In this document: positions 1 through 64,000 of the stretch, one piece after another
How positions within the stretch are numbered: the first letter of the stretch is position 1
Layout of the letters: the number at the start of each line of letters is the position of its first letter
DNA from: Bdellovibrio reynosensis
GTDB lineage: Bacteria; Bdellovibrionota; Bdellovibrionia; Bdellovibrionales; Bdellovibrionaceae
Direction: 5' to 3'
DNA length: 64,000 bases
NCBI RefSeq assembly: GCF_022814725.1
Contig: NZ_CP093442.1
Span: 3,224,001 to 3,288,000 of the forward strand
Notes under the pieces: model-generated
Database searches by the model: none
What the model saw: the letters and a program-made list of their open reading frames with translations, nothing else
What the model was told of the DNA's origin: nothing
Position numbers and translations under genes: made by a program

Positions 1-386
1 AACATCGCGCCTTGGCTGAAACCACCAAGAACCACTTTGCTCCATGGGATCTTCATTTGTTTTAGCATTTCTGAAGCCATGTCAAAGGCTTTTGACATTC
101 CCTTTGGAGTGTCATTGCTAAAGTCACGATGCTCGCCACGTTCTGCGGCTCGTTGAATTTCCATCATATCGATGGTCCACCAAGCTCGTCCCATCCACGC
201 AGGGCCAATGGGAACTTCTAAAATTCCGTTGGGGAAAAGCCAATTGAAGGTCTTTTTTTGAGGGATCATTTCGGCTAGCGAAAAAAGATCATTCGCATCA
301 GCGCCGAATCCGTGAAAAAAGATAACCCAAGGTGCGTTATCGTCCTTATTTATTTCTTGGCAATGTATTTTTCCGAGTTGTCTCAT
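1..386 (-). CDS. Alpha/beta-hydrolase, phospholipase/carboxylesterase family (3' end outside window)
   Basis: Reading the minus strand from ATG at 386 gives an N-terminus with no signal peptide (MRQLGKIHCQEINK), then a beta-strand and oxyanion-type motif FFHGFGADANDLF around residues 23-35. The window edge falls just after GGFSQGAM (about residues 122-129), the G-x-S-x-G nucleophile elbow. This order is typical of the cytosolic phospholipase/carboxylesterase (LPL esterase) family of about 200-220 residues, so roughly 80-90 C-terminal residues with the catalytic Asp and His should lie outside the window. An upstream in-frame ATG is closed by a stop, which supports the start at 386. It is divergent from murE with only 47 bases between. 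Physiological substrate unknown. Confidence 0.8.
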   Translation of the reverse strand, partial: MRQLGKIHCQEINKDDNAPWVIFFHGFGADANDLFSLAEMIPQKKTFNWLFPNGILEVPIGPAWMGRAWWTIDMMEIQRAAERGEHRDFSNDTPKGMSKAFDMASEMLKQMKIPWSKVVLGGFSQGAM

Positions 387-433
387 AACTTCGTCATACG
401 CTACTCTTAAATGCAGGTCTAGGGCGAAATACA

Positions 434-1930
434 ATGAAATTAAAAGATCTTTTTTCAGTCATTCCTGGTGTTCCGGATGCGGCTCTTTCTTCAGAGCTGG
501 AAGTTTCTGGCTTATTCAACGACGGCAGAAAAGTAACGCAAGATTCTGTGTTCGTTGCGATTCGCGGAAGCCAGCACGATGGCCACTCCTTTCTTGGCGA
601 TGCCGCGAACAAGGGGGCTGCCGTATTAGTGGTTGAAGACACAAGTTTAGTTCCTGCAACCTTCCAAGGCCTGGTTGTAAAAACTGAAAACACCCGCGAA
701 GCTTTAGATCTTTTATCAAGCCGAATTCAAAACGATCCAGGTGAAGAATTATTCTGCGTGGGGGTGACGGGAACCAACGGAAAAACTTCAGTCACCTATA
801 TGACCGAAGCTATTTTAAATGCCGGAAACATCCCCACTGGAGTCATCGGCACCGTGAACCATCACCTTTTAGACAAAGTATGGCCGTCAGATATGACGAC
901 GCCGGATCCTATTTTCCTACAAAAAAGATTGCGCGAATTCCGTGATTCCGGAGCTAAAGCCGTCGCGATGGAAGTATCTTCTCACGCTCTTGACCAAAAA
1001 CGCGTGCACAGTGTTCCATTTAACACGGTGATCTTTACGAATTTGACCCGTGATCATTTGGATTATCACCAAACCATGGAAAACTATTTTGAAGCCAAGC
1101 AAAAGCTTTTCACAGACTTGCTTTGGAAAACTTCAAAACCATCGACTTTTGCCATCGTCAATATCGCCGATAAATACGGCCGCCGCTTAAAGGTTGCAGA
1201 CCCTGCGACGTTGTGGACCTATGGAACGGATGATTCAGATCTTCGCTTTGAAATTTTAAGAATGGATTTTGCGCTGACCCGATTTAAAGTCATCACGCCA
1301 AAGGGCGAAGGTGAAGTTGAACTGCCAATGTCAGGCAATCACAATGTGATGAATGCAATGGCAGCACTGGGAGCGGGTTTATCTGCTGGCGTTCCACTAG
1401 AAGTATGTATCAAGGCATTAAATAGTTTCACAGGCGTGCCGGGGCGATTGCAGTCGGTGCCTAATTCGAAAGATCTTTCGATCTTTGTCGATTATGCTCA
1501 CTCGCCGGATGCATTAGAAAATGTGCTGACGGCGTTAACGCAAGTTCGCGAAAATTTGAACTCGCACGCGCGTATTTGGACTATCTTTGGCTGCGGTGGA
1601 GATCGCGACAAAGGAAAGCGCCCGTTGATGGCGCAAATGGCATTAAAATTTTCTGATCATGTTGTTGTTACTTCAGATAATCCGCGAACAGAAGACCCTA
1701 AAACCATCATCAACGATGTTGTGACGGGTTTATCAGCAAATGATTCAGAAAAAACAACGGTGATTATTGATCGTAAAGACGCGATCTTTGAAACCGTAAA
1801 AAAAGCGGCTTCAGGCGATGTGATTTTGATCGCAGGCAAGGGCCATGAAGATTATCAAATTATCGGTAAAGAAAAATTCCCCTTCAGTGATGTGAAGGTG
1901 GCGCAAGAGGCGTTAAACGGGAGAATCTAA
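434..1930 (+). CDS. murE: UDP-N-acetylmuramoyl-L-alanyl-D-glutamate--2,6-diaminopimelate ligase MurE
   Basis: Cytoplasmic Mur ligase that adds meso-diaminopimelate to UDP-MurNAc-L-Ala-D-Glu. The 498-residue length is normal. The ATP-binding P-loop GTNGKTS is at residues 113-119. DNPR at 415-418, followed by TEDP, is the meso-DAP-recognition motif that separates MurE of Gram-negative bacteria from lysine-adding enzymes, so the wall should be DAP-type. SSHALDQKR and TNLTRDHLDYH, both family hallmarks, are also present. The stop codon TAA abuts the murF ATG with no gap, indicating co-transcription and probably translational coupling. It opens the dcw gene cluster in this window. Confidence 0.97.
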   Translation: MKLKDLFSVIPGVPDAALSSELEVSGLFNDGRKVTQDSVFVAIRGSQHDGHSFLGDAANKGAAVLVVEDTSLVPATFQGLVVKTENTREALDLLSSRIQNDPGEELFCVGVTGTNGKTSVTYMTEAILNAGNIPTGVIGTVNHHLLDKVWPSDMTTPDPIFLQKRLREFRDSGAKAVAMEVSSHALDQKRVHSVPFNTVIFTNLTRDHLDYHQTMENYFEAKQKLFTDLLWKTSKPSTFAIVNIADKYGRRLKVADPATLWTYGTDDSDLRFEILRMDFALTRFKVITPKGEGEVELPMSGNHNVMNAMAALGAGLSAGVPLEVCIKALNSFTGVPGRLQSVPNSKDLSIFVDYAHSPDALENVLTALTQVRENLNSHARIWTIFGCGGDRDKGKRPLMAQMALKFSDHVVVTSDNPRTEDPKTIINDVVTGLSANDSEKTTVIIDRKDAIFETVKKAASGDVILIAGKGHEDYQIIGKEKFPFSDVKVAQEALNGRI

Positions 1931-3349
1931 ATGAGAGCCATGGACGTGCAAACCATCATCAAAGTCACCGGTGCGCAATCAGTCAGCCTGAAAGAAAAAA
2001 ACTTTGCCGGCATCGGCACTGACACTCGCGTGGACTTAAAAGGCCAGCTTTTTATTGCGCTAAAAGGTGAAGCTTTTGATGCCCACAAGTTTCTGGATAA
2101 AGCCGTTCAGCAAGGTGCCGCAGCTTTGTTGGTTCATGAAGAAAACGAACAGACCAATAAACTTAAAGGCCAAGTCACTATCTTAAAAGTGCCTGACACT
2201 TTAAAAGCGTTGCAAAGACTTGGCACCTACGCGCGCCGTGAAGCCAAAGCCACAGTAATCGGTATTACAGGTTCGAATGGAAAAACCACGACCAAAGAAT
2301 TCTCTGCCGCATTGATCGGCACAGTTAAAGACGTTCACTATAACAAGGGAAGCTTTAATAACCATTGGGGAGTTCCCTTCACACTACTGCAATTGCCACC
2401 AACCAAAGACGTAGCCATTGTTGAAATGGGTATGAATCACGCAGGCGAAATCACCGAGCTTGTTAAAATTGCAGAGCCTGACGTTGTAGTGTGCACCATG
2501 GTGGGAAGAGCCCACATGGAATTTTTTGGCTCCATCGAAAAAGTAGCTGAGGCCAAAGAGGAAATCTACGAAGCAGCTAGCACGAACACTTTAAGAGTTT
2601 ACAATTTAGACAATGCCCAAACTCACAATATGTTTGTGAAAGCTTCAGAGAAATATCCAAAAGAAAAGCTGATCACTTTTTCTTCTGAAGATCCAAGGGC
2701 TGACGTGCACTTTGTGATTTCTTCGATGAGCATGACGGAACTGACGATCAAAGGAAAAATTAAAGGCAAAGAGGGCGCAGCGAGAGTACAAGTCTTCGGT
2801 GCGCAAAACCTCACAAACTTAATGGCAGCTGCTTCCGTTGCTTTAGCCGCTGGGTTAACCCCAGAACAGATTTGGAACGGTCTTCCACAATGCAAAACAA
2901 ATTGGGGTCGTAACCAGTTAGTGCATTTAAAGTCCGGAGCGCAAATGATCTTTGATGCCTATAACGCAAACCCAGACAGCATGAAGGCGTTGATCGATAA
3001 TATGAAGCTGTTGTCAGTGCCAGGTAAAAAAGTGGGTGTCTTCGGGCAAATGCGTGAGCTTGGTAACGAGTCAGCGGCTTTACATGAAGAACTAGGGACT
3101 TGGGTTGGTTCTGCCGGTTTCGATAAAGTTTATTTTATCGGAGATGATTTTTCTGCCTTCAAAAATGGTCTTTCTAAATCAGGCTTTAGTAAACCAGCTT
3201 CGGTAGAAAAAGATTTCCAGGAATCTTCAGGTAAAGATCTTGCGGAACTTTTGCGCGAAGGCGACATTGCCGTCGTTAAAGCATCCCGAGGAACCAAGCT
3301 TGAACGCTTCGTTTATCCTTGTGAGCCTTTGGATTTTGGCGAGAAATAA
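1931..3349 (+). CDS. murF: UDP-N-acetylmuramoyl-tripeptide--D-alanyl-D-alanine ligase MurF
   Basis: Cytoplasmic ligase that adds D-Ala-D-Ala to complete the UDP-MurNAc-pentapeptide. It has the Mur-ligase P-loop GSNGKTT at residues 114-120, the NKGSFNNHWGVPFTLL segment typical of MurF, and the C-terminal DAYNANPDSM motif. At 472 residues it is close to the E. coli length. Translation may start at ATG 1931, directly after the murE stop, or at the second ATG three codons in; the first is used here. It is convergent with the CBS-domain gene, with one base between stop codons and no obvious terminator. Confidence 0.97.
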   Translation: MRAMDVQTIIKVTGAQSVSLKEKNFAGIGTDTRVDLKGQLFIALKGEAFDAHKFLDKAVQQGAAALLVHEENEQTNKLKGQVTILKVPDTLKALQRLGTYARREAKATVIGITGSNGKTTTKEFSAALIGTVKDVHYNKGSFNNHWGVPFTLLQLPPTKDVAIVEMGMNHAGEITELVKIAEPDVVVCTMVGRAHMEFFGSIEKVAEAKEEIYEAASTNTLRVYNLDNAQTHNMFVKASEKYPKEKLITFSSEDPRADVHFVISSMSMTELTIKGKIKGKEGAARVQVFGAQNLTNLMAAASVALAAGLTPEQIWNGLPQCKTNWGRNQLVHLKSGAQMIFDAYNANPDSMKALIDNMKLLSVPGKKVGVFGQMRELGNESAALHEELGTWVGSAGFDKVYFIGDDFSAFKNGLSKSGFSKPASVEKDFQESSGKDLAELLREGDIAVVKASRGTKLERFVYPCEPLDFGEK

Positions 3350-3350
3350 T

Positions 3351-3818
3351 TTATATTCCCGCCTGACCTAGTATGTAGGCAGTTCTTTGCAGGGCAGGGT
3401 TGATAAGTATTTCATTTAATACCCAACCGTGTCCCGCATCATCCCGTTTCAGCATTTGATCTAGCAAGACCATCATATCTTCAGTGGTTGCAATACCAAT
3501 GACCTCATCGTCTTTAGTAATCAGATAAGCAGAGATCTTTTCTTCAATCATCGCTTCAACCACAGCCTTAATAGGCGTATCTTCGCTGAAAGTGCGAATG
3601 GGTGTGGTCATTACTTTTTCAACAGGCGTGTTAGTGTTGGTTGCACGTAAAAGATCTCGGTCAGAAAGCATTCCGACGATGAATTCTTCTTTTTCATCCA
3701 TCACGGGAAGATGACGAATCCAAAAGTTCGACATCAGTCGATAAGCCTCAGCAACTGTGGCTCCTTGATTGATTGTGATAAGCTTTCTGCTCATGTGGTC
3801 TTTTAATGCGATTCTCAC
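3351..3818 (-). CDS. Tandem CBS-domain protein
   Basis: Two CBS repeats make up nearly the whole protein (DHMSRKLITINQGATVAEA... and VMTTPIRTFSEDTPIKAVVEAM...), each ending in a DRDLL- or TEDMM-type segment. CBS pairs bind adenine nucleotides and act as energy or ligand sensors, but with no catalytic domain attached the target is unknown. The open frame extends to an ATG at 3893, but GTG at 3818 is chosen: AAGGAGG sits five bases before it, and the 25 upstream codons are an intergenic inverted-repeat element, not protein sequence. The chosen product has 155 residues. It is inserted on the opposite strand between murF and mraY and has no evident link to peptidoglycan synthesis. Confidence 0.85.
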   Translation of the reverse strand: MRIALKDHMSRKLITINQGATVAEAYRLMSNFWIRHLPVMDEKEEFIVGMLSDRDLLRATNTNTPVEKVMTTPIRTFSEDTPIKAVVEAMIEEKISAYLITKDDEVIGIATTEDMMVLLDQMLKRDDAGHGWVLNEILINPALQRTAYILGQAGI

Positions 3819-3828
3819 ACAATCCTCC

Positions 3829-3870
3829 TTCGCTGAAGCTTCCGCCTTCGCTAAAGCTTCGGCGGACAAG
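3829..3870. repeat. Intergenic GAAGC-type repeat, two partial copies
   Basis: The segment 3849-3870 reads, on the minus strand, cttgtccgccgaagctttagcg. It matches 40895-40916 at 21 of 22 positions. A second partial copy (cgctgaagctt) lies at 3831-3841. It directly precedes the ribosome binding site of the CBS gene, so an automated start at 3893 would translate it. Confidence 0.7.
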
Positions 3871-4074
3871 TCGGCGATGATAGAGTCCGCCAATTAAAAT
3901 TTTAGCATTGGTGACTGTGAAAGTGGTGAAGGTTGCTGGGCTACACTGGATTGGTAAAAATTCAGTTAAATCATATACTTATAAATCTTTTCTTGCTTTC
4001 GTCTAGGTGCCTGTGCTAAACCCTTAAAGTTCCACAGAAATTTAAATTTTGCATCTAGAGGGGATGAACGCAGC

Positions 4075-5151
4075 ATGCTTTACCAATGGCTCTATTCAAT
4101 GGCCGACCAGTTTTCTCCATTGAATGTCTTTAGATATATTACCGTTAGAACTTTCATTTCTTTTTTCACTGCCTTTTTGTTGTGCTGGATGTGGGGGCCT
4201 TACTTTATCAAACGCCTGCAGAAAAAACATTTTGGCCAAGCCATTCGTGACGATGGTCCTCAAACACATAAGAAAAAAGCGGGCACACCTACAATGGGTG
4301 GTGGGTTGATTCTACTTTCAACTCTGATTCCGTGTTTGTTGTGGGTTGATATGGCAAATCCATTGGTGTGGGCGGTGCTTATCATTACTTGGGGTTTTGG
4401 TCTGATCGGTTACATGGATGATTGGCTTAAAGTAAGTAAGAAAAACTCTAAAGGTCTGTCTGGAAAAATCCGTCTTGCTGGCGAGTTCTTGATTAGCGGG
4501 GGTGTGGTCGCAGCCCTGGTTCATTTTTATGGTTTAAACACGATCGTGACTGTTCCATTTATCAAATCTGCAGGTTTGGACCTGGGATATATGTATATTC
4601 CATTTGCTTCGTTAGTGATCGTAGGAACAGCCAATGCCGTGAACTTGACGGATGGTCTTGATGGCTTGGCGATTGTGCCTGTGATGATTTCAGCGGCGAC
4701 ATTGGGTTTGTTTGCCTATGTTAGTGGACACTTTTCGATCGCAGCTTACTTGCAAATCCCCCATGTGATTGGCGCTGGTGAATTAACTCCGGTGGCTGCG
4801 ACGATTGTTGCTGCAGGCATGGGGTTTTTGTGGTTTAACGCCTATCCCGCGCAGGTCTTCATGGGCGACGTGGGATCACTTTCTTTGGGTGGCTTCCTAG
4901 GTTCTATGGCCGTGATCACTCAAAGTGAATTGTTGATGGTTGTTCTTGGCGGGGTGTTCGTTGTTGAAGCTCTTTCAGTAATCACTCAAGTGATTTCGTT
5001 TAAGATGACTGGTAAGCGCGTATTTAAAATGGCGCCGATCCACCATCACTTTGAATTAGGTGGTTTAACCGAAACGAAGATTATTGTTCGTTTCTGGATT
5101 ATTTCTATTTTGCTTGCAGTTTTAAGTCTTGCGTCCCTGAAATTGAGGTAG
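4075..5151 (+). CDS. mraY: Phospho-N-acetylmuramoyl-pentapeptide-transferase MraY
   Basis: Polytopic inner-membrane enzyme that transfers phospho-MurNAc-pentapeptide to undecaprenyl phosphate to make lipid I. The 358 residues hold about ten hydrophobic segments. Signature motifs are [18 protein letters not shown] (from residue 59), the catalytic Asp pair in YMDDWLK (D116/D117), [10 protein letters not shown] (190-199), [10 protein letters not shown], and the HHHFE loop near the C-terminus. An agagggg sequence about ten bases before the ATG is the likely ribosome binding site. The gap of about 255 bases upstream contains no gene. murD follows after three bases. Confidence 0.97.
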
Positions 5152-5154
5152 GAA

Positions 5155-6543
5155 ATGTATAAAGAGTTTAGTGAATTAAAAGATAAAAGAATCCTAGTAG
5201 TAGGTTTGGGTAAAACAGGAGCGTCTTTGGCGCACTTCCTGACTAAGCATGGTGCCCAAGTAACGGTGACGGATCACAAATCAAAGCCTGAACTTTCAAC
5301 TCAGCTTGAACAGTTGGGTGATCTTCCTATCAAGTTTGAATTAGGTGGTCACAGCCCGAAGACTTTCATCGCTCAGGATTTGGTGGTGTTGTCTCCAGGC
5401 GTTCCAAGCAATCTAAAGATCTTTGATTATGCCCGTTCGCAAGGGATCAAAATCACAGGTGAGTTTGAATTTTCTGCAGGCTTCATTAAAGAGCCGATCA
5501 TCGGCCTTACTGGTACCAACGGTAAAACGACAGTAGCAAGAATCACTGAAGCAATCTTGAAAGAATCTGGTGTAAAAACTTGGGTTGGTGGCGCGAATGA
5601 AAAGCCACTTGTCGATTACTTGCGCTCTGAAGAAAAAGCTCAAGTGGTCATCGCTGAAGTTTCAAGCTTCATGCTTGAACACTGTGACACTTTCACACCA
5701 ATGAACATCGTGTTCACGAACTTGGCTGAAAATCACTTGGATCGTTATCGTTCCATGGAAGAATACGTAAACGCAAAACGCCGTATCTTCAAAAATACCA
5801 ACCAAGCGACAACAAGCATCTTGAATGCGGACGACAACGCGGTTGTTGAATTAGCACGTGATCCAGCGGTTCAACGCGGAAGAATCTTTTACTTCTCTCG
5901 CAAGCCCGCTTTGGAACCACAAATCATGAACATCGGTGGAGCAGTGAACATCGGCGATGAAATCCGTGTTCGTACGGGTCCAGAGATCGAAAGCTTTTCA
6001 ATCAAAACGATGAAAATGCGCGGCAAACATTCTGTTGAAAATATCATGGCGGCGATTCTAGCATCGCGCGAACACGGTGCGACTCGCGAAGCCGTGCAAA
6101 AAGTTATTAATACTTTCAATGGTCTTCCTCACCGTATTGAATACGTTCGTAAAGTGGGCGGGGTTTTGTTCTACAACGATTCGAAAGCAACTAACGTACA
6201 CGCTGTACTTCGCGCTTTAGACACTTTCGATGAAAACGTGATCTTGATCGCCGGTGGTAAAGATACCAATTTGAATTACGAGCCTCTGCGCACGGCAGTT
6301 AAGCGTAAGGTCAAGACTTTGATCCTGGTCGGTGAAGCGAAGGAAAGAATCAACCGTGACCTTGGGGACTTCTCTGAAACGTTCCTAATCGGTACTTTTG
6401 AAGAAGCCGTTCTTATTGCTTACCAAAAGTCTAGGATTGGTGACACAGTTCTGCTTTCTCCAGGCTGTTCAAGCTTCGACATGTTTGACAGTTTCGAAGA
6501 GCGCGGAGATTATTTTAAAGAGATCGTGAGAAAGTTTCATTGA
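5155..6543 (+). CDS. murD: UDP-N-acetylmuramoyl-L-alanine--D-glutamate ligase MurD
   Basis: Adds D-glutamate to UDP-MurNAc-L-Ala in the cytoplasm. It has an N-terminal Rossmann-like UDP-binding segment (ILVVGLGKTGASLA, residues 13-26), the P-loop GTNGKTT at 120-126, the FTNLAENHLDRY motif, NDSKATN and the C-terminal SPGCSSFD motif. The 462-residue length is usual. It forms an operon with mraY. A strong intrinsic terminator follows within about 80 bases, so the mraY-murD unit probably ends here. Confidence 0.97.
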   Translation: MYKEFSELKDKRILVVGLGKTGASLAHFLTKHGAQVTVTDHKSKPELSTQLEQLGDLPIKFELGGHSPKTFIAQDLVVLSPGVPSNLKIFDYARSQGIKITGEFEFSAGFIKEPIIGLTGTNGKTTVARITEAILKESGVKTWVGGANEKPLVDYLRSEEKAQVVIAEVSSFMLEHCDTFTPMNIVFTNLAENHLDRYRSMEEYVNAKRRIFKNTNQATTSILNADDNAVVELARDPAVQRGRIFYFSRKPALEPQIMNIGGAVNIGDEIRVRTGPEIESFSIKTMKMRGKHSVENIMAAILASREHGATREAVQKVINTFNGLPHRIEYVRKVGGVLFYNDSKATNVHAVLRALDTFDENVILIAGGKDTNLNYEPLRTAVKRKVKTLILVGEAKERINRDLGDFSETFLIGTFEEAVLIAYQKSRIGDTVLLSPGCSSFDMFDSFEERGDYFKEIVRKFH

Positions 6544-6620
6544 TTCCGGCCCGAGGGCTAAATTAGTGAGCTAATTAAGTTAGCAATTAATTTTCTTCCG
6601 ACATTCTATTTAAATATTAA

Positions 6621-6646
6621 AGGGGCCGAGGTAGGCCCCTTTTTTT
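6621..6646 (+). terminator. Intrinsic terminator after murD
   Basis: Perfect 7-bp stem aggggcc/ggcccct with loop gaggta, followed by seven T. It lies 15 bases before the next gene's start codon, so the downstream lipoprotein gene likely has low read-through expression or its own promoter nearby. Confidence 0.85.
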
Positions 6647-6660
6647 AGCCAGGAGGGCCC

Positions 6661-7035
6661 GTGTTTTCTCAACGTCTATTTATTCTCGCTACTTCATCTG
6701 CTTTGTTGTTATCAGGTTGTGCTTCAGGCACTTTCAAAGCCCGCCAAGAACAACGTGAAAAAATGGCAGCTAGCACAGGTATGTTCTGTGAATTCGTAAG
6801 TGGCGATCTTCATCCTGACGTTGACGTTGAACTAAGCATGCAAATGGCTCGTCGTTGTGACTCTGCAAAAAATTTCTCTATCACTAACTACAAAAATTCT
6901 TCTGATCAAGCGGGCGTGATTTACTGCTGTTCAACTGTTGGTAAAAAAGCTGCGAACTCTACTCCGGCAGCAGCGCCGACTTCTTCTAAAAAGCCATCCA
7001 CTCAAGACAACGACGACGAAATTATTGCTGATTAG
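6661..7035 (+). CDS. Small lipoprotein of unknown function
   Basis: A 124-residue protein starting with GTG and preceded by an AGGAGGG ribosome binding site. A hydrophobic signal ends in the lipobox LLSGC at residues 16-20 (LSGC), so the mature protein should be lipidated at Cys20. The mature part contains three further Cys pairs or singles (MFCEF, RRCDSA, YCCS) and a low-complexity Ala/Pro/Ser/Lys tail ending in an acidic stretch (DNDDEIIAD). No family was recognised. Its position between murD and ftsW hints at an envelope role, but that is only context. Confidence 0.75.
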   Translation: MFSQRLFILATSSALLLSGCASGTFKARQEQREKMAASTGMFCEFVSGDLHPDVDVELSMQMARRCDSAKNFSITNYKNSSDQAGVIYCCSTVGKKAANSTPAAAPTSSKKPSTQDNDDEIIAD

Positions 7036-7102
7036 TCGTTACTAATTAGACTGCACTGCGCGGTCTAGCTTTTCTTGGGCCTCTTTGAGAGTCATAGACG
7101 AT

Positions 7103-7144
7103 AAAAAGGACTTCTGATTAACTTTGATCTAGGAGTCCTTTTTT
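7103..7144 (+). promoter_or_regulatory. Hairpin enclosing the ftsW ribosome binding site (or terminator)
   Basis: A perfect 10-bp stem (aaaaaggact at 7103-7112 with agtccttttt at 7134-7143) ends one base before the ftsW ATG. The Shine-Dalgarno sequence aggag (7131-7135) is partly inside the 3' arm. The T-rich 3' arm could also terminate transcripts of the preceding lipoprotein gene. Confidence 0.6.
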
Positions 7145-8281
7145 ATGTTGAGATATTTGTCTAGCAGCCTGTTTCTTGCCATCATCGCTCTTCTTGGAAT
7201 TGGTTTGGTTCAAGTTTATTCGTCCAGTTTCATTTTCGCGATCGAATCCTATGGTGACGGACTTTTCTTTTTTAAAAAGCAGCTATTTTTTGCACTTCTT
7301 GCCTTCGCAGTTTTAGTCGGGACGATTCATATTCCTTTTCGCTATATCGAAAAATATGGCTGGTTGATGTGGTTCGTATCAAGCCTTGCGGTTGCCGCGA
7401 CCCTCATTCCTGGTATCGGGGTGAAGGTGGGTGGAGCGATCCGTTGGATTCAATTGCCTTTGGGTTTCCGCATGGAACCAGGGGAGCTATTAAAGATTTC
7501 TTTTACGCTTTTGTTCGCAAGTCTCTTGGTAAGAAAACAAAACTATCTTTCCCGTATTAAATGGCACTGGCTGGCCTTGTTTGTTTTGGCTCCTTTAGGG
7601 TTGTTGTTAAAGCAACCTGACTTCGGAACCTTCGCGATCATTCTGATGGTCGCTGTGACTTTGCTTTTTGCCTTTGGTTTACAGTGGAAGTACATCATCG
7701 CTTCTATGGCCGTCATGATTCCCGCTTTTTACTTCTTAGTTATGTCAGTTCCTTACCGCCGTGCCCGCGTTCTTGCCTTTCTTGATCCTTGGGCGGACCC
7801 TGCTTCAAAAGGCTTCCAAGTCATTCAAAGTATGTTGAGTTTCCATTCAGGCGGTTTAACGGGAGTCGGCTTAGGGCAAGGGCAAGGAAAGCTTTTCTTC
7901 TTACCAGAAGCCCACACCGATTTCACTATGGCCGTTTTGGGTGAAGAAATGGGTTTTGTCGGTTTCGTTTTGATTTTAGCATTGTATGGATTTGTGGTTT
8001 TCCGTGGAATTCAGATTGCCGTGAAAGCAGAAGAAACATTCAAAAGAGCGTTGGCTTTAGGTTTGTCAGTGACTTTTGGGCTAAGTGTCTTTATCAATGC
8101 GGGCGTGGTGATGGGCTTGCTTCCTACTAAAGGTTTGACGATGCCGTTTTTAAGTTACGGCGGAAGCTCTTTAGTTTCTTTGTGCTTTATGTTCGGTTTG
8201 ATTCTCAATATCGAAAATTCGTTTGAAGAAGATAAGTTTTCTCGCCGTTTTGGTTCGCGATTTGATTTGCAGCGAAAGTGA
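7145..8281 (+). CDS. ftsW: SEDS peptidoglycan glycosyltransferase FtsW
   Basis: Polytopic inner-membrane SEDS protein that polymerises lipid II at the division septum together with a class B PBP. About ten hydrophobic segments are seen in 378 residues. Family motifs include KQPDFGT (156-162), FLPEAHTDF with D259 as the expected catalytic Asp, LGEEMGF, and the C-terminal MPFLSYGGSS. FtsW is preferred over RodA because it sits next to murG and murC in the dcw order. The start is fixed by aggag at -14 to -10. The partner ftsI is not in the window. Confidence 0.93.
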   Translation: MLRYLSSSLFLAIIALLGIGLVQVYSSSFIFAIESYGDGLFFFKKQLFFALLAFAVLVGTIHIPFRYIEKYGWLMWFVSSLAVAATLIPGIGVKVGGAIRWIQLPLGFRMEPGELLKISFTLLFASLLVRKQNYLSRIKWHWLALFVLAPLGLLLKQPDFGTFAIILMVAVTLLFAFGLQWKYIIASMAVMIPAFYFLVMSVPYRRARVLAFLDPWADPASKGFQVIQSMLSFHSGGLTGVGLGQGQGKLFFLPEAHTDFTMAVLGEEMGFVGFVLILALYGFVVFRGIQIAVKAEETFKRALALGLSVTFGLSVFINAGVVMGLLPTKGLTMPFLSYGGSSLVSLCFMFGLILNIENSFEEDKFSRRFGSRFDLQRK

Positions 8282-8287
8282 TTATTC

Positions 8288-9358
8288 ATGAGTAAAAAAA
8301 CTATCGTGATCGCAGGGGGTGGTACCGGCGGTCATATTTATCCTGGGATCGCAATTGCCCGGGCTATTCAAAAATTAGATCCCAGTGTCGAAATTCATTT
8401 CGTCGGCACTTCGCAAGGTTTAGAAACCAAGATCATTCCTCGCGAAGGTTTCCCTTTGCATTTGATTGAATCTGGTAAGTTGAATGTTCGCAGTCCTTGG
8501 CAAAAGCTAAAAACCCTTTTGAAAATTCCTTGGGGTTTTTGGCAATCGATTCGCTTATTAGGTCAGTTAAAGCCTTTGTATGTTATTGGTGTTGGCGGTT
8601 ATGCGTCGGGTCCATTTGTGTTAGCTGCCAGCATGATTGGTTTTAATACTGCAATCTGGGAACCCAATGCAATGCCAGGAATGGCCAATCGCCTGTTATC
8701 AAGATTTGTTGATAAATGTTTCGTCGTTTTTAACGAAGCAAAAAACTATTTAAAAAGCGACGACATTTTGCAAACCGGAATGCCGGTTCGTGAAGAAATA
8801 GAAAATGGCCAACGCGATGAAACCCGCGATTCAAAATTCCATTTGTTGTCTTTCGGTGGCAGCCAAGGTTCACGAGTTATCAATTATTGTCTTAGCGACG
8901 CCATCTTAAGGGGCGGAGAGTGGACTCAAGATCTCTCTGTTGTTCATCAGTTAGGACAATGGGACTTCGCCACGGTATCAAAAAAATATGACAACGCCCC
9001 TTGCGAAGTTCATCCCCATGAATTTATTTTTGATATGCCCAAATATTATGGATGGGCTGACATCATTGTTAGCCGTGGTGGCGCAAGCACCATTGCAGAG
9101 GCGGCCGCATTCGGAATTATCCCTATTATCGTACCTTTGCCAGCAGCCGACGATCATCAGCAAAAAAATGCTGAAAGTCTTGTCGCTAAAAATGCGGGGC
9201 GTATGATCTTGCAGAAAGATTTGACTCCAGATAGGTTGATTTCTGAGATTCAAGTGTTGCGCCATGATCAAGCATTGCGCGAGCAAATGGCGCAAAATAT
9301 TAAAAAGTTTTATATTCCTCAAGCAGCGACTACAATCGCAAAGGAAATCTTGCAATGA
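8288..9358 (+). CDS. murG: Lipid II synthase MurG
   Basis: Peripheral inner-membrane glycosyltransferase that adds GlcNAc to lipid I to make lipid II. It is a GT-B fold with the N-terminal GGGTGGHIYPG loop at residues 10-20, the VGVGGYASGP motif, LSFGGSQGSR, and the C-terminal UDP-GlcNAc site with SRGGASTIAEAAAFG and PLPAADDHQQKNA. The 356-residue length is normal. It follows ftsW by six bases, and its last four bases overlap the murC start (ATGA), so the three genes form one unit. Confidence 0.97.
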   Translation: MSKKTIVIAGGGTGGHIYPGIAIARAIQKLDPSVEIHFVGTSQGLETKIIPREGFPLHLIESGKLNVRSPWQKLKTLLKIPWGFWQSIRLLGQLKPLYVIGVGGYASGPFVLAASMIGFNTAIWEPNAMPGMANRLLSRFVDKCFVVFNEAKNYLKSDDILQTGMPVREEIENGQRDETRDSKFHLLSFGGSQGSRVINYCLSDAILRGGEWTQDLSVVHQLGQWDFATVSKKYDNAPCEVHPHEFIFDMPKYYGWADIIVSRGGASTIAEAAAFGIIPIIVPLPAADDHQQKNAESLVAKNAGRMILQKDLTPDRLISEIQVLRHDQALREQMAQNIKKFYIPQAATTIAKEILQ

Positions 9359-10716
9359 AGCTTCAGCACGCCAAATTTCATTTTGTAGGTGTCGGCGGAA
9401 TCGGTATGTGCGGACTTGCAGAGTTATTGCATAATATCGGAGCTAAAGTTACCGGCAGTGACATTGCCGATAATGCCAATACGGAACGTCTTAAAGAAAT
9501 GGGCATCAAGGTTTTTAAAGGGCACGCTGCTTCCAATGTAGGGGACGCTGACGTTGTCGTTTATTCCAGCGCCATTCAATACGGGAATCCAGAAATTTCA
9601 GAGGCTCGCGCTCACCAAATTCCATTGATTCCTCGCGCGGAAGCTTTAGCTGAAATCATGCGTTTAAAACGCGGTATCGCTGTAGCGGGAACCCACGGTA
9701 AAACGACGACGACTTCAATGACGTCAGCGATCTTCTTAGAAGCGAACCTTAGCCCTACAATCGTGGTGGGTGGTCGCTTTGAATTGATCAAATCAACAGC
9801 GATGCTGGGTAATGGTGATTGGTTGGTGGCTGAAGCAGATGAATCAGATGGAAGCTTCCATAAGCTTTCTCCTGAAATCGCGATCATCACGAATATCGAT
9901 TCTGATCACTTGGATCACTTTAAAACTTTTGAAAACTTGCAAAAGAACTTCTATGACTTTGCTTTGAAAGTCCCGTTCTATGGCAAAGTAATAGCATGTG
10001 GTGATGATCCCATTATCCGCTCTATCTTTGATAATTTCCAAAAGCACATCTTGTTCTATGGCTTTGGTGAAAAAAACGATCTGATTTTAAGTGGCGAAAA
10101 CGGCCAATATAAATTGCATCGCAATGACCTGCTATTAGGAACAAAGCACCTGGTGGGTGAATTTAAATTAAATGTTCCAGGTCGTCATAATGCTTTAAAT
10201 GCAGTGGCTGCGATCTGCGCGGGTATGGCAGCGGGTATTCCGTTTGCGACTTGTGCTAAGGGCTTACAAAGATTTGAAGGTGTTGACCGTCGCTTCCACT
10301 TTAAAGGTGAAAAACGCGGCATTAAAGTTTACGACGATTACGGACATCATCCGACGGAAGTGCGTGCCGTCTTGCAAGCCTTCCGTGAAAAATATCCGGA
10401 TCAACGTTTGGTTGTATTCTTCCAGCCACATCGTTACACAAGAACGCAACATTGCTGGCATGACTTTACGACGGCATTTATGGAAGCGGACGAAGTTTTA
10501 CTAACTGATATTTATCCAGCGGGTGAAGCGCCAATTCCAGGTGTGAACAGCGAAAAGCTTGCGCAAGAAATGAAGCATGAACATGCACAGTATTTCTTAC
10601 GCGACGATAAAGCGACGCAAAAAGTTTTGGGCATTTTAAAAGAAGGCGACGTGTTTGTGACCCTGGGGGCCGGGGATGGCTGGAAACTAGGATTGGATGT
10701 TTTGAATCATCTTTAG
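9355..10716 (+). CDS. murC: UDP-N-acetylmuramate--L-alanine ligase MurC
   Basis: Adds L-alanine to UDP-MurNAc, the first peptide-stem step. It shows an N-terminal GVGGIGMCGLAEL nucleotide-binding loop (12-24), the P-loop GTHGKTT at 112-118, AEADESDGSF, TNIDSDHLDHF, and the MurC-typical DDYGHHPTE motif. It has 453 residues. It overlaps murG by four bases. In many dcw clusters murB and ddl follow; here a bidirectional terminator and an opposite-strand surface-protein gene follow instead. Confidence 0.97.
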   Translation: MKLQHAKFHFVGVGGIGMCGLAELLHNIGAKVTGSDIADNANTERLKEMGIKVFKGHAASNVGDADVVVYSSAIQYGNPEISEARAHQIPLIPRAEALAEIMRLKRGIAVAGTHGKTTTTSMTSAIFLEANLSPTIVVGGRFELIKSTAMLGNGDWLVAEADESDGSFHKLSPEIAIITNIDSDHLDHFKTFENLQKNFYDFALKVPFYGKVIACGDDPIIRSIFDNFQKHILFYGFGEKNDLILSGENGQYKLHRNDLLLGTKHLVGEFKLNVPGRHNALNAVAAICAGMAAGIPFATCAKGLQRFEGVDRRFHFKGEKRGIKVYDDYGHHPTEVRAVLQAFREKYPDQRLVVFFQPHRYTRTQHCWHDFTTAFMEADEVLLTDIYPAGEAPIPGVNSEKLAQEMKHEHAQYFLRDDKATQKVLGILKEGDVFVTLGAGDGWKLGLDVLNHL

Positions 10717-10737
10717 TCAAAAATAAGAGCGAAAATG

Positions 10738-10764
10738 AAAAAGGGACGGTAACGTCCCTTTTTT
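10738..10764. terminator. Bidirectional terminator between murC and the fibre gene
   Basis: Perfect stem of 11 bp (aaaaagggacg/cgtcccttttt) with a four-base loop, flanked by A and T runs on either side. It lies between two convergent genes and touches the stop codon of the minus-strand gene. Confidence 0.85.
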
Positions 10765-13202
10765 TATTGGCAGAATGGTGCCGACCGATCCTGTTTGCAT
10801 AGATATTCAGTGAGGGTTCTTTGTTTATCGGTTAAGTCCTGATTTTGTTTTTTAAGCGCTGCGATTTCTTTTTTCATAATCGCGACTTCCGCGTTTTGAT
10901 GTTTTAATGACTTCCAAATTTCTTTTATAGATTCCGTTATCAATGGAATAAACGAAAAGTAACCAACTTGTTTATATTGGGTCTGTTCATCTTCGTGAAC
11001 AGCTTCCGGCAGAATTTTTTCAACTTCCTGAGCGATGTATCCTGTGTGGCGAGAACCATCACCGTTGATCCACTCATAAGTTTTTGCATTTAATTTTTCA
11101 ATGACACCCAAAGCTTCAGGTCCGCTGATGGCTGCAATATTTCTTTTTAAGCGCCCGTCTGAAGAACATGCAAAGCCACCATTGTTCGGAACAACCGTGC
11201 AGGATTGGGCCCCTGAATTATAGAAGCGGGCGACAGTAGCTGTTCCACTCATGTAAGTCGCATTGGTGTTTCCGAAGGTGGTAGAACCGTCCGCTTTTGC
11301 ATCGATAATTGTAAATTGCGTACCTGCCGTAGATGATCCCACAATTCTAAAGCCAACACCTTTGTTTGCATTTCCGTCGAAGCTGGCATCGGTCCAACCC
11401 ATGGCCTTTGCACCTTCATAGTTATTACCTGATGAGTTTGCCGTGTTAAAGGAAATCGTTCCAATAGGGTTGTTTCCTCCCACCACGGTTTTTGCAGTAT
11501 CAGTGCCCCCATAGGTGGCCATGCTAAGAGTCGCTCCTCCGCTTGTATAGGTTCCACGATAGTGATTGATATTTACATAGGTGCCCTGGTTGCTGCTGTC
11601 TCCAGCTTGATTATAGTTAGAGAAAAACGCGGGATAAGGGCGATTGGTTCTGCTAACAAATAAATCTAATTCAAATATCGCAAGTCCGTTATAGGGATTT
11701 AAATAAAGTAAATCCTTCCATGCCCCATTTCTTTTTGATGAAAAACCGATGGCCGTGTCTTCAGAACCTTGCGTGGATGATCCACCCGAAGAAAAGTAAG
11801 TGTAAAAATCTGCCATCCCAAAGGTCCCGGCAGAGTTTCTTAAAATAAATTCTCCACCGTCAGCGAACATGTCGCCTCTAACAAAGAAATCGCCATCACC
11901 TTCAAGTAATGCGCTATCTTGATTGTTCGCTCTTAAATAGAGCACTCCGTTTGCGGTGTTGTTTCCCAATTTGGCAGTAGCGCCGAAGTCCGTTTGACCA
12001 CCGTTAATGAAGGCCACGGGACTGATATCGGCAGAGGCGATGGTTCTATAAGAGGCAGCACCGTTGCTTCCATTCGGTGCAGCAAGAAATGTATTGGCTG
12101 TTCTTGATACAGAGTTGGTAACTTGTGAATCACTGATGGCGACACTAGCGCAGGCATAAGTATCGGTGATTGAAGTGTAGACTAGAGTTGTGTTGGCAGC
12201 ACAAGCAGATCCCGTAAATTGCTGGGCACCGCTTGAGGTTTTTAGGTCTGCAATGTTGAAATACCCTGGTGTCCATTCAGTACTGAATTTTAAAACATGA
12301 CCCGAAGACGGGGTTGCTGAATTAACAGCCTGTCCTTGAATTTTTAAAACTTTGAAAGCCCCTAAATCAGTCACGCTAAGATCGCCTGAAACAGCGCGAG
12401 CCGTAGCGACGTTAGAAGAATTACCGACGTAAATATTCGCCGAACTTAAGGCAGTACTTTGTTTGTTGTTGAATGTTGTCCAGTCAGTGCTTGTTAAGTA
12501 ACCATTCTGTGCATTTGTAGCTGCTGGTATCGATAATGTGCCTGACGAAATTGCTAACGGGGCATTCACGCCAGTGACAGCTCCGCCGCCGCCAGCTGGG
12601 GTAGCGCACGACAGGTTTGTTCCATCATAGGTTATAAAATCATTGGCATTACACGCAGCCATTCCATTTTTTAAAAAGAAATCGGCCGGCGAATAAGAGC
12701 CCAGTTTTTCTGAAGTGGAAGAATACGCAGCAAAAGGGACCGAACGAATTTCCATGTCAGGAGAAATTGTATTCCAAGAATTACCATCAAAGAATTGAAC
12801 CTTTAAAAAACGTTTTTCACCGGAAGTAGGCTGATAACAAGTAGCACTAGCCTGGCCTTTGCAATAAAAAGATCGGCTGTTATTAAAAGCATCCGCAAGT
12901 TTAAATCCGCCAGCATAAAGAGCCGTCGTGTCGGCAGCAATGGGGTATTGGACTGTTCCTGAGCCAATTGAGACATCGAAGATTCCATTTGATCCAGTAA
13001 GATCAACAGTGGCAGAAAGCTCTTCGTAAATGATCTTTCCAGTTGCATCCTTGATTGAAAATCGAAACTGAGTGGAAGCATATTCCAAAGGGGTACCATC
13101 AGATTTCAAGATGCGACCTTGATAAGTTAAAAAACTTGGCGAGGCGCCTGCTATTGACAAAAACAGAACAAAAACGATTCCAACCAAACCAGCTCTGCAC
13201 AT
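10764..13202 (-). CDS. Secreted tail-fibre-like surface protein with C-terminal S74 chaperone domain (MAT-like)
   Basis: An 812-residue exported protein. A signal peptide covers about residues 1-20 (hydrophobic GLVGIVFVLFLSIAG, then ASP). An N-terminal head follows (LTYQGRILKSDGTPLEY...), then a long Ser/Thr/Asn/Gly-rich shaft with a recognisable repeat (GDLSVTDLGAFKVLKIQGQ... SGHVLKF... W). From about residue 680 comes SDGRLKRNI, the start of a peptidase-S74-type intramolecular chaperone, with GYIAQEVEKILPEAV, and finally a short coiled coil (775-805). This plan matches the mosaic adhesive trimer fibres described in Bdellovibrio, which trimerise like phage tail fibres and recognise prey. A ggag six bases before ATG supports the start. 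It interrupts the dcw cluster on the opposite strand. Ligand unknown. Confidence 0.8.
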   Translation of the reverse strand: MCRAGLVGIVFVLFLSIAGASPSFLTYQGRILKSDGTPLEYASTQFRFSIKDATGKIIYEELSATVDLTGSNGIFDVSIGSGTVQYPIAADTTALYAGGFKLADAFNNSRSFYCKGQASATCYQPTSGEKRFLKVQFFDGNSWNTISPDMEIRSVPFAAYSSTSEKLGSYSPADFFLKNGMAACNANDFITYDGTNLSCATPAGGGGAVTGVNAPLAISSGTLSIPAATNAQNGYLTSTDWTTFNNKQSTALSSANIYVGNSSNVATARAVSGDLSVTDLGAFKVLKIQGQAVNSATPSSGHVLKFSTEWTPGYFNIADLKTSSGAQQFTGSACAANTTLVYTSITDTYACASVAISDSQVTNSVSRTANTFLAAPNGSNGAASYRTIASADISPVAFINGGQTDFGATAKLGNNTANGVLYLRANNQDSALLEGDGDFFVRGDMFADGGEFILRNSAGTFGMADFYTYFSSGGSSTQGSEDTAIGFSSKRNGAWKDLLYLNPYNGLAIFELDLFVSRTNRPYPAFFSNYNQAGDSSNQGTYVNINHYRGTYTSGGATLSMATYGGTDTAKTVVGGNNPIGTISFNTANSSGNNYEGAKAMGWTDASFDGNANKGVGFRIVGSSTAGTQFTIIDAKADGSTTFGNTNATYMSGTATVARFYNSGAQSCTVVPNNGGFACSSDGRLKRNIAAISGPEALGVIEKLNAKTYEWINGDGSRHTGYIAQEVEKILPEAVHEDEQTQYKQVGYFSFIPLITESIKEIWKSLKHQNAEVAIMKKEIAALKKQNQDLTDKQRTLTEYLCKQDRSAPFCQ

Positions 13203-13312
13203 ACGTACTCCAGGTATTGGTTAACTAACGGTAAAATTGATCTTAGTTTGTATACAGAATCTTGTTGATGAATGTTTTGTAATAGGCAAGGCGTACTACT
13301 ATGAGATTTTTT

Positions 13313-13357
13313 AAAAAAAGCCTTTGAGGAAAGGGGAATCGAACTGATTCCCCTTTT
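13313..13357. terminator. Hairpins downstream of the small exported-protein gene
   Basis: A perfect 10-bp stem aaggggaatc/gattcccctt with loop gaact (13331-13355) is followed by T on the plus strand. On the minus strand a second short stem (cctttcctcaaagg) followed by a run of T could stop transcripts of the gene ending at 13361. Confidence 0.6.
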
Positions 13358-13360
13358 TTA

Positions 13361-13744
13361 TTATTCCACTACTTTTACTAAGTTAGAGCAAAGAACTCTC
13401 TTAGTGTTTAAGAAAGCCTTAGAAGTGTAGGAAGCGCGAACCGTCTTACCTTCTTCGCGGGTTATAGAAAGGCGAGCGCTCACGTGGCCATCGCTGCCTT
13501 TAAGAACGATAGGGCTTACATTCTGAGCAAAAGCATCTTGGATATCCAATGGATCTACTGAGAAACCAAAACCGTCGCGTTCAAATGAAAAGCTAATGTT
13601 GTTGTTTGCAAGGTCAAACACCACTGAACACTCAGCGCCTTTTTGAGTGGTTCCTTTATAAGTAATTTTTTTGAAATGATAGCTGGTAGCAAATGCATTC
13701 GCCGTTAGCAGGGTTGTTGCTAACATTAAGATCGTTTTTTTCAT
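13361..13744 (-). CDS. Small exported protein of unknown function
   Basis: The 127-residue product begins MKKTILMLATTLLTANAFA, a clear Sec signal peptide with a likely cut after AFA. The open frame runs further upstream to 13843, but ATG 13744 is chosen because AGGAG lies about seven bases before it and the signal peptide starts there. The mature part of about 108 residues is predicted periplasmic or secreted, with alternating beta-type patterns (YHFKKITYKG, ECSVVFDLANNNISFSFERDGFGF) and two Cys (one in AECSVV, one in VLCSNL) that could form a disulfide. No family was recognised. It sits on the opposite strand between murC and ftsQ. Confidence 0.75.
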   Translation of the reverse strand: MKKTILMLATTLLTANAFATSYHFKKITYKGTTQKGAECSVVFDLANNNISFSFERDGFGFSVDPLDIQDAFAQNVSPIVLKGSDGHVSARLSITREEGKTVRASYTSKAFLNTKRVLCSNLVKVVE

Positions 13745-13976
13745 AGGACGCTCCTGTATAGTTTTTAGACGAGTAACAATTGTGGGCGGCACTTCAGCCG
13801 CTCCGAAGTAACTCATTCGTTTAAAATGTCTCCGAGGAGGCATTCATCACTTTCTATGCCAGATAACTCCGAAAATGGCCGAACGGCCTATGCCTAGGTC
13901 GGGTTGTTGAAAAGTCGTACTCTCTTTTGGTCCTTATTGCTAATCTCAAAGTGACGACAGCAAAGGATTTGCGCGG

Positions 13977-14723
13977 ATGAAGAAGCTCGTTTTACAACTC
14001 ATCTTTGGATTTATCATTTTACCTGGGACCCTTGCTGGCACTCTTTACTATTTAAATAAAAATGGTTTCTTTAATATCTCTAAGATCGAAGTGGTTTTAG
14101 AAAATCCCACGCCAGGCCAAGAGCAATTCTTAAAGCCGAAGGTGGATGAAGTTGAAGAAGGTTTAAAAAAATACAAAGGTCTATCTTTGTGGAACATTAA
14201 ACTTAAAAAAATCTCTCGAGAAATCTCAGCGAATAACTGGGTGGACGGTTTAAATATCAAACGCAGTTGGCCTTCAACGCTGCAAGTGCGCTTGCGCCCT
14301 CACGAGGTAAAACTTCTGTTTCTAACAAAGACTGGAAAACTTGTTCCTATTATAAAAGACGGAAGCTTTTTAAATCCTGTTGATGCAAAACAAGCTCCAG
14401 ATGTTGCTTTGCTTGAAGGAGAAACTTTCGTTAAAAAATCCGCGCTTAGAAAAAAAGCTGTGGATGTGATTGAACAAATTCCTGCTGAAGGATCGTTCAG
14501 TAAAAAAACAATTTCTGAAATTCGTCACGACAACAAAGAAGGTTTTTGGATGACTCTGATTAAGTCAGGCATTCAAGTGAAAATGGGTGAAGATCAAGTG
14601 GCACTAAAGGCTGCACGAGTTTCACAAGTTGTCGACTATCTTGATTCCCGCCAATTTGACGCGCGCGTCATAGACGCGAATCTGTCAAAGAAAGTCCTTG
14701 TCAGGTTGCGTAAGGATCCCTAA
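13977..14723 (+). CDS. ftsQ: Cell division protein FtsQ
   Basis: Bitopic inner-membrane divisome protein that links FtsB/L and the septal synthases. Features are a short cytoplasmic start (MKK), one transmembrane segment (about residues 4-26, LVLQLIFGFIILPGTLAGTLYYL), and then a POTRA domain beginning FFNISKIEVVLENP with GLSLWNIKLKKISREISANNWV. The family-typical IKRSWPSTLQVRLRPHEV (about 99-116) follows, and then the FtsQ beta domain. Its 248 residues are near the usual size. Identification rests on this topology plus its position before ftsA and ftsZ, because FtsQ sequences diverge strongly. An aaagga lies upstream of the ATG. Confidence 0.88.
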   Translation: MKKLVLQLIFGFIILPGTLAGTLYYLNKNGFFNISKIEVVLENPTPGQEQFLKPKVDEVEEGLKKYKGLSLWNIKLKKISREISANNWVDGLNIKRSWPSTLQVRLRPHEVKLLFLTKTGKLVPIIKDGSFLNPVDAKQAPDVALLEGETFVKKSALRKKAVDVIEQIPAEGSFSKKTISEIRHDNKEGFWMTLIKSGIQVKMGEDQVALKAARVSQVVDYLDSRQFDARVIDANLSKKVLVRLRKDP

Positions 14724-14742
14724 GCTTAAGTCTGGAGGACAG

Positions 14743-14793
14743 ATCAAAGTCGGGTCGAGCCGCCTTTGATAGCTCTTAAAATGATTTTAAGAG
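14743..14793 (+). repeat. Two short hairpins at the start of the ftsQ-ftsA gap
   Basis: Stem atcaaag (14743-14749) pairs with ctttgat (14764-14770) around a GC-rich loop. Three bases later, ctcttaaaa (14773-14781) pairs perfectly with ttttaagag (14785-14793) around tga. Neither is followed by a T run, so they are not classical terminators. Confidence 0.65.
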
Positions 14794-14808
14794 GTCCTCA
14801 ACTTACTA

Positions 14809-14934
14809 AAGGTAAGTCAAAAAGTATCAGCCGCAAGGCGGAGGTGAGTCCCCGCAGCGGAGGTGTGGCAGCGCCACATCGGAGCGAGGAGACCCGCCGA
14901 CAACGCAGTCGGATGATGCTTTTTCACTTACCTT
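14809..14934 (+). other. Large multibranched inverted-repeat element between ftsQ and ftsA
   Basis: Arms 14809-14829 and 14914-14934 form a 21-position stem with one C-C mismatch and one G-U pair. The enclosed 84 bases are GC-rich, unlike the flanks. They fold by eye into several hairpins: gcc-gcaa-ggc (14830-14839, a GNRA loop), ccg-cag-cgg (14852-14860), tgtggc-agc-gccaca (14864-14878) and ccgac-aacgca-gtcgg (14897-14912). It ends 24 bases before the ftsA ATG. It could be a structured leader RNA for ftsA-ftsZ or a dispersed extragenic repeat; the sequence alone does not decide. Confidence 0.75.
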
Positions 14935-14958
14935 ACAGGCATCCGCGAGGACTTAAGG

Positions 14959-16212
14959 ATGAGTACATCAAACAGACCGAAAGTACCGGTATTGGCTGGA
15001 TTGGACATTGGTTCCACTAAAGTTTCGTTCGTAATCGGAACAGTCAATCCCGACGGTAAATTAGAAGTGGCAGGAGTAGGCACAGCTCCAAACACCGGCA
15101 TTCGCCAAGGTGTTGTCGTTAATATTGAAGCCACAACTGAATCCATCAAAAAAGCTAAAGAAGAAGCAGAATTAATGTCAGGCTATTCCATCTCTGAAGT
15201 ATGGGTTGGAGTTGCTGGTACACATATCTCTTCATTTGATTCCAAAGGCATGGTTGCAATTAAAAATCGCGAAGTCACAGCTTCAGAAATTGAGCGCGTG
15301 ATTGAAGCAGCTAAAGCTGTCGCTGTTCCTGCGGATCGTACAGTTCTGCACGTTCTTCCAAGAGAATTCAAAGTCGATGGTCAAGACGGCATCACCGATC
15401 CAATCGGAATGTCAGGCATTCGTTTAGAGGCGAATGTGCACATCGTGACTGGCAGCCAAAGTGCTATCAACAATTCAGTTAAATGCGTAGAAAAAGCAGG
15501 CTTGAAAGTAGCGGGCTTGGTTCTTAACCAACTGGCTTCTGCAACAGCGGTTATTTCTAATGACGAAAAAAATCTGGGCGTGAGTGTTGTCGACATGGGT
15601 GGCGGCGCTTGTAACGCTCTTTATTTCGTGAATGGCAGTGTGGCGCACTCTTCAACAATTCCAGTGGGTGGCCAACACTTTACTCATGATGTGGCTGTGG
15701 GTCTTCGTACTCCGCAGTTCGCAGCTGAGGATCTAAAAAAGAAGCATGGTTGTGCCATGGCTTCTATGGTGAATGAAAACGAAACAATCGAAGTCGAAGG
15801 CGTGGGCGGACGTAAGGCGCGCGTGATTCCACGTAAAGATCTTGCGGATGTGATTGAAGCCCGTGCCGAGGAGACTATGAACTTGGTGGCTAATGATCTT
15901 CGCATGAGCGGTCTTATGCCAATGCTTGGCTCAGGCATCGTTCTTACAGGTGGTGCAAGCCAGCTGGATGGTCTTGTCGAAATGGGTGAGTTTATTTTTG
16001 ATATTCCAGTTCGCAGAGGTGCGCCTCGTGAAATTGGTGGCCTGACTGATGTAGTGAAGTCTGGAGAATTCTCTGCAGCGGTCGGTCTCTTGTTACATGC
16101 ATTGGGGCAAAGAAAAGATTTGCATCAAGGCAACCAGCAAGAAGTGAACATTGGCGAATCGCTTGATGGCATCACTAAGAAGATCAAAGATTTTTTTGGA
16201 CAGATTTTTTAA
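14959..16212 (+). CDS. ftsA: Cell division protein FtsA
   Basis: Actin-like ATPase that tethers FtsZ to the inner membrane. The phosphate-1 motif GLDIGSTKVSF is at about residues 14-24. The 1C-domain region follows, then VVDMGGGACNALYF (phosphate 2) and GSGIVLTGGASQLDG (adenosine motif). The C-terminus KKIKDFFGQIF is the short amphipathic membrane-targeting helix expected of FtsA. It has 417 residues, a normal size. A gagg about seven bases before ATG supports the start. It lies 64 bases upstream of ftsZ and downstream of the structured element, so any regulation by that element would affect both genes. Confidence 0.97.
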   Translation: MSTSNRPKVPVLAGLDIGSTKVSFVIGTVNPDGKLEVAGVGTAPNTGIRQGVVVNIEATTESIKKAKEEAELMSGYSISEVWVGVAGTHISSFDSKGMVAIKNREVTASEIERVIEAAKAVAVPADRTVLHVLPREFKVDGQDGITDPIGMSGIRLEANVHIVTGSQSAINNSVKCVEKAGLKVAGLVLNQLASATAVISNDEKNLGVSVVDMGGGACNALYFVNGSVAHSSTIPVGGQHFTHDVAVGLRTPQFAAEDLKKKHGCAMASMVNENETIEVEGVGGRKARVIPRKDLADVIEARAEETMNLVANDLRMSGLMPMLGSGIVLTGGASQLDGLVEMGEFIFDIPVRRGAPREIGGLTDVVKSGEFSAAVGLLLHALGQRKDLHQGNQQEVNIGESLDGITKKIKDFFGQIF

Positions 16213-16276
16213 ATTTATTACGCGAGCGCCGCTGTAATGCAAAATGGCGCACAAACTTTTTTTGGGGGAGAGAAAT

Positions 16277-17938
16277 ATGTTTGAGTTAGAAGAAAATATC
16301 AATATCGGTGCAAACATTAAAGTCGTAGGCGTAGGTGGTGGCGGTAGCAACGCTGTTTCCACAATGATCGAATCTGAAATGACGGGCGTAGAGTTCATCG
16401 TTGCCAATACAGATATTCAAGCTTTGAATGCAAGCAAGGCCCCTAACAAAATTCAATTGGGCATTGATTTGACTAAAGGTCTTGGCGCAGGTGCAAACCC
16501 GGATGTGGGTCGCAGAGCTGCGATTGAATCATATAATGAGATTGTTGAGAAATTGGAAGGCGCGGACATGGTGTTCGTCACTGCGGGTATGGGTGGCGGA
16601 ACTGGTACAGGTGGCGCTCCGATTGTTGCGAAGATTGCGCGCGAACTTGGCGCATTAACAATCGGTGTTGTCACTAAGCCCTTCCTGTTTGAAGGTAAAA
16701 AACGCGGTAAACACGCTGAAGGCGGTTTGCAAGACCTTAAGGAAAACGTAGATACTCTTATCGTTATTCCTAACCAAAAACTTCTTTCTATCGCAGCTGA
16801 AAGAACTCCACTTCTTGAGACTTTTAAAAAAGCGGACGAAGTTCTTCTTCAAGCGGTTAAAGGTATCTCTGACCTAATTAATATCCGTGGTTTGATCAAC
16901 TTGGACTTCGCAGATATCCGTACTGTTATGTCTTCTAAAGGCATCGCGATCATGGGTACAGGTGCCGCTAAAGGTGACAACCGTGCGGTTGAAGCAGCGA
17001 CGGCAGCGATTTCTTCTCCTTTATTAGAGAATGTAAAAATCGATGGCGCGACTGGCATTATCATCAACGTAACTGGTGGTACGGACCTTTCTTTATACGA
17101 AGTGAACGAAGCTTCTACATTGATCACTGAAGCTGCTCACGAAGACGCAGAAATCATCTTCGGTGCGGTTATCGATGAATCAATGGGTGATGAAGTGCGC
17201 GTAACTGTTATCGCGACAGGTTTTGATTCTCACGATGTGAAACTTGTGAACGACATGGCTCAAGTTAACCAAATGCAAAATTTCTTGAACCAACAAAATG
17301 CGGCTCACTTTGGTCAAATGCAAAACATGAACAACATGAATATGAATTCAATGAACATGAATTCTATGCATATGCCGCAAATGCCACAAATGCCAAGCAT
17401 GCCGCAAATGCCTCAGTTCCCGCAAATGCCGGTAATGCCAACTATGCCACAAATGCCTCAGCAACAAATGGCAGTTCCTGCAATGGAACTTCCACCGATC
17501 GCTGCGGTTCAGTCGCAAGTGATGAATTTTACGCAACCTCAACAACAGGAGGGTCTCTCGGCAACCGTAACTGAGACTGTTGTAGTTCCTCCAGTAGCTC
17601 CAGTGACTCCACAAGTGGCACAACAAGCTGCTCAGAACACGATAGCTCAAATGCCGGTTCAAGAGATGGCAACTCCGATTCAACCACAAGTTGAAACGGC
17701 AGTTTCTCCTCGCGATATGTTGCTAGCCAAAGCTCGCGCTTTTAAAGAAAGCCAAGATCTTAAAGCACGTCATACCAACCCTGAACAGTTGTCGATGAAC
17801 GTGGATCATGAGCAACAATCTTTAGAAGAAGCGCGCCGCATGGCTCGCGAAGTATTGAGCTCTCCATTTTCTAGCCAAAACCTAGAAGTTCCTGCTTTCA
17901 TCCGCAAGAAACAAGGTTTTGAATTGAATAAAGAATAG
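16277..17938 (+). CDS. ftsZ: Cell division GTPase FtsZ with Met/Pro/Gln-rich linker
   Basis: Tubulin-like GTPase that forms the division ring. The GTP-binding loop [11 protein letters not shown] is near residues 17-27, the tubulin signature GGGTGTG is at 106-112, and the T7 catalytic loop [11 protein letters not shown] is present. The C-terminal peptide [10 protein letters not shown], which binds FtsA, is near residues 535-545. ATG 16277 is chosen over an in-frame ATG 33 bases upstream because gggggag lies directly before it. At 553 residues it is longer than the usual 380-450. The excess is a disordered linker from about residue 347 containing 17 Met in 51 residues, mostly as MPQ-type triplets. 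Confidence 0.97.
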
Positions 17939-18684
17939 TGGAAGCCTGGTTTTTATCGGACATTCACTTAAAAGACGCAGAAGAGCGCAATGGGAAAATC
18001 CTGTTGCGCTTTTTGCGTTCTTTGCTGGCGCAAAATCCTAAACAGGTTCACCTGTTTTTACTGGGTGACATCTTTGATTTATGGGTTGGCGGTCATGACT
18101 ATTTCGCCGAAAAGTTTAAAGACCTGGTCGGCGCACTTAAAGATTTAAAAACTGCCGGCGCCTCGATCACTTTCATTGAAGGCAACCATGATATGCACAT
18201 CGAAAACTTCTTTCAAAAGAAGTTGGGGATTGATGTGTTTGTCGAAGCTCAATACTTTAAATTTGATGGCATCACAGTTCGTTGCGAACATGGTGATAAG
18301 ATCAATCAGAATGATATCGCTTATAAACGCTATCGTGCGTTCGTGCGTAATCCTTTGGTAAAACAATTAGCGATCCATCTACCTGGACGCTTTTGGAACT
18401 ATATCGGGGAAAAGGCTAGTAAAAAAAGTCGCTCTATCAGCGCCCATTACCGCGTAAAAAATGAAGACTTTTTGATCACGATGATTCGCGATCACATCGA
18501 GGTCGCTTATAAGCAAGCACCTTTTGATTATATTATTTCAGGTCACATGCATGTTTTTGATGACCATGTGGTGAACGTGAATGGCCGCCCGGTAAGATCG
18601 GTGAACTTGGGGTCGTGGTTTGAAGAAACTGTGAAAGTGTTTCGTATTCAAAACGGCCAGGGTAGTTGGGTAATATTAGATTAA
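17938..18684 (+). CDS. lpxH: LpxH-family UDP-2,3-diacylglucosamine pyrophosphohydrolase
   Basis: Calcineurin-like metallophosphoesterase of 248 residues. The metal-ligand motifs are in order: SDIH (D8, H10), LGDIFDLW, EGNHD, CEHGD and SGHMH. Length, architecture and the NLGSW segment fit LpxH, the peripheral membrane enzyme that hydrolyses UDP-diacylglucosamine to lipid X in lipid A synthesis. The E. coli enzyme has GNRD where this has GNHD, so an LpxH2-like or related phosphoesterase role is possible. The GTG start overlaps the last base of the ftsZ stop (TAGTG), indicating coupling to ftsZ. Confidence 0.7.
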   Translation: MEAWFLSDIHLKDAEERNGKILLRFLRSLLAQNPKQVHLFLLGDIFDLWVGGHDYFAEKFKDLVGALKDLKTAGASITFIEGNHDMHIENFFQKKLGIDVFVEAQYFKFDGITVRCEHGDKINQNDIAYKRYRAFVRNPLVKQLAIHLPGRFWNYIGEKASKKSRSISAHYRVKNEDFLITMIRDHIEVAYKQAPFDYIISGHMHVFDDHVVNVNGRPVRSVNLGSWFEETVKVFRIQNGQGSWVILD

Positions 18685-18709
18685 AATTGTAAGTAAGCCG
18701 AGGTTAGAA

Positions 18710-20116
18710 GTGATGTCTGTATTACGAATTCCCTTGAAAGGCTTACCTTCGAACTTTGACCCACATAACATGTCTGATACATATTCGATGATCGCAAACC
18801 TTCAGCTTCATCGAAGTTTATTAAGATTTTCTTCTTCATCAGATGCCACATTCGACATAGCAAAAGATTTTAAAACATCGAAGAACGGCACTGAAATTCT
18901 TTTTTTATTAGATGAAAAACGTAAATTCAGTGATGGAACCTCAATAACGGCCGATGATGTTGTAAAAAGCTTTCAACGTATCTTTAAGGATAAAACTACC
19001 ATAGCTGCTGATCTTAGCTATATTGTGGGTGCTGAAGAAAATGATCTCTCTGTTTTGCAAATTAAAGCTCACTCTACGAATTCAGTACTTTTTAAGTTGC
19101 GTCACCCATGCAGTTTATTTTTTAAGCAGATCGCCACTGTCGATGCAAGCATCCTAAAATTGGATGAGAATCTAAATCTTATTCCAAATGTATTCTCAGG
19201 GCCATACCAACTGCAGTCTTTCAATGAATGCGAAGTTGTACTTCAACGAGTTCAAGCAGTAGCGTTATCTAATGCTCCTCAAAAAATCGTCTTTCTAAAA
19301 AATGAAGACGTGGGTCATTCATTCGATAGCATTTCGAGAAATGTCGACAGGGTTGATGAATCTTTCTTGGATTCACAACTTTTAGAAGAATTCAAACAGG
19401 CCGGATGGAAGGACAAGGGAACCGGAAGTGCTAATATTTTTGGCCTATCGATGAATCCCAGCAGAATCCCCTTTCTACATCGAAGTATTATTTTTGAATA
19501 TTTCTACGGCAAACTGGTAAATTTAAGTGAACACAACTTGCTTAGTGCCTATGGGGTGGTGCCTCCTGTGGTTGAGGGCGCACTTCAAAAGCCATTGTAT
19601 TTCCCTGCTGAAACTTCAAAAAACAATGTGCCCGGAACATACAAGATACTTTGCACCAAGGATTCCCTCTATTCCCAGGTCCTGGCCCCAGTTTGTAAAA
19701 AGCTTTTAGACGAACAGCAAATAAATCTAATTCTTGAGGAAAAAGAAATTAGGGACCTTATTCAGCTATCACAAAACGAAGATTTCGATATTAGACTTGT
19801 TCCTAAGGTTATCGATTATCCTGATGCTTACGGTATGCTTTCTTATTTTCGTTCTGGTTTTGAAGCAAATAGGTTCTTCGTAAACAATAGAAAAATTGAC
19901 GGACTTTTAGATGATCTTTTAAAAGCGTCAGATACTGAAAGACATGTACTTATATCTGCTGAAATTCAAAAAATAATTTTAGAAGAAAAGGTCTTCATTC
20001 CTCTTTTCGCTCGTGGTAAAAACGCCGCGTTTTGGTCCCCACGGATAAAAGTGATTCCCGATCATCAAATGGGGTTATTTTCACTGCCTTTTGAAATGAT
20101 CGAGTTAGAAAGTTAG
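18710..20116 (+). CDS. Family-5 solute-binding-protein domain without signal peptide
   Basis: The 468 residues start directly with the mature fold of peptide/nickel ABC-transporter binding proteins (SBP_bac_5): LPSNFDPHNMSDTYSMIANLQLHRSLLRF, then KFSDGTSITADDVVKSFQRIF. A later SGPYQL and a C-terminal segment with SYFRSGF also fit. There is no signal peptide, lipobox or transmembrane segment, so the protein should be cytoplasmic, unlike transporter components. Cytoplasmic domains of this kind occur in SgrR-type regulators, but no DNA-binding domain is seen. GTG 18710 or the adjacent ATG 18713 starts it, after gagg. Sequence is AT-rich compared with the dcw genes. Its stop overlaps the stop of the convergent acetyltransferase gene. 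Confidence 0.7.
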   Translation: MMSVLRIPLKGLPSNFDPHNMSDTYSMIANLQLHRSLLRFSSSSDATFDIAKDFKTSKNGTEILFLLDEKRKFSDGTSITADDVVKSFQRIFKDKTTIAADLSYIVGAEENDLSVLQIKAHSTNSVLFKLRHPCSLFFKQIATVDASILKLDENLNLIPNVFSGPYQLQSFNECEVVLQRVQAVALSNAPQKIVFLKNEDVGHSFDSISRNVDRVDESFLDSQLLEEFKQAGWKDKGTGSANIFGLSMNPSRIPFLHRSIIFEYFYGKLVNLSEHNLLSAYGVVPPVVEGALQKPLYFPAETSKNNVPGTYKILCTKDSLYSQVLAPVCKKLLDEQQINLILEEKEIRDLIQLSQNEDFDIRLVPKVIDYPDAYGMLSYFRSGFEANRFFVNNRKIDGLLDDLLKASDTERHVLISAEIQKIILEEKVFIPLFARGKNAAFWSPRIKVIPDHQMGLFSLPFEMIELES

Positions 20117-20775
20117 TTCACCATCCACTTTTCAAAAGCTATTTGTACGTTCATGTTTCTTAAGAAATACTTCAACGCGGAACTATTATTGGGAAAGACC
20201 TGAAGGCACAAAGGTGAATTGGGTGGAATTTGTTCCTTAATTTTGTTCATTAGGAAATTTTGAATTCCTTCTTTCCTATGTTTTTCATCGACAATAAATC
20301 TTAAAAGTACATAAATCTCCTGATTCCAAAAAATAGTGTCCTTTATTTTAGCAACTGATGCATGAGCAATAAGGTTATCCTGAATGTAAACCTGGAAGCT
20401 AAAGCCATTTTTTGTGATTTCAGCGGTATATTTTTCAAAATTTACCAAGGCTTCCGGCTGAAAAATAATGTTGTCAGTATTGTGTTTGATTAGAAGATTT
20501 TTAATTTTTTCTATATCTTTAGGTTGCCCATTTTCAAGGGTAACATTTTCAGAAAGACTTGCTGATTCGTCTAAGAAAAAATTTATTGCTGGAGAATAAA
20601 GGATATATGAAAACAGGGAACCATGCATGAAGCCTTCTTTGAACTTTTGCAGATAGAATATTTTTTTGTTGGAATGTTGGTTTATGAAAGAAGTTAAAAC
20701 TTCATCTTTACGGGGCTGAAAGTCATTTAAGTTGATAGTATTTTCATTCGAAGTAAAGGTGTAGTTTGCTTTCAT
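20113..20775 (-). CDS. GNAT-like N-acetyltransferase
   Basis: A 220-residue protein without signal peptide. The C-terminal half shows the weak pattern of a GNAT fold: an acceptor-side strand (FSFQVYIQDNLIAHASVAKI), the core strand YVLLRFIVDEKHRKEGIQNFLMNKI with an RKEG-type acetyl-CoA loop, and then LCLQVFPNNSSALKYFLRNM, the usual motif-B region with N and Y. The N-terminal 90 residues are unassigned. It lies between two family-5 binding-domain genes, transcribed with the downstream one on the minus strand (13-base gap). It is very AT-rich: a 60-base stretch at 20461-20520 has only 11 G or C. Substrate unknown. Confidence 0.65.
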   Translation of the reverse strand: MKANYTFTSNENTINLNDFQPRKDEVLTSFINQHSNKKIFYLQKFKEGFMHGSLFSYILYSPAINFFLDESASLSENVTLENGQPKDIEKIKNLLIKHNTDNIIFQPEALVNFEKYTAEITKNGFSFQVYIQDNLIAHASVAKIKDTIFWNQEIYVLLRFIVDEKHRKEGIQNFLMNKIKEQIPPNSPLCLQVFPNNSSALKYFLRNMNVQIAFEKWMVN

Positions 20776-20787
20776 GTGTAAGTAAGC

Positions 20788-22209
20788 CTAATCATTTATT
20801 ATTGCCTTCCAGAATGAAATTTCCGGGAATACTTTCGACCATTGAGAAATATCTAAAGTTTTTTTATGATAAAACCAAACTGTTTGGTAGGCGAGGGGGG
20901 CGATTAAGCCTTCTTCAAGTAAGTTTATGCCAATTGTTTTAAAGATATTCGATTTTAATTTCGTATCTGTTGATGACGCCGCTTCATGCATTAGATCGTT
21001 AATGCGGCTTTTAGAATCTAAGAAGATATACGGCCTGCTGGTATTGAAAGTGGTTATTAAACTTCCTGAAAGGTCGTTTGAAGAAAAATCATTTGAGGAT
21101 ATCTTGATGTCAAATTTATTACATTGAAGTATTTCAATCAGTTGTTCTTCCGTTTCATAAGAAACAATTTCCACTTGATAAAAGCCATTCAAATATTTCA
21201 GAAAATCTACAATTAATGAATTTGATATCTTTAAAGGAACAATTTTAAGTTTTCTTTTCTCAATACCTGTAGATTTTGAGGCATTAGCTAAAATTGTGAA
21301 CCATATGCTTTTCAAATCTTCAATAGTAGGTCTGCCGTCACCAATAGGATGATAAAGCTGATCCGCCTTTTCCCAAATATGACCATTCAATTCGGCACTG
21401 GTAAAACTTTTTGTTATTACCTGAAATTTCGCACGGTTTTGTAGATTCTGAAAGTAATCGCTATTGGGATTTATCGAAAGCCAATAACTAAAGGAAATTT
21501 GCGGCTTCGCCGCCAAAAGCGAATCATTACTTTCGATCTGCTGATGAGCTTCTAAGGACAGGTTTTGTTGGGTCGCTAAAAAATCAATAGATCCATTTAA
21601 AAGATTCTTCAATGAAAGTTCGTCGATTGATCCTTCCAAAATAAGGTCATGTTCATTCTCTACATTAGATTTATAAAACAGGTTTCTTTTAAGGAAGTAG
21701 GTATTGTTATCTTTTCTGTCTAAAAAATATGGTCCTGATGAGACAGAAAATTTAGACTCACCCTTTTTTGAGATCACATCCGATTCATGTAAAACACCAA
21801 ATTCAGGTTTGGATAGGTCATATAAAAATCCGGTACGGGAATTTTTTAAGTGGAAGACTACGGAATCTTCACCATCAACATAGACCTTTTCAATTTCTGC
21901 AAAAGGAAAATGTACGCCCGTTTTTAATTCAGTCTGTCGTTGGATGGATGCGACCACGTCTGATGGTTTAATCGCAGCGCCGTTTGAAAAACTTTCTTGC
22001 TTCAGCCATAAATGCCACTGCTTATAATCTTCAGTGTGACTCCACTTAATAGCCAGACCGGGTTCCACATTTCCAGAACTATCAAGCTTGGTCAGAGTCA
22101 CAACTAAATGCGCCGCCAGAATATAGTGACCCGCAGTTGAGATGGCTGCTAACTCGACCTTTTCAGGGATGCGAAAGATATTTGCTTTAATTAAACCTGG
22201 ATTCTTCAT
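20788..22209 (-). CDS. Second family-5 solute-binding-protein domain without signal peptide
   Basis: The 473 residues again begin at the mature fold: VELAAISTAGHYILAAHLVVTLTKLDSSGNVEPGLAIKW, then ESFSNGAAIKPSDVVASIQRQ and VSSGPYFL. No signal peptide or lipobox is seen. It is a diverged relative of the protein encoded at 18710-20116, and both flank a GNAT-like gene. It is transcribed just upstream of that gene. The two binding domains plus an acetyltransferase in the cytoplasm suggest handling or sensing of a peptide-like compound, but this is inference. No permease or ATPase gene is adjacent. Confidence 0.68.
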   Translation of the reverse strand: MKNPGLIKANIFRIPEKVELAAISTAGHYILAAHLVVTLTKLDSSGNVEPGLAIKWSHTEDYKQWHLWLKQESFSNGAAIKPSDVVASIQRQTELKTGVHFPFAEIEKVYVDGEDSVVFHLKNSRTGFLYDLSKPEFGVLHESDVISKKGESKFSVSSGPYFLDRKDNNTYFLKRNLFYKSNVENEHDLILEGSIDELSLKNLLNGSIDFLATQQNLSLEAHQQIESNDSLLAAKPQISFSYWLSINPNSDYFQNLQNRAKFQVITKSFTSAELNGHIWEKADQLYHPIGDGRPTIEDLKSIWFTILANASKSTGIEKRKLKIVPLKISNSLIVDFLKYLNGFYQVEIVSYETEEQLIEILQCNKFDIKISSNDFSSNDLSGSLITTFNTSRPYIFLDSKSRINDLMHEAASSTDTKLKSNIFKTIGINLLEEGLIAPLAYQTVWFYHKKTLDISQWSKVFPEISFWKAIIND

Positions 22210-22338
22210 TAAGCGCCTATGGGTTGATCACTATATGAAAATATCTTACGATCGCCTGCTGAAAGTGCCACTGCTTTTTTGCTTTTTTCTAACCCGTCTA
22301 TGCGGACTTTTATTTCACAAACTTCCCTTAAGTCGGGA

Positions 22339-23916
22339 ATGAAGTTCACGAAATTTGCCGATACGGCTGCTATGAGTTTTTTAGTCCTAGCGCTTATTTT
22401 TATATCTCCAGTAATCGCATTCGGTTCAACCGATATTGAACTGCTTTATGGTAAGCAAATCGCATGGACTGCGGCCAATATCGATGATCCCAAAGTCGTT
22501 TCAGCATTTCGTGAATCGTTTCAAAACCTGTTAGCTGATAAGAACAAAGTCGCACAATTGCAAACCGCGGAGGGTAAAAAACTTCTGCAGCAAGGTACTA
22601 ACTTGCTGGGTGTGGTTCAGCTAAAAGAACGTCTTGATAAGTGTGTTCTTAAGCACGCTTCGGCCAAAGAAGCTGTGACGTCTTTGACTGGCGCTATGAA
22701 CTCGAAAGTCATGGATGCGGATATTTGCGTAGTCAGCGTTGATGAAACTAAGAAAATGCAGAACTTCGCTAAGGACTTAGAAAACAGTTTCAAAGATGAC
22801 GCTAAAAAGAAAATTTTAGATTTAGCGACGAAACAGCTTGGGCAAACGCGTTCTTACTGGAAAAAGGCTCAGACGGAAAAAGATCCTTTGGATCTAGCGG
22901 TTGAACTTACAGACCGCGAACGGGAAATGAAATCTAAGCCTCCGCAAACGGGGACTGAGCTTTTGCTTTACACCAAAGCTTTGCGTGACAGAAGAAATAA
23001 GCAAGTCATTCGCATAGCCGACGTGAAAAAAGCGTTCACCGAAGTGCAAAGCGAACTGCAAGCCCATGAAGACTATCTTAAGGACGTAAGCGACGAAAAC
23101 GCAGAAGAAGCTTTACAAAAACTTATAGTGACGAATCCTGCAGCTGCAGCCCATTACCTGATGGAAAACCCAGGATCTTTGGACTTAATCTGCCGGACCT
23201 TGCAAGACTATGACAAAAAAGCACAGAACAAAGACTTTGTTGATAAGGCAATGTTTTGGGGCGGTCTTGTTGTGGGTGGGGTATTGTTAGCCACTGGAAT
23301 CGGTGCTGGAGTTGGTGCTATGGTTTTATCAGGAACAGCGACGGCCGGAACTTTGACGACGGTGGCAGCAAGTGCTGCCTTAGCAGGAACGGTTGCCGGT
23401 GGTGGTGAAGCAATATATTCATCAACCAGGGCCTATGAATCGTTTAATGAAGCTCGCCAATTAAGGGCTTCGGCATTCGCTGAAGGCAGTTCGCAAGAAT
23501 CATTTACTAAAGCTGATAAGGCAAAAGAAGCAGCGTACTCAGACTTAGCCGATGCAGGGTTTTCAGCCGCCTCGATTATTCCTTTTGGTGCGGGCTTAAA
23601 GGTTATGAAAAGTTCTGCTCAAGCTTCACGCTTGGGATCTGCTTCACGCGTAGCTAAAGAAGGTTCCAAAGTCGAAGCAGAGAGTGTGAAGGGTTTAGCG
23701 GTTTCCTTAAAAGAAGTTTCCGCTGATAAAGATGTTTTAAAAGTTTTAGAGCATAGTCAGAAACAAGTGGATTCCGAAGAGATGGGCATGTTCTTAGGTT
23801 ACCTTTCTCACTTACCAAAAGGGGAGCGTGAAAAGGTGATGGAACTTATTAAGAAAAAGCCCGAGAAAGTTCCAGAAGCCATCCGTGAATCGTCAAAAGC
23901 GGGAGTCTGCCGATGA
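22339..23916 (+). CDS. Exported protein with central glycine-zipper hydrophobic region
   Basis: No family recognised. From ATG 22339 (the open frame begins earlier at a TTG, 22279) the product has 525 residues and starts with a signal-like stretch (MSFLVLALIFISPVIAFGS). The first half is helical and charged. Around residues 305-360 there is a Gly/Ala-rich hydrophobic segment (FWGGLVVGGVLLATGIGAG followed by VGAMVLSG and more), with GxxxG spacing like a membrane hairpin or pore-type element. The C-terminal 150 residues are helical and Lys/Glu/Ser-rich. It overlaps the next gene, an exported J-domain protein, by four bases (ATGA), so the two are probably made together. Start choice is uncertain because the ribosome binding site is weak. 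Confidence 0.65.
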   Translation: MKFTKFADTAAMSFLVLALIFISPVIAFGSTDIELLYGKQIAWTAANIDDPKVVSAFRESFQNLLADKNKVAQLQTAEGKKLLQQGTNLLGVVQLKERLDKCVLKHASAKEAVTSLTGAMNSKVMDADICVVSVDETKKMQNFAKDLENSFKDDAKKKILDLATKQLGQTRSYWKKAQTEKDPLDLAVELTDREREMKSKPPQTGTELLLYTKALRDRRNKQVIRIADVKKAFTEVQSELQAHEDYLKDVSDENAEEALQKLIVTNPAAAAHYLMENPGSLDLICRTLQDYDKKAQNKDFVDKAMFWGGLVVGGVLLATGIGAGVGAMVLSGTATAGTLTTVAASAALAGTVAGGGEAIYSSTRAYESFNEARQLRASAFAEGSSQESFTKADKAKEAAYSDLADAGFSAASIIPFGAGLKVMKSSAQASRLGSASRVAKEGSKVEAESVKGLAVSLKEVSADKDVLKVLEHSQKQVDSEEMGMFLGYLSHLPKGEREKVMELIKKKPEKVPEAIRESSKAGVCR

Positions 23917-24584
23917 AATCCATTTTGATTCTTTCATTCTTGTTCAGTTTGCACACCCAAGCCCAAACGACAGATGAAATCCGTCGAATCATGAATTCAA
24001 ACAACAGTCTTTATGAAGTGCTTGGTGTAAGTCAAAATGCTTCGGAAGCTGAAATTCGTGGTTCTTATCGCAAATTGATGAAGGCGTTTCATCCGGATCG
24101 CTATCTGAATGAGCCGCAAAAGTTGCGTGTTGCAACTGAAGTTATGAAGAAACTTAATACGACCCGAGATACTTTATTAGATTCATCTTCGCGGCAAAGA
24201 TATGATGCAAATTTAAAAACCAAACCTGCTAGCAAACCTTCACCACAACAGCAGCCGACAGCTAAACCGCAAGAAAGCGCTTGGAAAAAGTGGCAGCCAG
24301 AGGAATTTTCTAAAACAGAAAAGAAAAAAGAAGAAAAGGCAGAGACTACGAATAAGTCTGATGAAACAAGCAAACAGGACAAGTCTGCAAAATCAGAGGT
24401 CCCTGAAAAGCCTTCCTCAAGTGCCGCAGAAAATAAAGTTGTGTCAAATAACGAGTCCCCTGCAGTTGAGGCAGCAAAAGAAAAGCCTGTCGATTATAGG
24501 GCTCGACAGGCTTCTAAAATGTATCAAGATGTTCAGAACTGCGGTGCAGATTTCTTTCGCACCTTCGTGAATATCGTGCAGTAG
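23913..24584 (+). CDS. Exported J-domain protein
   Basis: A 223-residue protein with an N-terminal signal peptide (MKSILILSFLFSLHTQAQ), then a complete J domain at about residues 32-95: LYEVLGVSQNASEAEIRGSY, the HPD motif at 60-62 that stimulates DnaK ATPase in ordinary J proteins, and a helix IV ending SRQRYDANL. After it come about 100 residues of Lys/Glu/Ser/Pro-rich low complexity and a conserved-looking tail (DYRARQASKMYQDVQNCGADFF). Export would put the J domain in the ATP-free periplasm or outside the cell. It is translationally coupled to the upstream exported glycine-zipper protein. Function unknown. Confidence 0.75.
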   Translation: MKSILILSFLFSLHTQAQTTDEIRRIMNSNNSLYEVLGVSQNASEAEIRGSYRKLMKAFHPDRYLNEPQKLRVATEVMKKLNTTRDTLLDSSSRQRYDANLKTKPASKPSPQQQPTAKPQESAWKKWQPEEFSKTEKKKEEKAETTNKSDETSKQDKSAKSEVPEKPSSSAAENKVVSNNESPAVEAAKEKPVDYRARQASKMYQDVQNCGADFFRTFVNIVQ

Positions 24585-24588
24585 CTGC

Positions 24589-25332
24589 TTAGAAATTCAT
24601 AGTGTAACCAAGAAGGCCTTGGACACCTGACATCGTGGTTCTTAAATCTGAACCGCCGGTTTCAACTTCGCTTGTACCACCGCATTGACTGATGCCTGGA
24701 ATATCTCCGGAAGCAGTACAGTTACCACCCGTTGAAAGATTTCTTTCAATCGGCATGTAGCGGATATTGCCTTCAATAGATACGCAATGGCTTGCAGTAA
24801 AACAGAAGTCCACACCAATACCACCCATAGCACCAAAAGCACTGCCTTTAAACGCAAGTGTTTTAGAGGCCGCCGTGATATCCCCACTTAAGCTTCCATA
24901 ACCTAGTCCTGTTTGCATATAAAATTTGATGAAATCATTTTCTAAGGGATAAAGACGGAAGATCGGGAAAACCGTATAACCTGACAATGAATAATCAAAG
25001 CTTCCGCCCGTGCCAGAGCCTTCTGCTTTTTGGGTAAAGTATGAAGGACGGAAAAGAATAGCGTAAGAAGTGCCAGAAAATCTCCAGCCCCAGTTAGCAT
25101 AAAATTCCCAAGCGCTGCCAAGATTTTTTGTTGTGGCATTCGCTGTCGTGTTAGCGTCATCAATAGCGCCATTCATGTCATCCTGGGAAGAAGACACAGT
25201 TGAAATGCCGATTCCTAACGACATGTCGCCAGACATTCCACCGCCACGAGCGGCATTGGCGTCTTGTATTAAAAGAAACGAAGCAAGTAGGGTTGTTGAG
25301 ACAAAGAACCCCCAACGGTTGAAGTTTTTCAT
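24589..25332 (-). CDS. Outer-membrane beta-barrel protein
   Basis: 247 residues starting MKNFNRWGFFVSTTLLASFLLIQDANA, a signal peptide with an ANA cut site. ATG 25332 is chosen over an in-frame ATG 27 bases upstream because AGGAGG precedes it. The mature part alternates aromatic and polar residues (WEFYANWGWRFSG, YAILFRPSYFTQ, IKFYMQTGLGYGSL) and ends in YTMNF, a C-terminal Phe typical of BAM-assembled barrels. It resembles OmpW/OmpA-like eight-strand barrels in size. Two Cys pairs lie in a late loop. It is convergent with the J-domain gene, with four bases between. Confidence 0.75.
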   Translation of the reverse strand: MKNFNRWGFFVSTTLLASFLLIQDANAARGGGMSGDMSLGIGISTVSSSQDDMNGAIDDANTTANATTKNLGSAWEFYANWGWRFSGTSYAILFRPSYFTQKAEGSGTGGSFDYSLSGYTVFPIFRLYPLENDFIKFYMQTGLGYGSLSGDITAASKTLAFKGSAFGAMGGIGVDFCFTASHCVSIEGNIRYMPIERNLSTGGNCTASGDIPGISQCGGTSEVETGGSDLRTTMSGVQGLLGYTMNF

Positions 25333-25501
25333 AGCAAGATCCTCCTGATCATGGGCCATAAATAATACTGCTTTTTTTACCTCTCATAGGTTCTTTGATT
25401 CCCAAATAATCGGCAACTAACATTCGTTACCATAGACTTTGGCCTAACCTAGCTTTTGTCCAGACAAGACAAAGTTAATTCCCTATGCGATTCTGTAAGT
25501 C

Positions 25502-26053
25502 ATGAAGCATTTAGAAGAAAAAACTTTGTCTAGTGAGCAGATATTTAAAGGACGTTTTCTTAAGGTAGAACGGGACCAAGTCCAAGCTCCCGACGGAAAA
25601 ATCTATACCCGTGAATACATTTTGCATCCGGGCGCTGCGATGATGATTCCGCTTTTACCCAATGGAAAAGTGGTTATGGTCCACCAGTATCGCCATGCTC
25701 CTCGCCAAGTCTTTTTAGAGTTTCCCGCCGGAAAACGCGATCACAATGAAGACAGTCTTTTGACAGCAAAGCGCGAGCTTAAAGAAGAAACCGGGTATGA
25801 AGCTAAAGAATGGAAATTTCTGACAACCATTCATCCAGTGATCGGGTATTCCAATGAACATATTGATTTGTATTTGGCCAAGGATCTAACTTTGACAAAG
25901 CAAACTCTGGATCATGGTGAGTTTCTAGAAGTTGTAGAACTTACTCCAGCAGAACTAATGCAAAAGGTTGCTGCAGGACAAGTCAGCGATGTGAAGACCC
26001 AAATCGGGGCTTTTTGGCTTGATAAAATAATTCGCGGGGAGTGGAATTATTGA
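25502..26053 (+). CDS. Nudix hydrolase, ADP-ribose pyrophosphatase-like
   Basis: A 183-residue cytoplasmic enzyme with a perfect Nudix box: G77-x5-E83-x7-R91-E-L-K-E-E-T-G98. The surrounding sequence ([21 protein letters not shown] before the box, [16 protein letters not shown] after it) matches the ADP-ribose pyrophosphatase subfamily, which hydrolyses ADP-ribose and related nucleoside diphosphates for metabolite clean-up. It lies 16 bases upstream of acnA in the same direction, so both may be co-transcribed. Confidence 0.88.
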
Positions 26054-26069
26054 GGGGAGGATCCTCTCA

Positions 26070-28751
26070 ATGCATATTCAATCTAACGACAGTTTTAAAA
26101 CTAAAGGCTCTCTTAAATCCGGCGATCGTGATTATACGATTTTTAACTTACAGAAAATTTCCCATCCCAATATTCGTCGCTTGCCGGTGTCATTAAAAGT
26201 GCTCTTAGAAAATCTTTTGCGACACGAAGATGGTTTGCACGTCACGGCTGAAGACATCCAAGCTTTTTTAAATTTAGATAAGGCCACCTTCACCCGCGAG
26301 ATTTCATTTTTTCCGGCGCGAGTCCTGATGCAAGACTTTACGGGTGTTCCTGCGGTCGTAGATTTAGCAGCCATGCGAGATGCCATGGCGTCCTTGCAAG
26401 GGGATCCCAAAAAAATCAACCCTCTGGTTCCTGTCGACTTAGTTATTGATCACTCGGTGATGGTGGATTCTTTCGGGACGCCTCAAGCCTTTGATGAAAA
26501 CGTTAAGATGGAGTTTCAAAGAAACCACGAACGTTATGTGTTTTTAAAGTGGGGTCAGAAGGCTTTTCAGAACTTTAAAGTAGTTCCACCCGGAACTGGA
26601 ATATGCCACCAAGTAAATCTAGAATATTTGGGTAAAACAGTTTGGACTAAGGAAGTTGATTCTGGCAGTTACGCTTTCCCAGATACGTTAGTAGGAACTG
26701 ACAGTCATACCACGATGATCAATGGACTTTCGGTTCTTGGTTGGGGAGTAGGTGGTATCGAAGCTGAAGCAGTGATGTTAGGACAGCCTTTAAGCATGTT
26801 AGTGCCAGAGGTGATTGGGTTTAAAATCGAAGGTAAACTTTCTGAAGGCGTCACAGCGACGGACCTAGTTTTAGTGATCACCCAGATGCTAAGAAAAAAA
26901 GGTGTTGTCGGAAAGTTCGTTGAATTCTACGGTCACGGCCTTGCTTCCATGTCCTTAGCCGATCGGGCGACTATTGCTAACATGGCTCCGGAATATGGGG
27001 CGACTTGTGGGTTTTTCCCGGTTGATGATGAAACCCTCAAATACCTGCGACTTTCTGGCAGGGATTCTGCCACAGTGGCCTTAGTAGAAAAATACGCTAA
27101 AGAAACAGGGCTATGGCGCTCTGAAGAAAGTGAAAAGCATTATCTTTATCAAGACACCCTTTCGCTAGATCTTTCGCAAGTAGAACCAGCTTTAGCCGGG
27201 CCTAAGCGTCCCCAAGATCGTGTGGTGCTAAAAAAAGCGGCGCAGGATTTTAACCAGCAGTTAGTGTCTGGTTTTCAGATTCTTGCAGAAAAAACTTCAA
27301 AAGATTCTTCTGCTGTTTCAGTGGATGGCAGTAACTATAGCTTAGGCCATGGCGATGTCGTCATTGCGGCAATCACCAGTTGCACGAACACCTCAAATCC
27401 ATCCGTGATGATTGGTGCGGGGCTGGTGGCAAAGAAGGCGGTCGAAAAAGGTTTAAAAGTGAAGCCTTGGGTAAAGACCTCCTTAGCGCCAGGATCCCAA
27501 GTCGTGACTGATTATTTAGAAAAATCTGGTGTGCAAAAGTATCTAGATCAAATCGGTTTTAATCTTGTGGGATATGGCTGCACAACATGCATTGGAAATT
27601 CAGGACCGCTGCCGCAGCCGATCGCCAATGCCGTAGAGCGTGGAAATCTAGTCGTCGCTTCGGTTCTTTCTGGCAACCGCAACTTTGAAGGTCGTATCAA
27701 TCCCCATGTAAAAGCAAATTACTTAGCGTCCCCCATGTTGGTGGTCGCCCATGCTTTAGCGGGCAGTATGCAGATAGACATTACTAAAGATTCTTTAGGC
27801 AAAGGTGCTGATGGAAATGATGTTTATTTAAAAGATATTTGGCCAAGCACTTTAGAAATCCAAGAACTCGTCAACAAAACCGTTGAAACAAAAATGTTTG
27901 ATTCTCGCTATGGGAATGTTTTTGACGGTACCGAGGATTGGAAGAAAATCGAAACAACCACATCACAAACATATTCTTGGGATGAAAGTACTTATATAAA
28001 AAATCCGCCTTACTTTAAGGGTATGCAAAAACAGCCAGGAAGCATGAGTAATATCAAGTCCGCGCGGATTTTAGCAGTGCTTGGTGATTCCATAACGACG
28101 GATCATATCTCCCCAGCAGGAAGTATTAAAAAAGATTCCCCCGCCGGCAGATACCTCATTGGCAAAGGTGTGGATCCCGTTGACTTCAATTCTTACGGAG
28201 CCCGCCGAGGAAACGATGAAGTCATGGTGCGCGGAACTTTTGCTAACATCCGAATTAAAAACGAAATGCTTCACGGGGTTGAAGGTGGCTTAACCAAAGA
28301 TAGTTCTGGCGAAGTCGTGTCTATCTATGATGCTGCGATGAAATATCAAAAGGAAAATACTCCTCTGGTAGTGGTTGCAGGAAAAGAATATGGAACCGGC
28401 TCTTCGCGGGACTGGGCTGCCAAGGGTACGCGGCTTTTAGGAGTCAAAGCGGTCATCGCCGAAAGTTTTGAGCGCATTCATCGTTCCAATCTAATTGGGA
28501 TGGGCGTATTGCCATTGCAATTTCATTCCGGCGTAGATCGTAAGAGTTTAAAAATCGATGGCACAGAAACCATTGACCTAGTGGGAATCGAAGAAGGAAT
28601 GCAAGCGCAACAAGACTTGAAATTAGTGATTACAAACAAAGATGGCCATAAGCATGAAATCAAAGTTCGCTCTAGAATCGATACTGCTGTTGAGCTTGAG
28701 TACTATAAGAATGGTGGAATACTTCACTATGTCTTGCGTAAGCTGATGTAA
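26070..28751 (+). CDS. acnA: Aconitate hydratase A
   Basis: TCA-cycle enzyme that interconverts citrate and isocitrate using a [4Fe-4S] cluster. The 893 residues fit the AcnA/IRP1 type. Cluster ligands are C438 (SCTNTSNPS) and C504/C507 ([10 protein letters not shown]), nearly the same numbering as in IRP1. Active-site segments [21 protein letters not shown] (26697 onward, partly quoted), [13 protein letters not shown] and the swivelling-domain [13 protein letters not shown] are intact. A ggggagg before ATG is the ribosome binding site. AcnA enzymes can moonlight as RNA-binding proteins when the cluster is lost; nothing here shows this directly. Confidence 0.97.
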
Positions 28752-28765
28752 CTAGACCTGTTCCC

Positions 28766-28857
28766 TATATATATATATATTAGTGTGGGCGACAAAATAT
28801 TTGTTCCACAACTTTCCCCTTTTAAATCAGGGAAGTGCAAAACTTGCCTGATTTAAA
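28766..28857. repeat. TA dinucleotide run and inverted repeat downstream of acnA
   Basis: A (TA)7 run covers 28766-28780. Farther on, tttaaatcagg (28821-28831) pairs perfectly over 11 bases with cctgatttaaa (28847-28857) around a 15-base loop. No T run follows, so it is a weak terminator candidate; it could also be a protein-binding site upstream of the next gene (80 bases away). Confidence 0.5.
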
Positions 28858-28936
28858 TCATTTAGACTTTTGTTAGACCAAGGTACTAAACAGGACTGAA
28901 TACTTTAGCTTCACGATAAAACATTCGATACACCAA

Positions 28937-31891
28937 ATGATGAAACGCATTTTTGTCGCTTTATGCATTATAGGTCTAGCTGCTTCCGCAGTGCTTTTGT
29001 ATTTACAAAGGCACAGAAGCGCAAGCCTTATGGACGAAACTGCATTAGGCCCTCCGTTAGCAGTCTTGCGTGAAATCAAAAACCAAGTTCGTTATAAAAA
29101 CCCTGGTGATATCTTCTGGCAAACGGGAACTGATGGCCAAAAACTTTATAACAAGTCTGAAGTTTTCGTTGATGAAGCTTCGCGCGCGGCCCTTTATTTT
29201 TCGGGAAACCGTCGGGCTCGCCTTGCTGCAAACACACTATTAAAACTCTCGTTGGATCCTAATGATAGCAAATCGCTGGTCTTAGCTTTAGATGATGGTT
29301 CTTTCAATCTTCGTAACGGCGATGACGGTCAGGTCAGTTTCATTCTTAAGGTGGATGAAGCTGGGTTAAATATTGGAACGGATAAACGTTTTGACCTTTT
29401 CGTAAAAAAACGTGAAGGGGGACTTGGACTTGCCATGGCTTCAGGCAATCTTGGCATAGGCGGGGTCAGCGAAAAGCAAGATCTTAAAGAAGGTGAAACC
29501 ATCGTTGTTAAAGAACGCAATAGCCAGTTCGCGGTTAACCAAGCTAGCGAAAAAGTTGAATTTTATATCGAACAAACTTTAGATTCTTCGGTAAAACTTA
29601 TTCATCCTTCTAATAATCAAATCGTTTACCAAAGTAAGCAGCCTCAGTTATTCCAGTGGAGTGGGGGTTCTAATGAAAGAACCTTAGTACAATATTCTTA
29701 CATGCTGGATTTCGCTGAATATCAAGAGGTGGATGTCACGGGTGCTAATCTATATACAATTCCAGCGGCGCTTCGTGGGGAAGTATTCTGGCGAATTGTT
29801 TCTTACTATAAAGGTCTTCCGCAGTATTCAACTGCGGGCTTTTTTAAAGTCGCTGACATCAACGAAGTAGCTATTGACCAGGTGGCCCTGAACTTTATTT
29901 CAAAAGGAAAATGGCAGCTCACCGCAAGTGTTAAAGAAGAACAAGAAAATAATTATGAATTTCAAGTAAGCCAGGCGGCGGATTTTAAAGAAACCTATGA
30001 TGCATATTTAGGAAAACAACCAATGCAGTCCATGGTGGATGTGAGCGGCGACCTTTTTGTGCGTGTTCGTCGCGTGTATGACAGTGGTCTTGTCTCTGCT
30101 TGGTCTTCACCTAAAACAGTACAGGTAAGACCTCCATTAAGTACCCCTGTGCTAAAATTGGACTCCCAAGAGGAATCTCTTCAAGGTGTGGTTGTAGCTC
30201 AAATATCTTGGGAAGCCGATCCTGCAGCAACAGTCTTTATATTACACAGTTCTAAATTTGCAGATTTCACTTCGTTTCAATCCCAAGTCGTGGATGGAAA
30301 AAAAGATTTTATTTTAAACAATAACTTATCAAACCAAATCTATTACCGCGTCCTGGCGCAATCGCCGGAAGGTGAAATGTCGCTGGCCTCGAACTCTGTA
30401 GTGATTAAAGGTTCAAAATTAATTGCTCAGAAGTTAGCTGCCTCAGCGAAAGAAGCGCCAGCGATCAAAGCACCTAAAGCTATTGTAGAAGAAAAAGCAT
30501 CGCCGATTGCAAACCAAGCCCCGGCTGACAAGGCGATTTTTTATACTGAACAAAAAATTGTCTTCACTTGGGAAGGAACGGCGGATTTCCTGCAAATGTC
30601 GTCGGTTTCAAATTTTTCCCAGGACGTGCAAAGTTTTAACGTCAAAGGTAAAAACACCTATGAAACCACTTTCAAAAACCCAACAAAATTTTTCTGGCGA
30701 GTGGTCCACAAGAAACAAAACACTGCGCCTTCAAGATCCCTCAGCGTACTGCCAAAGTCAGATATCTTAATTGAAAGTGTGGATCTTAAATTTGTCGAAC
30801 GTGGTAAGTGGAAAATCCATCCTCGCATCCAAGGGGCTAAGCCAGGCGAAGTCTTTCGGGTGCAAATCGGTAAGTCTTCTGACTTTGCTCAAGCCGTTGA
30901 AGTTTTAGGAAATCTTTCTGAAGGCCTAGCCGTGGATCAGCAAGGAACTTTCTTTATCCGCGCCAAAAGAACAGCGGAAGGGAAGGATATTTCTAAATGG
31001 TCTAACGTGGCGACCCAATTCATTCGCCCACCTTTAGACACACCCGTATTAGGTAAAGATGAAGAAATATTAGCAAGTTCAACATCCATCAATTTAACCC
31101 TTTCTTGGGGTGAAGTAAAAAACGCCAAAGAATATATTCTTGAAATTGATGATACGGCTGTGTTTGGTAACGTGCAGAAGTCTTTCTTAGTGCGTGATCA
31201 GAAATACACAGTTCAACACGGAACCCTTGAACCGGCTTATCTGCGTATCATGGCAAAATCCGCAGAAGGCGAAATCTCACCGCCATCAAAAATCTATAAA
31301 ATCAAAGGTCTTTTGCCCGGCCCTAAAGTAGACCGCTATGAAATTTCTTATGGAAAGCTTGATGAAAAAGGAGACTCAGATAAGGTTCATATTCTATGGT
31401 CGCATCGTAAGAACGCCAAAAAATATATCGTTGAAATTGGCCGTCGCGAAGACTTAAAAGATGCAGAAAAATTCGAAACTGTGAACATCGAATTCTTTAA
31501 ACCCGTGCAAGTTGAAGGCTGGTATTACTTCCGTCTTCGTCCTATTTCAAACTCTGCAGAATTCTTTGAAGCGCCTTCGCAGGTGTACGGAATTGAATAT
31601 CGCAAAGAAAAAGGATTAAGCATTGCTGCCCTTGAACAACCAGGCACCGGCGAAAGTTTCACCGATCCGCAAGTGCGCTTTTCGTGGGGGCAAGTTCTAG
31701 GGGCTGCTTGGTATGAATTAGAATTATCGCGCAGTGCTGATTTTACGAAATCCACTTTACACAAAGTAGAAGCCCGCGATTACACCATGCGACCGGGATT
31801 AGATAAGGGCACCTGGTATTATCGCGTGCGCGGCAGAAGCCCCACCCAACAATCCCCATGGAGCCAATCCACTCATTTCAAGGTCAAATAA
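28937..31891 (+). CDS. Large FecR-domain protein with FN3-like repeats
   Basis: 984 residues anchored or exported by an N-terminal hydrophobic segment (residues 4-22, IFVALCIIGLAASAVLLYL). Residues about 40-220 look like a FecR domain (VRYKNPGDIFWQTG..., SEVFVDEASRAALYF..., LKEGETIVVKERNSQFAV). The rest is a chain of beta-sandwich modules. One block of about 200 residues is duplicated: 'VALNFISKGKWQLTASV ... VRPPLSTPVL' and 'VDLKFVERGKWKIHPRI ... IRPPLDTPVL' share the same order of motifs, and each leads into a 'RVLAQSPEGEMS'-type or 'RIMAKSAEGEIS'-type end. Such proteins usually act in the periplasm or on the surface as binding scaffolds. No partner FecA or sigma factor gene is adjacent. Confidence 0.7.
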   Translation: MMKRIFVALCIIGLAASAVLLYLQRHRSASLMDETALGPPLAVLREIKNQVRYKNPGDIFWQTGTDGQKLYNKSEVFVDEASRAALYFSGNRRARLAANTLLKLSLDPNDSKSLVLALDDGSFNLRNGDDGQVSFILKVDEAGLNIGTDKRFDLFVKKREGGLGLAMASGNLGIGGVSEKQDLKEGETIVVKERNSQFAVNQASEKVEFYIEQTLDSSVKLIHPSNNQIVYQSKQPQLFQWSGGSNERTLVQYSYMLDFAEYQEVDVTGANLYTIPAALRGEVFWRIVSYYKGLPQYSTAGFFKVADINEVAIDQVALNFISKGKWQLTASVKEEQENNYEFQVSQAADFKETYDAYLGKQPMQSMVDVSGDLFVRVRRVYDSGLVSAWSSPKTVQVRPPLSTPVLKLDSQEESLQGVVVAQISWEADPAATVFILHSSKFADFTSFQSQVVDGKKDFILNNNLSNQIYYRVLAQSPEGEMSLASNSVVIKGSKLIAQKLAASAKEAPAIKAPKAIVEEKASPIANQAPADKAIFYTEQKIVFTWEGTADFLQMSSVSNFSQDVQSFNVKGKNTYETTFKNPTKFFWRVVHKKQNTAPSRSLSVLPKSDILIESVDLKFVERGKWKIHPRIQGAKPGEVFRVQIGKSSDFAQAVEVLGNLSEGLAVDQQGTFFIRAKRTAEGKDISKWSNVATQFIRPPLDTPVLGKDEEILASSTSINLTLSWGEVKNAKEYILEIDDTAVFGNVQKSFLVRDQKYTVQHGTLEPAYLRIMAKSAEGEISPPSKIYKIKGLLPGPKVDRYEISYGKLDEKGDSDKVHILWSHRKNAKKYIVEIGRREDLKDAEKFETVNIEFFKPVQVEGWYYFRLRPISNSAEFFEAPSQVYGIEYRKEKGLSIAALEQPGTGESFTDPQVRFSWGQVLGAAWYELELSRSADFTKSTLHKVEARDYTMRPGLDKGTWYYRVRGRSPTQQSPWSQSTHFKVK

Positions 31892-32049
31892 TGGCCAAGT
31901 TATGCTTTAGACAGCATTTTTTTCATTACTCCCCCTGTCGCCCCCGTTCATAGTGCCTATATTTGTTTATAGCCCAACTACCGGCTTTAAAACCCCTGGC
32001 CGGGATCTTGCTTTAAAGCTTCCCATAATCCAATTAAGTCGGAGAGTTT

Positions 32050-32844
32050 ATGAAAGCATTGAAGTACGGAGTGATCGTTCTAAGCCTTCTTGCAGGCCCT
32101 ATGGCATCAGCCTCTTTTTGGGGTAAGGTGAAAAACGCCTTTAATGACTGTAAGTATGATGAAAAAGATTATCCACTTATTTATCAGTACGAAAAATCTA
32201 TTACCAACAAACTGCCGGAACATTTCGCAGGTCGCTTCTCTGAATCCGACTTTAATACGAAGCCTTGGATGAGAGACTTTAAATACGTGCTGGTTGTGAA
32301 CAAAGGCGAAGGTGGTCTTTACGGGCAAACTTTGCGCATCTATGATCACGGTATTCTAATTCACACAGCCAAGGTATCTACGGGGCGCGAAAACCTAGAA
32401 CTTAAACGTAAAAATAAAGAGTGCACGGGGGCCCCGCCAAAATCTTATTGGTCGCAAACACCGACAGGTTATTACACTCCGAAGTTTTTATCGAAAGACC
32501 ACAAATCAAGCTCTTGGGATTCAAGCATGCCATTTGCGGTGTTCTTTGATGTTGAAAATGGTTTAGCGTTGCACGAAGTTTATTCGAAATATAAAGACTA
32601 TCTAGGTGGCAGAGCTTCTGGTGGTTGCGTTCGTCAAGATGCTGGGACCGCAGAGTTCGTATTTAATGCGGTCAAGTCGACTGAGTACGCTATGATTCCA
32701 GAAATCAATGTTGATGGGACACCGGTTTTAGATGAATCAGGGAATGTTAAATATATCTCTCAACAAACTTGGGTGAATCCAAGAACGGGTGAGGCTGTTA
32801 AGTTTAATACATTCGGTACTTTGATCATCGTAGAAGATAACTAG
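32050..32844 (+). CDS. Secreted L,D-transpeptidase (YkuD fold)
   Basis: 264 residues with a signal peptide (MKALKYGVIVLSLLAGPMASA). The catalytic domain carries the YkuD signature: H175 (ALHEVYSK) and SGGC193VR, where Cys193 forms the acyl enzyme. L,D-transpeptidases make 3-3 crosslinks or attach groups to DAP in peptidoglycan. In Bdellovibrio, enzymes of this family are known to remodel both the predator's and the prey's wall during predation, so that role is plausible here. A bidirectional terminator follows. An upstream gap of about 158 bases contains no gene. Confidence 0.85.
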   Translation: MKALKYGVIVLSLLAGPMASASFWGKVKNAFNDCKYDEKDYPLIYQYEKSITNKLPEHFAGRFSESDFNTKPWMRDFKYVLVVNKGEGGLYGQTLRIYDHGILIHTAKVSTGRENLELKRKNKECTGAPPKSYWSQTPTGYYTPKFLSKDHKSSSWDSSMPFAVFFDVENGLALHEVYSKYKDYLGGRASGGCVRQDAGTAEFVFNAVKSTEYAMIPEINVDGTPVLDESGNVKYISQQTWVNPRTGEAVKFNTFGTLIIVEDN

Positions 32845-32872
32845 TTGGTCTTCCTGTCAGTTTAAAAATAAA

Positions 32873-32908
32873 AAACCCCTTTTGATAACACAAAAGGGGT
32901 TTGTTTTT
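32873..32908. terminator. Bidirectional terminator between the L,D-transpeptidase and S9 peptidase genes
   Basis: Perfect 12-bp stem aaaccccttttg/caaaaggggttt with a six-base loop, then gttttttc on the plus strand and an A run on the other side. It lies between convergent genes. Confidence 0.88.
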
Positions 32909-32923
32909 TCTGCGCTTTAAAAT

Positions 32924-35014
32924 CTAGTCTTTTTCATCCAACATTAAGATGAATGCATATTCCGTCGCTGTATCTTTCAATTGATCAAAGCGTCCTGAAG
33001 CGCCGCCGTGACCCGCATCCATATCCGTTTTTAAAAGGATCAAATTATCGCTTAAGTTGTGGTCGCGAAGTTTAGCCACCCACTTAGCTGGCTCCCAGTA
33101 TTGCACTTGGGAATCATGCAAGCCCGTGGTTGCCAACAAGTTCGGATAGGATTTCTTTTCAACATTATCATAAGGGGAGTAGGTACGAATGTATTTGTAT
33201 GCCTCTGGTTGATTAGGGTCACCCCATTCGTCGTATTCTCCGGTTGTTAACGGAATACTTGGATCTAGCATCGTCGTGATTACATCAACAAAAGGAACTT
33301 GCGCCACAATGCCTTTATAAAGGTCAGGACGCAAGTTCATCACGGATCCCATCAATAGGCCCCCGGCACTTCCACCCATAGCGTACACGTTCTTCGCTGA
33401 AGAATACTTTTCTTTAACCAAGTATTCAGTCACGTCGATAAAATCATAAAATGTATTTTTCTTATGGTTTGTTCTGCCATTGTCATACCATTCACGACCC
33501 ATTTCAGATCCACCGCGGATATGGGCCTTTGCGAAAACAAAACCGCGATCCACAAGACTGAAAATATCACTGTTAAACCACGGGTCCATGTTGGCCCCGT
33601 AAGATCCATATCCATAAACCAGCATTGAAGCTGAAGCATCTTGCTTGTGATCTTTGGGCATAATCAAAGATACAGGAACCTTGGTGCCATCACGAACCGT
33701 AACAAAAACGCGAGCTGTTTTATATTTTTCCGGATTATAGTTTGGGACTTCATGGATTTTCTTAAGCACCTGTTGGTGGCTTTTCATATTGAAATCATAA
33801 ACTGAGGGCGGCAGACGCATAGACTCATAATCAAAGCGCAACCATTCAGTATCAAATTCGCGATTGTCACCCACAGACGCCAAATAGCTTTCATCAGCAA
33901 ATGGAATAAAGTGCGAATTTTTCCCGTCAAAACCGGTGATTTCAATTTGTGTAAGGCCGTTTTTTCTTTCTTCAAGCACGACGTGATTTTTGAAGACAGT
34001 GACATCTTCGACATAGGTGTCTTCCCGATGAGGAATAAGCTCTTTCCAGTTCTTATCGTCTGTATGTTGAAGCTCTGCTGTCATGACACGGAAATTCTTA
34101 GCGTTTTTATTTGTAAGGATATAAAAACGACGACCATCATCGGTCACAGAATATTCATGCTCACGCTTACGTGGGTTAAATACTTTGAATGTAGCTTCGG
34201 GGTGGTCCGCACTGATATAGCGAACTTCCGACGTCAATGTACTGCGTGACATAATGTAAATAAACTTCTGCGACAAAGAACCATGAACGTAGGCTGAAAA
34301 AGTTTCGTCCTTTTCTTCGTAAATCAGATCTTTCTTTTTCGTGCGCAGGTTATAGCGGTATACTTTTTCGTTTCTTAATGTCTCTGGATTTTGCTGAGAA
34401 TAAAAAACCGTTTCGTTGTCATTCGCCCAGACTAAGTTGGGCGTGATGTTTTCAAGTTTATCCGGCAGCATTTTGCCAGTTTTCAGATCTTTAAAATAAA
34501 AAGTATAAAAACGGCGACCGACAGTGTCGGCTCCGAATGCCAGCAGTGATTGGTCAGGACTTACTCGTGGAGAGCTGCCTTGATAAAAAGAATGTCCTTT
34601 TGCCAATTCAGGAACGTTGACCAAAATTTCTTCAGGCCCTTTTTCGGAATCCATCATGCGCACGAAAAGGGGATACTGTTGTCCAGCTTCATAACGAACA
34701 GAATAATAATAGTTCCCTTTTTTAGCAGGCACTGACGATTCATCTTCTTTAATGCGTGATTTAAGCTCGGTGAATAGCTTTTCTTCTAACTTCTTCACTG
34801 ACTTCATCGCTTCTGCGGTATAGTCATTTTCTTTTTTTAAGTGGGAGATAACTTCCGGGTTTTCTCGTTCTTTCATCCAGAAATATTCATCCACGCGGGT
34901 ATCGCCGTGTTTAGTGAACGTCACAGGTTGTTTTTTGGGATGAGGATAATCGATTGGCATCTTATGCATACAAGAAACTCCGAGCAAAGCAACTAAGGGT
35001 ATAAGCTTTTTCAT
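32924..35014 (-). CDS. S9A prolyl-oligopeptidase-family peptidase, lipoprotein
   Basis: 696 residues. The N-terminus MKKLIPLVALLGVSC is a lipoprotein signal, with Cys15 as the lipid site, so it is periplasmic or surface-held. A seven-bladed propeller region follows, starting DTRVDEYFWMKERENPEV, typical of oligopeptidase B. The C-terminal alpha/beta-hydrolase domain has the nucleophile GGS549AGG, LHDSQVQYWEP (Asp region) and DAGHGG (catalytic His). The closest type is oligopeptidase B, which cuts peptides after basic residues; most are cytoplasmic, so the lipoprotein signal is notable. A role in digesting prey peptides is possible but inferred. Confidence 0.87.
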   Translation of the reverse strand: MKKLIPLVALLGVSCMHKMPIDYPHPKKQPVTFTKHGDTRVDEYFWMKERENPEVISHLKKENDYTAEAMKSVKKLEEKLFTELKSRIKEDESSVPAKKGNYYYSVRYEAGQQYPLFVRMMDSEKGPEEILVNVPELAKGHSFYQGSSPRVSPDQSLLAFGADTVGRRFYTFYFKDLKTGKMLPDKLENITPNLVWANDNETVFYSQQNPETLRNEKVYRYNLRTKKKDLIYEEKDETFSAYVHGSLSQKFIYIMSRSTLTSEVRYISADHPEATFKVFNPRKREHEYSVTDDGRRFYILTNKNAKNFRVMTAELQHTDDKNWKELIPHREDTYVEDVTVFKNHVVLEERKNGLTQIEITGFDGKNSHFIPFADESYLASVGDNREFDTEWLRFDYESMRLPPSVYDFNMKSHQQVLKKIHEVPNYNPEKYKTARVFVTVRDGTKVPVSLIMPKDHKQDASASMLVYGYGSYGANMDPWFNSDIFSLVDRGFVFAKAHIRGGSEMGREWYDNGRTNHKKNTFYDFIDVTEYLVKEKYSSAKNVYAMGGSAGGLLMGSVMNLRPDLYKGIVAQVPFVDVITTMLDPSIPLTTGEYDEWGDPNQPEAYKYIRTYSPYDNVEKKSYPNLLATTGLHDSQVQYWEPAKWVAKLRDHNLSDNLILLKTDMDAGHGGASGRFDQLKDTATEYAFILMLDEKD

Positions 35015-35057
35015 GAAAAGGACGTTAGCACTCGAAGAAATGGAAAACTAGTCAAAA

Positions 35058-35085
35058 GCCCTTTGGCATTGCACCAAAGGGCAAG
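35058..35085 (-). terminator. Terminator of the NmrA-like gene
   Basis: On the minus strand a perfect 9-bp stem gccctttgg/ccaaagggc with a seven-base loop is followed by tttt, just past the stop codon of the gene ending at 35093. Confidence 0.75.
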
Positions 35086-35092
35086 TTGATAA

Positions 35093-36028
35093 TTAAATGC
35101 GAGCTTCACCTTCAGGTTGAGGACGGCTTTTGTTAGCACCAACAAGGGCCTTACTGTAGGCGTCTTGAAAAGTCGTACGTGCAAACTCTTCTATCGATGT
35201 CGCCGTCGTGTTTGTTTTATCGCGCTGAAAAGAAGCTTTCATGCTGCCATTGGTAAATGCATCTGAAAGTTCGTTATACCCGTTGGCCCAATCTTCACTT
35301 AAGCCCGCACCAACAAAATAATTTTTCATTTCAGCAGGTGGCACTTCCACATATTCTAGATTTGGCCAATTGATAGCGTCACCAAGAACTCTGATAACTT
35401 CGTCGTGGCAAATATTTCTTTCGCCTAAAAGATGTTCCACGTTGTGACCTTTAAAGGTCGGATTCATTAATAGGAATGCGGCGCGAGCTGCAATATCACG
35501 GGTTGCGATCATCGGCATTTCTAAATCCCCTGGGATAGTACCAAAATAACGACTCATGCTGATGATCGTAGGAATACCTGCTAATAGATTTTCCATAAAA
35601 TAAGTAGGACGCAAGTGCATGATATCTAAGCCAGAGATATCGTTTAAGCGTTCTTCTTGATCATGCAAACCTAAAATGGGACCTGTTCCACCTTCTAAGT
35701 CGGCACCGACAGAACTTAAGTTGACGATTTTTTTGATGCCTGATTCTTCGATGGCTTCAGCCGTCACTTCACCGAATTTATTTTGATAAAAGCGCATTTC
35801 GGCAGCTTTAACATTAGAGGGAATCATGGTGAACGCCACTGAACAGCCGCGCATGGCATCAGTTAGAAAGCCGACGTTATTCGCATCCCCTTGCAGCAGT
35901 TCTGCACCACGAAAGGCTTCTTTGTTTGGAAAGTGTCGAGCCACGCAACGAACTTTTTGACCGTGGGCCAACAGATGAGTCGTAATTTTGGAGCCGATGT
36001 TTCCTGTTGCTCCCATCACCAGAATCAT
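35093..36028 (-). CDS. NmrA-like NAD(P)-binding protein
   Basis: 311 residues. A Rossmann fold with GATGNIG at residues 6-12, followed by HGQKVRCVARH and LLQGDANN, as in atypical short-chain dehydrogenases of the NmrA/quinone-oxidoreductase group. It has NLSSVGAD and LRPTYFMEN, but no canonical YxxxK was found, which fits redox sensors or quinone reductases. Preceded by ataggggg and then the ATG. A 31-base palindrome lies 15 bases upstream, suggesting regulation by a homodimeric repressor such as an HxlR- or MarR-type protein; no regulator gene is adjacent. Confidence 0.82.
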   Translation of the reverse strand: MILVMGATGNIGSKITTHLLAHGQKVRCVARHFPNKEAFRGAELLQGDANNVGFLTDAMRGCSVAFTMIPSNVKAAEMRFYQNKFGEVTAEAIEESGIKKIVNLSSVGADLEGGTGPILGLHDQEERLNDISGLDIMHLRPTYFMENLLAGIPTIISMSRYFGTIPGDLEMPMIATRDIAARAAFLLMNPTFKGHNVEHLLGERNICHDEVIRVLGDAINWPNLEYVEVPPAEMKNYFVGAGLSEDWANGYNELSDAFTNGSMKASFQRDKTNTTATSIEEFARTTFQDAYSKALVGANKSRPQPEGEARI

Positions 36029-36042
36029 AAAAAACCCCCTAT

Positions 36043-36073
36043 TTGTGAATTACTCATCGTAACTAATTCACAA
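36043..36073. promoter_or_regulatory. Palindromic operator candidate upstream of the NmrA-like gene
   Basis: Perfect 10-base arms ttgtgaatta (36043-36052) and taattcacaa (36064-36073) with an 11-base spacer. Position and symmetry fit a dimeric repressor site between recN and the NmrA-like gene. Confidence 0.6.
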
Positions 36074-36100
36074 CAGGAGGTCGTACTTACAAGTGAGCAA

Positions 36101-37798
36101 TTAGGCTTGAGCTTCTGCTAGCAACTGTTCGGCATGGGCTACGGATGTTTTAGAAATCTTTTCGCCGCTGATAAGACGGGCAAGTTCCTGAACTCGATCT
36201 TTTGTTCTGAGTTCTGACACAAGCATTGCTACCGAATCTTTCTGTGGAGATTTCTGAATAAAGAAGTGGATATCACCAAAAGCAGCGACCTGTGGCAGAT
36301 GAGTGACACAAATCACTTGCTGTCCCTTGGCAATCGTCTTTAGTTTTCTTCCGACTTTTTCTGCCGTTTCACCAGAAACACCGGTGTCGACTTCATCAAA
36401 CAAGTAAGTGCGCGGTTGATTTGAAGATCCCACCACACGTTTTAAAGAAAGAAGAATACGGCTCAGCTCACCGCCAGATGCAAATTTTGCTAACGGACGT
36501 TTGACATCTTTTGCAGAAGTTTGGCTTAGGAACTCGACATCGCTTAAACCTGTTGAATTTAAGTCCTGAAGTTTTTCAACCATCACGTGGAAGGTCACAC
36601 CCTTCATATTTAGCTCTAACAACTCTGAATTCACAGATTGAGTTAAAAGTTCGGCCCCCTTCTGGCGGCGTTTGTGAAGATCTTGTCCCAGGCTTTCAAG
36701 TTCCTTAAGCAAGATAGTGGCTTCTTTTTTAAGGCTCTCAATTTTGGTTTCAGAATTTTGAAGATTGGAAATTTCTGTTTCCATGTCGGTTAAGGCTTTT
36801 AAAATATCATTGACCGTAGGACCGTATTTTTTCTGAAGCTTACGCATATCACTTAAGCGACCTTCAGCTTCTTCCAAACGTTGCGGATCCGCATCGATCT
36901 TTGCAGCATACTGACGGAATTCGTAAATGCTTTCATCGATCAAAGCTTTGGCTTGTTCTAAGTTTTCAAGCTTGCTTGCGATCTGCGGATCTAAAGCTGC
37001 TAAATCGGCCCCTTTTTTTAGAACGGCATTAAGGCGGCTGATCGCAGAATCATCATCGGTGTACAAAGCTTCTTCGGCTTGGTCCACGAAGCTGCCAATA
37101 CGCGAAGCATTTTTAAGTTTTTTAACTTCGATTTCTAATTCTTGATCTTCACCAGGTGATAAATCCAAGTTCGCAATTTCATCACGTTGGTAAACTAAAA
37201 AATCCAGGCGCTGCGCTTTTTGTTTGGCATCGCTTTCTAGTTTCTTAATTTCAGCAAAAATACCGTGATAGCGATTGAATTTTTCAGTGAATAATAAACG
37301 TTTATCCCAAGTCCCAGCGTACTGATCTAAAAGGTCCAAATGATAATTCTTAGACATCAAATTGCGGTTTTCATGCTGCCCCGTCATTTCAATTAACGGA
37401 GCGGAATGACCCGCTAATTCAACTAGAGGGGCCACGATATCGCGCAAGCTGTTTAACGTGCTTAAGCTACCATTCAGATAAACTTTTGATTTATCACCAG
37501 CACTTAAGACACGTCTGACGATCAATAGATCTTCATCCACTTCAATACCCATGTCTTTTAAGTTTTGAATGATGTCAGCGCGCTTTGAAATATCAAAGGA
37601 TCCTTCGATGGTTGCCTGGCTTGCCCCTGTTCTGATCGTGTCACTAGAGCCTTTACCGCCCATCAGAAGGCTTAAGCTTTTTAAAAGTACGGATTTCCCG
37701 GCACCAGTTTCACCACTGAGGATGTTCAATCCATCTTTGAAAGAAAGGTGCAGATTTTCGATAATGGCAAAATTCGATACTTTTAATTCTAGTAACAT
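36101..37798 (-). CDS. recN: DNA repair protein RecN
   Basis: SMC-like ATPase that acts early in double-strand-break repair. From ATG 37798 it has 565 residues. Walker A GETGAGKS is at 29-36, a long central coiled coil follows, then the ABC-type signature ASGGELSRILLSLK and Walker B TYLFDEVDTGVSG. ATG 37798 is preferred to one 15 bases upstream because GGAG lies seven bases before it. It is the last gene of a prlC-nadK-recN run, as in many bacteria where nadK and recN are neighbours. Two tandem hairpins separate it from nadK. Confidence 0.95.
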   Translation of the reverse strand: MLLELKVSNFAIIENLHLSFKDGLNILSGETGAGKSVLLKSLSLLMGGKGSSDTIRTGASQATIEGSFDISKRADIIQNLKDMGIEVDEDLLIVRRVLSAGDKSKVYLNGSLSTLNSLRDIVAPLVELAGHSAPLIEMTGQHENRNLMSKNYHLDLLDQYAGTWDKRLLFTEKFNRYHGIFAEIKKLESDAKQKAQRLDFLVYQRDEIANLDLSPGEDQELEIEVKKLKNASRIGSFVDQAEEALYTDDDSAISRLNAVLKKGADLAALDPQIASKLENLEQAKALIDESIYEFRQYAAKIDADPQRLEEAEGRLSDMRKLQKKYGPTVNDILKALTDMETEISNLQNSETKIESLKKEATILLKELESLGQDLHKRRQKGAELLTQSVNSELLELNMKGVTFHVMVEKLQDLNSTGLSDVEFLSQTSAKDVKRPLAKFASGGELSRILLSLKRVVGSSNQPRTYLFDEVDTGVSGETAEKVGRKLKTIAKGQQVICVTHLPQVAAFGDIHFFIQKSPQKDSVAMLVSELRTKDRVQELARLISGEKISKTSVAHAEQLLAEAQA

Positions 37799-37814
37799 AA
37801 TATCTCCAAACAAT

Positions 37815-37867
37815 ACTCCAGCGAAGCTGGAGTGAAGAAAGGCAATTTACTCCGGCGAAGCCGGAGT
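37815..37867. repeat. Twin hairpin repeat between nadK and recN
   Basis: Two perfect 8-bp hairpins with a GAA loop: actccagc-gaa-gctggagt (37815-37833) and actccggc-gaa-gccggagt (37849-37867). They differ at one position in each arm, and both changes keep the pair (A-T versus G-C). No T run follows, so these are not simple terminators. Confidence 0.8.
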
Positions 37868-37872
37868 GTAGA

Positions 37873-38772
37873 TCAGCTGCGATCCCCGAATTTTAATTTC
37901 TCTCGTAACAAATGAAAGTAGTTGTGGTTCTGTTCGCGCACAATCCAATGATCATAATGCGAGCGAGTTAAGATCACTTCATCATCAGCAGTGATCTCTG
38001 TCATCTTCTGGCCATCAACGATAAAGTGCGCTGTCTGCGTTTTACCTTCAAGACGGAAAGAAAGCTCTCTGTCATCAGGGAAAATAAGCGGACGGGAAGT
38101 CAAACTGTGCGGTGCCACAGGTGTTACCACAAACACTTTCGATTCAGGGTGAAGAATCGGTCCCCCCGCAGCTAAGTTATAAGCTGTCGAACCAGAGGGG
38201 CTTGCTACGATGAAACCATCGGCCTTTACTTCGCTCACCAAAAACTTTTCAGAATAAATCGCTGTATTGATTAATTGAGACATTCCGCCTCTTTCAATCA
38301 CCACATCATTCAGAGCATGGAATTCAGCCCGTTGGCGACCTTTGCGCAAGATCTTTGCCACGATCATAGTGCGCGGGCTTAAGATCATCTTTCCTAACAA
38401 AGTTTTTTCAATGATATCAAAAACTGTGTCGGCATTGTGGGCGGTTAAAAAGCCCAGAGACCCCATATTAAAACCAAGAATAGGAACGCTACGTCCCTCA
38501 AGCAAACGCACGGCGCGTAAGTAAGTTCCGTCGCCACCAAGAACGATAATAAGATCCATGGTATCCATCTGCTTTTTTGTTTTCGCAGATTTTGTTCCAG
38601 GAATAAGCTTTTGTTCTGGCGCGGTAAAAATTTGAAAGCCGCGTTCTTTAAGATGGTCAGCAACTTTTTTAGACAAAGAGACAGCGGCTGCTGTCTCTAA
38701 GCGATAGACTAAGGCTATATTGCAATTGTCCTTCAGTACTAACTTATTTTTACTTACAAGTCCCTTAGCCAT
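37873..38772 (-). CDS. nadK: NAD kinase
   Basis: Phosphorylates NAD to NADP using ATP. The 299 residues contain the GGDGT motif at 79-83 within IIVLGGDGTYLRAV, GFNMGSLGFL, the LNDVVIERG segment, DGFIVASPSGSTAYNLAAGG and PVAPHSL, all hallmarks of the family. Its ATG overlaps the stop codon of the upstream M3 peptidase gene (TAATG), so it is translationally coupled. recN follows downstream. Confidence 0.96.
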   Translation of the reverse strand: MAKGLVSKNKLVLKDNCNIALVYRLETAAAVSLSKKVADHLKERGFQIFTAPEQKLIPGTKSAKTKKQMDTMDLIIVLGGDGTYLRAVRLLEGRSVPILGFNMGSLGFLTAHNADTVFDIIEKTLLGKMILSPRTMIVAKILRKGRQRAEFHALNDVVIERGGMSQLINTAIYSEKFLVSEVKADGFIVASPSGSTAYNLAAGGPILHPESKVFVVTPVAPHSLTSRPLIFPDDRELSFRLEGKTQTAHFIVDGQKMTEITADDEVILTRSHYDHWIVREQNHNYFHLLREKLKFGDRS

Positions 38773-40808
38773 TAAATCAATCCGTCTCTTCTTAGCAATG
38801 CATTTGGATCTGGTTCACGACCGCGGAATTTTTTGTACAATTCCATCGGATGTTCAGTGCCACCGCGGCTTAGGATATTGTCTTTAAATTTCTTAGCCAC
38901 TTCCGGACTAAATAAGCCTTCTTCTTTGAAATATTCAAATGCATCCGCATCTAAAACTTCAGCCCATTTGTAAGAATAGTAACCTGCAGAATATCCGCCT
39001 GCAAAAATATGGCTGAAGCTGCATGAAGAATTCGCCCCTTCAACTCTTGGGAACAAACGAGTTTCGGCCGTCGCTTTATCTTCGAAAGAATCAACGTCCT
39101 TGATCGCACCTGGATCCGTTGAATGCCATGCCATATCCAACATACCAAATTGCAACTGACGGCAAGACATGTAGCCTGCTTGGAATTTTTGCGAAGCTTT
39201 AAGCTTTTCAATCAAGTCTGCTGGCATAGGTTGATTTGTTTCATAGTGACGAGCAAAAAGATCTAAACCTTCTTTTTCCCCCACCCAGTTTTCCATGATT
39301 TGGGATGGAAGTTCTACGAAGTCCCAGTAAACGCTTGTACCGCTTAAAGATTGGTACGTGCACTCAGACAAAATGCCATGAAGAGCGTGACCGAATTCAT
39401 GGAATAACGTGCGCACTTCATCATAAGTCAAAAGTGATGGCTTCGTTGGCGTCGGCTTCGTGAAGTTACAAACGATGCTGACATGCGGGCGCTTCATTTC
39501 ATTTTCAATCAAGCCCTGACCACGGAATTGCGTCATCCATGCGCCGCCTTTTTTAGTTTCGCGCGGGAAGTAGTCTGTATAGAACAAGCCCATGTATTTA
39601 CCAGATTGTTCTTCGTAAATTTCATAAGCTTTTACTTCTGGATGATAAACGGGAATGTTTTTATTTTCCTTAAACGTCAAACCGTAAAGTTTTCTCGCGT
39701 GGGCAAACACACCTTCAACTACGTTTTCCAGTTTAAAGAACGGACGCAAATCTTCTTCATTGAAAGCGTATTTGTCTTCTTTTAATTTTTCAGAGTAATA
39801 ACCAAAGTCCCAAGGCTTGATTTCAACTAAACCGTCTAGTTTGTTTGCAAAATCAGCAATTTCTGCCACGTCTTTTTGGCCCGCGGCTTTTGAAGCTGAT
39901 AAAAGTTTATTTAAAAACTCTTTCACCGTTTTTGGATCTTTAGCCATACGTTCAGCTAAAACGAAATCAGCATGGCTTTCAAAGCCCAAAAGTTTCGCGC
40001 GCTTGTTACGAAGCTCAACGATTTTTAAAACTGTCTCTTGGTTATCAAACTCGCCTTTGTAAGCGCGAGAAGAAAAAGCTCTCCACATTTTTTCGCGCAA
40101 AGGGCGGTTGTGGGCATAAGTCATGAATGGCAAATAGCTTGGGATTTGCAAATTGAATAACCATTTACCTTTGTGACCTTTAGATTCAGCCATGGCAGCA
40201 GCACCTTCAAGCACGCCTTCAGGAAGGCCATCAACGTCATCTTTTTTATCTAAAACCATTTCAAAAGCATTGGTCGCTTTCAAAACGTTTTCAGAATACT
40301 TCGGTCCAAGCACAGAAAGTTCTTGGTCGATTTGGCGAAGGGTTTCTTTGTCTTGGGCTGATAACAAAGCACCATTGCGAGTGAACGCTAGGTAAGTTTT
40401 TTCAAGCAAACGAGTCTGCTCTTTGTTCAAATTCAAAGATGTACGCTTATCGTAAACAGCTTTTACGCGTTTAAAAATTTCGTCATCCAAAGAAATATCA
40501 GACGAAAGAGCGGTTAGTTTAGGGTAGATCTCTTTTGCCAAAGCTTGCAAAGGCTCATCCGCGTTTGCCACTTCAAGGTTGCTATAGATCGATGCGATTT
40601 TATCAGAAAGCTCTGAAGCCGATTCTAAAGCAACGATGGTGTTTTCAAAATCGGGTGATGCTGTGTTTGCTTTAATCTTCGCGATATTTTCCTTCGCGAC
40701 TTTCACCGCTTCATCAAGGGCCGGAAGATAATGTTCAACTTTGATCAAATCAAAAGGAACGGCCTGATCTTTATTTGTGAAGGGTTGTAAAAGAGGATTC
40801 GTGCTCAT
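38772..40808 (-). CDS. prlC: Oligopeptidase A (M3 family metallopeptidase)
   Basis: 678 residues, the usual length for cytoplasmic oligopeptidase A, which degrades short peptides including signal-peptide fragments. The zinc site H470-E-F-G-H474 lies in TLFHEFGHALHG, followed about 25 residues later by the third-ligand region (VYWDFVELPSQIMENW). The N-terminus NPLLQPFTNKDQAVPFDLI is typical and has no signal peptide. AGGAGG before the ATG supports the start. It is first in an operon with nadK and recN. Confidence 0.93.
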   Translation of the reverse strand: MSTNPLLQPFTNKDQAVPFDLIKVEHYLPALDEAVKVAKENIAKIKANTASPDFENTIVALESASELSDKIASIYSNLEVANADEPLQALAKEIYPKLTALSSDISLDDEIFKRVKAVYDKRTSLNLNKEQTRLLEKTYLAFTRNGALLSAQDKETLRQIDQELSVLGPKYSENVLKATNAFEMVLDKKDDVDGLPEGVLEGAAAMAESKGHKGKWLFNLQIPSYLPFMTYAHNRPLREKMWRAFSSRAYKGEFDNQETVLKIVELRNKRAKLLGFESHADFVLAERMAKDPKTVKEFLNKLLSASKAAGQKDVAEIADFANKLDGLVEIKPWDFGYYSEKLKEDKYAFNEEDLRPFFKLENVVEGVFAHARKLYGLTFKENKNIPVYHPEVKAYEIYEEQSGKYMGLFYTDYFPRETKKGGAWMTQFRGQGLIENEMKRPHVSIVCNFTKPTPTKPSLLTYDEVRTLFHEFGHALHGILSECTYQSLSGTSVYWDFVELPSQIMENWVGEKEGLDLFARHYETNQPMPADLIEKLKASQKFQAGYMSCRQLQFGMLDMAWHSTDPGAIKDVDSFEDKATAETRLFPRVEGANSSCSFSHIFAGGYSAGYYSYKWAEVLDADAFEYFKEEGLFSPEVAKKFKDNILSRGGTEHPMELYKKFRGREPDPNALLRRDGLI

Positions 40809-40894
40809 AGTAGTGCCTCCTGGGGGTGTTTAAAGAACCCAGAATATACAGCGATGTGAGCCTTACGGGGAGAGGTTTTTAAGGTTACGCGGCG

Positions 40895-40970
40895 CTTGTC
40901 CGCCGAAGCTTCAGCGTAGGTGGAAAGGCGGAAAGGTGGAAAAGGCCCTATGGTTATCTCCCATAGGGCC
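40895..40970. repeat. Intergenic repeat copy and adjacent hairpin upstream of prlC
   Basis: 40895-40916 (cttgtccgccgaagcttcagcg, split here by pairing) is the second copy of the repeat at 3849-3870, in opposite orientation. About 28 bases on, ggccctatgg (40944-40953) pairs with ccatagggcc (40961-40970) around a seven-base loop. A third short stem, agagagg/cctctct, lies near 41010-41027. Together with the gap 40809-41028, no gene is seen here. Confidence 0.6.
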
Positions 40971-41028
40971 CTTGAGTTTAATGCGGCATATTATGTGTCG
41001 TTAAGACTAGAGAGGCCGCCCTCTCTTT

Positions 41029-41586
41029 TTAATTACTGCAAATACCTAATGGGCCGTTGTTAATCGGACGGCACGTCGCCCCGACGCCGCACGAATTAGC
41101 TTGGTTTAAAAAGCAGCTCTGAGTGAGGGTTCTCGAGCACGAATTTCCGGATCCACCAACATTTGAGTATTGAGGCCAATTTGTTGGATACTGAGGAGCC
41201 GTGTATCCACCAACATATCCACCACCGACAAACGAGCCGATGCTGAAGTTAAAATAGAAAAATGCATTCGCGAAAGGTTCTAACCAATATTGTTCAACGC
41301 AACCTAAACCGAATGTGCTGTTATACACAGGCATTGTTCCCGTAGGGCAGTTACAAAAACCACTCTGCGCGAACACAGTCGAATAGTCATATCCATATAC
41401 GAAGCCTGGATAAGGTCTCCAGCCATATTGGTGATACTGATTGTATTGGGTGGTGTCGCAGTTGGCTTGGCCATTAATACAATTCAATCCCAACGGAGCC
41501 GTAGCAACTTTTCCGCCGCCGCCTCCGCCATCGTCTGCACAGGCAACCAGGCACAGAGCAAAAATGAAATAAACCAAGTGTTTCAT
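41029..41586 (-). CDS. Cysteine-rich lipoprotein of unknown function
   Basis: 185 residues from ATG 41586 (GGAG seven bases before; an in-frame ATG 12 bases upstream is less well placed). The signal MKHLVYFIFALCLVAC ends in a lipobox, with Cys16 the lipid site. The mature protein is rich in Tyr, Gly, Asn and Pro. It has ten further Cys in short motifs (FCNCPTG, LGCVEQ, and five in the last 40 residues), so it is probably a disulfide-stabilised surface protein. A poly-Gly run follows the lipid site. No family recognised. Confidence 0.72.
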   Translation of the reverse strand: MKHLVYFIFALCLVACADDGGGGGGKVATAPLGLNCINGQANCDTTQYNQYHQYGWRPYPGFVYGYDYSTVFAQSGFCNCPTGTMPVYNSTFGLGCVEQYWLEPFANAFFYFNFSIGSFVGGGYVGGYTAPQYPTNWPQYSNVGGSGNSCSRTLTQSCFLNQANSCGVGATCRPINNGPLGICSN

Positions 41587-41793
41587 AAGGGTCTCCACTT
41601 TAAAAAATTCATCAACATGGACAGATGTTCCAAGTTTCGTGCCCCAGGGGAGGGGGGAGGTTGGCTCCTATATTTGAGCTGAGAAGAAAAAACTCCAAAA
41701 AGGGTGCCGAATTTAGTCACCTTGCGCCGCAAAATTGTTCCAATTCAAGACCTTCTTATTTACCCTTAAAGGATCAATCGAAGGGAGTCGATT

Positions 41794-42312
41794 ATGAAAT
41801 ACATGGGATGTGTTGTGTCCGTAGCTCTGCTATGGAATTCATTTTCATTTGCTGCCGTTCCCGCAGAATCGAAAAAAGCCACTGTTTCAAAAGTTCTTTC
41901 TGGCCAGGGTATTTCCTTTGGGGGGCTTGCCGGCACAGGGTTTACTCTTTTAGATTTGCGCCGGACTTCTGATACAAAGAAAAAAGTCGAACGCGTTGTG
42001 ATTGATGTGGGTGATATGAACGGCGCCCCTTTGCGTGGTTGGCCGGGATATTATTTTGCGGAACTAAAAAAGAATCCCTCACGATTAGTGATCGACTTTG
42101 CGCAGATGCCAAATGCCCATATTGATCAAGGCAAAATCAAAAACATCATGAAAAATTCCCTCGCCGTAAAAACTTCGACGATGTCATTAGATCCGGTGGA
42201 TAGTTCTTTAAATCTGACCTTGGACTTAAAACAAAATACGAAGGTGCGCGTTTATCAAGTGGCCGGTAAAAAACAGACCAGCAAAGTCGTGGTCGATTTT
42301 TGGGTGGAGTAA
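41794..42312 (+). CDS. Exported AMIN-like domain protein
   Basis: 172 residues with a signal peptide (MKYMGCVVSVALLWNSFSFA). The mature part shows paired 'RVVIDVG' and 'RLVIDF' strands, with a closing 'KVVVDFWVE', the pattern of AMIN domains that bind peptidoglycan or secretin and outer-membrane machinery. The call is by pattern only. It lies seven bases upstream of an outer-membrane barrel gene and leads a four-gene unit with an ABC exporter. Confidence 0.6.
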   Translation: MKYMGCVVSVALLWNSFSFAAVPAESKKATVSKVLSGQGISFGGLAGTGFTLLDLRRTSDTKKKVERVVIDVGDMNGAPLRGWPGYYFAELKKNPSRLVIDFAQMPNAHIDQGKIKNIMKNSLAVKTSTMSLDPVDSSLNLTLDLKQNTKVRVYQVAGKKQTSKVVVDFWVE

Positions 42313-42319
42313 ATAAATC

Positions 42320-43066
42320 ATGAAAAGCAGTTTATTTCTTTTATTGATATTTTTAAGTCCATTAGCTCAGGCGCGGGTTTTTAATATTAATAAAGAAAAT
42401 TTTGCAGCTTACTTTTTAGGAACCACGGGGGCCTCAAACATCGGGACTAGCGCTGTGGATGATGAATCATCACAGACAGTCACCTTTGATGATGAAACCA
42501 ATTATAATTTTACTGGCGAGTTTGGTCTTGTGTATTCTCGTCCATGGTTAAGCTTGCGTTTTGGTTTTGAAATCCTTCGTCCATGGGTTTTAGAAACTAA
42601 AGCCAATAACGGAACCGATGATCTTTATACGGCAAAAGTGGACTTGCTTGGTTATATTCCTAAGGTGACTGCCGAAATCAATCTGCAAGGGACCAACACC
42701 TATCGCTCTTTTCTTTCAGTATCGGCAGGAACAGCCAATTTGACCATGAAGAACGACTATACTTTAACAGCAGCGGGAAGTGCTGCCTATGCCGGCGTCA
42801 CCGATCATTCTGTGGAAGCAAAAGGAACTGCGCCTTTATTAGCCGCCTCGTTAGGATATGAAGGCTTTATGACTGATACAACGACCATTTTAGTTGAGTT
42901 CGGGTATCGCCAATTGAATTTCGATAATATGAAATACAGCAAAGATGTAGCCACGTTTTCAGGCGCAAAAACCAGCGGCAGTGAAGTCTTAAAGGTCGAC
43001 GGCGAAAAAAGAGAATTTGATTTTACTGGCGGGTTTATTTCTATCGGCTTCCGTTTTTACATGTAA
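42320..43066 (+). CDS. Outer-membrane beta-barrel protein
   Basis: 248 residues: a signal peptide MKSSLFLLLIFLSPLAQA, then alternating amphipathic strands (FTGEFGLVYSRPWLSLRFGFEI, TILVEFGYRQLNF) ending in GFRFYM, close to a barrel C-terminal signature. No family name is assigned. It is followed after 13 bases by the ABC ATPase gene, so it may form the outer-membrane side of that exporter or be its cargo. Confidence 0.68.
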   Translation: MKSSLFLLLIFLSPLAQARVFNINKENFAAYFLGTTGASNIGTSAVDDESSQTVTFDDETNYNFTGEFGLVYSRPWLSLRFGFEILRPWVLETKANNGTDDLYTAKVDLLGYIPKVTAEINLQGTNTYRSFLSVSAGTANLTMKNDYTLTAAGSAAYAGVTDHSVEAKGTAPLLAASLGYEGFMTDTTTILVEFGYRQLNFDNMKYSKDVATFSGAKTSGSEVLKVDGEKREFDFTGGFISIGFRFYM

Positions 43067-43079
43067 GGAGTCACCACTG

Positions 43080-43763
43080 ATGAGCACCTTGTTATACCGA
43101 CTCAAGGCCCTTGAGTATTCTTATCTTTGGAATAAGCAGCAGGTTCCCGTTTTAAAAGGCATTGATCTGGAATTAGAAAAAGGATGTTTTTCTTGTATCG
43201 TGGGTCCTAGTGGTACGGGGAAGACAACTTTATTAAATCTTCTTGGATTGATCGATACGCCATCTAGCGGTCATATCGAATTTTCTGGTGAAGATGTGAC
43301 CCACTTAAAAGAATCCGATAAAGAAGAAGTGCGATTGCACAAGGTAGGATTCATCTTTCAAAGCTTCTATTTGATTCCGACCTTAACAGTCCTTGAAAAT
43401 ACGGCCTATTTTTTACCTTCACTTGGATACAATACGAATGAAGCCCACAAAACAGCATTAGAAACCTTAGCGCTGTTGGGACTGGCTGATCATGCAAAGA
43501 AAAAACCCTTAGAGCTTTCTGGTGGACAACGCCAACGGGTCGCTATTGCGCGAGCGATTGCGAAAAAGCCAGCCGTGGTTCTAGCTGACGAACCCACCGC
43601 GAACCTAGATTCAAAAACAGCAGAAATGACAATCAATGCATTTAAAGAATTACAGAAAACTGAAAACACCAGTTTTATTTTTTCGACTCACGATTCCCAC
43701 CTGGTCAGTTTTGCTAAGTCTGTCTATCACATGAAAGACGGGCACATTGTAGGAAGCAATTAA
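43080..43763 (+). CDS. ABC transporter ATPase, LolD/MacB type
   Basis: 227 residues. Walker [10 protein letters not shown] is at about 42-50, the Q-loop is in [18 protein letters not shown], the signature is [14 protein letters not shown], Walker B is [12 protein letters not shown], and the H-loop is in FSTHD. Size and motifs fit the LolD/MacB/FtsE group, whose partners are FtsX-like permeases. The frame opens earlier at 43017, inside the barrel gene, but ATG 43080 is chosen because aaggag precedes it. The permease gene begins one base after its stop. Confidence 0.93.
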
Positions 43764-43764
43764 G

Positions 43765-44970
43765 ATGGAATTATTAAAAATTGCCTGGAGAAATTTATTT
43801 CGAAACCCGCGCCGCACTTGGGCCAGTCTTTGTACTGTCGCTTTAGGATCTGCGGGACTGTTGATTTACCAAGGATTTAATACCGGAGTTATGAATCAGT
43901 ACCGTGAAAATGTGATTCACGGTTATTACGGGTTTGGTCAAGTTTTCCCACCCAACTATTTTGGTAAAGTTCATGAACAACCTTGGAAGTTGTGGTTTGA
44001 AGATGGCGAAAAGGTGGAACAAGAAATTCGTTCTTCTGCCGCCGTCACCCAAGTTTTTCCCCGCGTGTCTTTTTATTCATTCATTGTTAAAGGTGGTATC
44101 ACCTTAGGTGGAAAAGGGGAGGGGGTCATTCCTGAAAGGGAAAATACTTTTTTCACCGAAATGAATTTTATTTCCGGTCATGATCTGCAAGGCCAGGATC
44201 AGATTATCTTGGGTAAAGGTTTGGCAGAAAGTGTGGATGCCAAAGTCGGCGATACAGTGACACTTTTGACTCAGACAGTGAATGGGCAACTTAATGGGGC
44301 TGATTTAACGGTCGCGGGGATCTTTTATACTGGTAAAAAAATCATCGATGATTCTTTTTATCGCGTAGATCTTAAACAAGCCCAAGCTCTTTTAGATACC
44401 AATCGAATCGAGATGTTTGCCTTAGCAACAAAGGGTGTTGAAGCATGGCCTCAGGTAGAAAAAGACATTCGTAAGGCCAATGCGACTTTAGAGGCTGTGC
44501 CGTTTGAAATCCTAGATAAGAACTATTACCAAAACTCGGTGGATTTCTTAAATGCTCAGTTTGCTTTTATTAGATCCATCATCTTAGTCATTGTCGCCAT
44601 GGGTATCTTTAATGTGATTTCTGTGGGCTTGCTTGAACGTGCCGGTGAAATGGGTGCGCTTAGAGCGAACGGTGAAAAACGCAGTCGCCTGTTTAAGATT
44701 TTATTAATCGAAAATAGTTTGTTAGGTGTGCTGGGTGGTTTTTTGGGAATCTGTCTAGCGATCTTAGTAGATAAAACATTATTGGTGAAAGGTGTCCCTA
44801 TGCCACCGGCTCCAGGGATCACCCGTCAGTTCTTTGTGTTTTTAGAAATTCTGCCAGGCCATTACATTCAAGCATTATTATTGCCGATGATAGCAACAGT
44901 TCTAGCAAGCTTGTGGCCGATGATTAAGCTACTTAAAAAATCCATCCCAGAACTTTTGCGATCTACCTAA
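43765..44970 (+). CDS. ABC transporter permease, FtsX/LolE type
   Basis: 401 residues: one transmembrane helix near the N-terminus (after IAWRNLFRNPRRTWASL), a periplasmic domain of about 220 residues, then three transmembrane helices in the FtsX domain (AFIRSIILVIVAMGIFNVIS, LLGVLGGFLGICLAIL, ALLLPMIATVLASLW). ERAGEMGALRANGEKRSRLFKILLIEN is the coupling-helix region typical of MacB and LolC/E. These type VII ABC systems move lipoproteins or other envelope substrates by mechanotransmission. It ends with a strong terminator. Confidence 0.9.
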   Translation: MELLKIAWRNLFRNPRRTWASLCTVALGSAGLLIYQGFNTGVMNQYRENVIHGYYGFGQVFPPNYFGKVHEQPWKLWFEDGEKVEQEIRSSAAVTQVFPRVSFYSFIVKGGITLGGKGEGVIPERENTFFTEMNFISGHDLQGQDQIILGKGLAESVDAKVGDTVTLLTQTVNGQLNGADLTVAGIFYTGKKIIDDSFYRVDLKQAQALLDTNRIEMFALATKGVEAWPQVEKDIRKANATLEAVPFEILDKNYYQNSVDFLNAQFAFIRSIILVIVAMGIFNVISVGLLERAGEMGALRANGEKRSRLFKILLIENSLLGVLGGFLGICLAILVDKTLLVKGVPMPPAPGITRQFFVFLEILPGHYIQALLLPMIATVLASLWPMIKLLKKSIPELLRST

Positions 44971-44983
44971 AGTTCTTTAGTCG

Positions 44984-45013
44984 CGGGTCACCACATCATC
45001 GGTGACCCGTTTT
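44984..45013 (+). terminator. Terminator after the ABC permease gene
   Basis: Perfect 9-bp stem cgggtcacc/ggtgacccg with an eight-base loop and tttt after it. It overlaps the 3' end of the convergent NHL-repeat gene. Confidence 0.82.
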
Positions 45014-46706
45014 CTCTATACTTCTTCACGACATGATTAGCGCCGTCAGCAACAAAGATATTGTCCTCTGGATCAATATAGATTCCTAAGGGCTGATTTA
45101 GTTTATCTAAACCTTCCCCTTTGCTGCCAAAACTTGTCAGGAAGGTGCCGTCTTTATCATAGACCATGACTTTGTGATTAGTGGCATCGGGAACAAAGAT
45201 TTTTCCAGTTCTTGAAGTCGCAACACCTAGGGCCGTAGAAAGTTGGTTCTTACCGAAAGTGCTTATAAGTTGTCCTGAAGAACTGAATTTTTTTCCGACG
45301 GTCACGCCATTTTCTAAATCCATCACAATCACACTGCCATCTTTTGCCACTGTAATTCCCGCAGGAGAGGTAAAGTTATTGCCAGAGCTAAACTCGGTCG
45401 CACTTTTGCCGACCGTGTTTACTTTGACAACGCCACCATCAGCGTCGGCGATGAAAAGGGAATCGTCGCGATCAATAGACATCGCATAAGGACTTGATAA
45501 GTTCTTAACGCGCAAAGGATCTAAGGGTGTTCCGTTCAAATCAAAGCGCAGAACTACGTTTGATTCACTTAAATCGATAGCATAAAGATTTTTACGCGAA
45601 TCAATTGCCAGTCCCATAATCGGAGTGTTCGAAGGCCCAAAAGTTTTCACGTAAGTACCGGCACTATCAAACATATGAATGCCGTTGTTAGATCCCACAT
45701 AGAATTGTCCTAATGGACCACGCACTACACATTTCGGTGAATTCATTCGTTTCACGTATTTGGTGATGTAACTTCCATCATCCACTTTATATACGATTAA
45801 AGAATCCTGTACCCCCAGAAATAGTCGGCCTTTATTTAACGTTAAAGACATTAAATTTCCCAAGTAAGGGGAGCGATGTTCGCTGCCGTCGCGACTCCAG
45901 CTTAATGTTCCGGTGTGACTAAAACTTGTGACTCGGCCCTTCGAGCCCATTCGTTCTGCCACGATAAATCCATTGTCGGTTAAGACCATGTCACTGACAG
46001 CAGAACCTTTTATTTGGCGAGGCCAATCAAATTTATTAACGAAATTTCCTTTGGAATCAAATTTTTGCAGACTTTCCGTTTTCATGTCGACGACATAAAT
46101 ATTACCGTCGCGATCGACCGTATAGGAAGCAGGCCCTGAAATGACTTCTTTCCCACCCACTGACGAAACGGGATTTCCCGTCAGATCAAACTTGCGAATT
46201 TTACTATTGGCGGCTTCATACAAATAAATAAACCCATCACCACCAACCATCGGATTCATGGGCATAGCCCAATTAGGTCCTGCAAAGCTGACAAGCTCGC
46301 CTAAAAAAGTTCCATTGAAATCGTATTTGCGCAGGAACTGTTTTGTTGGTGGGTCACTTTCTTGTCCCGTTACATAAATGGCGCCACCATTATCGGCCCA
46401 CAAACCAGAAATACTGTGAACTTTTTCTGGAATGAAAGAGCGTACGCGTATTCCCTTGGCATTGACGATGTGGATTTCATTTCCATTTGCAGCGAAAATA
46501 AAGCGGTCAAAGGACGTAGAGCGCAAGAAGGTTTTGTATTGAGCCGTGAATCCCGGGTCACCTAAAGGAAATGGGCCGGTATTTTCTTCGCCGGGCTTTT
46601 GGTTACCAGGATTTAAAAGGTTTCCGTTGTTAGAGCTGCTACCCCAGCAACCGGTCAGCGCGAATAAAAGAAACAGAGAAAGAAGATAAGTAAGGGCTCG
46701 ATCCAT
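44988..46706 (-). CDS. NHL-repeat lipoprotein
   Basis: 572 residues from ATG 46706 (AAGGA eight bases before; a further ATG nine bases upstream is less likely). The signal MDRALTYLLSLFLLFALTGC has a lipobox. A low-complexity linker follows (SSSNNGNLLNPGNQKPGEEN), and then repeated beta-propeller blades with the NHL pattern, e.g. GNIYVVDMKTESLQKFDSKG, NLYAIDLSESNVVLRFDLNG and NIFVADGANHVVKKYRENG. It is predicted as an envelope-anchored propeller for protein or ligand binding. Its stop overlaps the terminator of the convergent exporter operon. Confidence 0.82.
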   Translation of the reverse strand: MDRALTYLLSLFLLFALTGCWGSSSNNGNLLNPGNQKPGEENTGPFPLGDPGFTAQYKTFLRSTSFDRFIFAANGNEIHIVNAKGIRVRSFIPEKVHSISGLWADNGGAIYVTGQESDPPTKQFLRKYDFNGTFLGELVSFAGPNWAMPMNPMVGGDGFIYLYEAANSKIRKFDLTGNPVSSVGGKEVISGPASYTVDRDGNIYVVDMKTESLQKFDSKGNFVNKFDWPRQIKGSAVSDMVLTDNGFIVAERMGSKGRVTSFSHTGTLSWSRDGSEHRSPYLGNLMSLTLNKGRLFLGVQDSLIVYKVDDGSYITKYVKRMNSPKCVVRGPLGQFYVGSNNGIHMFDSAGTYVKTFGPSNTPIMGLAIDSRKNLYAIDLSESNVVLRFDLNGTPLDPLRVKNLSSPYAMSIDRDDSLFIADADGGVVKVNTVGKSATEFSSGNNFTSPAGITVAKDGSVIVMDLENGVTVGKKFSSSGQLISTFGKNQLSTALGVATSRTGKIFVPDATNHKVMVYDKDGTFLTSFGSKGEGLDKLNQPLGIYIDPEDNIFVADGANHVVKKYRENGSPMMW

Positions 46707-46942
46707 GAACACCATCCTTGTCGTTTTGTCATAATGGTATTACGAGATCTCAGAACTTGGGCACATGGGTTTTAGCAAATACGATAGGTGACACCAGAGT
46801 ATTTGTTCAGTTTTTAGTCAATGGTGCCAAAGTGACGTTTTACGCACCTTTTCACTCGCTCAAATGCAATCTAAATGTATTTCACACAAGTTCTGTCTCG
46901 GTATAAGACTTGCTCTCTAAATTTTTTAGGAGAATCCAAAAC

Positions 46943-47941
46943 ATGAGAGTGTCAGTCCTTATTAACTCTAAAGCTGGATCTGTGAATGCAGATCTAGTTG
47001 AAGCCAAGGTGCGCGAAGCTTTGTTTCGCTGCGATTTGCGCTTCTGTCGGCCAGAGACATTAGAGGCGATGTGTGACTTTTTGCATGAAGAGCGCTCTCA
47101 GAAGACTGATTACATTATTATTTGTGGCGGTGATGGCACCATCAATGTGGCTTTACAATGTTTGATGAAGTGTCGTGATCATTTAACAATTCCACCGATA
47201 GCGATTGTTCGTTCAGGAACTGCGAATGATCTTGCCCACGAAATCGGTGTTTCTACACGTATTGATTATGCAGTTCGAAATATCTTTGAAGGCACAATCA
47301 AAAATATTGATGTTGTTGAAATCAGTTCCGGTGATCAAAAAAGATTTATGTTAACTAACGGTGGCCTAGGCATGCCGGCCATGGCAGCAGAGTTAGCAAA
47401 TAAGTTCCGCGCGAATTTGCAAAAGCTTGCAAACAATCCCAAGTCCGCCGCCGCTTATAAATTCCTTGCACAAAAAAGCTATCACGCCGTGAAGCGCATG
47501 GGTCCAGGTGTATATTCAATGATGACAGCAGAAGCGATTCGCACGTGGAATCCTGAAGGCTGGGGACTTGAAGTTGAAATTCCAGGTAAAGTGAACGTTG
47601 AAACAAATTCGCCCATAGTGTTGATCAATAACCAGCAAAGTATCGGAGGAAGTTTCACACCTGCTCCATACACTTCGAACACCGATGGAACAGTGAACCT
47701 GCTTCTTTCTGAGACAAGAAATATTCCTGAGCACACATTGGCCGCTTACCATATTCGTAAGGGAAGTGTTGATAAGTACTCAGCCTTTAAAACATTTGAA
47801 CTTAAAGAGTTCAGACTAAAGAGCCAGAATCCCCGCCGCGCTTTGACTTTTTTTGGGGATGGCGAGATCCTTCTAAAAGACGTTCAGGAACTATCAGTCC
47901 GCTGTATTCACAGAGGGCTGCCTGTGATGGTCAGACAATAA
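46943..47941 (+). CDS. Diacylglycerol-kinase-family lipid kinase
   Basis: 332 residues from ATG 46943, chosen because aggag lies nine bases before it; the frame opens at 46910. The N-terminal VLINSKAGS, GGDGT at 62-66 and SGTANDLA at 91-98 form the nucleotide site of the DAGK catalytic family (YegS/DgkB type). These enzymes phosphorylate diacylglycerol or related lipids at the inner membrane. It is first of six same-strand genes with short gaps or overlaps that all look lipid- or envelope-related. Confidence 0.85.
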   Translation: MRVSVLINSKAGSVNADLVEAKVREALFRCDLRFCRPETLEAMCDFLHEERSQKTDYIIICGGDGTINVALQCLMKCRDHLTIPPIAIVRSGTANDLAHEIGVSTRIDYAVRNIFEGTIKNIDVVEISSGDQKRFMLTNGGLGMPAMAAELANKFRANLQKLANNPKSAAAYKFLAQKSYHAVKRMGPGVYSMMTAEAIRTWNPEGWGLEVEIPGKVNVETNSPIVLINNQQSIGGSFTPAPYTSNTDGTVNLLLSETRNIPEHTLAAYHIRKGSVDKYSAFKTFELKEFRLKSQNPRRALTFFGDGEILLKDVQELSVRCIHRGLPVMVRQ

Positions 47942-47971
47942 GAAACCACTGGTAATTTTTGGAGGTCCTTT

Positions 47972-48991
47972 GTGACCAAACCGCGCATCCTCGTCACAGG
48001 GGGCACCGGATTTCTTGGCAAACGAGTTATCCCATTACTTCGTGAAAAATTCGAAGTGGACGTGTTGTCTCGTTCTGGCAAGACGGAAGTCCAGGGCGAT
48101 CTGACTCATTGGAATGCGGGTTTAGATTTTAATTCCCTTAGAGATAAGAACTACCAAATGTTTATCCATATGGCAGGTCTGTATGATTTGACCGCCTCTT
48201 ACGTGGATTGTTTTCAGCACAACATCGCTAGTATGGGAACGGCCTTAAAAGTAGCCGATGCTTTGGGAATTCCCTTTTTCTTAAATACCAGCACTGTCGC
48301 CGCCGGGGTGAATTCTAGTCTAACTTCTGTAAAACCCAACGATCGAAATTTTTCTAAGCCTTTTCCAGATCCTTATTCAGAGTCCAAAGCCTTAGGTGAA
48401 CAGCTTTTAAATAATTGGGCAGCAAAATCCATTCAAGGCAGAATTAATTTACGTCTTGGTGTCTTAGTTGGTGATACAAAGCAAGGTACTATTGAAAGGG
48501 TCGATGGACCTTATCATGCGCCAGAAGCCTTTAAAAAGATCCGCAGACTGATTGAAAGTATTCCGACGGCTTTGATTTTGCCTGGCAAAGAAGACACGCG
48601 TTTGCCAATAGTGCCCGTGGATAAAGCCGCTGAAGCCATTGTGAAATTTGCTGAATGGTCTTTAATCACAAAACCCCAAGGTTACCACAGCTATCACATC
48701 ACGCCGACCTATGGGTTAGGAGTGAAGGACTTCTATATTTCAGCCCTGAAGTATCAGGCTATTCCCCATAATGGGATTGTCTTAGTCGATCAGATTCATG
48801 AAGCGTTGATTTTAAAAGCTTCAAATTTGGTTGCTAAATTTCCTGAAGAAGAACTGTATTACCTGATGAACTTTCCAGTGTATGAAACCAATGACACTAG
48901 AAAAGTTTTAGGCGAAAACTGGTGCCCTGAATTTAAAGAATATGAATCCACTTTCTGGAGCGGCTATGAAGCATTCGTATCGCATCGCTGA
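47972..48991 (+). CDS. Extended SDR (NAD-dependent epimerase/reductase)
   Basis: 339 residues starting with GTG behind ttggagg. GGTGFLG at residues 10-16 binds the nucleotide, and Y135-x3-K139 (PYSESK) is the catalytic pair, with TSTVAAG supplying Ser. RLPIVPVDKAAEAIV is typical of extended SDRs acting on sterol-like, acyl or sugar substrates. The last 26 bases overlap the next gene, whose product resembles acyl-ACP reductase, which suggests that the two work on the same lipid intermediate. Confidence 0.85.
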   Translation: MTKPRILVTGGTGFLGKRVIPLLREKFEVDVLSRSGKTEVQGDLTHWNAGLDFNSLRDKNYQMFIHMAGLYDLTASYVDCFQHNIASMGTALKVADALGIPFFLNTSTVAAGVNSSLTSVKPNDRNFSKPFPDPYSESKALGEQLLNNWAAKSIQGRINLRLGVLVGDTKQGTIERVDGPYHAPEAFKKIRRLIESIPTALILPGKEDTRLPIVPVDKAAEAIVKFAEWSLITKPQGYHSYHITPTYGLGVKDFYISALKYQAIPHNGIVLVDQIHEALILKASNLVAKFPEEELYYLMNFPVYETNDTRKVLGENWCPEFKEYESTFWSGYEAFVSHR

Positions 48992-51095
48992 GATCAGCTT
49001 TGGCCGACCGCACTGGGACGTGGCCTATGAGTTTGAATTCGAGGGCAATCACTTTGAAGTGCAACGCTTTGGTGCGAATTTTTCAGTGGATGCTGTTCGT
49101 CGCTATATTGAAACTTTAAGAAACCAAGTGGATGCGTTTGCTTTAACTAGTTTGCCGCCAGTGATTAAACTAGATCAGAAAAGTTATGTGCATCGCCAGT
49201 ACTTAGAAATCATGGGCATTCCTTGTCCAGTTCCATTGTGTGATGGAACCGGGCTTCGCGAAATTGCCAATATCAATTCATTAATTAAAAATATCGATTC
49301 AGGAATCATTCAGCCGGAACGGGGAACTTTCTTTCCTTCAGCTGTATTTTCAACAGAACTAGAAGAATACATCCGCGAACGCTATCGTAAATCCGTTTAT
49401 ATCGGCGATGCTTATTCACTTTTGGGTGTGCCATGGTTGATTCAACCTTTTCCGGGATTGATGACCCTTTCGAAGTTGGTGCTGAATGTCGCTAACTTTA
49501 AAGATCTACGTAATAACACGCCCCTGGCTGAAACGAAGCTGCAAAAGATCAGTCGTTCCTCGCTAGCGGCGCAAGTTGAAAACATCCAGTATGTTTTCTG
49601 CGATTTGCCGTTTTTACTTTTGTTTGATTCCGCCGTGGACTTTGTGCGCGGTAAGGACTTGGTGATTTGGTCTTCCCATCCGTTGATGGAAGAAGAAGCT
49701 AAGAAATACAATCCGCGCAGCGTGATCAATCTTTTCCCAGAAAATTATCGCATTCATCCTTACATGAATTATTCTGTTTTGGATGCGACTTTAAGATTAT
49801 CGCGCGAAAGAACCGCACCCTTATCCATTGAAGAATGGGAACAGCTTATCACTGATGATGTTGAGCTTCGTCAGATCACGCGTAAATATGTGATGACTCG
49901 TAACGTGTCTACGCAAGCAAAAATTTCGAAGGGTATTAACAGTGTTAAGAACAAAGTCTTTAAAGAAGATAAGCCTGACTTTGCCTTTGTTATTCACGCC
50001 CTTTCCCATAATGACTTTTTAAGACTGCCTGGTTTTTCTGTTCTTAAGCACATGCCTAAAGAATGGAACGATCCCTTTGATCGTCTAGCTGCAAAGGTTC
50101 CGCCATTTGCCCATGGGCGGATCAAACACATCATCAGTCAGCAGACGGGGGAAGAGATTAATGGTTTGATTTATGCCATTCCTGCGACCCCAAAGGTTTT
50201 AAAAGAAGCAGATCCCGAAGTCATATATCGCAAAATTGAAGGCATTTGTTATGATGCCGCCAATCGCGGTGCAAAAATGATTGGTCTTGGTGCCTACACT
50301 AAGATTGTTGGTGACCAAGGTATTACAATTAATCAAAACAGTCCTATTCCAGTCACTACTGGAAATAGTTTAAGTGCTTCGGCGACTTTATGGGCACTTA
50401 ATGACGTTGTTAAAAAAATGCGTTTATTAAATCATGATCCTAATACCGGTTTAGTGAACGGGATGGCCATGGTGATTGGTGCGACAGGTTCCATCGGCCA
50501 GGTTTCAGCTAAATTATTATCATTAGCTTTCAATAAACTTTGCATCGTGGCACCACGAATGAATCGTTTGTTAGAACTAAAACAAACCATTGAGGCGATG
50601 TCGCCAAACTGTCAGGTGATGGTAGCAACCGATGCTAATGAACTGGCTGAACAAGCTGACGTATTAGTCACTGCGACGTCTGCCTTTGATCATAAGATCG
50701 TAGATGTGATGCGATTAAAACCAGGTGCTGTGGTCTGTGATTGTTCTCGTCCCTTGGATTTTGACATTGAAGACGCTAAGAAAAGACCGGATGTTTTAAT
50801 AATTGAATCTGGTGAAGTGAATCTGCCGGGCCCTGTGGAAATTGATTTTGATCTGGGTCTTCCTGGCAATACGGTCTATGCTTGTTTGGCAGAGACAGCT
50901 CTTTTAACTTTAGAAAGACAATATGAAGCCTTCACCATGGGGCGTGATATTGAGTGGAACAAGGTTAAACAGATTTATAAAATGGCCCAGCGCCACGGTG
51001 TTCAGTTGGCGGCAATTCAAGGTCATACAGGAATTATTACTGATAAAGAAATTGAGCTCACACGACAATTGGCATTATCTAAACGTAGAACGTAA
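48966..51095 (+). CDS. Acyl-ACP-reductase-like protein with large unknown N-terminal domain
   Basis: 709 residues from ATG 48966 (ggag six bases before; the frame opens at 48942). Residues about 338-690 follow the order of cyanobacterial acyl-ACP reductase (AAR), which makes fatty aldehydes from acyl-ACP. They include FVIHALSHNDF, MIGLGAYTKIVGDQGITI (about 438-455), TTGNSLSASATLWAL (464-478), the NADP loop VIGATGSIG (503-511), and YACLAE around C640, which lines up with the catalytic Cys294 of the Synechococcus enzyme (FACFAE). The first 330 residues match nothing I recognise and make the protein twice the AAR length. No aldehyde-deformylating oxygenase gene is in the window, so alkanes are not the obvious product. 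Confidence 0.78.
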   Translation: MKHSYRIAEISFGRPHWDVAYEFEFEGNHFEVQRFGANFSVDAVRRYIETLRNQVDAFALTSLPPVIKLDQKSYVHRQYLEIMGIPCPVPLCDGTGLREIANINSLIKNIDSGIIQPERGTFFPSAVFSTELEEYIRERYRKSVYIGDAYSLLGVPWLIQPFPGLMTLSKLVLNVANFKDLRNNTPLAETKLQKISRSSLAAQVENIQYVFCDLPFLLLFDSAVDFVRGKDLVIWSSHPLMEEEAKKYNPRSVINLFPENYRIHPYMNYSVLDATLRLSRERTAPLSIEEWEQLITDDVELRQITRKYVMTRNVSTQAKISKGINSVKNKVFKEDKPDFAFVIHALSHNDFLRLPGFSVLKHMPKEWNDPFDRLAAKVPPFAHGRIKHIISQQTGEEINGLIYAIPATPKVLKEADPEVIYRKIEGICYDAANRGAKMIGLGAYTKIVGDQGITINQNSPIPVTTGNSLSASATLWALNDVVKKMRLLNHDPNTGLVNGMAMVIGATGSIGQVSAKLLSLAFNKLCIVAPRMNRLLELKQTIEAMSPNCQVMVATDANELAEQADVLVTATSAFDHKIVDVMRLKPGAVVCDCSRPLDFDIEDAKKRPDVLIIESGEVNLPGPVEIDFDLGLPGNTVYACLAETALLTLERQYEAFTMGRDIEWNKVKQIYKMAQRHGVQLAAIQGHTGIITDKEIELTRQLALSKRRT

Positions 51096-51142
51096 TATGA
51101 AGCTGGTAAAGCCGGCGCATAGATCAGAACAGAGAGGCTGTC

Positions 51143-51838
51143 ATGAAGACACTTTTGGCGATTTCATTTTTGACTTTTTCACTGACTGCAAAAGCTGAAG
51201 ACCCAGCAGAGTGGGTTAAAAAAGCAGATAATATTCGTAATCCCGCAGCGACTTATGAAATGAAAATCAAAGTTGAAACACCTGAAAACACGTCGGTATT
51301 TCAAGTTCATTTAAAAGGCCAAGATAAAACGTTGATTGTAACGCAAGAACCTGCTCGCGATAAGGGCCGCAACATGTTGATGCTTGATCGCGACTTCCAT
51401 GCTTACGTGCCGAACTTAAAGCGCTCCATGCGATTATCCTTAGCGCAAAAGCTTTCAGGTCAAGTGGCAAACGGGGATATCTCTAGAACCCGCTGGTACG
51501 GTGATTACACTGTGACTAAAGAAAGTGAAACTGCAGACGAAGTTCAGCTTTTGTTAAAAGGGAATAAAGACAATCTTACTTATGCTTGGATTCGTTTATG
51601 GCTAAAAAAAGGCAGCTTTCAACCACAACGTGCTGAATATTTAGGATTGAATGGTAAAACAGTTTTAAAGCGCGCTTTCTTTGAAGACTATAAAAACGTT
51701 GCTGGCGCCCTTCGCCCAACGACTTTAAAAATTGAAGACACCAACAAACAAGTCAGCCATATTCGTATTCTGTCGATGGGAAAAAGGGATTATTCCGATT
51801 CGTTTTTCACAGTACGTAATATGGAAAGCATGAAGTGA
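51143..51838 (+). CDS. LolA-like outer-membrane lipoprotein-sorting protein
   Basis: 231 residues with a signal peptide MKTLLAISFLTFSLTAKA. The mature part resembles the LolA-fold 'outer membrane lipoprotein-sorting' family (COG2834): EWVKKADNIRNPAATYEMKIKV, KGRNMLMLDRDFHAYVPNLKRSMRLSL and WIRLWLKKGSFQPQRAEYL. Such periplasmic proteins carry hydrophobic cargo and are often encoded beside exporters and barrels. It overlaps the next gene (a barrel) by four bases. Within this operon it may shuttle the lipid product across the periplasm (inference). Confidence 0.8.
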   Translation: MKTLLAISFLTFSLTAKAEDPAEWVKKADNIRNPAATYEMKIKVETPENTSVFQVHLKGQDKTLIVTQEPARDKGRNMLMLDRDFHAYVPNLKRSMRLSLAQKLSGQVANGDISRTRWYGDYTVTKESETADEVQLLLKGNKDNLTYAWIRLWLKKGSFQPQRAEYLGLNGKTVLKRAFFEDYKNVAGALRPTTLKIEDTNKQVSHIRILSMGKRDYSDSFFTVRNMESMK

Positions 51839-52902
51839 GATTTGGTCTTTTCCTGATTTTTGTTTTATCCAGTGTCATAGCTCGGGCTGACCTAACAGGC
51901 GCTGCCCGCTATGAATACATCCGCGGTTCTGAAGAAGAGCTAGCGCATCGCTTATTAGTTAAATCAAAACTGAATTCGAACCTGGGGCCTTTTGGAATTT
52001 TTATTGAAGGTTTCGGCGAAGTCGAAGGTAATGAAGATCAAGCCTTTATTCGCCGCTCGCCAACTAAAGGCTATCTGCAAGAAGCTTATTTAGAATTTAA
52101 GTTAGAATCTTTTTACGTACGGGTCGGAAGACAAGCTTTACGTTGGAGTGAATCTTGGACATTGCCATCGCTTGATGTGTGGACGGGAAGACGCTTTAAT
52201 CGTTTGTTCTTTGATCCGCTTGCAGATCAATTGACCCATCCCACCGGAGCGACCTTCACTTATGCTGCTGATACCTTTTCATTAGAACTTGCGGGAATTG
52301 GTGAAGTCGCTGAAACGACATATCCTATTCCACTTCCTCAAGTTGAAAACGAAAAGAACACTAGCTTTGGGGCAAGAGCAAAATGGACCCTGGGCGGCTT
52401 TGGCTTTTCTGCCATGAGTGCTCAAGTTCTTCAGAAAAATACGTTTGGAGCGACCGCAAATTATGCCTTTGAAACAGCCGTTCCTAAGATTGAACTAGGG
52501 CGCACGGTCAACTCTAGCATCTTAAGTCCCTTTGTTAAATACAGCGATTACCAAACCGTGGGTTGCGATATCTTTTTAGGAAATTGGATTTTGTTACCTC
52601 AGATCAGTATGTTTAAAGCAGACTCATCCAGTGAAATCTTTGAAGAACAGACGTCTTATTATTTGTCAGCGCAATGGAACCCTAACCGTCATGACATTCA
52701 GGTACAGGTTTTTACCAATACCACAACGGAAGATTCCTTTGGCAGCATAAGTTATGGTTATAATTGGACTGACTACTTTACTATCTTAGGCTTTGTGCAA
52801 AATTATTCCGGGCAAAGTGGACTTTATAAGATTTATGAAGAAATCACCGGCGGACCTGTGTTTGGTTTACGCATGGAACTTTCAGGCAACTTGGCATTTT
52901 AA
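51835..52902 (+). CDS. DUF1302-like outer-membrane barrel
   Basis: 355 residues starting at GTG 51835 within the end of the LolA-like gene (GTGA overlap). Signal peptide MRFGLFLIFVLSSVIARA. Strand-rich mature part includes YLQEAYLEFKLESFYVRVGRQALRWSES, the motif commonly seen in porin-like proteins encoded next to LolA-like and MMPL or FtsX exporters. The C-terminus RMELSGNLAF ends in Phe, as in BAM-assembled barrels. Predicted partner of the preceding protein in delivering a lipid or lipoprotein to the outer membrane. Confidence 0.72.
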   Translation: MRFGLFLIFVLSSVIARADLTGAARYEYIRGSEEELAHRLLVKSKLNSNLGPFGIFIEGFGEVEGNEDQAFIRRSPTKGYLQEAYLEFKLESFYVRVGRQALRWSESWTLPSLDVWTGRRFNRLFFDPLADQLTHPTGATFTYAADTFSLELAGIGEVAETTYPIPLPQVENEKNTSFGARAKWTLGGFGFSAMSAQVLQKNTFGATANYAFETAVPKIELGRTVNSSILSPFVKYSDYQTVGCDIFLGNWILLPQISMFKADSSSEIFEEQTSYYLSAQWNPNRHDIQVQVFTNTTTEDSFGSISYGYNWTDYFTILGFVQNYSGQSGLYKIYEEITGGPVFGLRMELSGNLAF

Positions 52903-52911
52903 GGGGACATC

Positions 52912-54009
52912 ATGGCTAAAGAGTATTTTTCGGACTTGAACTACACGTTAGCAAACGAAGATACGCGTATTGAATTTGAGCTTCTGCAGAACAATGCTGA
53001 TCGCGTTTTCAGTATTGCAGGCTCCGGTGCTCGCTGCTTGCCTTTGATAGCAAAAAATCCAAAATATCTCGATGTCATTGATATGTCGGTTAGCCAACTT
53101 TATTTGTGTGAACTTCGCTTGCAGTCCATGAAGACGCTGACCTATGAAGAATACTTATTCCTTTTAGGATATCGCGGAGCTTTACCAGAGGGCGATGATA
53201 CGGGTGATGACCGTGTAGCTTTGTTCGGAAAGTTGAAACTTTCTGAAGAAGCCACCAAATATTGGACAGAAAGAATTGATGGGTGGAAATCCCATGGATT
53301 TATTTTATTAGGTCGTTGGGAATCCCACTTTCAAAAACTCGGATCCTTATTCAGAGACGTTTTAAAGTGTGATTTCACGCCGATCTTTGCCGCCCAGTCG
53401 TTGGAAGAACAAGTGGCTCTTCATAAAAAACATTGGCCCACGCTGCGTTGGAATAGTTTTATCCGTATTGCTGCAAGTGAATATGTATTTAATAAGTTTT
53501 TATATAAGGGCCATTTCAGCGGTAAGGCCGATCATAAAACAGAGCAACGTGGTCCTTCGCAATTTATCATGGAAGAGTTTGATAGAATCTTCCGCACCCA
53601 ACTAGTTCGCAAAAACTATTTCATGCAGATTTTGTTTTTAGGTCGAATTGCTTTTGAAGAAGGCTTGCCACTGGAAGCGCAACGCCACATTTTTGAAGCT
53701 GTGAAGAATTCAAAAACTGAAGTGCGCTATTTACATGGTAATTTGTTAGAACACCTTCCATTGCACGCCTACGATTTTATTTCTTTGTCAGACACTATTT
53801 CTTATTTGCCGGCGGACGATGCCAATCAGATCTTACAAAGATTGAATGCGGGAACTAAGCCAGGAAGCTATATGGTGATTCGCTCTTTCATGCGTGCCCC
53901 TACGGCTGTTGATACCAAGGGCTGGGCTGATGCTAAAGGTAAAAATGAGTGGGCTCAGCATAAGGACGGAACGGGTGTTTATCAGTTTCATATTTATACA
54001 AAATCCTAA
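52912..54009 (+). CDS. DUF3419 (BtaA-like) aminocarboxypropyl-transferase
   Basis: 365 residues, cytoplasmic. It begins NYTLANEDTRIEFELLQ, followed by FSIAGSGARCLPLIAKNPKYLDVIDMS and QLYLCELRLQSMKTLTYEEYLFLLGYRG, the S-adenosylmethionine-binding core and family pattern of DUF3419. The known member BtaA moves the 3-amino-3-carboxypropyl group of SAM to diacylglycerol to begin betaine-lipid synthesis. A second motif region, YDFISLSDTISYLPADDANQIL, resembles a methyltransferase-like end. No BtaB N-methyltransferase gene is adjacent. Last gene of the six-gene lipid operon, nine bases after the barrel. Confidence 0.8.
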   Translation: MAKEYFSDLNYTLANEDTRIEFELLQNNADRVFSIAGSGARCLPLIAKNPKYLDVIDMSVSQLYLCELRLQSMKTLTYEEYLFLLGYRGALPEGDDTGDDRVALFGKLKLSEEATKYWTERIDGWKSHGFILLGRWESHFQKLGSLFRDVLKCDFTPIFAAQSLEEQVALHKKHWPTLRWNSFIRIAASEYVFNKFLYKGHFSGKADHKTEQRGPSQFIMEEFDRIFRTQLVRKNYFMQILFLGRIAFEEGLPLEAQRHIFEAVKNSKTEVRYLHGNLLEHLPLHAYDFISLSDTISYLPADDANQILQRLNAGTKPGSYMVIRSFMRAPTAVDTKGWADAKGKNEWAQHKDGTGVYQFHIYTKS

Positions 54010-54030
54010 GGCAGCTATTGTTTTCTGAGT

Positions 54031-54086
54031 CTAGGTCGATCAAATAGTTTGGCGTCATTAATTGTAATGAGCCACCATCGACCTAG
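54031..54086. promoter_or_regulatory. Nested inverted repeat upstream of the lipoprotein-fibre operon
   Basis: Outer arms ctaggtcgat/atcgacctag (10 bp, perfect) enclose a second stem, ggc-tcatta/taatga-gcc with one bulged G and loop attg. No T run follows. It lies 60 bases before the lipoprotein start and 21 bases after the DUF3419 stop, so it may be a leader structure, a protein-binding site or an RNA-processing site. Confidence 0.65.
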
Positions 54087-54145
54087 GGTTCCTCGTCTCG
54101 TTTTGAGTCTTAAGACTGTCCATTTTTTCGCCGATAAATACTTCG

Positions 54146-54709
54146 ATGAGCAAAAGGGACGTTCGTAATTTCAATATCTTAGGTATTTTTTTGTTTATGG
54201 TTGGTTGTTCAGATGCGGCACCGACCGTTGCCTTATTGCGATCATTAGAAGGTTTTGATTTTAACGAAACTAGCATCGTGACCAGCAATCTTTCCGCAGT
54301 TCCGCTTTCGGCAAAGTGTTCTTCTTACGTTGGCAAGATTGAAATGAGTTTTGATGACGGTGTGACGTGGATTAATCCCGGTGCCCATGACGTTTCGGCG
54401 AAATCAGAATGCGCTAATGGTTCTTTCACTATGAATATCTCAAATTCGTCTAGCCCTTTAAATGCAATGACCATTGGAAATGGGCAGCTTATTAAAATCA
54501 AATTCCGAGCAATGCCTAAAGTGGGATCTTGGATCTATAGATCTGTTTCGTTGAAGTATTCTGCATCGACAGTGATTCGCCAGGAATTACTGGCGGGTTC
54601 GCAAATTCAAAGTGGTACTAACATGATTTTGCGCGGTCGTGCCCGCGCCCAAAGCCAATTTACCGCTAGTGGCGGTGGTTTTGCGATAACAGGAAGGATC
54701 AAGCAATGA
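54146..54709 (+). CDS. Lipoprotein coupled to a MAT-like fibre gene
   Basis: 187 residues. The signal NILGIFLFMVGC has a lipobox at FMVGC (Cys21), and the start MSKRDVRN is Arg/Lys-rich. The mature part looks beta-sandwich-like (IEMSFDDGVTWINPGAHDV, GSWIYRSVSLKYSAS) with two further Cys. It ends FAITGRIKQ. The last four bases overlap the start of the fibre gene, so the products are made together. An anchor or cap for the fibre at the outer membrane is a reasonable guess; no family was recognised. Confidence 0.7.
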   Translation: MSKRDVRNFNILGIFLFMVGCSDAAPTVALLRSLEGFDFNETSIVTSNLSAVPLSAKCSSYVGKIEMSFDDGVTWINPGAHDVSAKSECANGSFTMNISNSSSPLNAMTIGNGQLIKIKFRAMPKVGSWIYRSVSLKYSASTVIRQELLAGSQIQSGTNMILRGRARAQSQFTASGGGFAITGRIKQ

Positions 54710-57700
54710 AGCTGATTTTTACTTTATTCGCATTTTTATTTTCGCTTCCAGCCTCTGCGGCCATTGGTTCACTCTTTACCTATGAAGGTGTGCTGACTGA
54801 TTCTTCAGGAACACCGATTGCTTCAACGCAAACAGTGACTTTTCAAATTCTTTATTCACCAACTTGCGTGGTTTATTCAGAAACTCAATCTGTAACCCCG
54901 GGAACAGATGGGGAGTTCAGCGTTATCGTAGGAACAGGTTCGCGCACGGACACGACAGCCAACGCGATTGACAGAATTTTTGCGACCAGTGGTAGCGTCG
55001 CCTGTCAGGATGGGACCACTGTCAATCCAGCGGGTCAGGCGATTCGTTCTTTGCACATCAAAGTTGGATCTACGGATTTATCTCCTGATGTGACGTTGGG
55101 TAACGTTCCATTAGCCCTAAATGCTTATCGTCTTGAAGACAAAGCGGCTTCAGATTTTGTTTTGAAAAGTTCAGTCACCACTTGCGCAGTCGGTCAGTAT
55201 CTCAGTTTTGATGGCGTAAGTTTTTCTTGTCAAAACGACTCTGGCGGCGCCGGAATGGTTTCTGATGTGAATGTGACAACGCCACTTACTAAAGGTGGTA
55301 CAGCTTCTATTCCTGTTATTGGGATTTCAGTAGGTACGACTGCTGGCACTGTGGCTGCGGGTAATGATGCTCGTTTCACTGACGCAAGAACTCCAACCGG
55401 TAATGCGGGTGGGGATTTATCGGGAACTTTCCCGAATCCTACGGTTTCAAAGCTTCAAGGTGTGAGTGTTTCTGCAGTGGCACCGAATTCAGGTCAATTT
55501 TTAAAATATGACGGAGCATCCTGGATACCATCAGCTATTGCAATGACGGATGTTACAAATCTTAATTCAACTCTAGCTACCTATCATACAAATGCTGCTT
55601 TTAATACGGCTGTGGGAAGTGCGAACTGTGCAGCCCACCAAACACCATACTGGAATAGTGTTTCTAGTTCCTTTCAATGTCAGGCGATCAACGTTTCTGT
55701 AGCAGGTGACATAAGTGGAACTATTGGTGCCGTGAGTGTTAATAAAATCAAAGGTGTTGCTGTTGACACTACTGGGTTGATTGCGGGCCAAGTTTTAAAA
55801 TATGACGGTACGAAATGGGCTGCTGCGAATGATGATAACAGTGGCGGCGGCGGTGGCGGCGGCACTGTTACTAACGTTGCAACGGGCACTGGTTTAAGTG
55901 GTGGCCCGATTACATCCAGCGGAACAATTTCATTAGATAACACGGCTGTTACAGCTGGTTCTTACACTCGTGCTTCAATCACCGTGGATGCTCAAGGTCG
56001 TTTGACTGCGGCAAATAATGGTCCAGCTATTTCTTTAACCGCCGATGTGACAGGCACCCTACCTTTAGCTAATGGTGGAACTGGGCAATCAACTGCATTA
56101 GCTGCCTTTAATGGATTATCACCTTTAACCACCAAAGGTGATTTGGTTGTTAATGATGGAACGAACGACATTCGTCTGCCCGTAGGAACTAATGGTCAGG
56201 TTCTTACTGCAAACTCTGCGCAAGCATCGGGTCTGCAATGGGCGTCATTGCCAAGTGGGACGGTGACGAACGTGAGTGGTACACTTCCGATTATAGTTGC
56301 AACGGGATCGTCGACTCCGTCCATTTCAATAAATGATGCAACAACATCTTCTAAAGGTGCTGTGCAAGTGGGTGCTGGTATCTCTGTGGTTTCCGGTACT
56401 ATTGCTGCTGATCCTGCTAACTTTCCGTCTGCAGTTCCAGTAAGCAAAGGTGGTACGGGTGTTACTACTTTTTCACCAAACAGACTTCTAACTACGAATG
56501 GCTCAGGCAGTGCCGTGAGCTTCATGAACTGCGGAATGGGTCAGCTCATTTCATTTGATGCCAGTGGAATCCCAGTTTGTGCCAATGCGCCAAATTCGTT
56601 CAATAATGGTGGTAATAACTTTGGGGCTACAGCTGTATTTGGTACCAACGATAACTTCGATATTAATATTAAAACCAACAGCACCAACCGTATGACGGTG
56701 TCTTCTAGCGGTGATGTGCATATCACAGGCGGAGCTTTATCAGTGGGTTCAATGAATCCATTAGCCCGAGTCGATATTTCGACTGATAACAATAGTTCTT
56801 CTGTTTATAATCGTGTGTATTCATCGGGCAGCTCATTACATCATCCAAGCTTTGTAGGCGTACGTGGACGCGGTACACAGGCTTCGCCAGTAGTCGCATC
56901 TTCGGGCGATAAGTTGGCTGGCTTTTATGGTGCAGACCAGACATCCGCGGGAACCGCGATTTTTTCCGGAATGTCTGTTGTGGCGTCAGAAAATCATTCC
57001 GGGTCTGCTTTAGGAACTCGTTTGGAATTTAGTACGATTCAAAATACTACTACCACGGCCAATTTGGGAATGACGATCGATCACAATAGTCGTGTGTATG
57101 TTGGTACCTCAAGCGGCATTAGCAAATTGACGGTATTTGATACTAACGGTGCAGCGATCGAGGCCACTTCTGCATCTGCTGCATCGACAGCTATTAAACT
57201 AACCAACAATTCCGGGACACCTAAGTCATGGAGTATATTAACTGGTGGATCGTCTGCAGCCGGATTCAATGGTGCAGCTGGATCGTTCACAATTACCGAT
57301 TTTAATACAATTCCGATAAGTATCAACAGCGGTGGTTATGTAGGAATCCATACCACATCGCCGAGTAATGCACATAAGTTAACTGTAGGCGGAACGGCTG
57401 TAGCTACTAGCTGGGATATAAATTCAGATCGACGTTTTAAGAAGAACATTCAGACTTTGCCGAATGCTTTAACGAATATCTTAAAACTACGTGGTGTATC
57501 TTACGATTGGCGCACAGATGAATTTCCCGACCGAAATTTTAGTTTGCGAAAAGATATTGGTTTGATCGCACAGGAAGTTGAAACTGTTTTTCCAGAAGTG
57601 GTCACTACCGATAGCCAAGGTTTTAAGAGCGTGTCGTATAATAAATTAGTATCACCTCTTATTCAGTCAACCCGAGAGCTTTACGGTGTGTGCCTAGCTT

Positions 57701-57849
57701 CCCAAGAACAGATCAAACTTCTTGAGCGTAAAGTAGCCTCTTTAGAAGAATCTAAATCAGCACAGAATGATCGCATTAAAAAATTAGAAAACGAAAATGC
57801 TGATTTAAAAAAGGATCTCATTCTAATAAAGAAAAAATTAGGACTGTAA
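54706..57849 (+). CDS. Secreted tail-fibre-like surface protein with S74 chaperone domain (MAT-like)
   Basis: 1047 residues. Signal peptide MKLIFTLFAFLFSLPASA, head domain from IGSLFTYEGVLTDSSG, then a shaft with repeated units: 'GDLSGTFPNPTVSKLQGVSV..GQFLKYDGASWIPS' and 'GDISGTIGAVSVNKIKGVAV..GQVLKYDGTKWAAA' (partly quoted). A seven-Gly hinge and 'LANGGTGQST'/'SKGGTGVTT' segments follow, common in phage tail fibres. A putative receptor-binding tip precedes SDRRFKKNI (about residue 907), which opens the S74-type intramolecular chaperone with LIAQEVETVFPEVV. A coiled coil ends the protein (1000-1047). It is the same plan as the gene at 10764-13202 with a different tip. Likely trimeric, exported with the upstream lipoprotein. 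Confidence 0.82.
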   Translation: MKLIFTLFAFLFSLPASAAIGSLFTYEGVLTDSSGTPIASTQTVTFQILYSPTCVVYSETQSVTPGTDGEFSVIVGTGSRTDTTANAIDRIFATSGSVACQDGTTVNPAGQAIRSLHIKVGSTDLSPDVTLGNVPLALNAYRLEDKAASDFVLKSSVTTCAVGQYLSFDGVSFSCQNDSGGAGMVSDVNVTTPLTKGGTASIPVIGISVGTTAGTVAAGNDARFTDARTPTGNAGGDLSGTFPNPTVSKLQGVSVSAVAPNSGQFLKYDGASWIPSAIAMTDVTNLNSTLATYHTNAAFNTAVGSANCAAHQTPYWNSVSSSFQCQAINVSVAGDISGTIGAVSVNKIKGVAVDTTGLIAGQVLKYDGTKWAAANDDNSGGGGGGGTVTNVATGTGLSGGPITSSGTISLDNTAVTAGSYTRASITVDAQGRLTAANNGPAISLTADVTGTLPLANGGTGQSTALAAFNGLSPLTTKGDLVVNDGTNDIRLPVGTNGQVLTANSAQASGLQWASLPSGTVTNVSGTLPIIVATGSSTPSISINDATTSSKGAVQVGAGISVVSGTIAADPANFPSAVPVSKGGTGVTTFSPNRLLTTNGSGSAVSFMNCGMGQLISFDASGIPVCANAPNSFNNGGNNFGATAVFGTNDNFDINIKTNSTNRMTVSSSGDVHITGGALSVGSMNPLARVDISTDNNSSSVYNRVYSSGSSLHHPSFVGVRGRGTQASPVVASSGDKLAGFYGADQTSAGTAIFSGMSVVASENHSGSALGTRLEFSTIQNTTTTANLGMTIDHNSRVYVGTSSGISKLTVFDTNGAAIEATSASAASTAIKLTNNSGTPKSWSILTGGSSAAGFNGAAGSFTITDFNTIPISINSGGYVGIHTTSPSNAHKLTVGGTAVATSWDINSDRRFKKNIQTLPNALTNILKLRGVSYDWRTDEFPDRNFSLRKDIGLIAQEVETVFPEVVTTDSQGFKSVSYNKLVSPLIQSTRELYGVCLASQEQIKLLERKVASLEESKSAQNDRIKKLENENADLKKDLILIKKKLGL

Positions 57850-57877
57850 AAGAATCTCAGTTCGGTCCTAATTTTTT
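57832..57877 (+). terminator. Terminator overlapping the end of the fibre gene
   Basis: Stem aaaaattaggac (57833-57844) pairs with gtcctaattttt (57865-57876) around a 20-base loop, ending in a T run. The 5' arm lies in the last codons of the fibre gene. Confidence 0.72.
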
Positions 57878-57978
57878 CTTTTCGCATCTCATAACAATTC
57901 GAATTCATAGCTTCCCTTTTAAAATCTCCCACATTTGTTAAACTTATATCTAGAGCAAAAAACTAATGAGGGACGTGT

Positions 57979-59157
57979 ATGGGTAAATCACTAATTATTC
58001 TAGCTGTGGCTTTTTCGCTGACGGCGCAGGCTAAAAACAACAGCACGGATGTTCGCTATAAGCGTGGGTTGTTAAAAGGTATTTCTTGCAGCTTTAAAGG
58101 TATAAAAACTGAAACTCCTGCGAATGTAGGAACTTTCGATTTCGCCGATCCTGACGAATCAGTTTGTGTGCCGTTTTTTAGCGCCCCATCCTCCCAACCA
58201 GAAAATGGTTTGTTAGGTAAGCTTTTTTTAAAAACACCGGCAATGCCAGCTAAAAGCACCGCTCTTGATTACTACAATCATGGTCAACGTTTAGATCAGA
58301 ATCTTTATTTCTTTGACGTGAACGTGCCTACACGACCTTTCACTGATGGTTTTGTTACCCAAAGTGGTCAGCAATTAGTGGATGCTCAAGGCAATAAGCT
58401 CGTAGAAAATTTTGGAATTGAATACACGTCTGTACTTCAGTTAGGCGCCGATGATAAAGAGGGGATGTACGAACTAGCTTCTATATCTGATGACGGTGCC
58501 CGCGTATTCATAAAAGAAGGTGATAAGTGGAACGAGATCATTAATAATGATGGCAACCATCCAACCAGATTGGCCTGCGGTTTTAGATCCATCGAATTAA
58601 CAAAACAAAGCAAAATACCTTTAAAGATCTTGTATTTCCAAGGGCCACGTTATCATGTTGCCAATGTTTTAATCTGGAAACATAAGCCCAATGCAAAAGC
58701 GAAAGACTGGAAAGACCAAGCCGGAAAAGCATTTTGCGGCATGACTTCAAACAGTTTCTTTGGCAGCGAGGTTCACAAAAAAAGAATCTCGGTTATGGAC
58801 ATCTTAGAAAAAATGGGATGGAAAGCTATTTCTACTGCAAATTTCAAGATGCCAGAACAGAAACAGAATCCTTGTACGGTAGAAGATCTGGTCATATCTG
58901 ATTATCAGATGACGAATCTTAATATTCCTAATGCCACCTTGACTTGGAAAACAAATCTTCCCGCGACCAGTCAAATTAGAATTGTGAACCTATACACTGG
59001 CGAGGAAGCATTCCTTACCGAAGATAAAACCCTTGTGAACGAGCACACTGCAGATATTAGTGGTTTACAGTCTGGGGTGTACTATCTTGTTCAAGCTATC
59101 AGCAAGGATGCCCATGGTCGATCGATTCGCAGCGGGTTTATTGAAATATATCCATAA
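57979..59157 (+). CDS. Secreted PA14-like and FN3-like adhesin candidate
   Basis: 392 residues with a signal peptide MGKSLIILAVAFSLTAQA. Residues about 85-235 follow the PA14 pattern: an opening strand, FGIEYTSVLQLGADDKEGMY, SISDDGARVFI (the acidic DDG site), INNDGNHPTRL, and KIPLKILYFQGPRYHVANVLIW. PA14 domains often bind carbohydrates. The last 90 residues look like an FN3 module (ATLTWKTNLPATSQIRIVN, ADISGLQSGVYYLVQAISKD). A Cys-rich linker lies between. It sits between a MAT-like fibre gene and a secreted protease candidate and ends at a terminator. Confidence 0.72.
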   Translation: MGKSLIILAVAFSLTAQAKNNSTDVRYKRGLLKGISCSFKGIKTETPANVGTFDFADPDESVCVPFFSAPSSQPENGLLGKLFLKTPAMPAKSTALDYYNHGQRLDQNLYFFDVNVPTRPFTDGFVTQSGQQLVDAQGNKLVENFGIEYTSVLQLGADDKEGMYELASISDDGARVFIKEGDKWNEIINNDGNHPTRLACGFRSIELTKQSKIPLKILYFQGPRYHVANVLIWKHKPNAKAKDWKDQAGKAFCGMTSNSFFGSEVHKKRISVMDILEKMGWKAISTANFKMPEQKQNPCTVEDLVISDYQMTNLNIPNATLTWKTNLPATSQIRIVNLYTGEEAFLTEDKTLVNEHTADISGLQSGVYYLVQAISKDAHGRSIRSGFIEIYP

Positions 59158-59182
59158 CCAGCAAGCCTAACAATGCAGTAAT

Positions 59183-59208
59183 AAACGGGGTGTAATAGCC
59201 CCGTTTTT
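59183..59208 (+). terminator. Terminator after the PA14-like gene
   Basis: Perfect 8-bp stem aaacgggg/ccccgttt with an eight-base loop and a T run, 25 bases after the stop codon. Confidence 0.85.
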
Positions 59209-59348
59209 CATTCGCGAATGTCAAAGAAGTAGACAGAACTCGTCGCCCGCTGAAGTCTTTTCATTACGAATTCGTGGATTAGAACCACAGCCTTCAGATC
59301 CCTATAAAGTCGTGTTAAATACTTCCCCATTCTTTTAGTGGGGTACCT

Positions 59349-60563
59349 ATGAATTTAAGAGTTCTTTTAGGGGTCTTGTTTTTATCTGCCTTTACGTGGT
59401 CGTTAAATGGTGAAGCTTACTTTATCGCTTCAGAGCCAGCGCAAATTCGTGCCGGAGTGCCTACAGATGTTTTCGTTGCTGGATTTGGTAGTGACCAAGG
59501 AACACAATTCCTGCATTCTGCAATTATCGGAGCAAAAGTTTCCCGTGATCGCTTCCCGGGGCGTCAAAGAGTTATTATCAGTGCAGTCAGCGAAGACTTC
59601 CACATGGAAAAAGCGGCCTTAGCCAAAGCAGGTTTTGGCTTTCGTAAAGCCGACGACGATGATTTAACAGCGGAACGCTTGGTTCTTGCGATTCAGTATT
59701 TATCTTCTCCAGTTTCTTCTTTGCATTTCTTTGGTCACGCCAACACTTATAATGGTTTCCGTCTTCAATCTAAAATGAAGCGTTTAAAGCATGATGATCC
59801 AGAGTTCGCGCAATTGGGTGCCTTCTTGGCTCCTACTGCTTTCGTTGTTTTTAACTCTTGCAACTCGGGTTGGTTTTTAGCAATCACTGGCGCCAAACTT
59901 TGGAATCGTCCCGTGTTTGGCAGCTTAGGTTCTTCTGATTTCCAAGAACCTATGACTGACGGAAAATGGTATTTCCACGACGTTGGATATTACCCAGAAA
60001 ATTTAACTAGAATCGGTACGACCACTTTATTCACTCGCAGTTCAGAAGAGTGCACGACTAAGAAGTGCCTGCGTTTAAAGCCAGCTAACATTCCTTACCG
60101 CGATGATTTCGGTCAATTTGACAAAGGACTGGGTTTTTATAAAGTGTTCTCTACACAAGAAGCCCTTATCCCACAGGCTTTAATCCACTACACATTGTTG
60201 TTACCTTCAATAAAACAACTGTCTCTTCAATCTTCTCGTGCGGAATTTACTGAAGCTGTGGTTGATTGGATGTGCCCAAGTGATAAGAACAGTGTGAAAC
60301 ATAATGCTTGTAAGCAGGCGATTGAAACGAAGTCGTTCCTATCTAACAGAACCATGTCGTTCTTTAATGGTACTGCGGTGGCTTGCGGTAATACCAGCTG
60401 CCAAACGGTGATTAAGTGTAAAGCTTTAAAGAAAATCTTTGGCGCGACACCTTGTAAGACAGAGGATCTTTCAAGCGCTGTTTCAACAAGCTTTAGTGAT
60501 CAATTAAGATATTTCTTTATTGGTTTAGATCAGCTTGAAGCGGGTCAATTAAGAATTAGATAG
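59349..60563 (+). CDS. Secreted caspase-like (clan CD) cysteine-peptidase candidate
   Basis: 404 residues with a signal peptide (MNLRVLLGVLFLSAFTWSLNGEA). The central part fits the caspase-haemoglobinase fold: a strand then F-F-G-H130 (SSLHFFGHANTYNGF), and about 40 residues later a strand ending in N-S-C171-N-S-G (FVVFNSCNSGWFL). The His-Gly and (D/N)-x-C-x-S-G pair is the catalytic dyad arrangement of clan CD. Here the His follows the Gly, so the exact dyad needs checking. The C-terminal 200 residues contain about ten Cys in pairs and match nothing recognised. It follows adhesin-type genes and has its own downstream terminator. Whether it is an active peptidase is unproven. Confidence 0.6.
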   Translation: MNLRVLLGVLFLSAFTWSLNGEAYFIASEPAQIRAGVPTDVFVAGFGSDQGTQFLHSAIIGAKVSRDRFPGRQRVIISAVSEDFHMEKAALAKAGFGFRKADDDDLTAERLVLAIQYLSSPVSSLHFFGHANTYNGFRLQSKMKRLKHDDPEFAQLGAFLAPTAFVVFNSCNSGWFLAITGAKLWNRPVFGSLGSSDFQEPMTDGKWYFHDVGYYPENLTRIGTTTLFTRSSEECTTKKCLRLKPANIPYRDDFGQFDKGLGFYKVFSTQEALIPQALIHYTLLLPSIKQLSLQSSRAEFTEAVVDWMCPSDKNSVKHNACKQAIETKSFLSNRTMSFFNGTAVACGNTSCQTVIKCKALKKIFGATPCKTEDLSSAVSTSFSDQLRYFFIGLDQLEAGQLRIR

Positions 60564-60584
60564 TTTGAGCTAACGATTGAAAAC

Positions 60585-60615
60585 AAAAAAACCGGAGCTT
60601 TGACTCCGGTTTTTT
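60585..60615. terminator. Bidirectional terminator
   Basis: Perfect 12-bp stem aaaaaaccggag/ctccggtttttt with a six-base loop between convergent genes ending at 60563 and 60619. Confidence 0.9.
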
Positions 60616-60618
60616 ATT

Positions 60619-63306
60619 TTATTCTTCTGAAAGAATCTTGATGGTTCCAGCTTTAGCATCGATTCGTACTCTCATTCCGGTTTTAATTTTCTTCGTTAAA
60701 CCAGGAATGCTGACGATAGCTGGGATTCCCATTTCCCGGGCCACGATGGCTGAATGGGAAAGCAGACTTCCGCGCTCTACTAAAAGCCCCGAAATCGCAG
60801 GATAAAGAGGTACCCATCCTGGATCGGTTCTCGCTGTCACCAGAATTTCGCCGTTGAGTTCTAAGTTATCTGTAGGATTTAAGATCACCTTCACGGTGCC
60901 TTCTAAAATTCCTGGGCAGCATGGCAGACCCTTTAGATCCCAATCGCCAGTTTCGCTAGAAATCTGCGACAGATCTTCTTCTTTAATAAACGTATTATTC
61001 CAGTAGACGGCTCCACGGGTCATAATGCGTGGGTCGGTGTCTTCTTGGAAGCGTTCATAATCTTTTTTGCGGATATCAATAAAGGCCTTTAAGTTCGGCG
61101 ACGGTAAAGTTCCATCATAGATCCCAAAGACTTCTTCGATTGTCAGCCAGAATACGTCCCGCGGGTTTTCGATGGCACCGACAGAGGCTAAATCTTCACC
61201 AACGGTTTGGAAGATCGTGCGCGCGATACCATAAATGCGAGTTCGTGCGAAACGAGTGTTCTCGCGGTTTTTAACCGCTTTTCTAGCATGCTTAAGCACC
61301 CAGAAATAAACCTTCTTTTTAAAGCCGGTCAAGTGTGCCGCTACTTTTTCTTCAGCCCCATTGCGCAGTGACTTTTCATGGGTGTCATCGTGGATTTCAG
61401 TTTGTCCTGATTTTAAGTAGTTTTTAAGGCAAACGAACAGATAGCTTGGATCTGTTAATAGATCAATTTCTTCTAACTTCATCTCGCTCATGCAACGGAA
61501 GCCGAAGCGATCTAAATAATCTAAAACAGACTTATAAAATTCTTGGTACGGGGACTGGCTGATGGCTTCTAAACCATCTTTCGGGTCCACGGACTCAATT
61601 AATTGGCGAAGGCCTTCATTTTTAGAGGCTTTATTTGCAAGTCGCAAGAGGGCTTTAGTTGGTTCAGCACTTTCTAAACCACCTTCACCAGCTAAAAGGT
61701 CATTTTGAATTGTTGAATCTAGTTCTTTTAGCCACGTCAAAGTCAGTTTTCGCAATAATCCAAAATGCACCATGCATAGGAAGTCATTGATGATCGGCGC
61801 CTTCCAGCGACCCATCATATTTCTTTCCATATCAAGATAAACGCGAACTAACTGGTCGCCGCGCATGCGTTTTAAATCCATGGTGCGGAAGCGGTCATAG
61901 TCACGGTGGAAGGTTTGCAAGAAATCATCAACCACACTTTGAATAGTGAAGTGATACTTTATGAAGTTAAATCCAGTCACGATTTTGCGGATACGACCCA
62001 TGGGCGTATCCCACGAAGGATGGGGTTTAATGCGATTAGCAATTTCATCGCTGAGCGCTTCAGATACACCCATCATGGTTTCCATGAACTCACGATTTTG
62101 TTTAAAGCCCGGAAGAACCCCAACAAGCTTGTACCAGTTAAATAGGTTATAATAAACGCGACCGTTTACCGATCCCAGCATGTTGCCAAGGTAAGAATCC
62201 ATGTCCTTAATGATCTCGTTTGGAACACCTAGGACTTCACAAAACTGCACGTAGACGGCTTTATAATTGCGAAGGGCAAAACTAAAGCTGAGTGGTGAAG
62301 TCAAGCCGCCATAGGATTCAATGATGTTCGAATTGTCCCATAAGTTCGGATAGCCAATAAGATCCTGATCTAAACTTGTCACAGGACGCGTTTGTAAAAC
62401 ATAAAGTTTGCCATTTTCAATGGCCCACTCGATATCCTGTGGACGGTGATATTGCTTGTGAATCAGTTGGCCCAGCTGATGAAGCTGATTTAATTCTTGC
62501 TCACTCAGTGAAGCCGTATTTACTAAAGGTTCTGCTACAACTTTAAGTTCACAGTGCCCTGATGATGACTTCTTCATCATTTCTTTTTTCTCTACGACTT
62601 CCTGACGAAGCAACTTTCCGTGATTTGCGTCTAACCAGAAAGAATCGGCATCAAGGGCGCCTGAAACCAGTCCTTCACCCACGCCATACACCGCAGAAGC
62701 GACATAGGTGTCGGTTTTCTTCGCCACCGGATCACAGGTAAAAAGAACTCCGGATTTATCTGGGTCTATCATTCGTTGAAGAACGACAGAAACTGAAATC
62801 TTTTTTAGGTCGATCTTGTTTTCAAGGCGATAAACTAAACCACGCTCTGAAAAAGCGGAAGCCCAACAGCCCTTGATATATTTTAAGATATCATCCTTAC
62901 CGTTCACGTAAAGGAAGCTAGAAAGTTGACCCGCAAAGGAATGGGCTAAGCTATCCTCATCCGCCGCTGACGAGCGTACGGAAAAAACTTTGTCTTCACC
63001 TAAAGTTTTTAATGCTTCGATCAAAGATTTTTCAACGGAAGTGGGTATGGCTGTCTTATCAAATAAAGCTACGATTTCTTGTTCAGCTTGCGCTGCCGTT
63101 AAAGATCCCTGCTGCAATTTATCTAACGAAATTTCAAGTGCTGATTTTACGCCAGGGGATTGCAAGAATTCATGAAAGTAGCGTTTCCCAAACACCACCC
63201 ATTCAGGTACAGGAAGTCCTGCTTGCGACATTAGGAAAAGGTTGAAACCTTTTCCTCCGGCTTCATTCTTAGCAAAAAACAGGGTGGACTTGGGTGTTAC
63301 TAACAT
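60619..63306 (-). CDS. PEP-synthase/rifampin-phosphotransferase-like dikinase
   Basis: 895 residues in three parts. Residues 1-330 are a PPDK-type ATP-grasp (GGKGFNL, VFSVRSSAADEDSLAHSFAGQ, WASAFSERGLVYR, IEWAIENGKLYVLQTRP). The middle, about 340-790, contains NIIESYGGLTSPLSFSFA, as in rifampin phosphotransferases. The C-terminal swivelling domain has ERGSLLSHSAIVARE with H851 as the phospho-carrier. It lacks the PEP-binding TIM barrel of true PEP synthase, so the phosphate acceptor is something bound by the middle domain. GGGAG precedes the ATG. It starts three bases after a UbiA-family gene, so a prenylated or lipid-like acceptor is possible, as is antibiotic modification. Confidence 0.8.
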   Translation of the reverse strand: MLVTPKSTLFFAKNEAGGKGFNLFLMSQAGLPVPEWVVFGKRYFHEFLQSPGVKSALEISLDKLQQGSLTAAQAEQEIVALFDKTAIPTSVEKSLIEALKTLGEDKVFSVRSSAADEDSLAHSFAGQLSSFLYVNGKDDILKYIKGCWASAFSERGLVYRLENKIDLKKISVSVVLQRMIDPDKSGVLFTCDPVAKKTDTYVASAVYGVGEGLVSGALDADSFWLDANHGKLLRQEVVEKKEMMKKSSSGHCELKVVAEPLVNTASLSEQELNQLHQLGQLIHKQYHRPQDIEWAIENGKLYVLQTRPVTSLDQDLIGYPNLWDNSNIIESYGGLTSPLSFSFALRNYKAVYVQFCEVLGVPNEIIKDMDSYLGNMLGSVNGRVYYNLFNWYKLVGVLPGFKQNREFMETMMGVSEALSDEIANRIKPHPSWDTPMGRIRKIVTGFNFIKYHFTIQSVVDDFLQTFHRDYDRFRTMDLKRMRGDQLVRVYLDMERNMMGRWKAPIINDFLCMVHFGLLRKLTLTWLKELDSTIQNDLLAGEGGLESAEPTKALLRLANKASKNEGLRQLIESVDPKDGLEAISQSPYQEFYKSVLDYLDRFGFRCMSEMKLEEIDLLTDPSYLFVCLKNYLKSGQTEIHDDTHEKSLRNGAEEKVAAHLTGFKKKVYFWVLKHARKAVKNRENTRFARTRIYGIARTIFQTVGEDLASVGAIENPRDVFWLTIEEVFGIYDGTLPSPNLKAFIDIRKKDYERFQEDTDPRIMTRGAVYWNNTFIKEEDLSQISSETGDWDLKGLPCCPGILEGTVKVILNPTDNLELNGEILVTARTDPGWVPLYPAISGLLVERGSLLSHSAIVAREMGIPAIVSIPGLTKKIKTGMRVRIDAKAGTIKILSEE

Positions 63307-63309
63307 AGC

Positions 63310-64000
63310 TTAAGCTCCCACGACGTAAATAAGAATGAGGTAATGCAAAAGTAAATAAACGCCGGAAATATTTCTAAAAAGATTCGCGGTTTTGTTTGTT
63401 TTCTTAAGCAGGTATCCCAGGCTTATTAAGATATAAATTCCAGCGGCCACCGCAAAAAGCGGAAGCGAAAAATACCAGGCAATTATTCCTACACCCAGTA
63501 TCACTTGACTGATCGAAAGGGCCCAAGCCCCATGGCAGCCAAAAATATTTGAATAGCTTGGAACGTGGGGTCTTTCCTCGGTCGGTGCGAAAGTTTTTCG
63601 CGCAAATTCAAAGAGGTTAAAAAAGGCCCAGTTCATTAGAAAGAAAAATAAAATAGCGGGCGATAAGAGTGTAATATCAACGCCACTCATAGCCACGGCA
63701 CTTGAAAGACCTAAAAGCACGCTGACGAAGGTGTGAGTAACTGCATAAGTGGTGAGGTGAGGACGAAGAATTTCGCCAATAAAAAACTCTTCATACATTA
63801 ACAGACTATAACCAATAGCCATTGCATGAATCAAAAAAGCATTTCGCCCAAAGCAAGCCGCTAAAACAAGTTCGAAGATGATTAATCCAATCAGTGCTTT
63901 TTTTACTTGGATAACGCTTAAGATACCGCGAGCCAGGGGACGAGTGGGATTGACCTTCAAATCCACTTCATAGTCTTTGATCTCATCAAACAAGCGCATG
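63310..64000 (-). CDS. UbiA-family prenyltransferase (5' end outside window)
   Basis: The visible 229 residues are polytopic, with about seven hydrophobic segments. They begin RLFDEIKDYEVDLKVNPTRPLARG, the first Asp-rich motif that binds prenyl diphosphate in UbiA enzymes. Because 60-80 residues normally precede this motif, the Met at the window edge is probably internal and the gene continues outside. The second conserved region reads FEFARKTFAPTEERPHVPSYS in place of a classical Asp-rich motif, marking an atypical subgroup. It is transcribed just upstream of the dikinase-like gene. Acceptor substrate unknown. Confidence 0.78.
   Translation of the reverse strand, partial: MRLFDEIKDYEVDLKVNPTRPLARGILSVIQVKKALIGLIIFELVLAACFGRNAFLIHAMAIGYSLLMYEEFFIGEILRPHLTTYAVTHTFVSVLLGLSSAVAMSGVDITLLSPAILFFFLMNWAFFNLFEFARKTFAPTEERPHVPSYSNIFGCHGAWALSISQVILGVGIIAWYFSLPLFAVAAGIYILISLGYLLKKTNKTANLFRNISGVYLLLHYLILIYVVGA

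Follow-up and report, generated by a model that had tools for sequence, protein, structure and literature searches.

A dispersed, shape-conserved hairpin repeat of Bdellovibrio, with one copy between ftsQ and ftsA

The gap between ftsQ (13977–14723) and ftsA (14959–16212) in the window, that is, the whole 64 kb stretch of Bdellovibrio reynosensis DNA analysed here, contains an inverted repeat at 14809–14934, and Pfam matches identify the genes around it as those of FtsQ, FtsA and FtsZ. The question raised by this locus is whether the repeat controls the division genes, as a leader or attenuator, or is a dispersed repeat that happens to lie among them; a sequence-only reading had named both possibilities.

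Fold and dispersal of the repeat

That reading had proposed a 21-position terminal stem with one mismatch and one G-U pair, enclosing 84 bases and ending 24 bases before ftsA. All of this was borne out: the stem pairs 14809–14829 with 14914–14934, the mismatch is C·C and the wobble pair U·G, 84 bases are enclosed, and 24 separate the end of the repeat (14934) from the ATG of ftsA at 14959. Folded alone, the repeat reached −62.0 kcal/mol (z −6.6), a value far outside chance: 200 dinucleotide shuffles gave −37.4 ± 3.75 kcal/mol, and 0/200 folded as stably. The description of the enclosed bases as multibranched, with several small hairpins, did not hold, because the minimum-energy fold and the consensus over 27 copies are both a single long unbranched hairpin, the consensus having 0 branch points and being broken by purine-rich internal loops. 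A GNRA hairpin suggested within it (GCC-GCAA-GGC) is no more than an alternative local pairing within one of the conserved motifs of the internal loops. A kink-turn was also considered for the internal loops and set aside, as the bulge lies, by eye, on the wrong side of the G·A pairs.

A covariance model, R1, among whose 27 source rows the ftsQ–ftsA copy itself stands, matched the whole element at 14806–14938 on the + strand (model positions 1–134; 132.9 bits, E 1.8e-32 in the window), and this was its sole match within the 64 kb. From the outside inwards, and all on the + strand, the copy has an outer stem, AAGGTAAGT (14809–14817) with ACTTACCTT (14926–14934), that varies between copies with its pairing kept, and then a second stem with an A-run in its 5′ arm, AAAAAGTATCA (14819–14829), and a T-run in its 3′ arm, TGATGCTTTTT (14914–14924), the AAAA/UUUU pairs being invariant in 61/61 distinct copies from three other genomes. 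Next come the purine-rich internal-loop motif CAAGGCGGAGG (14834–14845), the alignment columns of which are invariant, and the apical hairpin GGTGTGGC-AGC-GCCACATC (14862–14880), with a G·U pair that is nearly invariant across the family. The 3′ side carries two further motifs conserved in the alignment of copies, GGAGCGAGGAGACC (14881–14894), opposite the other internal-loop strand, and GCCGACAACGCAGTCG (14896–14911).

A search of the repeat's own genome (G000) with its DNA gave 40 scored places, nearly all matching within 14817–14926 of the window. Model R1 was built from an alignment, A1, of 27 of the first 30 copies, leaving out one near-duplicate and two copies with an extra hairpin, and it found 79 places at E ≤ 0.01 in the 3.58 Mb of G000, among the best 140–150 candidates scored, these matches being in part self-matches. 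With the best 140–150 candidates scored in each genome, 21 of the 24 Bdellovibrio genomes gave matches, between 2 and 78 per genome, and three congeners, G003, G004 and G028, gave none. Order-wide, under stricter filters and with the best 24 candidates taken per genome, a match at E ≤ 1e-4 occurred in 41/140 genomes and 16/65 genera. A strict exact pattern run against the GTDB collection found nine stretches, all Bdellovibrio by title and including B. bacteriovorus kdesi. The element is a dispersed repeat of Bdellovibrio of about 110–135 bp, and the suggestion that a dispersed repeat had landed at this site proved right. Because the hairpin between ftsQ and ftsA is one of some 79 scattered, shape-conserved copies, it is not a switch built for the division genes. 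The check that the earlier reading had proposed, paired changes at one site against scattered copies, did yield many scattered copies, but it separates the two possibilities poorly, as the dispersed copies covary strongly too.

No Rfam family fitted the repeat. Release 15, searched on both strands, gave no match at curated score in the 64 kb, and a permissive scan around the element gave a best E of 0.57, far under the curated scores. Carriage by phages was set aside, since 88 viral stretches fitted a loose pattern but R1 matched 0 of the 80 listed. Among the texts and titles covered in the open PMC library, none dealt with a Bdellovibrio dispersed hairpin repeat of this kind, and the main text of a B. 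bacteriovorus transcriptome paper (PMC3627812) uses neither ‘repeat’ nor ‘repetitive’ in the passages covered.

Several copies have an altered structure. In G000, a second palindromic repeat, of the CACAAAAATGCCAT.ATGGCATTTTTGCG type, lies inside the hairpin or at its 3′ part at 650554, 1699952 and 2524768; the copies at 590850 and 1367805 (L020 and L024) are variants that branch, because their 3′ internal loop bears one more hairpin; and those at 666219, 1032462, 1662079, 1833229, 3198440, 3211140 and 3333083 are shortened, the hairpin top being gone and the lower stems still paired. Head-to-tail tandem copies, 125–146 bp apart, were seen at ten places in G020 and at 3041522/3041651 in G012, where the second unit is without its own 5′ outer arm.

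Conserved shape, folding strand and changes between sister species

The copies share a shape more than a sequence. In A1, 95.3% of cells were paired and both sides had changed at 30 of the 40 pairs, values as high being found in 0/500 shuffles; when the partner was shifted by 1–3 columns as a control, pairing fell to 37–45%. The 61 distinct copies of G002, G006 and G022, which are outside the model, had 96.1% of cells paired and 27 of 40 pairs changed on both sides, in an alignment that was fitted to R1 and so leans to it. Sequence is fixed in the centre of the element, namely in the purine-rich motifs CAAGGCGGAGG, in the loop strands around GCGGAGG / CGGAGCGAGGA, and in CAACGCAGTC, and it is the ends that vary between copies. 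The AAAA/UUUU of the second stem is fixed in one subfamily; 26 of the 69 longer G000 copies have the A/U run broken (GCGAGAA type), and TTTT near the 3′ end is found in 40/69.

Stem cells in the 79 own-genome copies (set A2, from which four reverse-strand duplicates had been removed before counting) comprised 2514 Watson–Crick pairs, 251 G·T, 15 A·C and 173 others, and the strand bearing GGAGG folds to a lower energy than its complement in 64/66 copies. The great excess of G·T over A·C, together with the better fold, therefore indicates that the GGAGG strand is the strand selected to fold, whether as RNA or as single-stranded DNA.

In three sister species, 25 pairs of same-site copies were compared, with flanks mostly 87–98% identical, drawn from part of the copies of each genome (28/33 in G002, 17/30 in G006 and 17/29 in G022). 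The elements were 93–100% identical in 14 of the 25 pairs and 81–90% identical in the other 11, the latter near the level of unrelated copies (background 0.78). In seven of eight site groups inspected, the changes clustered in one or two stems, as blocks in one arm matched by blocks in the other, with the core motifs kept and the outer stem mostly kept; the L364/L031 pair differs in the outer stem as well. Over the 25 site pairs, which are non-independent, 56 pair changes were on both sides, 24 were on one side and still paired, and 25 left the position unpaired. One-step template switching or conversion between copies could explain such matched arm changes, and template switching is described as keeping RNA stems paired (PMC8794818, in part). 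The matched arm swaps are natural examples of paired stems changing on both sides at once.

Gene ends and the direction of replication

Sites were also compared in other congeners. The ftsQ–ftsA site was without the element in all nine of the congeners read there, these being the ones matched by the upstream part, or the end, of the gap. At the 3′ end of tpiA the own genome carries an element and the site was empty in 13/13 congeners, with as little as 4 nt separating the two convergent stop codons. Since both sites are empty in relatives, the copies were either gained in the own lineage or lost many times. We rejected the idea that the outer stem is a remnant of a palindromic target, there being no such hairpin at the empty tpiA sites, although some relatives have a short inverted repeat at the ftsQ–ftsA site, which makes the rejection less clear-cut there. 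For 8 of 68 G000 copies, one of the 59 copies sampled in distant species occupies the corresponding site, and in 22 cross-species site pairs with flanks below 88% the elements resembled each other no more than background (0.80, against 0.78).

The copies are intergenic, 0/78 lying inside a called gene (by a simple gene caller; one further copy was without usable context). With genes on both sides in 76 cases, 34 were between convergent, 35 between tandem and seven between divergent genes, and in 41/78 a gene of the opposite strand has its stop codon −18 to +9 nt from the 3′ end of the match. In G000, with replication borders near 0.7 and 2.5 Mb by the GC skew of 16 stretches, placed after the strands of the copies had been seen, the GGAGG strand was in lagging orientation for 71/79 copies, which places it on the leading-strand template. 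Taking the origin to be at the record start, the values elsewhere were 31/33 (G002), 27/29 (G022), 44/44 (G020) and 26/27 (G012), giving 199/212 copies in the five genomes together, a count in which the shared-site copies of G002 and G022 are non-independent. Long open frames were only about 65% leading, summed over the sampled G000 stretches, and 33 of the 34 copies between convergent gene pairs kept the replication polarity; gene direction therefore does not explain it. The ftsQ–ftsA copy is an exception, running in the same direction as ftsQ and ftsA.

To our knowledge, few dispersed bacterial repeats keep their direction to replication so strictly. Precedents are Tn7, IS200/IS605 (PMC5371812, in part) and attC sites (PMC11023631, in part). 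As this culturable predator has tens of independent copies in each genome, it can be tested directly whether the polarity comes from insertion coupled to the fork, from loss of wrongly oriented copies or from function.

The account that we favour, though with confidence only a little above even, is that the repeat is a dispersed mobile element, non-autonomous and recognised in a folded, single-stranded form, its GGAGG strand being mostly on the leading-strand template. Copies would spread, or be exchanged, through the folded single strand, probably as single-stranded DNA and less likely as RNA, and recognition would be by shape and loop motifs, by an enzyme that none of the candidates considered here fitted. 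The orientation might arise by insertion coupled to the fork, or by loss of those copies whose folding strand sits on the exposed lagging-strand template, and both arms of a stem would be renewed at once, template switching or conversion from one copy to another being the likeliest route. At ftsQ–ftsA, a copy would have arrived in the own lineage in the minority orientation, so that a transcript of ftsQ and ftsA would include its folding strand. Counting against this account are the lack of a found enzyme, the fact that neither a clear target duplication nor exact ends were seen at the copies, and the 14/25 near-identical site pairs of the sister species, which also mean that many copies stay put for a long time; and the eight of 68 G000 copies at sites also occupied in distant species count against a purely random inserter.

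A different explanation is that the element is a functional gene-end module retained at its site, serving mainly as a transcription terminator for both directions or as a 3′ RNA structure that convergent genes share. Template-switch repair would then let its stems drift, with the A-run and U-run remaining fixed. An intrinsic terminator is a G+C-rich stem followed by a U-run, and the element resembles one in this respect, in many copies readable from both sides. The invariant AAAA/UUUU pairs in the 61 copies of three other genomes, the 34/76 copies between convergent genes and 41/78 close behind a stop codon, and the occupation of the same sites in sister species all suit such a module, as does the known capacity of template switching to keep RNA stems paired (PMC8794818, in part). 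However, the element differs from a terminator in its long conserved core, which terminators do not need, in the U-run that is broken in a large subfamily (26/69 longer G000 copies, with TTTT near the 3′ end in just 40/69), and in a polarity that tracks replication rather than genes; moreover, G003, G004 and G028 are without any match, and a terminator pattern scan found none of its type in the ftsQ–ftsA copy. We consider a gene-end module an unlikely explanation.

Candidate enzymes and likeness to known systems

If the element is mobile, as we favour, the short hairpin-forming repeats moved in trans by RAYT (Y1) transposases offer one close comparison. Like REPINs, the element is short, extragenic, hairpin-forming, present in many copies and non-autonomous, with compensatory arm changes (PMC3116915, in part). 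The own genome has one Y1/RAYT-like gene, and two of the ten Y1 transposase matches in G012 have a same-strand copy at a distance of up to about 500 nt. The distribution of Y1 genes does not, however, match that of the element, and we rejected RAYT/Y1 as the mover. Even at E 1, no Y1 match was found in G020 (44–45 copies), G026 (18) or G008 (4), while G003, G004 and G028 have Y1 genes and lack the element; the Y1 gene of the own genome has no copy within 1.5 kb, and among 20 stretches around Y1 genes in G002, G012, G022 and G024 a copy was present in three, all from G012. In addition, REPINs have two conserved inverted REPs at their ends and a variable middle, whereas the element has a conserved centre and variable ends, is long and unbranched with purine-rich internal loops, shows no link to a RAYT and, perhaps unlike REPINs, keeps a near-fixed orientation to replication. 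A REPIN-type element moved by a RAYT is thus very unlikely.

Two observations were made beside these genes. The RAYT genes of Bdellovibrio seem to be accompanied by AGGTACC-type repeats of their own (seen, with no count made), and a CATCACT-type tandem run lies just behind the RAYT-like gene of the own genome, by a flagellin-like reading frame (L092 896–1138; G000 near 1.958 Mb).

Lower still in probability is a cis-acting leader or attenuator specific to ftsA–ftsZ, to which the co-oriented position in the ftsQ–ftsA gap and the strong fold predicted in the mRNA would be suited, but the element is missing at this site in 9/9 relatives read and has 78 copies elsewhere in its own genome, so that this part of the sequence-only reading has to be given up. 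Least credible of all is an RNA spread by reverse transcription, through a trans-acting enzyme of the group II intron or retron-like kind: the G·U-rich, RNA-like covariation on one strand and the strand-biased placement would fit it, but reverse transcriptase (PF00078) was matched in 3/24 genus genomes and in none of the other 21, including G000 and G020 with the most copies, for which reason it was rejected as the mover, and introns insert into the lagging-strand template, the opposite of the element's polarity.

The attC sites of integrons lie at gene 3′ ends and have end boxes, R″ RYYYAAC and R′ GTTRRRY. Such boxes were present in 0/69 copies on either strand, and attC identity was rejected. 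The element nevertheless resembles attC in being a shape-conserved, sequence-variable hairpin with a folding strand that is complementary to the coding strand of the gene. This strand lies on the leading-strand template, and the same holds in sedentary chromosomal integrons, where attC inversion is harmful (PMC11023631, in part). The element differs in that its copies are dispersed singly behind core genes, tpiA among them, and do not form cassette arrays. Hairpin ends, single-strand mobility and orientation set by replication are features of IS200/IS605, the transposed strand of which prefers the lagging-strand template (PMC5371812, in part), whereas the folding strand of the element is on the leading-strand template; and G020 is without a Y1 match despite its 44 copies. 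The element may work somewhat like attC or IS200/IS605, and membership in either is not claimed.

What is new in the element is its central conservation, strict replication polarity and lack of a known mover. It is conceivable, though we put this forward with considerable doubt, that it represents a new class of mobile or recombination element, recognised by its shape as a single strand, with hairpins at gene ends, the folding strand kept genome-wide on the leading-strand template, stems rewritten in matched blocks around a fixed core, and an enzyme other than a RAYT or a reverse transcriptase, one for which attC boxes are not the signal.

A neighbouring leader candidate upstream of ftsA

The copy between ftsQ and ftsA would add a very stable hairpin of about 130 nt to the ftsQ–ftsA transcript, and an effect on ftsA expression is possible but would be incidental. 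A better candidate for a leader controlling ftsA is the neighbouring segment 14734–14797, predicted to fold as a three-way junction in the own genome and similarly in relatives. Its loop ATGATTTT is invariant in all ten Bdellovibrio species, with compensating stem changes by eye, and alongside it 14725–14732 pairs with 14950–14957. For the study of cell division in Bdellovibrio, a false lead at ftsA is thereby removed and a conserved leader candidate beside it pointed out.

A short upstream frame starting MIL, at 14781 in the window, is present in all ten species and has 8–14 codons in the nine relatives. In the own genome the element takes away the stop of this frame, which then extends to 79 codons and runs past the ftsA start in another frame.

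Follow-up and report, generated by a model that had tools for sequence, protein, structure and literature searches.

The window analysed here, 64,000 nucleotides of the Bdellovibrio reynosensis genome, holds six open reading frames between positions 46943 and 54009, all on the plus strand and spaced by 30, −26, 47, −4 and 9 bases. In order, they encode a lipid kinase of the DAGK_cat/YegS group (46943..47941; PF00781 1.2e-20, YegS_C 1.1e-6), an extended SDR (47972..48991), a 709-residue acyl-thioester reductase homolog (48966..51095), a LolA-like lipid carrier (51143..51838), a predicted outer-membrane barrel (51835..52902) and a DUF3419 protein (52912..54009). These are the genes that the initial annotation had described as one same-strand unit with gaps of −26 to 47 bases, and all six frames and every gap value were reproduced. 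The spacing and the conserved gene order suggest that this operon A is co-transcribed; scans for promoters and terminators returned sites no more numerous than in shuffled sequences, and we claim no transcript ends.

The six genes are conserved together, but the unit is larger. Upstream, also on the plus strand, lies an ABC pair that was missed: a LolD-like ATPase (43080..43763, with an approximate start codon), which in relatives adjoins the operon or lies inside it, and an FtsX/MacB-type permease nearest to LolCE (43765..44970; PF02687 1e-16, MacB_PCD 8e-12). Also missed was a second operon, operon B, which is convergent with operon A and runs on the minus strand from 60619 to beyond the end of the window. 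It encodes a PPDK_N/PEP-utilizer enzyme of PigC/RPH-type architecture (60619..63306; PF01326 2.3e-76, PF00391 1.1e-22), a UbiA-like membrane protein (63310..64000, the gene continuing to 64173; PF01040 1.2e-8), a hydrolase/AMP-ligase fusion, a formyltransferase-like protein and a FadD-like protein. The locus comprises about a dozen genes in two operons that are gained and lost as a set, operon A being one half of it.

The kinase, reductase, DUF3419, permease and UbiA genes are all present in 16 of the 24 genomes of the genus and all absent from the other 8, the permease occurring in exactly the reductase-positive 16, and on a recN tree this five-gene set must have been gained or lost at least four times. 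Over 100 genomes, the reductase co-occurs with DUF3419 (Fisher 8e-20) and with UbiA (4e-22) by a test that ignores relatedness, and the UbiA-like gene is found in all 29 reductase genomes and in three more. The order kinase-SDR-reductase is common to Bdellovibrionaceae and Bacteriovoracaceae; in the latter it is kept, in places with DUF3419 following, at about 25–40% identity, and the DUF3419 gene adjoins the reductase gene in many of them. Operon B adjoins operon A at many loci, and in many relatives it is the PPDK-type gene that borders operon A. The head and tail modules are separable: the reductase is missing from two genomes that have both DUF3419 and UbiA (G036 and G054), and in a third (G041) UbiA occurs alongside a reductase of the aminotransferase type. 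In two incomplete genomes (G031 and G090), the reductase is present and a DUF3419 match is absent. A failure of the genes to be conserved together had been named in advance as what would speak against the operon; instead, co-conservation goes far beyond chance, and the locus is almost certainly a co-inherited pathway.

What could such a pathway make? One clue comes from the 709-residue protein. Its frame is open from 48942, and the alignment of homologs begins at the ATG at 48966. It belongs to the same reductase subfamily as PigE and TamH, which are precedents for such domains (PMC8341465, PMC9594044), matching the PigE model NF053554 at 2.4e-49, below the curated cut-off. Its score against the acyl-ACP reductase model (AcACP_reductase, TIGR04058; 6.7e-15, 55 bits against a cut-off of 449.7) marks it, by sequence, as a relative of the AAR family and not an equivalog. 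In the predicted structure (pLDDT 83), the C-terminal half superposes on cyanobacterial AAR (6jzq_B: Z 31.7, rmsd 3.2, 329 aligned residues; 6jzy: Foldseek 2.9e-19, Z about 31), and the likeness extends over some 325 residues at 21–22% identity to the NAD(P)-binding core and the catalytic cysteine. This residue, Cys640, is invariant in 43 of 43 sequences and aligns by profile with the catalytic cysteines of AAR and PigE, its counterpart in AAR being Cys294; the roles of Cys294 and Cys296 in AAR have been described (PMC8341465). The description "acyl-ACP-reductase-like" was well chosen, since both the fold and the catalytic cysteine of the aldehyde-forming AAR are found, and the protein is predicted to be an acyl-thioester reductase.

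Unlike AAR, this reductase sits behind a diverged N-terminal half of 300 residues, its partner is an SDR and not an aldehyde-deformylating oxygenase, and its operon is concerned with lipid heads and export. The N-terminal half had no Foldseek match below 0.001. In VIA-align, AAR structures come top (Z 10.7, 236 aligned, rmsd 4.8), with unrelated rows at 8–9, and a profile comparison with the protein's own C-terminal half gave P 0.004 and a probability of 8%; an ancient duplication of AAR is a lead, not a result. The two-part family is widespread, with further members in genomes of Chloroflexus, Herpetosiphon, Halomonadaceae-type bacteria and Burkholderiales, and none of the libraries searched holds a curated name for its full length. 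A role in wax-ester synthesis was considered and set aside, as no wax synthase lies beside the homologs at the Halomonadaceae-type loci. (One neighbour there, c70, reads from its own sequence as the exonuclease VII large subunit.)

Pairing with an aldehyde reductase recurs in this family: an Fe-ADH adjoins the homologs in Burkholderiales, and an SDR does so at a Gordonia locus (L094) and at L095. The SDR of operon A matches the N-terminal half of the PRK07201 family (1.6e-29; 103 bits against a cut-off of 549) and NAD_binding_4 (PF07993 3.8e-18), and its Ser107, Tyr135, Lys139 and GxxGxxG are kept across 56 sequences. The corresponding N-terminal half of maFACR from Marinobacter carries a Ser-Tyr-Lys triad and converts fatty aldehydes to alcohols (PMC7573125). 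The SDR is probably a fatty aldehyde reductase as well, although, given the low PRK07201 score, its substrate could be another carbonyl. The logic of two steps from acyl to alcohol would be that of maFACR; here, however, the first step falls to an AAR-type cysteine enzyme instead of an SDR, and the activities reside on separate proteins. The kinase motifs GGDGT, GTAND and GDGE are likewise kept, across 57 sequences.

Fatty alcohol production by an acyl reductase and an SDR is also an early step of the animal route to ether lipids, and the alcohol might become the sn-1 chain of an alkyl ether lipid or plasmalogen, with a UbiA member making the ether bond, as in archaea. An alkylglycerol kinase activity exists in the animal route (PMC9131029). 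Alkenyl or ether lipids had indeed been among the initial suggestions. For an AGPS-type route this finds no backing, since each genome has a single FAD-oxidase_C (AGPS family) protein whether or not it has the cluster, and an ElbD-like fusion, an acyltransferase and an ACP are all absent from the locus. The Myxococcus elb and MXAN_1676 ether-lipid operons resemble it in their predatory deltaproteobacterial-type host, acyl reduction and SDR-type genes, but differ by their AGPS, ACS-ACP-acyltransferase fusion and HAD genes, which are missing here. An ether lipid is quite unlikely.

The head group is suggested by the DUF3419 protein, which over its full length matches PF11899 (2.5e-59), the family whose characterised member is BtaA (PMC3972451). 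As had been proposed, the protein fits a transferase that would add an aminocarboxypropyl head, and it is probably a SAM-dependent 3-amino-3-carboxypropyl transferase. No sequence relative was found among solved structures. If it were BtaA itself, the operon would make the betaine lipid DGTS (diacylglyceryl-trimethylhomoserine) under low phosphate, an idea close to the "DGTS-like lipid" of the initial annotation. However, nothing related to BtaB turned up in this genome in a search at 1e-6, which did find BtaB beside BtaA in the two positive controls (G077 and G150), whose true BtaA proteins score 380–393 bits against about 201 here. With roughly half that score, the substrate may differ from that of BtaA. 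Moreover, DGTS synthesis requires neither a reductase nor UbiA nor an exporter, all of which are co-inherited with this distant BtaA relative, and the betaine lipid is very improbable.

The PPDK-type enzyme of operon B consists of PPDK_N and the mobile domain, and the pyruvate/PEP-binding barrel PF02896 was not found; it was rejected as a PEP synthase for want of this C-terminal barrel. In the UbiA-like protein, DExxDxxxD and RPLxRG are kept across 27 sequences. The tailoring genes vary: where B. reynosensis has the formyltransferase-like gene, one genome (G020) has a GNAT and a P450, and in another (G036) UbiA is fused to a GNAT and adjoins DUF3419. Such differences between species are typical of clusters for small molecules like tambjamine or prodigiosin, in which the PPDK-type ligase would couple a fatty tail made by the reductase to a head and the product, not a membrane lipid, would then be exported. 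The reductase domain and the PPDK-type enzyme at one locus are families shared with PigE/TamH and PigC, and related Bdellovibrionaceae loci hold aminotransferase-reductase fusions with PPDK, P450 and MMPL genes. At our locus, on the other hand, the reductase has no fused aminotransferase, no pyrrole-forming genes were seen, the PigC model scores 369 against a cut-off of 1300, and the presence of a Lol-like carrier and a barrel points to a product bound to membranes, which makes a compound of this kind unlikely. Bacterial ceramide pathways, too, use members of the DAGK-type, SDR and GNAT families, here conceivably as ceramide kinase, ceramide reductase and ceramide synthase. But a serine palmitoyltransferase-type gene is absent from the locus, the proxy model TIGR01825 (alpha-oxoamine synthase) gave only weak fragments of at most 22 bits in 3 of the 24 genus genomes, and the DUF3419 protein would have no role; a sphingolipid is barely credible.

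Export is indicated by a Lol-type set. The LolA-like protein (LolA_like PF17131, 4.4e-31), periplasmic by its N-terminal signal peptide as read from sequence, has a solved relative in 3buu (NE2245; 2.3e-34), and the permease matches lolCE TIGR02212 at 1.1e-23 (84 bits against a cut-off of 362). In the eight-gene operons of two relatives (L122 and L123), the ABC pair is flanked on the same strand by the reductase gene and the LolA-like gene; in L120, L121, L124 and L126, the ATPase gene is convergent with the operon. ABC ATPase, FtsX/LolCE-type permease and LolA-fold carrier are all shared with LolCDE-LolA and the PF17131 carriers; unlike those, the copies here are specific to the pathway, come and go with the biosynthetic genes and have a dedicated barrel. 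The barrel gene adjoins the LolA-like gene at 26 loci, and its product, predicted to be a barrel from its sequence, has a signal peptide. The protein was first described as DUF1302-like, which we could not substantiate: it has no Pfam match at 0.1, PF06980 included, and the best homolog reached 0.083 against PF06980, below the cut-off (12.3 against 23.2 bits). With an ABC permease pair accompanying the LolA-like protein, making a modified lipid and then exporting it is the natural reading. This part of the original proposal has gained support, from the reductase and DUF3419 as well as from the carrier and its ABC pair, and it is highly probable that the product is a lipid, or resembles one, and has an export route of its own.

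From which genes are present, how they are ordered and inherited, and the intactness of their catalytic motifs, we infer, at a probability of roughly 45%, that the two operons serve the biosynthesis and export of a fatty-alcohol-derived, N-capped lipid or lipid-like natural product with a 3-amino-3-carboxypropyl head. The 709-residue protein would load an acyl-thioester on Cys640 and release a fatty aldehyde, a likely intermediate, which the SDR would reduce to a fatty alcohol, a step we favour to a lesser degree. The DUF3419 protein would transfer 3-amino-3-carboxypropyl from S-adenosylmethionine to a lipid hydroxyl, giving an amino-acid head, for which the odds are also somewhat better than even. 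Of the two versions of operon B, one would cap the head amine with its formyltransferase-like enzyme and the other with its GNAT acyltransferase; this step is tentative. The DAGK-type kinase, AMP-ligase, UbiA-like and PPDK-type enzymes may act in activation, phosphorylation or coupling, and we assign them no order. The ABC pair would pull the product out of the inner membrane, the LolA-like protein would ferry it through the periplasm, and the barrel would put it into or through the outer membrane. Counting against this scheme, the making of a simple aminolipid offers no natural role to the UbiA-like and PPDK-type enzymes.

It had been stated that no described pathway has this set of genes, and a limited search of the open-access literature found none. 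A bolder and rather doubtful extension is that the product represents an undescribed lipid class, N-formylated or N-acylated 3-amino-3-carboxypropyl lipids whose chain passes from acyl to aldehyde to alcohol and which travel by their own Lol-like route, a Lol machine co-opted from lipoprotein transport for a specialised lipid. If the proposed scheme is true, a lipid pathway would be added to those of predatory bacteria, whose outer membranes contact the outer membranes of prey cells, and the existence of a Lol-like line dedicated to exporting a lipid other than lipoproteins would become testable. The 16 positive and 8 negative genomes within one genus offer a natural experiment for lipidomics.

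All six genes that the initial annotation had placed in one operon are present on the + strand of the window (G000:C1:3224001-3288000, in a 3.58-Mb, single-contig genome of Bdellovibrio type). They encode a lipid kinase (46943-47941), an extended SDR (47972-48991), a reductase (48966-51095), a LolA-like protein (51143-51838), a predicted barrel protein (51835-52902) and a DUF3419 protein (52912-54009), with gaps, in order, of 30, -26, 47, -4 and 9 bases; AGGAG precedes the first ATG. The co-inherited unit is larger than this operon. An ABC ATPase and an FtsX/LolCE-type permease (43080-44970) lie upstream, beyond an opposite-strand NHL-repeat lipoprotein gene, whereas in relatives they are found inside the cluster. 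Two loci (L122, L123) carry kinase, SDR, reductase, ATPase, permease, LolA-like, barrel and DUF3419 genes on a single strand, and in four others (L120, L121, L124, L126) the ABC pair is inverted at the same position. At many loci the operon adjoins a second, minus-strand one (operon B), which starts here with a PPDK_N/PEP-utilizer enzyme (60619-63306, minus) and a UbiA-like protein (63310-64173, minus) and continues past the window end with an alpha/beta-hydrolase-AMP-ligase fusion, a formyltransferase-like gene and a FadD-like ligase. Among the examined loci, some fetched twice and many truncated at contig ends, the reductase family occurs in 101, kinase and SDR in 62 each, DUF3419 52, PPDK-type 47, AMP-ligase 40, permease 30, UbiA-like 28, barrel 26 and LolA-like 24.

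Separating the ABC pair from the first operon, the gene at 44988-46715 (minus strand) encodes an NHL-propeller protein with a lipoprotein-like N-terminus; in related species it is missing from this place or has low identity. Directly after the operon, a 1047-aa protein (54706-57849) combines a Peptidase_S74 chaperone domain (8.4e-18) with a weak tail-fibre match at its N-terminus and is a candidate fibre-like adhesin; a small lipoprotein-like gene lies nearby, at 54146.

Do these genes co-occur merely because their hosts are related? Full-length reductase agrees with DUF3419 in 96 of 100 relatives (Fisher 8e-20) and with UbiA in 97 of 100 (4e-22), in tests that ignore relatedness. Of 24 genomes compared within the genus, 16 have all five of reductase, DUF3419, UbiA, permease and kinase, and eight have none of them at the thresholds used. 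A recN tree for 23 of the 24 requires at least four changes in cluster presence, forced by well-supported branches; common descent is therefore not enough to account for the co-occurrence. It is kept even where operon B is distant or on a different contig (genomes G018, G001, G009). In the Bacteriovoracaceae the kinase-SDR-reductase order recurs, often with DUF3419 next, at about 25-40% identity. The expected conservation of gene order is thus borne out, and the co-inherited, two-operon locus is real.

The reductase matches the PigE model (2.4e-49) and AcACP_reductase (6.7e-15), each under its curated cut-off. In the predicted structure of all 709 residues (mean pLDDT 83, pTM 0.54), residues 338-698 superpose on cyanobacterial AAR with a Z of 31, and Cys640, invariant in 43 of 43 sequences, aligns to the AAR and PigE cysteines. 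The equivalent AAR cysteines accept the acyl group (PMC8341465), and PigE and TamH exemplify reduction of acyl-thioesters to aldehydes by this family in lipid-tail biosynthesis (PMC8341465, PMC9594044). The enzyme likely carries out a fatty aldehyde step. Predicted alone (pLDDT 87), its N-terminal half has AAR as its best likeness among solved structures (Z 10.7, near background), which may point to an ancient duplication. Two-part reductases are widespread beyond the phylum, in Herpetosiphon, Chloroflexus-type, halophilic gammaproteobacterial, Burkholderiales and Gordonia hosts (loci L070, L081, L087, L078, L089, L084, L094); most other cluster genes were not found in the fetched flanks. Separate Bdellovibrionaceae loci (L131-L135, in G051, G041, G028, G055 and G057) encode a PigE/TamH-type aminotransferase-reductase fusion and PPDK-type enzymes, some also with P450 and MMPL genes, and are likely fatty-amine natural-product clusters.

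The SDR matches PRK07201 over its N-terminal half (1.6e-29), a group to which maFACR also belongs. The N-terminal half of maFACR is an extended SDR that reduces fatty aldehydes via a Ser-Tyr-Lys triad (PMC7573125); the triad of the SDR here (Ser107, Tyr135, Lys139) is conserved. Reductase homologs elsewhere have an alcohol-forming enzyme as their neighbour; in Burkholderiales (L084) this is an iron alcohol dehydrogenase, whereas Gordonia and one proteobacterium (L094, L095) have an SDR in that role. Conserved motifs are intact in the kinase, UbiA-like, PPDK-type and formyltransferase-like proteins. A family search found no pyruvate-binding barrel in the PPDK-type protein, which therefore does not qualify as a conventional PEP synthase. 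In one operon B version (G020), GNAT, P450 and MFS genes replace the formyltransferase; from this swap of formyltransferase for acyltransferase we infer capping of an amine. The product would carry an aminocarboxypropyl head, putatively capped. One locus (L043) has an AMP-ligase-UbiA fusion. In genome G036 a UbiA-GNAT fusion gene overlaps a DUF3419 gene (L141 7261-10130, sequence partly masked as N) and the reductase is lacking; this pair is possibly a minimal core.

What is the product? BtaB was not found in the genome although positive controls worked, which speaks against the suggested DGTS-like betaine lipid. The ether lipid also proposed is unsupported for the AGPS route, since the sole FAD-oxidase_C gene occurs regardless of cluster presence. 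A sphingolipid was likewise rejected, because a proxy model detected no alpha-oxoamine synthase convincingly in any genome of the genus. BtaA-BtaB pairs proper do occur in the phylum (L144 6058-8027 in G077, and G150:C319:7217-9078; DUF3419 at 380-393 bits, methyltransferase adjoining), and these two genomes probably belong to betaine-lipid producers.

Among the export proteins, the LolA-like one is clearly related to a solved structure (3buu, 2.3e-34) and has a signal peptide identified by eye, and the barrel protein is conserved, with no Pfam family matched. The permease is closest to LolCE yet scores well under its cut-off, and it is gained and lost together with the biosynthetic genes, which sets it apart from the housekeeping Lol permease. 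No description of such a gene set was found in open-access text or the annotations of four family libraries, and novelty is provisional, the search being limited to these. Family assignments and context give good support to the general reading, shorn of its DGTS and AGPS-type ether products, in which the locus synthesizes a lipid or lipid-like compound and exports it.
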